Below, piece after piece: positions 1 through 33,156 of a stretch of 33,156 bases of DNA (positions are counted from its first letter, which is position 1; every line of letters starts with the position of its first letter). A program made the translations under genes and the position numbers. The notes below the pieces were generated by a model. The model did no database searches. It was given only the letters and a program-made list of their open reading frames with translations, and had not been told where the DNA came from. This DNA is from a virus: positions 1 to 33,156 of the IMG/VR virus record IMGVR_UViG_3300025476_000005; one strand, written 5' to 3'.

Positions 1-576
1 CGGCGCAAGGCCATCCTTAAAAACATCCGCGACACCCAGGAGAAAGACCAATGGGAGATCAAGGAGGAACTGGCCGAAGAGCGCATGATGGAATACAACA
101 TCCCGGTGCAGCGCGGCAACGCGCTGGAGGATGAGGCGCGTGAATACTACCAGGCAAAGACCGGCAACGTGGTGGCACAGGTGGGCTTCATCACCGACGA
201 TGAAGGACATATCGGGTGCTCGCCGGATGGGCTGATTATCGGTGATAACGCTGTGGCGATTCCCGCATGCTATATCAAGGGGTTAGAAATCAAGTGCCCC
301 ATGCCCAATACCCATCTTGGGTGGTTGCTTGATGGCACCTTGCCGGAAATCCACAAGTATCAGGTTCATGGATCGATGATCGTCACCGGACTGAGTGAGT
401 GGGTGTTCCTCTCATACTGCCCGGGTGAAGCCCCACTGCTTTTGACCGTGCAGCGCAACACTTTCACCGAGGAACTGGCAGCCGGCCTGCGCAACATGGT
501 GCGGGAAAAGCAGGAGATCAAGACCATCCTCAACAAACTGTGGGATGCGGAATTCAAACCCCAACCGACCCCGTGA
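1..576 (+). CDS. YqaJ-like phage recombination exonuclease (5' partial)
   Basis: The frame is open from base 1, so the N-terminus lies outside the window; ATG codons at 85/88 are internal. YqaJ/lambda-exonuclease-type proteins digest one strand of linear duplex DNA 5'->3' and work with a single-strand annealing protein. Visible signatures are RGNALEDEAR (family E in the R-GN-xE-xAR motif), the acidic SPDG motif after a GFI segment, and the catalytic E-x-K in LEIKCP, followed by the conserved H, QVHG and the aromatic WVFLSY strand. All are in the usual order of the PD-(D/E)XK fold. The annealing partner is not visible and may lie upstream. The next gene overlaps the stop by a GTGA junction, implying coupled translation. 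The family call is firm; the exact substrate is inferred. Confidence 0.85.
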   Translation, partial: RRKAILKNIRDTQEKDQWEIKEELAEERMMEYNIPVQRGNALEDEAREYYQAKTGNVVAQVGFITDDEGHIGCSPDGLIIGDNAVAIPACYIKGLEIKCPMPNTHLGWLLDGTLPEIHKYQVHGSMIVTGLSEWVFLSYCPGEAPLLLTVQRNTFTEELAAGLRNMVREKQEIKTILNKLWDAEFKPQPTP

Positions 577-1067
577 ACAACTCATCCCCTACAGGCAGGG
601 CCGTCAACGCGTTCAGCAACCTGGCCGCCACGGACAGGAAAGCATTCAAGGCGCTGCGCAAGATATACCAAGCGCAACTGCGCACCTTCCCCGCGCGCTT
701 GTCGCTCATGAGCGCCAGGGAGGTGGAGGAACGCTCGCAGGGCATGGAGGTGCCGCCGCTCTACGTGTGGAGGAGCCGCAACTTCATGGTGGCCGAATAC
801 CGCGAGGGAGACAACATGCGCCTGAGCGTCAACCGCACCCTGATCGACAACGAGGGCAACTGGCTGCAAGGCATCACCTGGGATGAACTCATGGAGTGCA
901 AGCGCCAGATCGGCTACGGCAACCTGTGGGCGATTGAGATATTCCCTGCCGACGAGCACATCGTGGACGTGGCACCGATGCGCCACTTGTGGATCGTGAA
1001 GATTCCGCCGATGGCGTGGGTGAAGGTGGACAAGGCGGTGAAACTTGAAGCGGAGGAAGCGCCATGA
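573..1067 (+). CDS. DUF7694-type phage protein
   Basis: A 164-residue protein if started at the GTG overlapping the previous stop (GTGA). An ATG at 540 in the same frame would add residues that are only a shadow of the upstream gene, so the GTG is preferred. The core reads NFMVAEYREG, RLSVNRT, W.QGITWDEL, KRQIGYG, AIEIFP and PMRHLWIV. I recognise this as the pattern of a small domain widespread in phage early regions (DUF7694); its biochemical role is not known. The N-terminal 40 residues look disordered. The position between exonuclease and resolvase genes suggests expression with the recombination/replication operon, but no function can be assigned. The following gene overlaps by 4 nt (ATGA). 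Confidence 0.7.
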   Translation: MNNSSPTGRAVNAFSNLAATDRKAFKALRKIYQAQLRTFPARLSLMSAREVEERSQGMEVPPLYVWRSRNFMVAEYREGDNMRLSVNRTLIDNEGNWLQGITWDELMECKRQIGYGNLWAIEIFPADEHIVDVAPMRHLWIVKIPPMAWVKVDKAVKLEAEEAP

Positions 1068-1636
1068 AGGATACGAAAATCACATGGTGTGACAGCACTA
1101 GAAACTTCTGGTCCGGTTGCAGCAAGGTCAGCCCGGCATGCGCTCATTGTTATGCCGAGACGATGGCAAAGCGCTTCCCACACTTTGGGAAATGGGGTGA
1201 TGGCAAACCCCGTGCATGGCACGGAGACGCCGCAGCCAAGGACAAGTCCAAGTGGCGCTGGGTGGATGAAACCGACGCGGGCCATCCGGTGTTGTATGAC
1301 GCGGAGCTTGGCGGCCATGACGTTCCGCCGGGAATTGCACGCAATGTCTTGGGCTATCATCTGCGGCCCTCGATCTTCCTGCCGAAAGTCCACTGGCGCA
1401 CGTTCTGCGAACTGACGCAGGTGCGGACGGAGCGCTTGCAGGACATCAGCGAGGCCGACTGTCTCGCCGAAGGCATCCATAAGGCCATAGATGGCGCATT
1501 CTACGGAGTGCAATACTTCATCGGCTACAATGACGCCGCCGGTGCCTACGCGGAACTGTGGGACTCGATCAATGGCAAAGGATCGTTTGACGCCAATCAA
1601 TTCGTGTGGGCGCTCACCTATAACTATCTCCCGTAA
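1064..1636 (+). CDS. Chimeric DUF5131 (Gp37/Gp68-like) N-terminus joined to ASCH-type C-terminus
   Basis: The ATG at 1064 overlaps the upstream TGA and is preceded by GGAGG, a good ribosome site. Residues 1-45 match the start of phage Gp37/Gp68 (DUF5131) proteins: TKITWCDSTRNFWSGC then CSKVSPACAHCYAE, a C-x6-C-x2-C set like a radical-SAM cluster. DUF5131 proteins are normally much longer; here the match ends after the KRF..FGKWG segment. The second half instead looks like the C-terminus of phage ASCH-domain proteins: RPSIFLPK, TQVRTERLQDISEADCLAEGI, LWDSINGKGSFDAN and a final FVWAL strand. The middle is low-similarity. The simplest reading is an in-frame fusion, possibly by deletion between two neighbouring genes. 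Whether the product is active is unknown, since neither domain looks complete. Confidence 0.65.
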   Translation: MKDTKITWCDSTRNFWSGCSKVSPACAHCYAETMAKRFPHFGKWGDGKPRAWHGDAAAKDKSKWRWVDETDAGHPVLYDAELGGHDVPPGIARNVLGYHLRPSIFLPKVHWRTFCELTQVRTERLQDISEADCLAEGIHKAIDGAFYGVQYFIGYNDAAGAYAELWDSINGKGSFDANQFVWALTYNYLP

Positions 1637-1663
1637 CCAAACAAACCAACACCAACCATACAA

Positions 1664-2236
1664 ATGAGAATCCAATCCCTCATCATCGACAGAAAACACA
1701 TAAGCTACACCCACACCATGAACGTCGGCCAGGACGACGAGACGGAGACGAGCGACACCTGCAAGCAGGCTCCGCTACCGGAACTCACCAACGCCTTCGG
1801 TGCCCTCAACCCGGTCATCTGCACCATCATGGGATGGCCCATGAGCTACGCGGAAGGGCTGAACGTGTTCAAGATCCAACTCAGCCACACCAAGCACGGA
1901 ACCCGCAGCGCCTGCTTCAAAATGTCCAAGGTCATTGAGTTGACCGGAGGATTACCCCACACGATGACAACCCCCTTTGTGCGCATCGACGAACCCGCTG
2001 ATGGTGAGAGCGGCAAGCGGGAACTCAAGGACGCCCATGTGCATCTCATCGAGTTGGTGCTGGTGGAGGTCTCCCGCTACATCAGCGGAGAGCGCAGCCA
2101 GCAGACGCTCAACTTCGACGAGGGCAAGGCCGGCATCAACGTGCTGGCCGACAAGGGCCGCGAGGATCCGAACCAAGGGGTGATCGACTTCCCCGAAGCG
2201 GAAGCCCCGGCCAGAAGGGGCCGCAAGAGCAAGTAA
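1664..2236 (+). CDS. Unrecognised phage early protein
   Basis: A 190-residue protein starting at ATG 1664 after an AC-rich leader (CAACACCAACC) without a Shine-Dalgarno. I do not recognise the family. The N-terminal half is mixed alpha/beta around NAFGALNPVICTIMGWP and FKIQLSHTKHGTRSACFKMSKV. The middle has a helical segment (DAHVHLIELVLVEVSRYI). The C-terminus ends in a basic PARRGRKSK tail after an acidic/proline stretch. No membrane segment or signal peptide is visible. It sits between recombination genes (exonuclease upstream, RecU-like resolvase 24 nt downstream), so a DNA-metabolism accessory role is possible but only inferred from position. Confidence 0.6.
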   Translation: MRIQSLIIDRKHISYTHTMNVGQDDETETSDTCKQAPLPELTNAFGALNPVICTIMGWPMSYAEGLNVFKIQLSHTKHGTRSACFKMSKVIELTGGLPHTMTTPFVRIDEPADGESGKRELKDAHVHLIELVLVEVSRYISGERSQQTLNFDEGKAGINVLADKGREDPNQGVIDFPEAEAPARRGRKSK

Positions 2237-2260
2237 CCCCCGAACACTCTGCCGCCCCCC

Positions 2261-2827
2261 ATGGTCCCCGCATCACTCAAAGGAAAAGCATTCGAAACGC
2301 TGATTCTGGACGCTGCAAAGCGCGAGGAATCGGGCGGGAGATTAACCCTCAGCCGGTATGGCGTGCAGGGCGTTATCTTCAACGGGAAAACCATCTTGGT
2401 TCCGAGCTTGCCAGATATTGAGGGAGTGCTCCAAGGGGGGCGGCAAATCATCATCGAGGCCAAGTGTGTTCAAGGCGCGTCCTTCCCACTGGCCGACGAC
2501 CATTTCAGAAAGCGCCAGTATGCGCACCTCGAGAAGCGGGCCCGCTTCGGGGTGCTCTGCTTCATTTTGATCCATTGGGCCGAGCGCTGCCTGCAACGCG
2601 GCAAGGATCCCGGCATGACCGTGGCGGTGCCCGTGAGTGGCGACATGCCATTCTGGCGCTCCTACGAGGCCGGAGCGGCCCGCAGCCTGTCACGTGACGA
2701 GTCCCTCACCATCGGGCAGATCGTGCCGTGGCGGGTGCCCAAGGGCTGCCGCAAGCCGCTGCCATGCCTGATGTCCTTCCTACAACCTGACACCGCTCCG
2801 GAATTCCCGGAATTTGAAGACACCTGA
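2261..2827 (+). CDS. RecU-like Holliday junction resolvase
   Basis: A 188-residue protein. RecU-type enzymes cleave Holliday junctions and branched DNA; phage versions process replication or recombination intermediates before packaging. Seen here: an N-terminal GKAFETLILDAA helix (conserved G..fE), VPSLPDIEGVL with the metal-binding D, IIIEAKC (the E-x-K catalytic pair), a SFPLADDHFRKRQYAHLEK helix with the conserved Q, and GVLCFILIHW as the following beta strand. This is the order and spacing of the RecU PD-(D/E)XK fold. The C-terminal ~60 residues are less conserved. No Shine-Dalgarno is evident before the ATG (a run of C). An archaeal Hjc-type nuclease is the main alternative, but the F.li.F strand after the Q-helix favours RecU. 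Confidence 0.75.
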   Translation: MVPASLKGKAFETLILDAAKREESGGRLTLSRYGVQGVIFNGKTILVPSLPDIEGVLQGGRQIIIEAKCVQGASFPLADDHFRKRQYAHLEKRARFGVLCFILIHWAERCLQRGKDPGMTVAVPVSGDMPFWRSYEAGAARSLSRDESLTIGQIVPWRVPKGCRKPLPCLMSFLQPDTAPEFPEFEDT

Positions 2828-2834
2828 GACCACC

Positions 2835-3314
2835 ATGTTCGAGATCAACAGCAAAATAGTCTGCGTGGATGGCCGTTTCCCCTCGGCCTACATCCGCAGC
2901 CAATTCCCGGCGCTGCCGCGCAAGGGACACATCTACACGGTGCGCGACATCGTGCCGGGACAGGAGCGCAACCTGAAGCCCACCGTGGCGGTGCTGCTGC
3001 ATGAGATCGTCAGCCCGCCCAACCAGCACGGCATCGAGCCGGGATTCGCGCCCTGGCGCTTCGCGGACATGAACGAGGTGCAGCAGGCCGCGAAAGTCAG
3101 CGAGCACCTGAGCATGGGCACCTACACGGCAGCGCTGTGCGCTCCCACGTCACTTCCCGAGACCTCCCGCGAGTGCGGCCAGGCCGAGCCACCGCCAGCG
3201 ACGTTTCCCACCATTACCGGGAAGGTTGACGCCAACGGCGCGGGCGGTGGCAGGGAAAAACCTGCGCCCCTTACGCGCACCCAAAAACCATGCCAATCTG
3301 CGGGCGTCGTGTGA
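2835..3314 (+). CDS. Small conserved phage protein with disordered tail
   Basis: The ATG at 2835 follows the previous stop by 7 nt. A TTG at 2814 would extend it into the upstream gene and is not needed. Residues 1-90 contain INSKIVCVDGRFP, LPRKGHIYTVRDI, VAVLLHEIVSPP and EPGFAPWRFAD, a pattern I have seen in small proteins of many phages and prophages. It probably forms an SH3-like barrel; function unknown. From about residue 115 the protein becomes Pro/Ala/Gly-rich and looks unstructured. Its last ~18 codons overlap a copy of the repeated TGCGCCC-type element (3263), so the true 3' end may have been extended over a regulatory site. Confidence 0.65.
   Translation: MFEINSKIVCVDGRFPSAYIRSQFPALPRKGHIYTVRDIVPGQERNLKPTVAVLLHEIVSPPNQHGIEPGFAPWRFADMNEVQQAAKVSEHLSMGTYTAALCAPTSLPETSRECGQAEPPPATFPTITGKVDANGAGGGREKPAPLTRTQKPCQSAGVV
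3261..3304 (+). promoter_or_regulatory. Copy 1 of repeated TGCGCCC(G)TTACG element
   Basis: TGCGCCCCTTACG begins at 3263 and TGCCAATCTGCGG begins 28 nt later. The same two blocks with the same spacing occur at 15666, just after a terminator and before a structural gene. This copy has C instead of G at position 8. The next well-supported start codon (3444) is much further away than in the late copies, so it may serve a longer leader or be a decayed copy. Confidence 0.4.
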
Positions 3315-3443
3315 GCGACCCCGCTGAATCCGGGAACACAAGCAATGAAATCCGCATCCAAAACATCCTTCTACCCAGCCGCCCGCCGTGACATTGCCAC
3401 GGGATTCACGGGCGGTTCGGTAGAGGGATTTTTTACGCCCACA

Positions 3444-4322
3444 ATGAACCGACCATCCCTCCAATTCTACCCTGCCGACTGGAGAAAAGACCCATCACTA
3501 CGCGCTTGTTCCATTGAGGCTCGCGGCATCTGGATCGACATGATTTGCATCATGCACGAGTCAGAAAATTACGGATTTCTTGAAATAAATTCGCGAAAAA
3601 TTTCAGAAAAAGCTCTCGCGTCGATGTGCGGAATTGCACCAAGAAAATGCACCAAATTGTTGCAGGAATTGGAAGAAAACGCAGTGTATTCCAGAGACGA
3701 AAGAGGGGTTATCTATTCACGCAGGATGTTGAAAGATCAACGATTGATCGAGGTTCGCAGGACATCAGGCACGATGGGAGGCAATCCTAATTTGGTTAAG
3801 CAAAAGGTTAAGCAAAATCCTGAAAATTTGGTTAACCAAACGTCCAACCAAAATCCAACCCCTTCTTCTGCATATGCATCTTCAACTTCGGTATACCCCC
3901 TACCCCCTGCAGGAATTCAGCAACCGGAACCAATCATTTTTCCAGAATTCCCCGACGAGGAAACCGGACCCGACCTGCCGACCCAAACGCGGGACCTGAT
4001 GCAGGAACTCAAGGACCGGATCAACGACGCGTATTCGAGCTGGAAAAAACGGCCACACTTCACGCGGGCCGAAATGGAAATTCTGCACGCCAATGCGCAC
4101 AGCCTCGCGGACATCACGGCGGATGACTGGGTTTTGTTGCGGGCCTACCTGCGGTGCGAGATTCCGCCCGAGTGGGGCAAGTTTTGGCAACCGGACGGAC
4201 GCGGAAAGTTCATGGAGACGATTTCCGACGTGCTGAGCAATGCCGACCGGTGGCGCGCGAAGTGCCGCAAAGAGAAAATCGAAACAGGAATCGAACCCCA
4301 ACCCAAGAAAACCAGCGCATGA
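3444..4322 (+). CDS. Winged-helix phage replication protein (initiator/helicase-loader type)
   Basis: A 292-residue protein starting at ATG 3444; an in-frame ATG at 3345 would add 33 poorly conserved residues. The N-terminus RPSLQFYPADWRKDP, then ACSIEARGIWIDMICIMHES, GFLEIN and a winged-helix segment (LASMCGIAPRKCTKLLQELEENAV..GVIYSRRM), is the layout of phage replication proteins encoded just before DnaB-type helicases. Residues ~115-170 form a Q/N/P/S-rich linker and the DNA here is noticeably AT-richer than its neighbours. The C-terminal part (LMQELKDRINDAYSSWKKRPHF..) is helical and could bind the helicase. It overlaps the helicase gene by ATGA, so translation is probably coupled. Initiator versus loader cannot be decided from sequence alone. 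Confidence 0.7.
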   Translation: MNRPSLQFYPADWRKDPSLRACSIEARGIWIDMICIMHESENYGFLEINSRKISEKALASMCGIAPRKCTKLLQELEENAVYSRDERGVIYSRRMLKDQRLIEVRRTSGTMGGNPNLVKQKVKQNPENLVNQTSNQNPTPSSAYASSTSVYPLPPAGIQQPEPIIFPEFPDEETGPDLPTQTRDLMQELKDRINDAYSSWKKRPHFTRAEMEILHANAHSLADITADDWVLLRAYLRCEIPPEWGKFWQPDGRGKFMETISDVLSNADRWRAKCRKEKIETGIEPQPKKTSA

Positions 4323-5812
4323 TAGCCGAATTTCCAGAAACCGAGACACCCCAGGCGGGGTACCCGTTGTTGCAGCAGGCGGCGGCGATTGACGACAGCA
4401 GCCATGTCACGCGCTGCCTGCCGCATGCGGTCGGCCCCGAGAAGGCGGTGTTGTCGGTGATGCTGCAATACCCCGAGGAATTCATTCCAAAGGCGGTTGA
4501 GGCGAGGATCACGCGAGAGCATTTTTACCTGCCGTCCAACGCCATTCTGTTCGACGTGTTTCTAACGATCTTTGAGGCATGCAACACCATTGAGACGGTG
4601 CGCCTTATCCAGCACCTTCAGGATCACGGGCAGATGGACCGCATCGGCGGTCCGTCCACCATTGCCGACATCATGACCTACCAGCCGTCTCCAGGCTACT
4701 GGGAGAGCCATGTGGGCATGCTGCGCGAGAAGCGAGTGTTGCGCCAACTGCTGGAGGTGAGCCACACGGCGATCGATGACGTGTATGCGACCCCGGAAGA
4801 CGCCCTGGAGTTGCTGTCCGAGGTGGAAACCAAGCTGCTGGCGATCCGCGAGACCGACCGCCCATCAGCCGGGATGTCCACCGGCAAGGATGCCATGGCC
4901 AGCGTGTTGGCGGAATGCGATGACCTATGCGCGGGCAAGGCCAGCGCTCGTGGCATGGCCACCGGATTTGCGGAACTGGACCGCATGAGCAACGGTCTCA
5001 AGCCCGGGGAAATGTTTGTCATCGCGGCGCGTCCGTCGATGGGCAAGACCGCCCTGATGATGAACATTGTCGAACACGTCTGCATAGAACTCGACGTGCC
5101 ATCCGTGGTGTTCTCGTGCGAGATGACCACCCATCAACTTGGCAGCCGTCTGTGCTACTCCCGCGCCAGGTTCCACGCCCAAAAGCTCATGCGCGGCGAG
5201 AAGCCGGACAGGGGCGAACTCATGAGCATCCAGCGGGCAGCCATGGCCATCAGTGCCGCCAAACTGGTAATCGACGAGACATCCGCCATCACCATTTCCG
5301 AACTGCGTGCCAAGGCGCGCCGGCTCCATCGCGAAGGCCGCGCGGGCTTGATAGCCGTGGACTATCTGCAACTTTTGCGCAGCAACTCGCGCCAAGCCAG
5401 CGGATCCCGCGAACGGGAAATCAGCGAAATATCGGCCGGTCTGAAAGCACTGGCCAAGGAGTTGATGGTGCCCGTGATCGTGGTGGCCCAACTCAACCGC
5501 GAGAGCGAAAAACGTCCAGGCAAAGGCGAAACCCGAGGGATGCCCCGGATGTCAGATTTGCGCGAATCAGGATCGACAGAGCAGGACGCCGATATAGTGG
5601 CATTGCTGCACAGACCGGAATACTTCGCCGAGGATGACGAGGCGCGGGAAACCAGTGCGGGAGTAGCCAACCTCATCATAGCCAAGAACCGCGGCGGCAA
5701 CACTGGCAAGGTTGCGCTGACCTGGATTGCGCAGCAAGTGCGCTTCGAGGATGGCCTCCCGGCAGCCGAACAACCATACAGGCAAGCATACCTACCCAAC
5801 CGCAATGACTAA
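4319..5812 (+). CDS. dnaB: Replicative DNA helicase, DnaB family
   Basis: A 497-residue protein from the ATG that overlaps the upstream TGA. DnaB forms a hexamer that unwinds DNA 5'->3' at the phage fork. The N-terminal helical domain (roughly residues 35-145) shows PHAVGPEKAVLSVML and FYLPSNAILFDVF, typical of DnaB N-domains. The RecA-like C-domain has Walker A ARPSMGKTA (~residue 240), the VVFSCEMTTHQLGSRL block, Walker B LIAVDYLQLL (~350), the VIVVAQLNRESEKR arginine/sensor block, and DLRESGSTEQDADIVALLHR. The full set is in order and the length is normal. A further in-frame ATG at 4154 lies inside the upstream gene and is rejected. The preceding replication gene and the following 80-residue gene are coupled by overlaps. 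Confidence 0.93.
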   Translation: MIAEFPETETPQAGYPLLQQAAAIDDSSHVTRCLPHAVGPEKAVLSVMLQYPEEFIPKAVEARITREHFYLPSNAILFDVFLTIFEACNTIETVRLIQHLQDHGQMDRIGGPSTIADIMTYQPSPGYWESHVGMLREKRVLRQLLEVSHTAIDDVYATPEDALELLSEVETKLLAIRETDRPSAGMSTGKDAMASVLAECDDLCAGKASARGMATGFAELDRMSNGLKPGEMFVIAARPSMGKTALMMNIVEHVCIELDVPSVVFSCEMTTHQLGSRLCYSRARFHAQKLMRGEKPDRGELMSIQRAAMAISAAKLVIDETSAITISELRAKARRLHREGRAGLIAVDYLQLLRSNSRQASGSREREISEISAGLKALAKELMVPVIVVAQLNRESEKRPGKGETRGMPRMSDLRESGSTEQDADIVALLHRPEYFAEDDEARETSAGVANLIIAKNRGGNTGKVALTWIAQQVRFEDGLPAAEQPYRQAYLPNRND

Positions 5813-6047
5813 CACCATCGACAAGCAAACACTCGAACTCTTGGAGCACTCCAAGCGTCTCGCACGGGAGCGCCAGGCCAATTGGCGGCACGGAGTGCCC
5901 GCCAACGCTGAGTTGGAGCAAGCTCACCTGGCGCAAATGCGCAGCATCCAAGACACCCTTTCAGGCTGCCGTCCGGATGGCAGGCAGGAGCAGACAGGAA
6001 ACATCTTCGACCGCATCGCCATGTGGTTGAGGAAAATCAACATATGA
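5805..6047 (+). CDS. Small helical unknown protein after dnaB
   Basis: An 80-residue protein from ATG 5805, overlapping the dnaB stop by 8 nt. It is mostly predicted helix (TLELLEHSKRLARERQANWRHG, AELEQAHLAQMRSIQDTL) and ends in an amphipathic FDRIAMWLRKINI. No family is recognised. The tight overlap suggests it belongs to the replication operon. Confidence 0.55.
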   Translation: MTNTIDKQTLELLEHSKRLARERQANWRHGVPANAELEQAHLAQMRSIQDTLSGCRPDGRQEQTGNIFDRIAMWLRKINI

Positions 6048-6067
6048 ACCGATAGAAAACAAAGACC

Positions 6068-6448
6068 ATGGGAAAGAATGAGACACAACAGTTTTACACG
6101 GCACCCGTTTGCCAGAGCGCAATACCCAGCGAAGTGCGCGAGGATCTGGCGGAAACCATCGAGGACATCGGCCAGGCCATGGGCCTGTTGCGCGAGGCTG
6201 TCTATGACACCGAAGCGGAAAACCCGGACGGCGGGCGCATGTGCGCATCCGACGCGCTGGAAATTCTATCCGGTCTAGAAAGCAAGTTTTCGGGGATGGC
6301 GGCGCGACTCGCGGCGTGGTCAGAGAACGCTAAAGTGCATGCGCCCTCGCCAAGCCCGGAGACTGAAACGCGACAAGGAAGCTTTTGCGGGTCGCATGCC
6401 ACGCCTTGTTCTCCCTCTTCCATTCTAGGGGAAGGAGGTAAGGCGTGA
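6068..6448 (+). CDS. Unknown phage protein whose 3' end reads through an attC site
   Basis: A 126-residue protein starting at ATG 6068, 20 nt after the previous gene. Residues 1-85 look like a real small helical protein (VREDLAETIEDIGQAMGLLREAVYDTE, DALEILSGLESKFSGMAARLAAW). At SENA (codons at 6322-6331) it enters the attC-like site at 6322-6414. In the neighbouring sites the sequence after AGAAC is GCCTAA/GCCTAG, which stops this kind of ORF. Here it is GCTAAA, so the frame continues for another ~38 Pro/Ser-rich residues to a TGA overlapping the next start. The tail is therefore probably attC translated by accident. The gene may be the distal remnant of a further cassette or a native phage gene truncated by array insertion. 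Confidence 0.55.
   Translation: MGKNETQQFYTAPVCQSAIPSEVREDLAETIEDIGQAMGLLREAVYDTEAENPDGGRMCASDALEILSGLESKFSGMAARLAAWSENAKVHAPSPSPETETRQGSFCGSHATPCSPSSILGEGGKA
6322..6414 (-). repeat. attC site 6 (distal)
   Basis: Boxes: GGAGAAC (R'', right end, as read on -) and GTTCTCT (R', left end). Stem arms read GTGGCATGCGACC against GTGCATGCGCC, so the R'' arm has extra G and A separated by six bases, the classical extrahelical pattern. R'' does not match the 5' box of its cassette (GTTCAGC would need GCTGAAC), which suggests an internal deletion or fusion of two cassettes. Confidence 0.75.
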
Positions 6449-6789
6449 ACTTCCATAAGGACGAACTGATCTGGCGCGACGACAAGCACCAGCACAACCA
6501 AGCGATGACATGGCTCACATCAATCGAAAGTGATGACGAGTTCGACCGCATGGTGATGCTGATCCGGTTCGCTAGAGCATTCAGCGGCGACAAAACTAGC
6601 TCACTCAATCACTGGGAGTCCAGACGCCTGCGCATACTGTTCGACAAGGGATTTGTGGTTGTCTTCTTCGCGGTCTTTAGCTTCTTGGATCGTCTTATAG
6701 GCATCCGCAATAAGTTTCTCCGTATTTTGAAACATCGTATCGCGGGGAGGCCAGACGCTCCCGCTCACGACCAATACTCCTTCAAGTAA
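6445..6789 (+). CDS. Unknown protein with hydrophobic segment in cassette 6
   Basis: A 114-residue protein starting with GTG 6445, preceded 7-13 nt upstream by AAGGAGGT, the strongest ribosome-binding site in the window; it overlaps the preceding TGA. The N-terminal half is acidic and helical (AMTWLTSIESDDEFDRMVMLIRF). Residues ~69-82 (GFVVVFFAVFSFLD) are hydrophobic and could be a membrane segment, followed by a basic helix. The family is unknown. The gene runs opposite to attC polarity, like most cargo here. The strong SD is unlike its neighbours and may point to a different origin. Confidence 0.55.
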   Translation: MNFHKDELIWRDDKHQHNQAMTWLTSIESDDEFDRMVMLIRFARAFSGDKTSSLNHWESRRLRILFDKGFVVVFFAVFSFLDRLIGIRNKFLRILKHRIAGRPDAPAHDQYSFK

Positions 6790-6813
6790 ATTGAACTACC
6801 AACCAACACCGCC

Positions 6814-7020
6814 ATGCCACAAATGACCACCGAAGAGATCGTCGCCCACGCGCAAGACATCAAGCGCTACGCAATACCGCTGTGGAAGTCCAAGAAAACT
6901 GTCTTCCCTGATCTGCCGCCATACCAGAGATACCGTGAGTGCATCAGCCTGATCGTGGACTGCTACCGCTTCCTTGGCCCGCAATCATTCGACACGGGTC
7001 GCCCGCCAATTCTCCGCTGA
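6814..7020 (+). CDS. Small unknown cassette protein
   Basis: A 68-residue protein from ATG 6814 after an AC-rich leader (CCAACCAACACC) similar to that of the gene at 1664. It contains TTEEIVAHAQDIKRYAIPLWKSKKTVF and YQRYRECISLIVDCYRFLG. No family is recognised. Its stop lies at the left edge of attC site 5 (7016). Two genes in one cassette with mismatched end boxes suggest that an attC between 6789 and 6814 has been lost. Confidence 0.5.
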   Translation: MPQMTTEEIVAHAQDIKRYAIPLWKSKKTVFPDLPPYQRYRECISLIVDCYRFLGPQSFDTGRPPILR

Positions 7021-7112
7021 ACGTCCAATATCCTGCCGCTGGCAGCAACCGAAACGAAAATGGAAAGTGAAACAAAAGACAGTAGCCAGTCGGCAGCGAT
7101 GACTTGTTCTGC
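7016..7112 (-). repeat. attC site 5
   Basis: Boxes read on -: R'' GCAGAAC (right) and R' GTTCAGC (left). Arms: ATCGCTGCCGACTGGC against ATCCTGCCGCTGGC, so the R'' arm carries extra G and A six bases apart. The R'' box exactly matches the 5' box of cassette 5 (GTTCTGC at 7389-7383). Confidence 0.85.
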
Positions 7113-7395
7113 CGAGGAATGGTGGGCGAAGCATTCGGCATTACTGGCGCAAAAAATGGCCGTTGGTGGCGTGCGGTCATTCCGCCTGGATCATCTTGGC
7201 GGCAAGCGATTCATCTTCGAGGTAGTTCCAATGTCTGAACCTCCGAGCATGGCCGCATCACACATCATCCGCCGCCTGCTAAAATATGCGGACAAGGCAT
7301 CCATCTCTGCGCCTAAAACCGTCACCGGAGCCAGCCAACAAGCTAGAGCCGATGCTGGTCTGTGGCTTGCTCGATTTGATAGGCAGAACGCCTAA
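7060..7395 (+). CDS. Unknown protein of cassette 5, ending -RQNA at attC
   Basis: A 111-residue reading from ATG 7060, but this start lies in the loop of attC 5. ATG 7099 (MTCSAEEWWAKH...) is an alternative that begins in the attC stem. The body SAEEWWAKHSALLAQKMAVGG, FRLDHLGGKRFIFEVVPMSE and MAASHIIRRLLKYADKASIS looks like a folded alpha/beta protein; no family is recognised. The last codons CAG AAC GCC TAA come from the R' arm of attC 4, so the neighbouring attC supplies the stop. The orientation is opposite to attC polarity and the same as the phage genes. Confidence 0.55.
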   Translation: MESETKDSSQSAAMTCSAEEWWAKHSALLAQKMAVGGVRSFRLDHLGGKRFIFEVVPMSEPPSMAASHIIRRLLKYADKASISAPKTVTGASQQARADAGLWLARFDRQNA

Positions 7396-7481
7396 ATCCT
7401 GCCACCATGCCAGCGTCCCCACAGCTTGAACTCGCCCCTGACAATGCCGCTGGCATGGTTGGCAGCGATGCCTTGTTCTCT
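7383..7481 (-). repeat. attC site 4
   Basis: Boxes read on -: R'' AGAGAAC (right) and R' GTTCTGC (left), the latter preceded by TTAGGC as in classical sites. Arms: ATCGCTGCCAACCATG against ATCCTGCCACCATG, followed by a further perfect stem (CCAGCG/CGCTGG). Extra G and A lie on the R'' arm. R'' exactly matches the 5' box of cassette 4 at 8330-8324. Confidence 0.88.
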
Positions 7482-12862: not shown

Positions 12863-15528
12863 CGAATGATCCAGATCATCTGATTGCCGACTTTGCGGAC
12901 CTCGTGCGGAACCGCACGGACCAAGAATTGCTGGACATCTGTTATGCTTCCCCGGCGGCCCACTTTGCGTGTTTTTGCAAGATTCGGGACAAAAACAACG
13001 TCATTATTTCACCTACGCCCAACATCCTGCAGCTTCGCATGTCTGAAGCCTACGAGACGATGCGCCGGATGGAAGTGAAGGTGAGGATCATCGTGACCAA
13101 GCCCAGGCGGGCCGGGTGCTCGACCTTCGCGGCACACATCCTCTACCACCATGGGATGAAGGTGCCATGCGAGGGCATTGCCATCGCGGACAAGAAAGAG
13201 CACTCGGAAGCCCTGCTGAAAAAGCTCAAGAGCTACCAAGGTGCGGATTCCTACCCGTGGGAAGTGCAGATGATCGCCGACCCGCTGCACAGCATCGAGT
13301 GGAGCAACGGCACCAAGTGGAATGTGGACACTGCACAAAATCCAAACGCCAGCGTAGGCGACACCAACCAGCTTGGATTGTTCTCGGAAACCTCGAAGTG
13401 GCCTCAAACCACCCAGCGCAACGATAAGGTGGTCATGGCCGCGGTTCTGCCCACCTTGAGCGGGTCGGACTCGGTAGCGTTCTCAGAATCCACTCCGGAA
13501 GGTGCCGTGGGTTGGCAATACTCCACATGGCAAGTGGCGGTCACGCTGGAGGAATTCATACGGATGTTTGAGGCTGGCATCCGCCCGGAAGAGCAATGGG
13601 TGAAGATATTCGCGGGGTGGTGGGAATTCGGCGACAACCGCCGCAAGCAACCGGTATCGGCCCAGGAAATTGCCCACATTCAGGCCACGCTTGACGACAC
13701 CGAGCGGGACGAAATTGTTAAGTATGGATTGGATTGGGAGCAGGTGGCCTGGCGCCGGGACACGATCAAGAGCGTTTGTAACGGCGATCCCAAGGTGTTC
13801 AGCTACTATTACCCGAGCGACGATGTGTCGTGCTGGTTGGCCAGTGGCTCCCCGCGGTTCGACATGGGAATCCTCGTGGAGATGGAGAACAGAGCGCGAC
13901 TTATCACGCCCGACACTGGCTACCTGCTCACCCAAGACAGCGGGCAGGTAACATGGCAGAATACCCGCGACGGCACCGGGGACATCCTGGTGTGGGAGCA
14001 CCCCATCGAGCACTGCCGCTACCTGGTGACCATCGACCCGGCGACCGACGCCAGCCAGACGATAGGAGCGGATCCAGACAGGCACTCGGTGAGCGTGTGG
14101 CGGGACGGCTACCACGATGCGGATTTCGATAGGTGGCGGCCGGCTATGAAGGTGGCGAGGCTGCGCCCGCCATTCTATGGCGAGGGTGATGAGGTGGCCG
14201 GGCATGCGGCGCGGCTATCGCGCTTCTATGGCACCTGCATGACGGTAATCGAGATCAACTGCGGCCTCGACATCCTGCGGCTGCTCAAGGACAACGGAAT
14301 ACCCTGCCACAAGCGCCGACCAGATTCACACCGCACCGGCCAGATCGTCGAGCAATACGGATTCAAGATGACCGACAAGCAGGAGCGCAACGCGGTGATA
14401 GAGGGCTTCGCGGCAGCCATCAGGGACCGCGCCATCGACGTGCTGTGCCTGCATTCGATTCAGGAGTACAAGACGTTCATCGTCCGACCCAACGGACGCG
14501 CCGAGGCCGCCGGCGGTGCCCACGATGACGATTGTTTCATTCGAGGAACCATGATTTTGACGCCAAGCGGACAAGTTCCAATCGAAACACTCAAAGTGGG
14601 AAACATGGTAATCACCCGTGACGGACCAAAACCAATCGCCAGAACATTCGCTCGAATCAAACCCGTAATCTCGAACCTCGGACTAGTCGGAACAGCCACC
14701 CACCCAATCATCACCCCTGATGGAGAAAAACGCTTGTCAATGGTATCAGCAAGTAATACGCTATACATATGGAACACGACAACCAACCGACCAGAGAAAC
14801 TGTCATTTACGGAGGCAAAAAATACCATCGGCATCCACAGTCACAACGAAGACAATTCCGTGTTTATTTTTGGAGACATGATAAATGGAAGGCACCACCT
14901 GTTGCACTTCATCGGCAAATCTGGATTGACCATCATGGGGAAATTCCAATCGGCCACTTCGTTCATCACAAGGATGGCAACCCGCTCAATAATGACATTG
15001 GGAATCTGGAAACAATCGCTGCTGGCACCCACACCCGAATGCACATGCGGAATCCTGCACAAAAACGACTCATGCGTGAAGCCGGATACAGACAAACTGA
15101 ACGCATCGTCGCAGCGCTCAAAAAATGGAGAAGCCTTCCAGAATCAAAAGCAGCCATGCGGGAAATCTCACGCAAATCCCTACTCGTTACAGAACGTCAA
15201 CTGGCGTGCATTTGCTGTGGGACTCTTTTTCTATCCACCAATCGGTGTTCTAAGTTTTGTTCTAAAAGTTGTAGAACTTGGGTCACGAACCGCAAGGCTT
15301 TTGCAAAGAAGAAAGGTCTTCAACCTCCATGTGGAGGGTTCACACGAATACTTTGCCAACGGGATTCTGGTTCATAACTGTCTGGCCGACGCCATCGCCT
15401 GGCAGACGATGCCCAGCGCCACCGCCTACAAGCAGCACCGGGTGAAAAACATCGACCCGCCGGACATGGCCAAGCGCGGCAAATGCGGAGGCTGGCGCGA
15501 GGTCAACAATGTGCGGCGCGGGTGGTAA
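12859..15528 (+). CDS. terL: Terminase large subunit interrupted by an intein
   Basis: 889 codons, of which 282 are the intein, leaving a 607-residue terminase. The ATG at 12859 overlaps the terS stop; one at 12844 is less likely. ATPase part: VTKPRRAGCST (~79-89) is the Walker A-like loop and LFSETSKW the following acidic block. Nuclease part: VTIDPATDAS (~390), MTVIEINCGLDILR (~461) and the final acidic motif HDDD at 555-558, joined after splicing to CLADAIAW. The intein sits within this active-site motif, so the unspliced protein should lack nuclease function. The enzyme packages DNA into the prohead using the portal. Confidence 0.9.
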   Translation: MTNDPDHLIADFADLVRNRTDQELLDICYASPAAHFACFCKIRDKNNVIISPTPNILQLRMSEAYETMRRMEVKVRIIVTKPRRAGCSTFAAHILYHHGMKVPCEGIAIADKKEHSEALLKKLKSYQGADSYPWEVQMIADPLHSIEWSNGTKWNVDTAQNPNASVGDTNQLGLFSETSKWPQTTQRNDKVVMAAVLPTLSGSDSVAFSESTPEGAVGWQYSTWQVAVTLEEFIRMFEAGIRPEEQWVKIFAGWWEFGDNRRKQPVSAQEIAHIQATLDDTERDEIVKYGLDWEQVAWRRDTIKSVCNGDPKVFSYYYPSDDVSCWLASGSPRFDMGILVEMENRARLITPDTGYLLTQDSGQVTWQNTRDGTGDILVWEHPIEHCRYLVTIDPATDASQTIGADPDRHSVSVWRDGYHDADFDRWRPAMKVARLRPPFYGEGDEVAGHAARLSRFYGTCMTVIEINCGLDILRLLKDNGIPCHKRRPDSHRTGQIVEQYGFKMTDKQERNAVIEGFAAAIRDRAIDVLCLHSIQEYKTFIVRPNGRAEAAGGAHDDDCFIRGTMILTPSGQVPIETLKVGNMVITRDGPKPIARTFARIKPVISNLGLVGTATHPIITPDGEKRLSMVSASNTLYIWNTTTNRPEKLSFTEAKNTIGIHSHNEDNSVFIFGDMINGRHHLLHFIGKSGLTIMGKFQSATSFITRMATRSIMTLGIWKQSLLAPTPECTCGILHKNDSCVKPDTDKLNASSQRSKNGEAFQNQKQPCGKSHANPYSLQNVNWRAFAVGLFFYPPIGVLSFVLKVVELGSRTARLLQRRKVFNLHVEGSHEYFANGILVHNCLADAIAWQTMPSATAYKQHRVKNIDPPDMAKRGKCGGWREVNNVRRGW
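14533..15378 (+). mobile_element. Intein (Hint domain) in the terminase nuclease motif
   Basis: 282 residues from Cys (14533) to Asn (15376-15378); the +1 extein residue is Cys. Block A CFIRGTMILTPSGQVPIETL, block B GTATHPIITPDG with the TxxH motif, block F FNLHVEGSHEYFANG and block G ILVHNC are all present, so splicing should work. The central part in the terminase frame (about residues 90-255 of the intein) has no recognisable homing domain. In another frame the same DNA encodes an HNH endonuclease. Base composition is AT-richer than the flanking terminase. Confidence 0.9.
14769..15377 (+). CDS. HNH homing endonuclease nested out of frame in the intein
   Basis: 202 residues in a frame different from the terminase frame, entirely inside the intein; its TAA (15375-15377) ends one base before the intein does. 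RQFRVYFWRHDKWK and VALHRQIWIDHHGEIPIGHF are followed by VHHKDGNPLNNDIGNLETI and HTRMH, the HNH_3-type catalytic core found in phage homing endonucleases. Near the C-terminus CICCGTLF..CSKFCSKSC is the zinc finger often fused to these enzymes. A stop at 14754-14756 separates it from upstream sequence in its frame. ATG 14769 lacks a clear Shine-Dalgarno, so expression could depend on re-initiation or frameshifting. It presumably cleaves intein-less terL alleles; this is inferred. Confidence 0.82.
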   Translation: MEHDNQPTRETVIYGGKKYHRHPQSQRRQFRVYFWRHDKWKAPPVALHRQIWIDHHGEIPIGHFVHHKDGNPLNNDIGNLETIAAGTHTRMHMRNPAQKRLMREAGYRQTERIVAALKKWRSLPESKAAMREISRKSLLVTERQLACICCGTLFLSTNRCSKFCSKSCRTWVTNRKAFAKKKGLQPPCGGFTRILCQRDSGS

Positions 15529-15620
15529 ATTGTCTTGCTCTCCCGGCTCGACCACGTATCTTTTCACCAATCCGAAGCGCTTACTCAGAGGCATTGTGAC
15601 CCTGCATGGTGTTAGGAATA

Positions 15621-15664
15621 GAGGCGACAGTGGCTCCCGCGGGCTCTGTCGCCTCGTTCTTTTC
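15621..15664 (+). terminator. Rho-independent terminator after terL
   Basis: A perfect 10-bp stem GAGGCGACAG (15621-15630) / CTGTCGCCTC (15646-15655) with a 15-nt loop, followed by GTTCTTTT. It lies ~90 nt after the terL stop and ends two bases before the next TGCGCCC element, a terminator-then-promoter arrangement. The rest of the 182-nt gap shows nothing else clear. Confidence 0.85.
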
Positions 15665-15707
15665 CTGCGCCCGTTACGGTGCCCGCTGATTTGTGCCAAT
15701 CTGCGGC
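15664..15707 (+). promoter_or_regulatory. Copy 3 of TGCGCCCGTTACG element (candidate late promoter)
   Basis: TGCGCCCGTTACG starts at 15666 and TGCCAATCTGCGG 28 nt later, followed by the start codon at 15711 (45 nt from the first block). It comes immediately after a strong terminator, which is the best argument that it starts transcription. Confidence 0.6.
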
Positions 15708-15710
15708 ACC

Positions 15711-16484
15711 ATGAACGCCAGCAGCATCCTATCCTACGTGCGCGATCGCGCCCAAACCAAGTTCTTCAAAGCGGTGGCACTCTTCACCAGGTGCGCCAAT
15801 CTTTCGACCTACAGCGCCGGCGATGTGATCGGCCCGGCGGGCAGCAAGGGATCTATCCTCATCACCTCGTTTACCGTGGCCAAACCCGGGGTGTTCACCA
15901 AGGCCGCGCACGGGCTCGTCAACGGGGACGCGGTGCAGATCACCGCCACCGCGGTTTGCACCGGTCTGACGGCATTCACGAAGTATTTCGTGGTCGAGAA
16001 GACGGATAACACGTTCCAACTGGCTGCTACCGCTGGCGGTGTTGGCATAGAGGTGACTGGCGCGGGCACCGGCGACCACACGGTGCATCACCTGGGGCCA
16101 GCCGTGCTAACATTCCACGGCTTCGGGCTGCCCAAGGACATGACGCGCATCCTGCAGTCGATGTTCGAGATCGGCGCCACCGCGGTCTTCACGAGCATGA
16201 CCGGTGCTCGCCTGCATCTCTACTCAGCCACACCGGCAAGCGCGCTGCTCGACAATGACGCGTGGGACCTGCCCGCCGGGGACCGTGGGTCGTACCTGGG
16301 ATACATCGACATAGGCACGCCTCTGGATCTTGGATCGACCGTGTTTGTGCAGGCCACCGGACACAACAAGGAGTTCGTCGGCGCCTCGGACACGCTTTAC
16401 GCCTACCTGCAAACCATTGCTGGCTGCACGGCTCCTGCGGTGTCCACAGTGCAAAAGATCACCCTGCTTGGTCAGGCGGTTTGA
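15711..16484 (+). CDS. Virion structural protein with repeated beta domain
   Basis: A 257-residue protein from ATG 15711; an in-frame ATG at 15693 would start inside the regulatory element and is less likely. The segment VAKPGVFTKAAHGLVNGDAVQI..GLTAFTKYFVVEKTDNTFQLAATAGG.. is a small beta domain (HGL..GD..YYVV..TFxLA pattern) I know from many phage structural proteins. The C-terminal half (GARLHLYSATPAS, PAGDRGSYLGYIDIGTPLDLGST, LYAYLQTIAG) looks like another beta-rich capsid decoration or tail-type domain. No catalytic motif is seen. Its place between terminase and the giant virion-associated gene fits a structural role. Confidence 0.65.
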   Translation: MNASSILSYVRDRAQTKFFKAVALFTRCANLSTYSAGDVIGPAGSKGSILITSFTVAKPGVFTKAAHGLVNGDAVQITATAVCTGLTAFTKYFVVEKTDNTFQLAATAGGVGIEVTGAGTGDHTVHHLGPAVLTFHGFGLPKDMTRILQSMFEIGATAVFTSMTGARLHLYSATPASALLDNDAWDLPAGDRGSYLGYIDIGTPLDLGSTVFVQATGHNKEFVGASDTLYAYLQTIAGCTAPAVSTVQKITLLGQAV

Positions 16485-16608
16485 TTTCAGGTGTTTGCAT
16501 CACACCACGGGCAAGCCGATAGAGCCCGAGAAGCGCGGAAGGGTTCTCATGTCTCCTCTAACCTCCTGACCCGGCAGGGGCCGCCATCATCGGCCCGGGA
16601 CTCCAATG

Positions 16609-16652
16609 CCTGCGCCCGTTACCACGGGGGAGGAAATGTGGCAGCATCCCGC
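16609..16652 (+). promoter_or_regulatory. Copy 4 of TGCGCCCGTTAC element, before the giant gene
   Basis: TGCGCCCGTTACC starts at 16611 and TGGCAGCATCCCG 28 nt later; the giant gene's ATG is 44 nt from the first block. A GGAGGAAAT stretch between the two blocks resembles a ribosome site but is ~20 nt from the ATG. Confidence 0.55.
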
Positions 16653-16654
16653 GC

Positions 16655-19600
16655 ATGGGATCACGATTCAGGAGCTTGGCAGAAGATGAAGTGCAGGATT
16701 ATCTGGGCGAAGTGGCAGCAGGACGGGCGGGAATAGACCCGAATGCGGTGCGGATGAGTCAATCGAAAATCCCGAGCGAGGCGAACACGGGAGCCCGCAT
16801 GCTCGACCAGCAGCAACGCGACCAGCGGCGACAGGCAGCCATGGACGCAACGGAAGCCAACCGGCAGGCCAAGGAGGCCGAAAGGCTGGCCGAAGAGGAG
16901 CGCAAGCGGCAGGTGCGCATCGGCGTGAGCGAGGGACGGGCAAAGACGACCGACGTTCAAACCGGCAAGACCACGCTGGACACGCTGCCCACAGGTGCCC
17001 CCGCATTCCAGACGGGCGAGGTAGGCAAGCCGCGAGTGCTGCCGGCGGTGCAACAGGACAAGGCCAAGGTCATTGCAGGAGTTCCGGGATTCGGCGAACT
17101 GATGGTGAACGACCAGATCGTGCAGAAGACACCTTACGAACCCTCCCAAGGCAAAGCGCTCGTGCAGGACTACCGCAACCCGGAAGGACAAACCAAGTCC
17201 CAGGCACTGCCAACCCACACGGATCCAAAGACGGGACAGGTGACGGTCTCGACCAAGGACGCGTGGGGCGCACCGCAGAAAGTGGATGCGGGTGTTGACG
17301 AAGCACTGGCTGCCAAGGTTGCCAAGGATGCCGAGTTGGAACAGCGCAAGGCGGCCCTCGACCTGCGCTTGAACAACATCAACCAGACGCGGATGCAGTT
17401 TAATCCACGATGGAAAGGACCGGATGGAGCAAAGACCACCTTCGACAAAGCGGCCGAGGCTCTGAATAACTTCGAGGAAAAGCCCATTTTCGCGCGGGCA
17501 CAGGATCGGGAGGATACTCCCGGCGCGATCATGAAATGGGCAAAGGTGAACCCGAAGACGGGTCAGGCGGCGAGATACCAGAAAGATGTGATCGCCCGTG
17601 TGGACCCACTTAGCGGAGAGTCCAATATCACCCAGGACGAAGACGGCAATTTGGTCCGGGTGACATCGCACAAAGCTGGAGACCTCGTGGAATACGATCC
17701 TCTGGAACTGGTCAAGTGGCGGAAGGACAGGGCACAACTTCAAGCGGCTCACGACCGCGCCAAAGCCGAACACGACCGGCTGTTGCCGCAGGCCGAGCGC
17801 CTGAACGCGGCAAAATTCGAGGTGAAGGACCAGCATTTGAAGCTGGCGGCAGAAAAGATTCAGCACGAGCACGGGATGCCCCCGGAAGCCGCTGGTGCGG
17901 CTGAGACGCTGGCGGCGGCAGAGACCGGCGTCCAATCGCCATGGATGCGGGCGTGGAACGAGGCCACCGCGCCGGTGCCTGGTGTGATCGCCGCTGATTC
18001 CACAAAACCAGCACAAAACACCCCTGAAATTGCAAAAAACCAGCCGGAAATTGCACAAAACGGCCAAAAATTGCAACAACCACCTTCCGCGGGCGGCGCA
18101 GGCAGCGCAGCACCACCATCAGTTCAACCATCGGCGGCGACTACACCCGCCCCGCCCGCGGCCAAGGTATTTCCGACCAACCATCCCAACGTAAAGAACG
18201 ACGATGGATCCACAAGCAACGTGATTCTGGCGGGTGTCAACATCAATGGCAAGGAGCGGGTGATTCCAACGATGGTTGACGGCAAAAAGCTGTCTGTGAA
18301 GGAAGCAACCACTATCGCCATCAAGAACGGCATCGACAAATACCCGACGTTCAATACCCCGGAGGAAGGTGACGCATGGGCCAAAGCCAACCATGGCAAC
18401 ATCGACGAACAGGGAAACCTGAAGACCGCTGCAGCCCCGGCAACGGCCAAGAAGCCTTTGATTCCCCTCGACGACCCGGGCAAGATCGCGATGTTCTCCA
18501 AGGCGGCCGGCGGTCTCGACAAACCGGAGGAAATCAGCGTGGAGACGAGCCCCCAGGGCATCACCTGGCTAACACGCAAGACCAAGAACGGCGCGACGGA
18601 CAACATCGGCAGCGTGGCCAAGGACGCGCGGGGCAACCCCTATGTAATGCTCAGCAGTTCGCTCGAAGGCAGGGGTTTGCAAAAGCACGTGGACTACAGT
18701 GCCACGGATGGCATGCCGATCTATCTGAGAGAACCGGATGGATCTCAACCTATTGACCCGGTCAAAGGGGCGCAATATGTGGCCGACGTGTTCAAGGCAG
18801 TGCAAGACACCATTCCTGCGGGTCAGGATGCGGTGTGGGCGAAGTTGCAAGAGATGAAGGCCACTCCCGACCAGATCGCCATGCAGGTTTACCACGGGAA
18901 ACTCTCGGTGCAGGACGGACAATCCCTCATCAAGGGCGTCTATCCGGATCTCACATTAAAGGCGGATGATCCATTGGCTCCGGCAACTTTCGGCAAGTGG
19001 CTGTCCAAGCAGGATGCGGAAACCAAGGACGCATGGAACAAAGCCAAGGAGCCGGAAGAAAAGGATGCGGTAAAAAGCAAGTTCCTCGAAGATTGGTGGA
19101 GCAACAATGGATGGAAACCGGGCGTGGATGTAGGCACTCTCGAGGAAGCAATCAAGGTCGTTACCCCTGGCCGGCAGGCTGAAGGAACCATACGCACGAT
19201 CGCGCGCAAGTTTGACATGGAGATCGCGCCGGCCATTGGCACGCTGGTAGGCGGATTCATCGGCGCTCTGGTAGGAGCGGCGGCGGGCATCGAGACTGGC
19301 CCAGGTGCCGTGGTGACATCAGTAGGGGGAGCCATTGCCGGTGGCACGGCAACAGGAGTGGTTGTCGCAGAGATGCAGAAACGGATACTAACAGCCATCA
19401 TGGGAGAGAAGTGGGTGAAGACGAATGAACTCCAGATGGCGGCCAATGCCAGAAAACACGGAGAGGCCGACATGGTGGCAACGATGGCTCCATTGTTTAT
19501 TTCCTGCATGGGAGGAAACGTGGGCGTACCGGTACGCAATGTTGGAGGGGGATTCATCAGCAAGGCAATTACCGGAGCAGGCAAAGCGGCAACGGAAGAG

Positions 19601-22600
19601 GCTGCATTCTACAATATGGGTGCCGTGGCACGCGGACTACCGCAGCAGGCGATGAAGATCCCGATGGTTGAACGCATCGCACAGAACGCGGCCATCGGCA
19701 TGCGGGTGGATGCCAGCCGGGCGGCGCAAGAGAAGTATGTTGGAGGCAAGACCAATGAAGACGGATCGGAGATTTCTGTCATCAACAGCGCACTGCGGGG
19801 AGGCGTCTCGTTCGCGGCACTGGGATTCATGCCCGAATCCATCGTTATGGTCCCAACCGCCAAGCAGGTTTTGGAACGGGCAGTCGTGCATGGCGTGTCA
19901 AATGCCGCAGTCATGACGATGGCCGGCACCATGTATGACTCGCTGACAACCGGAAAACTTCCAGACTGGAACAAAGTGGCGAAGGAAACGGGAGGGACCA
20001 TCCCGCCATTCGTTGTTCAAAGTCTGGTCATGGGTGTCCTGCACCGTTCGTGGAGCGGACGCAGTGACAAAACTGGCACCGTGGATCCGAACTCCCCCGC
20101 GCCAACAGGCACCGGAACCACGACGCCTCCGACCAAAGGACCGCAATCCGGTTTCAGAAACGTCACTCCAAAAGCGCCAAAACCAACCGTTCCTCAAGAA
20201 CCTCTCACCGCCGAGCAAGCGGTCATCATTGAAACAAACCCGGCCAAGGTGGCGGAAATGCACCCCAACGATTACGCCAAGTGGCTGTCCCACAATGTGA
20301 CGTTGGAGCCGGGCGATCAAGTTGCATCCACCGAAGCGCTCGCCAACGTGCAGACCGCCATCACCGCGGCCCGCACACGGGGCGACACCGCCACCGAGCA
20401 GGTTCTTACGGCTCAAATCCACGCATCCACCCAGCGCACCGACTGGACCGCTGAAGAGTTAGGCAGCGACGATCCTGAATTTATCGAGCGGATCAACAAC
20501 GATGCGCGGGATTTCAACCAATCCCTCGCCGACACCCGCACGCGCCTTGGAATACCTGAAGCGCCACAGGTTCAAGCGCCAACCCCCAACCAACCCGCAT
20601 CCGCGCCACCAACGGTTGGAACGATGGTGGAATATAGCCGATCCGACGGGCGAGTAGAACAGGGGAAACTCGTCAAGCTGGCAGACGAACAGTCTGGTTA
20701 CATGATCGAACGCGCCGATGGTTCGACGGTTGAAATCCCCGCTAACAGAGAAATCAGAACCCCACAAAGCAATGGGCAAAACATACAAGGACCGGCCGGA
20801 GCGCAAACCCCTGCGCAAGCTGCACAAAACCCGCCAGCAGCCCCGACAACGGGTGAGCTTGGAGGACCTTCCGGAGAAGGATCAGGAACGAAACCAGCGC
20901 CGCCAGGGGAACCACCGGTAACCGCAGGGAAGCACGATGATTTGCCAGCGGGAACCATCGTTCGTTCCGACGTTTACCATGGCGAAGGCGACATCACCTT
21001 GACGGGACCGGCCCAACAGGGGCCGAACGGGCCGGAATATCCGGCATACTTCTCAGGCACGCAGCGCTACGGGATGGTTCAAGCCCGTCACATCACGAAC
21101 ATTGCAACCACGCCGGCCAAGTCAACCGGAACCACGCCGGATGCAGTGCAATCCCCGAAGAATGGGGAAGCGCAGCCGTCAACCGCGTCAACCGAAACGT
21201 CAACCACAAACCCGGAAGCAAAGCCCACCGAACCCGCGCAACCACCGCGCCGGGTGGCATTCCACCATCCGGGCCTTGGCGGCCAGGCCACGGGCGAGGT
21301 CATCGAGACACGGCCCGATGGAAGGTTGAGAATCAAGGCCGACGATCACAAGAATGTCATCGTCACGCTGAAACCCAGCGATGTGATCGACATCGAGTCA
21401 ACCCCTTCCGCTGCCATCAAGGCACCGCAAGAAACAACCCCAACCCCAACCGACAATGGCCCTACCGAAAGCAAAGCCAGCGCCGCCCAAAGCCCCGATC
21501 AAACAGGGCAACCCGTTCGCAAAACTGCCCCCGATGAAGGGCAAAATGCCAATGGGGAAAAAGGGCAAGTGCTGACCCCATCCGAACCAGCCGCCGGGGA
21601 GACATCAACTTCGGCGGCTACCAAGGGCAGGACATCCCCCAGGCAGATCGAGGCGTTCGACCAAGGCAACGTGCCAGCCGATGGCCGCGAGCCGGTGAGA
21701 GTGAATGAAGTGGATGCCAATGGAGACCCGATGTTCAAGGTGGGCGAGAAGGTCATCGTGGACGGCGAGGAAATGACGGTATCGAAAGTCCAGATGTCCA
21801 AGGATTCGCTTGGCAACGAGGATGTGGACTACGTGGTGTTGAACGACGGCAGCAAGTTTGGCCGGCAAGTGCTCAAGAGCGGGGATACCGTGTGGACCGA
21901 GACCGATGATTCACCGACTCCCAAGGAGGAAACGAAAGCGCAAGCAGTGGAGCAGGCGGCCAGCGAAACGAACACCGAACCCACCGAGGCGCAAAAGGAG
22001 GCGGGAAACTATGCCAAGGGCAAGGTGACACTCCATGGCATGACGGTTTCCATCGAGAATCCCAAAGGATCCACGCGTTCCGGCACCGACAAGAACGGCA
22101 AGCCGTGGAGTGTGGAGATGAAAAGTCACTATGGGTATTTCCTGGGTAGTGAAGGCCGCGATAAGCAACATGTGGACGTGTTTATCGGTCCCAACCCGGA
22201 TGGGAAGAAAGCATTCGTGGTAAATCAGATTGACCCGGCCACCGGACGCTTCGACGAGCACAAGGTTATGCTGGCCTATGATTCCAGACAGGAAGCCATC
22301 GCAGGCTATCAAGATAATTACAAACCCGGATGGAAAGGACTTGGCAGCATCGTGGAAACCGACGTGGACACGCTGCGCGAATGGCTGAAAACCGAAGACA
22401 CCAAGAAGCCAGCCAAGAAGGAAGACTTCAAGCCAACCGTCAAGGAATCCTTAACAGTTCAACCGCCCACCCCCGGCACGCCTGAGTTCAAGGCGCTGCC
22501 ACAAGCGGAGAAACAGGCGGCGGTGAAGGCTTTCGCGGAAAGCAAGAAAGCGGAGCGGGAGAATGCCAGACCCGAGCGATTGACTCCCGCCGACTTCCAG

Positions 22601-25600
22601 AAGACCGCCGAGTTCGTGCACGAGAAGGGCAAGAGAATGCTCATGGTCCGCATCGGAAACGCCATGCACACGATCAATGACCAGAGAAACGGCCAACTCA
22701 CCAAGCCCGCTGGAGAAGTCCTTGCCGATCTTCACAAGGCGCTGATCCAACAAAGCGTTGACCTGCTGAAAGCGGACCTGGCCGATGCAAGCCCGCAGAG
22801 CGTGGCTTCGACCAAGAACCTCGCCAAGACCCGCCTGAAAGATGGTGGCATGTATTCCGTTTCCGCCGATGCGGTGGACGCCTATGACATCAAGTTGCCG
22901 GATGGATACGTTAGAAAGGGTGACTTGTATGTGAGGGAAGCGGCAAAGGAAAACCCACCCGCGCCCGCTCCCGCCACCACACTGGAGGAAGTCACAGCGG
23001 CTTCGGCGCATCTTCCTGAAGGTGTATTTCAAGATGTGATCGATGGCATGGATCGGGAGATTGAACGTGCGCGAACCAAGGTGGAAAATCTCCAGAAGAT
23101 CAACGAACGCCTCAATGAGCAATCGAGCAAAGTCCCCGGCTCATTTGTTACCGGACGTTCCAATCAGCACAAGGGTTTGATGAAGCAACGCGGTGCCCTC
23201 AATGACCGCATGAGCAAAGCGTTCACTCTATGGCAAGACGCGGAAAAACATCTCCGCGAGCTTGAAGAAAAACGTGCGGGATACGTGTCTGGAGAACGGC
23301 ATGAAAACGGCCAGCCGCGAGCCAACTCTCCATCACGGCAAGCGGCGACATCCGCTGTTGGTTCCTACGGCGATTACCTTCGCGCCACGGTCAAAAAGGG
23401 TGACAGGGTGACATTCGTTGCCAACCCGGATGCCGGTGGCAGCATCGTCAAGAGCGTGAACAAAAAAACGATCACGCTGGAAGGTGGATCATCGTGGAGT
23501 TTTGACTACTTCATGCCATGGAAGGACGGCAGGGAGATGACCAAGGCGGAATTGAAGGAAGACATTAAGGCGTGGAGAGATAAGCAACCGCCATCAGATT
23601 CCACCGTGCAGGAGCCCGGCGCTCCGTTTGGCGACGCATTAGGGAAAGAAAAGGAACGTCTGTTTGCCACCGCACCTCGTGGCAATGACAGACACCCGCT
23701 GGCACCGAACGGACAGAGATCGAACCTGGCGGAAGATCAATGGTCAGCGGCGCGGACGGATGGGTTCAAGAAAGACTTCGGAGATTGGGAGACTCTGGAT
23801 GTTCAAAGAAGATTGGATTTAATGTCACCCACGAAGATTACGGTTCCCGATTCGTGGAGAGGGAAATCAATCGAAGAAATGCGCCAGTCAATGGCCGAAA
23901 TCCTTGACGAGATGGTTAGAAATAAAGCCGTCATTGAACATCCCGAAATCGGCACGATCCACATTGGACGGCGAGGTGCTGGGAAAACGGAAAACACATC
24001 GGCAGACCCGGCCAAAATTCTGATAGCATCCGATTTGGAAAACACTATCCCGCGTTCGATTAAGTCAGGATTCTCGAAGAGCAAAGAACAAGGCGTGGAA
24101 GGGTACACAACACTTCTTCTTCCCGTCAATGTGGACGGACACGAACTGACTGCTATTTTCACCATCAGAAAACAGTCCGATGGTCAATGGTATTACAACA
24201 CCGTGGCTGTCGCTGACAAAGAAATGAGACCGGGTTCATATGAATCGCCTGGTGCGCTTGCGCGCCCTCTAGGGAAGACTCCAATCACCGGCCTCGATGG
24301 ATTCATACGCCGGGAATTGAAGCGCGTCAACCCGGAAAGTTTCCAGGGCAAGCTGGACTCAAACGGCGAGCCGCTGCCCGCCGAGGTGGACCGGTGGCTT
24401 GTGAAGCAGAAAGACGCCGCGCCCGACCGGGTCGAGGAAAGCCAGGTGCCGCTTGACGCATCGGAGGTTTCCACCTACCTTGCAGCCAATGGCACTCCAG
24501 CAAGCGTCATCAAAGCCGAAAGTGAGCGAGTATCCCAAGCCTTGGAACAACATCGATCCGGCGGATTGGCCGAGGATGGAAAGCCGTATTCGCAAGGTGA
24601 TTTCTTCGCACAGCCAGAATCCGCGCCATCGCCGAAGGGTGGGGCAACTCAGGTTCCTGCTGCCAGCCCCGGAACAAAGCCCAAGACTGGAACCAAACTT
24701 CCATCCGTTTCAGAAGACCTCTACGCCGGCCTGACCGGCGATTGGCAGGCGCTCGCCCGCGAGGTGAATGACAAGGGGCGGGCGGTGCAGATTTTGCCCC
24801 AGCTCATCAAACATGAGATTCCCTATTGGAACCCGGTGGGCACGCGCATCGAGTCCCCGGCGGATGTTCATGCGCTCATGATCCCCATCCGCTCGCCTTT
24901 CTTCGAGTCGGTCAAGGTCATGATCCTGGACGGACAGAACAATATCGTTGCAGCACGCATTATTACCATTGGAAGCGTGAATGAATCCGTGGCTTCAACA
25001 GGGGAAATTATGGGCGAGTTGGCGAGGCTGCGCGAGGAAACCGGGAAGAAATACCAGAGCATCATCCTCAGTCACAACCATCCATCCGGTGACCCGTCGC
25101 CCTCATCCCATGATGATATTATCACCCGTCGCTTGAGAGAGGCTGCCGATATGACGGGATGGGAGGTGCTCGATCACATCATCACCAACGGCGAGACCTA
25201 CCACAGTTACCGCGAGTCCGGAATGATGTACTCCTCGACGGTCAACGAGGAAAAGCCATTCACGCCACGACGCATGGGGCCTCTGCCAGACAAGAACTTT
25301 CCAATGAAAGCGGATTGGGAAGTGGCGTTGCCATCGAAACTCCAGTCGATGGATCAACCGGAGAAGATCGCCGAGTTGGCGAAGTTCCTGAGAAACGGGA
25401 ACCCGGACGCGGCCCATTTGCTCATGATGAACACGCGGATGAATCTGCTGGGCATCGAGCGCATGACATCCGAACAGGCCATGGATAGCCAATACCTGGC
25501 GCAACGCATCGCCAACGCCAGGGGATCGTTTGGAGCGTATGCCGTGGCCATCGATCTCCCGGCGGGAATCACTGGCGACAACTCAAAAATGCACCTGTTG

Positions 25601-28600
25601 GCAATGCGGGTGCAGGCAATCAAGGACAGCATGGGAGTTCGAGTGGTTGACATTTCATCCGTGGATCCTGAAGGGCCGGGGTATTACAGCGCGATGGAGG
25701 AAGGTGTGTTGAGAGAACCCGCCCGTGACTTCGGGAAGGATGAGAACCAGCCCGACCTATTCGCCGCCACACGCGCGCCAGACGCCACGCAGAGGCTGGG
25801 CAGCGTGAAGGTGGGCACCATGTCAGCCCTCGGCGCTTACCGCACGCTCACGGCCAAACGGGACGCGGGCAAGGCACTCACGGCGGATGAGCATCAGAAG
25901 TTGCTGGATGCCGAACAGGCGCTTGGTCAGAAGCTGGCGTTCGACATGGATGCGGTGAAAGGGCAAGAACAACCCGCCGCGCTTCCAGGCGGCGAGCAAT
26001 CGGCCCGCCCGGCACCCGTCAAATCCCCGCGCGAGGTGCAGCAGGGCATGGGCTTCGGCAACGAGGTGGCCAAGAGCGGACAGATGAGCCTGTTTGAAGG
26101 GGAGAAACCTTTCGGGAAACATCCCGCCGACGTGTGGAAGGATTTCCCGCATGTGCAATGGATGGTGCGCTTCAACCATGTCAGCAACATCGGCGGCCCG
26201 CGCATCACGGTGCCGGATGCCAAATATGGAACACGCAGCTTCAATGCGGACTGGTATTTTGCCAAGGGTCGAGGGGAAGCCAGACCTGAAGAGCGGGAAA
26301 AATCAGCCCGCCAACTCATCAACCGCATTGTCAATGCCACGCCGAGGGGAAACCTCGACTCCATGCGCGATTTCATCAAGGCCAATCCCGATGCCATTCT
26401 GGTTCCAGTGCGCGGATTGGAAGAACCCAACACGGCATCCAACATCATTCCTGAGAGATTCGCTAGATTCCTATCAATCTTTGGCGGAAATCCAGTCAAT
26501 GAAACCGTCCACAAGACCAACACCAGCCACAACACCGGCAAGGACGCCAAGAGCCGTTTGTTCACCGTGCATGAATTCGATGGCGCGATAGAACCCGGAA
26601 AGGATTACATCATCGTTGACGATGTTTCCACCACCGGGGCGACCGCCTACTATCTGGCCCGCCACATCGCCAGCCAAGGTGGGCGTGTTGTCGGCGACAT
26701 CCAAATGGGACTGACACCGCGCGGCGAAATGGATGCAAGGAAGCAGCGGGCGTTTGTCGGCGACGAACACATCATGGCGATGAGCGATGCCACAAAAAAA
26801 TCCTTGCAAGCCAAAGGCGATGATGCCACTTTGAACGCCGTTGTTCAACAACACGGAATCGCTTATGACTGGCACACCCTTACCGACGCCCTTGGCCGAG
26901 CCCTCAACGCCAACTGGAGCACAGCATCCCGTGCTGCGGGAATGCCTGGAGTCGGGACGCAGGTTCGAGGCGGAACACAAAGCGGGCGACCCGTTGATTA
27001 TGGACGCGCTGGCGAAGTTCCGAGGCGACTCCCCGCCTTCCCCGGAGAGCGCGAAGCAGCAGGACTAGACCGGCCCGCACCGGGCGAGACACGCATCACG
27101 CCACCCGCCGAAGGCGATGGACAGATGCGCTTGCTGGAGCCTGAGACTCCCTTCGGTGCCAACAGAAAAGGAATTACCGAACATCTAGTCCTGCCGATAC
27201 CTGAAAACAAGGAACGCCCAGCGTCTTTGTCCGAGGATAGAAACCCGCATTCCTTGGCGGATCTCCAGGAATTTGTACACGAGCCCGCGGTTCCGTTCGG
27301 TGCCAGCAAAGACGCCATCAAGCAGGCCCTCGCCAAACTGCCGCCGGTCTATCGCGGGGTGTTCGAGGCGGTGCAATCCGGCCTATCTACGCCCGAGGTG
27401 ATGGAACGCTTCAAGGTGAACGAAAAGGCGGTGGGCAACATCGTGTCCCAGGTGCATGCGCGAATCGCGGCCGCCACCGGTGAACCCGCGCCGGCAGAGA
27501 GTCAGGCGCCGCCGGCCTCGACACCGCCGCCGACCACCACGCCAAAGGCGCAACCCGTGGAAACCCCCAAGACCGCCACCGTTGAAGCACCGCCCAAACA
27601 GACGGACAAGGAGATGGTGGACCGAGCCTACTCAGGTCTCCCGGCGCTCATGCGCTCCAAGATCCCCGGCCTAGACATCGTTGGCGACATCACCCACGGC
27701 ATCAAATCGTTGTTGCTGCCCACATCCAACGGCCCGGGCGAACTTCACGCGGCGGAACTGCTTGGCAGACGCATCGGCGAGATGCACCGCCGCCAGGAAT
27801 CCGTGAATGGACAGTTTGAAAAATCGTGGAAGACGTTTGAAAAACTCGGTGTCCACCGCGAGGGATTGCCCATCGACGAAAACCAAGGCATCAAGTTCAT
27901 GTCCGACCGCTCGTCGGGCCGCCCGATGAGTCCCGAGATGCAGGCGATCAACGACATGGCGGACAAGCAGGACGCCATGCGCGTGAAACTCTTGGAAGAA
28001 GCTGGCGTGCCACTGCAAACCGTGCGGCAGGATTACTTCCCCGGAATCTGGACCAAGGAAAGCCGCCGGGCTTTCAACATGGCCATGGATGAAGCGAACG
28101 AAGCGGGCATCATTCCCGCGGGCACCGGCGTCAACGAAGCCACGCCAGAACAGAAAGCATGGGTGAAGGCACGGGTAGATGAACTGCTCGACCTGCGCCA
28201 GGGATCGGACGCCACGCCCGGTAACGATTGGCTGGCCATGATCGCCAAGCGGCCATTCCCCGGCGGCGAGTCATTCAAGAAAAGCAAGGTGTTCGACCAG
28301 GACATCAAGACCGCCTTTGAATTCGGATTGCGCCCGACGAGTTACAACCCGGTGGATCAGATGAAACTCAAGTGGGCGGAAATGGATCGTTCCATCATGG
28401 CCCATCAATACCTGCGTGATTTGTCGCGGGAAGGATTGGTCAAAGTGCTGGATCCATTCGCCGCAATCCCCGAGGGATGGCAGGAAATCCAAGACAACAA
28501 GGTGGGCAAGATCTACGGATCACCCACGATCACCGTTCCGGAATACGTCAACAAGGCGGTCTATGACGGGTTGATGAAGGTCGCGGAAAACATCGGCATC

Positions 28601-30802
28601 ACCCCGCAACGCGTGTTCAATGCGGGCCGGGGCAAGTTGGGATACGCGTCACGGTCCGGCGAGACCGTCACGCAATTTGCCACCGACCTTGGCGTGCTGG
28701 CGCATGAGATCGGACACCAACTGGATTTCAAATACGACCTGTGGGACAGGATCGTCACCCAGGCCGAGGCTGTTGGAAAACGCGGCGAAGTCACCAAGAC
28801 CGCCAGCGATGCCCGCCGGGCACAGATCAACCGCGAACTGCGGGCACTGGCGGATTTGAAACTGGAGAGCGAAACTCCCACCGATTACCGCCAACGCTAC
28901 GTGCGCAAGAAGGTTGAGAAAATGGCGCACATGCTGGAAGCCTATATCAAATCGCGTGAACTCTTCCGCGCCGTGGCCCCGGACGTGTTCTCACAGTTTG
29001 AATCGTTCATCCGTTCCACCCCGGAAATCGCGGAATTGGAAAACGTGAAGCCACGCATGACCTACGAGGAACTGACCAGCGATAAATACCTTGGACTCGT
29101 GCAGACCGGCAAGCGGATCGTGCCCAACGCGGTTGGCGACATCCTCAACAACTACCTGTCAGAAAGCCTCTACAACAACCGCTATTTCGGCAAACTCTAC
29201 ACCGGCTGGATGGCGCTCGCCAACAAGCTGAACCAGGCGCAATTAGGTGTTGGATCCGCATTCCATGCGGGATTCACCACGCTGGAAGCACAAATCAGCG
29301 CCAATGCCACGGTGATGAAAGACATGTTCGGCATCCTGCGCGGCAACCGCGGTTTCACCGACCTCGGCAAGAGCATCGGCAAAGCCGCCATTGCCACGGG
29401 AGAAACCTATTACACGGGCAACAAGGTGCTCAACGCATGGCGCGACCCGGACGGCGTGATTGATCCTAAGATCGCCCAGGTGGTGCGTGCCATCGAACTG
29501 GCCGGCGGCGGATTCACCATGGAACGCGGACTCAAGAGCGATGACATGGCGGCAGTTTACAGCGATTGGAACAACGGCCACAAGGTCATGGCGATGGTCA
29601 AGAGCCCGCTGGCGGCCGTGGAAGCCATGGCCTACCCGATCATGACCGGACTCGTGCCACGGCAGAAAGCCGGGGTGTTCGCGCACATGGCAAACCGCAT
29701 CATCGAACAGAACCCAGGAAAGGCATTGGAAGACCTCGCGCCGGAATTCCGCCAGGCATGGAACCGGGTCGATGCCCGCTTGGGTCAGGTCCGCTATGAC
29801 CGGCTTTTCATCCGCAACACCGCTAAAAACTTCATTCAAATGCTGGTCCGCGCACCCGGGTGGACGGGCGGAACCATCGCGGAAATCGGCGGCGCGTTCA
29901 AGGACACTTACAAGTTCTTCGAAGAGTGGACCAAGACCGGCAAACTCCCGCAGGACATACCCGACCGCGTGGCCTACACCACGTCACTCGTGCTGACCAC
30001 CGCTTTGATCAATGCATTGCTCACCTACCTGTTCACCGGTGACAAACCCAAGGACATGGACCCATCCAACTTGGATTACTGGGCATTCCGGACCGGCGGC
30101 ACTGACGAGCACGGCAACCCGGAACGCTTCGTTCTGCCGACCTACATGAAGGACATGCTGGCGTGGAGCAAGGAACCGGGCACCACCGCACTCAACAAGA
30201 CCCACCCGCTGATTTCCCTGGCAGCGGACATGGTGCGCAACAAGGATTATTACGGCATAGAGGTGAGCAATAAAGATGACGAACTCGCCAAACGCATCAT
30301 GGACGACGGGAAGTACATAGCCAAGGCGTTCGTGCCATTCTGGATGCGCGGGGCACAGCGCGAACGTGAACGTGAAGCGCCGCCATACCGTCAAGCGTTG
30401 CCGATGATCGGCGTGATGCCCGCCCCGGCCAAGATGACCGAAACCGATGCTGAAAGAGCCGCGGCAGAATATTCCAAGGACACAATCCCGGTTGGTGCAC
30501 GCACCCAGGCACAAGCAGATGCGTCCAAGGCCAAGTATGAGATCGTGAAAAAACTCAAAGCCAAAGAGCCGGTTGACTGGAACGCGGAATTGAAAGCCGG
30601 CCATATCAAACCCAAGGATTTCACGGGTCTCCTGCGCCGCTCCCAGATGAATCACCTGCAATACGTGGTGAAGAAACTCTCCATCGACAAAGCGGAAGCC
30701 GTGTTCAAGAAAGCCAACCCGGATGAGAAGAAACAGCTTGAACAGATCATGCTGGTAAAACGCTTCCATGCGCACACCCAAACGCCGGAACCCGAAGAAT
30801 GA
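16655..30802 (+). CDS. Giant polyvalent protein (4715 residues)
   Basis: One uninterrupted 14-kb gene, of the type described as polyvalent proteins: multi-enzyme proteins of phages and conjugative elements thought to enter the host with DNA. In order: coiled coil (~30-90); a phage domain NHPNVKNDDGSTSNVI..NHGNID (~505-585); glycine-rich hydrophobic helices (~860-910); small beta barrels in Pro-rich linkers (~1320-1750); inorganic-pyrophosphatase-like GYFLGSEGRDKQHVDVFIGP (~1785-1910); LPD3/BECR-nuclease-like region after FKKDFGDWE (~2360-2530); JAB/RadC-like SHNHPSGDPSPS (~2805); a possible degenerate second copy (~2875-3020); phosphoribosyltransferase with IIVDDVSTTGATAYY (~3160-3340); sigma-like HTH (~3550-3610); zincin-like LAHEIGHQLDF (~4015); membrane segment (~4440-4463). 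PFG-containing linkers recur. It ends ATGA-coupled to the next gene. Domain calls vary in strength; the architecture is clear. Confidence 0.88.
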   Translation: MGSRFRSLAEDEVQDYLGEVAAGRAGIDPNAVRMSQSKIPSEANTGARMLDQQQRDQRRQAAMDATEANRQAKEAERLAEEERKRQVRIGVSEGRAKTTDVQTGKTTLDTLPTGAPAFQTGEVGKPRVLPAVQQDKAKVIAGVPGFGELMVNDQIVQKTPYEPSQGKALVQDYRNPEGQTKSQALPTHTDPKTGQVTVSTKDAWGAPQKVDAGVDEALAAKVAKDAELEQRKAALDLRLNNINQTRMQFNPRWKGPDGAKTTFDKAAEALNNFEEKPIFARAQDREDTPGAIMKWAKVNPKTGQAARYQKDVIARVDPLSGESNITQDEDGNLVRVTSHKAGDLVEYDPLELVKWRKDRAQLQAAHDRAKAEHDRLLPQAERLNAAKFEVKDQHLKLAAEKIQHEHGMPPEAAGAAETLAAAETGVQSPWMRAWNEATAPVPGVIAADSTKPAQNTPEIAKNQPEIAQNGQKLQQPPSAGGAGSAAPPSVQPSAATTPAPPAAKVFPTNHPNVKNDDGSTSNVILAGVNINGKERVIPTMVDGKKLSVKEATTIAIKNGIDKYPTFNTPEEGDAWAKANHGNIDEQGNLKTAAAPATAKKPLIPLDDPGKIAMFSKAAGGLDKPEEISVETSPQGITWLTRKTKNGATDNIGSVAKDARGNPYVMLSSSLEGRGLQKHVDYSATDGMPIYLREPDGSQPIDPVKGAQYVADVFKAVQDTIPAGQDAVWAKLQEMKATPDQIAMQVYHGKLSVQDGQSLIKGVYPDLTLKADDPLAPATFGKWLSKQDAETKDAWNKAKEPEEKDAVKSKFLEDWWSNNGWKPGVDVGTLEEAIKVVTPGRQAEGTIRTIARKFDMEIAPAIGTLVGGFIGALVGAAAGIETGPGAVVTSVGGAIAGGTATGVVVAEMQKRILTAIMGEKWVKTNELQMAANARKHGEADMVATMAPLFISCMGGNVGVPVRNVGGGFISKAITGAGKAATEEAAFYNMGAVARGLPQQAMKIPMVERIAQNAAIGMRVDASRAAQEKYVGGKTNEDGSEISVINSALRGGVSFAALGFMPESIVMVPTAKQVLERAVVHGVSNAAVMTMAGTMYDSLTTGKLPDWNKVAKETGGTIPPFVVQSLVMGVLHRSWSGRSDKTGTVDPNSPAPTGTGTTTPPTKGPQSGFRNVTPKAPKPTVPQEPLTAEQAVIIETNPAKVAEMHPNDYAKWLSHNVTLEPGDQVASTEALANVQTAITAARTRGDTATEQVLTAQIHASTQRTDWTAEELGSDDPEFIERINNDARDFNQSLADTRTRLGIPEAPQVQAPTPNQPASAPPTVGTMVEYSRSDGRVEQGKLVKLADEQSGYMIERADGSTVEIPANREIRTPQSNGQNIQGPAGAQTPAQAAQNPPAAPTTGELGGPSGEGSGTKPAPPGEPPVTAGKHDDLPAGTIVRSDVYHGEGDITLTGPAQQGPNGPEYPAYFSGTQRYGMVQARHITNIATTPAKSTGTTPDAVQSPKNGEAQPSTASTETSTTNPEAKPTEPAQPPRRVAFHHPGLGGQATGEVIETRPDGRLRIKADDHKNVIVTLKPSDVIDIESTPSAAIKAPQETTPTPTDNGPTESKASAAQSPDQTGQPVRKTAPDEGQNANGEKGQVLTPSEPAAGETSTSAATKGRTSPRQIEAFDQGNVPADGREPVRVNEVDANGDPMFKVGEKVIVDGEEMTVSKVQMSKDSLGNEDVDYVVLNDGSKFGRQVLKSGDTVWTETDDSPTPKEETKAQAVEQAASETNTEPTEAQKEAGNYAKGKVTLHGMTVSIENPKGSTRSGTDKNGKPWSVEMKSHYGYFLGSEGRDKQHVDVFIGPNPDGKKAFVVNQIDPATGRFDEHKVMLAYDSRQEAIAGYQDNYKPGWKGLGSIVETDVDTLREWLKTEDTKKPAKKEDFKPTVKESLTVQPPTPGTPEFKALPQAEKQAAVKAFAESKKAERENARPERLTPADFQKTAEFVHEKGKRMLMVRIGNAMHTINDQRNGQLTKPAGEVLADLHKALIQQSVDLLKADLADASPQSVASTKNLAKTRLKDGGMYSVSADAVDAYDIKLPDGYVRKGDLYVREAAKENPPAPAPATTLEEVTAASAHLPEGVFQDVIDGMDREIERARTKVENLQKINERLNEQSSKVPGSFVTGRSNQHKGLMKQRGALNDRMSKAFTLWQDAEKHLRELEEKRAGYVSGERHENGQPRANSPSRQAATSAVGSYGDYLRATVKKGDRVTFVANPDAGGSIVKSVNKKTITLEGGSSWSFDYFMPWKDGREMTKAELKEDIKAWRDKQPPSDSTVQEPGAPFGDALGKEKERLFATAPRGNDRHPLAPNGQRSNLAEDQWSAARTDGFKKDFGDWETLDVQRRLDLMSPTKITVPDSWRGKSIEEMRQSMAEILDEMVRNKAVIEHPEIGTIHIGRRGAGKTENTSADPAKILIASDLENTIPRSIKSGFSKSKEQGVEGYTTLLLPVNVDGHELTAIFTIRKQSDGQWYYNTVAVADKEMRPGSYESPGALARPLGKTPITGLDGFIRRELKRVNPESFQGKLDSNGEPLPAEVDRWLVKQKDAAPDRVEESQVPLDASEVSTYLAANGTPASVIKAESERVSQALEQHRSGGLAEDGKPYSQGDFFAQPESAPSPKGGATQVPAASPGTKPKTGTKLPSVSEDLYAGLTGDWQALAREVNDKGRAVQILPQLIKHEIPYWNPVGTRIESPADVHALMIPIRSPFFESVKVMILDGQNNIVAARIITIGSVNESVASTGEIMGELARLREETGKKYQSIILSHNHPSGDPSPSSHDDIITRRLREAADMTGWEVLDHIITNGETYHSYRESGMMYSSTVNEEKPFTPRRMGPLPDKNFPMKADWEVALPSKLQSMDQPEKIAELAKFLRNGNPDAAHLLMMNTRMNLLGIERMTSEQAMDSQYLAQRIANARGSFGAYAVAIDLPAGITGDNSKMHLLAMRVQAIKDSMGVRVVDISSVDPEGPGYYSAMEEGVLREPARDFGKDENQPDLFAATRAPDATQRLGSVKVGTMSALGAYRTLTAKRDAGKALTADEHQKLLDAEQALGQKLAFDMDAVKGQEQPAALPGGEQSARPAPVKSPREVQQGMGFGNEVAKSGQMSLFEGEKPFGKHPADVWKDFPHVQWMVRFNHVSNIGGPRITVPDAKYGTRSFNADWYFAKGRGEARPEEREKSARQLINRIVNATPRGNLDSMRDFIKANPDAILVPVRGLEEPNTASNIIPERFARFLSIFGGNPVNETVHKTNTSHNTGKDAKSRLFTVHEFDGAIEPGKDYIIVDDVSTTGATAYYLARHIASQGGRVVGDIQMGLTPRGEMDARKQRAFVGDEHIMAMSDATKKSLQAKGDDATLNAVVQQHGIAYDWHTLTDALGRALNANWSTASRAAGMPGVGTQVRGGTQSGRPVDYGRAGEVPRRLPAFPGEREAAGLDRPAPGETRITPPAEGDGQMRLLEPETPFGANRKGITEHLVLPIPENKERPASLSEDRNPHSLADLQEFVHEPAVPFGASKDAIKQALAKLPPVYRGVFEAVQSGLSTPEVMERFKVNEKAVGNIVSQVHARIAAATGEPAPAESQAPPASTPPPTTTPKAQPVETPKTATVEAPPKQTDKEMVDRAYSGLPALMRSKIPGLDIVGDITHGIKSLLLPTSNGPGELHAAELLGRRIGEMHRRQESVNGQFEKSWKTFEKLGVHREGLPIDENQGIKFMSDRSSGRPMSPEMQAINDMADKQDAMRVKLLEEAGVPLQTVRQDYFPGIWTKESRRAFNMAMDEANEAGIIPAGTGVNEATPEQKAWVKARVDELLDLRQGSDATPGNDWLAMIAKRPFPGGESFKKSKVFDQDIKTAFEFGLRPTSYNPVDQMKLKWAEMDRSIMAHQYLRDLSREGLVKVLDPFAAIPEGWQEIQDNKVGKIYGSPTITVPEYVNKAVYDGLMKVAENIGITPQRVFNAGRGKLGYASRSGETVTQFATDLGVLAHEIGHQLDFKYDLWDRIVTQAEAVGKRGEVTKTASDARRAQINRELRALADLKLESETPTDYRQRYVRKKVEKMAHMLEAYIKSRELFRAVAPDVFSQFESFIRSTPEIAELENVKPRMTYEELTSDKYLGLVQTGKRIVPNAVGDILNNYLSESLYNNRYFGKLYTGWMALANKLNQAQLGVGSAFHAGFTTLEAQISANATVMKDMFGILRGNRGFTDLGKSIGKAAIATGETYYTGNKVLNAWRDPDGVIDPKIAQVVRAIELAGGGFTMERGLKSDDMAAVYSDWNNGHKVMAMVKSPLAAVEAMAYPIMTGLVPRQKAGVFAHMANRIIEQNPGKALEDLAPEFRQAWNRVDARLGQVRYDRLFIRNTAKNFIQMLVRAPGWTGGTIAEIGGAFKDTYKFFEEWTKTGKLPQDIPDRVAYTTSLVLTTALINALLTYLFTGDKPKDMDPSNLDYWAFRTGGTDEHGNPERFVLPTYMKDMLAWSKEPGTTALNKTHPLISLAADMVRNKDYYGIEVSNKDDELAKRIMDDGKYIAKAFVPFWMRGAQREREREAPPYRQALPMIGVMPAPAKMTETDAERAAAEYSKDTIPVGARTQAQADASKAKYEIVKKLKAKEPVDWNAELKAGHIKPKDFTGLLRRSQMNHLQYVVKKLSIDKAEAVFKKANPDEKKQLEQIMLVKRFHAHTQTPEPEE

Positions 30803-30981
30803 GAAGCTGGCGCGAAGACCCTGAAGGACCGGAAAACACCGAGGCCTCCAAGCAGGCACGGCGGGAGGAATTCGCACTTCGCATGCAGGACGCGCACCGT
30901 GTGGAGACGCCTGACGCATGCGGATGGCTTTTCACGGCACCCGTATCGCGCCGGCCGCTCAAGCCGCACGAGGAGGATTGA
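30799..30981 (+). CDS. Small unknown protein coupled to the giant gene
   Basis: 60 residues from the ATG overlapping the giant gene's TGA. Charged and helical (SKQARREEFALRMQDAHRVE), ending in GWLFTAPVSRRPLKPHEED. No family is recognised. Translation probably depends on the upstream gene. It ends 12 nt before copy 5 of the regulatory element. Confidence 0.5.
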   Translation: MRSWREDPEGPENTEASKQARREEFALRMQDAHRVETPDACGWLFTAPVSRRPLKPHEED

Positions 30982-30990
30982 GGGCGGAAA

Positions 30991-31034
30991 CCTGCGCCCG
31001 TTGCGCGGCGGTCCGGTTTCCGGCAAACTCCCGG
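30991..31034 (+). promoter_or_regulatory. Copy 5 of TGCGCCCGTT element
   Basis: TGCGCCCGTTGCG starts at 30993, with CGGCAAACTCCCGG 28 nt later; the ATG at 31036 is 43 nt from the first block. Confidence 0.55.
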
Positions 31035-31035
31035 C

Positions 31036-31254
31036 ATGTCAGTCAAAACCAAATTCACCAAGAAGCAGATCACCACGGCAAAAGCATTGCTCATCGCCGC
31101 CACCACAGTTGCGGAAATCCGCGATGCACAGGCCATTTTGCTGCAAGAAGTCCATGGCATGAGCCACGACCAGGCGGCCACCGCCATGGGGTTGACGCAT
31201 GCGGCGTATGACGCCTTGTTGCAGGCATTGCGCCAGACTCGCAACAAGCCCTAG
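31036..31254 (+). CDS. Small HTH protein
   Basis: 72 residues, with its own copy of the late element upstream. KKQITTAKALLIAATTVAEIRDAQAILL is helical and HGMSHDQAATAMGLTHAAYDALLQALRQTR looks like a helix-turn-helix (A..MGL.....LLQAL). It could be a regulator or a small terminase-like DNA binder, but nothing decides this. Its stop meets the stop of the convergent - strand gene one base later. Confidence 0.55.
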   Translation: MSVKTKFTKKQITTAKALLIAATTVAEIRDAQAILLQEVHGMSHDQAATAMGLTHAAYDALLQALRQTRNKP

Positions 31255-31255
31255 A

Positions 31256-31546
31256 TCAGACTCCAAGCACGCTTTTTCTTACCCGGCGCAAGTCGCGGTT
31301 GAAAAGGCGCGCCACTTCCCATCTTCGCATGTGCATCCGGGTGAGCATGATGCGTTGCACTTCCTTGCGGGCCTCGTCGGCCGCCAGATGGCGCACGTGG
31401 GCGGTGATGAGAATTGGCGCGATGTGGTATTTTTGGGCGGTCTTGTAAACCAGGTTGCAGCACCGTCTTTCCATATCCGGTGTCATTTTCAATCGAGTGA
31501 CCCAAGGCATGGACATCCAGTTATGATGTTTCGGACTTCCTGACAA
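31256..31546 (-). CDS. DnaA-C-terminal-like HTH protein on the opposite strand
   Basis: 96 residues, - strand, one of three such genes in the window. YKTAQKYHIAPILITAH, then EARKEVQRIMLTRMHMRRWEVARLFNRDLRRVRKSV, resembles the C-terminal DNA-binding domain of DnaA (helix, turn, then the A..F.RD...V signature), without any ATPase domain. It could bind DnaA boxes or act as a repressor; this is inference. It is convergent with the upstream small HTH gene and divergent from the portal gene, so its promoter must lie next to copy 6 of the late element. Phage proteins with an isolated DnaA domain IV exist, but the orientation is notable. Confidence 0.6.
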   Translation of the reverse strand: MSGSPKHHNWMSMPWVTRLKMTPDMERRCCNLVYKTAQKYHIAPILITAHVRHLAADEARKEVQRIMLTRMHMRRWEVARLFNRDLRRVRKSVLGV

Positions 31547-31551
31547 GTTTT

Positions 31552-31595
31552 TCTGCGCCCGTTACGCGGATTCCGATTCCGGGTCATGATGCCGC
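31552..31595 (+). promoter_or_regulatory. Copy 6 of TGCGCCCGTTACG element, before the portal gene
   Basis: TGCGCCCGTTACG starts at 31554, preceded by a T-run; the portal ATG at 31598 is 44 nt from the first block. The second block (GGTCATGATGCCG) is only weakly similar. Confidence 0.55.
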
Positions 31596-31597
31596 CC

Positions 31598-33156
31598 ATG
31601 AGCATCATCATTGACCCCGATCCCAACCCGCAGGACGTGGCGAAAAAGCAGCCCGTGAACATGACCCGGCTGGATAGTCCGCTGGCGAGGGAGTTGAGCG
31701 ATGCTGATGTTGCCTGGCTCATGAACCATGTCACTTCCCGCTGGTCGTTCCTGCATGGTGCCATGGGTCCGTGGCGGGCCAAGATGGCCAAGTGGGAACG
31801 CATGGCGGAAGACAACTACGAGGACCGGGTGGGCGCCAAGGACGCGGTAAACGCGTCGAGCGTGAGCGACATCTTCACCGACCAGAACGACACGCTCGGC
31901 ACCGTGGCCGGGTTCTTCGATTTCCACGTGGCCCAGGCCAAGGATGACATTTTCGGCACGCGGCCATGGTTGGCGGCCACTCCCGAGGGCCGGGACGATA
32001 ACGAACTCGCGGATGTGATGAGCAAACATTCGCAGTGGAAGTTCAACCAAAGCGACATCGAGCCAGCATTGAAGGACGCCATCAAAATCAGTTCATGGGG
32101 CGGCACTGCGTTTGTGAAAGTGCGCTGGCATGACGAGGTGGACACGTTCAAGCGCAGAGTGCCGGTGGCGGTGGATGTGAAGACCGGGGAGCCGTTCACG
32201 ACGGGTCCCGCACGGGACTTCGTGAAGACCGCCAAAGAGTTGCAGGCCATGGGCATCAGCGACGAGCAAAAGACATGGGAAAATCGGGTGATAGAGGAAA
32301 CCCAATCGATCTACGCCAACGTGACGGCCGCCTGCGTGGATTACAAGGACATCGCATTTGAGACCACTGCCAAGGAACTGGATTTGATCTACACTGACGT
32401 GTATTGCCGGTTCCGCATGGGGCTCCTGGATGTGATGCAGACCTACGGCATTCCGATGGAGCGCAAGCGCGAGTTGATGGGTGCCATGTACGGATACTCG
32501 GAAGAGGCACGCGCCCACCGGGCGGAAACCAATGCCAGCTTGGAAGGCATCAACATGGAGGAAAACGCCAACCCGCAGGTGACGTTGGTGGAAGGATACC
32601 TTCGGTGCGACCCGCGCGGAACGGGCAAGCTCTCGCGCATTCATGTGATTTTCGCGCCCGACATGAACATCCTGTTTGCGGTGGACTACCTGGGAGTCAT
32701 TACTCCGGGCGCATTGATGGCGGTGTTTCCCGTGCGCATCGACAAGATTCCGAACCGTGTGTTTGGCCGGGGATATTTCGAGAAATACGAGAACCCGAAC
32801 AACGCGATTGACCGGCAATACAACTGCGTTACCTACCGCAACCGCACCGGCGCGCACGTCCATACCGCGTTCCAGCCGGAAGCGCTCAAGGATGGCGGCG
32901 AGGGGCGGGAAATTTTGCTGGATTCCACGGTGCCATACGTGCTGGCACCGGACAAGACCATCGACGATCTGATCGGCTTCAAGGTTGCTCCCGAGAACAA
33001 CAACACGTCCGTCACGTTGCTCAACCAGACATTGCAGATGATCCAGATGCGTTCGGGCATCACCAGCGCGGCGCAGGGCGAGTTGAAAGGCGTGCCGTCT
33101 TCGAACACCGCCACCGGCACGCGCGACCTGCAAAGCCGCGGAGCGACAATCATCAA
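31598..33156 (+). CDS. Portal-like protein (3' partial)
   Basis: Open from ATG 31598 to the window end (519 complete codons). The sequence has the look of P22-type portal proteins: SRWSFLHGAMGPWRAKMAKWERMAEDNYEDR near the start, VSDIFTDQNDTLGTVAGFFDF, FGTRPWLAATP, IKISSWGGTAFVKVRWHDE (a portal-like G.g..KV.W strand), AACVDYKDIAFETTAKELDL, and NPNNAIDRQYNCVTYRNRTG followed by the helical NNTSVTLLNQTLQMIQMRSGITSAAQGELKG. Length, composition and position after terminase and a virion-associated protein support portal, the dodecameric DNA channel used by TerL. A conserved catalytic motif is neither expected nor seen. The C-terminus is outside the window. Confidence 0.65.
   Translation, partial: MSIIIDPDPNPQDVAKKQPVNMTRLDSPLARELSDADVAWLMNHVTSRWSFLHGAMGPWRAKMAKWERMAEDNYEDRVGAKDAVNASSVSDIFTDQNDTLGTVAGFFDFHVAQAKDDIFGTRPWLAATPEGRDDNELADVMSKHSQWKFNQSDIEPALKDAIKISSWGGTAFVKVRWHDEVDTFKRRVPVAVDVKTGEPFTTGPARDFVKTAKELQAMGISDEQKTWENRVIEETQSIYANVTAACVDYKDIAFETTAKELDLIYTDVYCRFRMGLLDVMQTYGIPMERKRELMGAMYGYSEEARAHRAETNASLEGINMEENANPQVTLVEGYLRCDPRGTGKLSRIHVIFAPDMNILFAVDYLGVITPGALMAVFPVRIDKIPNRVFGRGYFEKYENPNNAIDRQYNCVTYRNRTGAHVHTAFQPEALKDGGEGREILLDSTVPYVLAPDKTIDDLIGFKVAPENNNTSVTLLNQTLQMIQMRSGITSAAQGELKGVPSSNTATGTRDLQSRGATII

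Follow-up and report, generated by a model that had tools for sequence, protein, structure and literature searches.

The DUF5131-ASCH reading frame and its neighbors

The window analyzed here is a stretch of 33,156 bases from a virus record (IMG/VR IMGVR_UViG_3300025476_000005), in which an open reading frame (ORF) of 190 aa runs from an ATG start without internal stop on the plus strand (1064-1636). Its start codon and the stop codon of the DUF7694 gene upstream (573-1067, plus strand) overlap within the bases ATGA (1064-1067), and the downstream gene (1664-2236, plus strand) is without a family match. The setting is a recombination/replication region, in which a YqaJ-type exonuclease lies two genes before the ORF and is matched on the other side by a protein of phrog_843 (Holliday junction resolvase) and a helicase of the DnaB type. 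Judged by its sequence, the ORF was confirmed as a chimera, hereafter the fusion, in which a three-cysteine front derived from DUF5131 is joined to the back half of a phage ASCH-type protein. Nowhere else in the 33,156 bases of the window was a further DUF5131 or ASCH-half ORF found.

A search with the neighboring proteins returned one useful relative, locus L253, whose counterpart of the downstream gene is 69% identical; next to that counterpart there is neither a fusion nor a gene of the DUF5131 or phrog_874 type. Elsewhere in the same locus (9730-10215) lies a separate 161-aa protein that by eye resembles an ordinary ASCH protein. Relatives of DUF7694 were also seen near ASCH genes in loci L004, L195, and L205, suggesting that DUF7694, DUF5131, and ASCH genes may travel together.

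Two parental families in one protein

The front of the fusion, residues 1-50 (1064-1213, plus strand) with a weaker match to about residue 64-67, resembles DUF5131 (PF07505; the phage Gp37/Gp68 family, phrog_2045), including its C-x6-C-x2-C arrangement, here formed by C19, C26, and C29 (codons at 1118-1120, 1139-1141, and 1148-1150, plus strand). Pfam matched DUF5131 to residues 4-45 (E 1.7e-13; 51.1 bits versus a cut-off of 28.9), a match that covers only profile positions 2-43 of 243 and not the whole length; all five of the intact relatives scanned span the profile from position 1 or 2 to 243, and about four fifths of DUF5131 is missing from the fusion. Among PHROGs, phrog_2045 matched residues 1-78 (E 6.6e-18), and a profile that we built from 158 relatives of 221-449 aa aligned with residues 1-67, with 80.7 bits for residues 1-50 versus 84.8 for the whole fusion. 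When conserved columns were defined as those reaching at least 90% among 161 relatives, the front kept 12 of 12, the three cysteines included, as did 133 of the 161 relatives themselves.

Radical SAM enzymes, with cluster-binding cysteines in a TIM-type barrel, are a lead for DUF5131. An intact relative matched the radical SAM model TIGR04470 weakly (E 0.0057, far below the model cut-off), and one phage record carries a radical SAM annotation. The PADLOC candidate-defense models PDC-M30B (E 1.4e-11) and PDC-M41B (E 2.7e-11) matched residues 1-42 of the fusion (window 1064-1189). Gp37Gp68 is named in one report of the literature searched, where a table labels it an ssDNA-annealing protein (PMC5463345). 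The word DUF5131 was not found in the literature searched, and literature searches for the fusion or for a DUF5131/ASCH pair returned no relevant paper.

The back half, residues 97-190 (1352-1633, plus strand), firmly matches the phage ASCH-type proteins of phrog_874. That PHROG profile aligned its positions 144-255 of 277 with residues 65-187 (E 2.4e-25), residues 88-190 alone giving 89.6 bits versus 90.5, and our own profile of 81 relatives aligned with residues 42-187 and scored 96.2 bits for residues 97-190 versus 100.4 for the whole fusion. Since the score lies nearly all within residues 1-50 and 97-190, the breakpoint should fall somewhere in residues 51-96 (1214-1351, plus strand), a junction zone that adds about 4 bits to either profile and is weakly assignable to either parent. 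A preliminary description, made from the letters of the window, had assigned about the first 45 residues to DUF5131 and the end from about residue 95 to a phage ASCH-type family. Both assignments held approximately, the front being firm to about residue 50 and weak to 64, and the end being firm from about residue 97.

The Pfam ASCH model (PF04266) found no match in the fusion ORF and matched one of four intact relatives scanned, below the cut-off, and a profile of 55 ASCH relatives found no solved structure by sequence; we draw the label "ASCH-type" from the phrog_874 relatives and from the structure predicted for one of the intact relatives. Within the retained part, the fusion keeps 18 of 24 conserved columns, placing it second lowest of 82, as the 81 relatives keep between 17 and 24 and one of them is lower. 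Four of the six changes are between similar residues, and their BLOSUM62 sum is +5, compared with an average of -6.6 for random single-step changes, none of which was as high in 2,000 trials.

A shorter family, phrog_18361 (92 positions), matched residues 106-187 (E 4.6e-11) and, like the fusion, comprises the back half without the ASCH front, although its profile differs from the fusion in having no DUF5131 front. In locus L133, the ASCH match of an ORF at 3818-4309 starts at profile position 109, behind a different front and without the ASCH front, and no KTxTRR occurs in any plus frame within 900 nt upstream. Both cases point to ASCH back halves existing with no front of their own kind.

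This missing front is where the KTxTRR motif sits, near the N-terminus: among 136 distinct ORFs with an ASCH half, 111 have it ahead of the matched part. The ASCH motif is given more loosely as G-x-K-x-x-[ETS]-x-R in one source (PMC9599836), and six of the 25 ORFs without an exact KTxTRR carry this pattern, so that 117 of the 136 have one or the other; the fusion has neither. The remaining 19 include ten motif variants (Lys kept in all ten, the second Thr in nine, and the last Arg in seven), two ORFs with the motif in another frame, three that begin at a contig end, the frontless ORF of L133, and three that were not read. Relatives without exact KTxTRR were also considered as further fusions and rejected, as the eight full-length ones that were read are motif variants without a DUF5131 front.

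In E. coli YqfB, an ac4C amidohydrolase with an ASCH fold, Lys21, Thr24, and Arg26 are each essential, with inactive Ala mutants, and Glu74 is important (PMC6972931). By their spacing, the Lys, second Thr, and last Arg of the phage motif are likely the counterparts of these three residues, all of which the fusion lacks. The position in the fusion that would correspond to the YqfB-type Glu differs by method, with E69 in one alignment and D55 in the profile.

The AlphaFold2 model of the fusion (68 alignment rows) reached a mean pLDDT of 66.8 and a pTM of 0.52, with block means of 41-65 for residues 1-60, values below 50 for residues 64-104, and confident modeling from residue 111 (81 for residues 111-120, then 85-93 from residue 121). 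By this evidence, the front would have no fold of its own. The top PDB matches of the model were ASCH proteins, none of them significant (E 1.0 and above), among which the match to YqfB had an E of 1.6 over 82 columns. The model of an intact ASCH relative, in contrast, had a mean pLDDT of 84 and matched best to 3s9x (E 5.9e-4, the only one below 0.001), 1t62 (E 2.3e-3) and, at rank 3, the YqfB structure 9kyf (E 3.6e-3). The fusion lacks a complete beta-barrel, the first strands and helix (residues 3-27 of the intact model) belonging to the missing part.

Gene pairs, the shared junction, and the probable origin of the fusion

DUF5131 and ASCH-half ORFs occur together in 59 of the fetched loci, which gives 62 pairs. 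The two genes share a strand in every pair, with none on opposite strands, and DUF5131 comes first in 40 and ASCH in 22. These counts include three loci present twice (L120/L167, L060/L179, and L035/L185) and three with two pairs each (L008, L018, and L019), and they represent no natural frequency, as a locus was fetched for containing one gene or the other. In the 27 DUF5131-first pairs shorter than 1.6 kb, the points homologous to those joined in the fusion lie 991-1,591 nt apart, compared with 282 nt in the fusion. The script-set ASCH start falls within 400 nt in 20 DUF5131-first pairs; 16 of these have their genes end to end to within 20 nt, and in 12, including L204 from a verrucomicrobial MAG, the overlap is exactly 4 nt. 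DUF5131 and ASCH genes recur as a tightly packed pair, often overlapping by 4 nt.

An identical 190-aa protein is encoded in a second IMG/VR record, 3300025447_000119 (L277), which differs from the window by 7 mismatches in 9,432 bp; three fall in the opening 20 bases and none in the fusion gene. In a profile survey of ORFs across 284 records, the only ORFs to combine both halves in a single frame were that of the window and its counterparts in copies or sub-loci of the same two records. None of 125 matching phage records covered 80% of the fusion query, and the two of 493 matching plasmid records that did are ordinary ASCH proteins with KTQTRR. Of 387 genomes belonging to the same phylum as a verrucomicrobial MAG, 29 gave matches, none of which spanned both halves. 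A junction pattern in the DNA of viral contigs, requiring 168-228 nt between two motifs, returned 13 and 17 stretches; both halves were present in that of L277 alone. Three of the collection scans supplied their top 80 candidates, out of 563, 562, and 568 that were confirmed, and the rarity of the fusion holds within the records so examined. The earlier view that both parents are normally separate, longer proteins was thus borne out, the search that it proposed for the same junction in other phages yielding the second record alone among those examined.

We propose that the ancestor of this locus would have carried a full DUF5131 gene with a full phage ASCH gene closely after it, and that one deletion, some 0.7-1.3 kb long and preserving the frame, would have joined the DUF5131 front (about 50-64 codons) to the ASCH back half. 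The product would have kept the three-cysteine loop of DUF5131 along with the ASCH back half, and lost the KTxTRR-bearing front of ASCH together with about four fifths of DUF5131; because of these losses neither parental activity is expected, and the product most likely has none. It may have persisted because the kept frame leaves translation of the operon undisturbed, or through some binding that the remnant retains. We consider this sequence of events, in which two neighbors were fused in frame, their activities were lost, and a remnant persisted, to be the probable one. The preliminary description had likewise offered the product of a deletion as one of two options, an idea supported by how the two genes are arranged in other loci. 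Counted against the deletion are the 22 of 62 pairs in the opposite order and the fact that KTxTRR is not invariant in relatives, and the search found no closely related locus with the genes intact at this site, L253, the nearest neighborhood relative, having neither gene there.

Two further explanations were considered. An error in sequencing or assembly could have spliced together two pieces of a genuine DUF5131-ASCH pair, a reading favored by the occurrence of the fusion in two records only, which may not come from independent samples; yet the second record, with its 7 differences in 9,432 positions, must be a separate assembly, and it has the same junction, across which the frame stays open, and we regard an artefact as very improbable. 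Alternatively, the fusion could be a diverged member of one established family whose halves always occur together, as the overlap of the phrog_874 and phrog_2045 matches in residues 65-78 might suggest. The full-length homologs that such a family implies, which the preliminary description had named as evidence against a chimera, were looked for in phage, plasmid, virus-contig, and genome searches and not found among the records examined: no phage record reached 80% cover, the two plasmid records that did were ordinary ASCH proteins, no matching genome spanned both halves, and, its own copies aside, the fusion is the sole two-half ORF in 284 records. These searches disfavor an established family, which we rate the least credible of the readings.

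More weight attaches to the possibility that the fusion is a minimal protein under selection, in which the cysteine loop would coordinate a metal or cluster, the ASCH half, possibly as a dimer with a completed barrel, would bind a nucleobase or nucleic acid, and the whole would act as a small regulator or decoy. The open frame and its ATGA overlap with the upstream gene, the intact set of conserved DUF5131 columns, the mild substitutions, the confidently modeled ASCH half, and the identical protein in two records all speak for selection, and the reading has some precedent because phrog_18361 and the ORF of L133 likewise hold an ASCH back half alone. Set against this are a front that is not confidently folded, residues 64-104 below a pLDDT of 50, the missing KTxTRR, an ASCH half second lowest in conserved columns, and the finding of no diverged homolog with this junction among 284 records, so that we hold a selected minimal fusion to be possible but considerably less than probable. 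A related idea, that an inner deletion in a two-gene module left a new, selected mini-protein with the cysteine loop of a possibly radical-SAM-like protein and the back half of an ASCH protein, working as a binder or dominant-negative version of that module, we think unlikely; if true, it would mean that DUF5131 and ASCH proteins ordinarily act either upon one another or upon a common target.

The same evidence bears on the age of the proposed deletion. The open frame, the 12 of 12 DUF5131 columns, and the mild ASCH changes argue against old decay, and an open frame with a complete cysteine loop and mild changes would fit a recent event or residual function. A recently fixed remnant appears likelier than a selected mini-protein, and the fusion is most likely a non-catalytic remnant, harmless to its operon because the reading frame was kept. 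Between the decayed product and the new minimal fusion that the preliminary description had offered, the evidence leans toward loss of both parental functions. Fusion of neighbors by deletion is a familiar kind of event, and the recurrent DUF5131-ASCH pair is a side result of its study. The fusion points to this tightly packed pair, and as a natural deletion it would show which pieces one phage keeps, providing a handle for asking whether DUF5131 and ASCH proteins cooperate.

Other features of the window

Farther along the window, a large ORF (12844-15528, plus strand) preceded by a terminase small subunit has a Hint region, and an HNH_3 endonuclease ORF (E 1.4e-13; 14769-15377, plus strand) lies within it in another frame; the large ORF may encode an intein-bearing large terminase. 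A single ORF of 4,715 codons (16655-30802, plus strand) takes up more than 40% of the record and presumably encodes a polyvalent protein.
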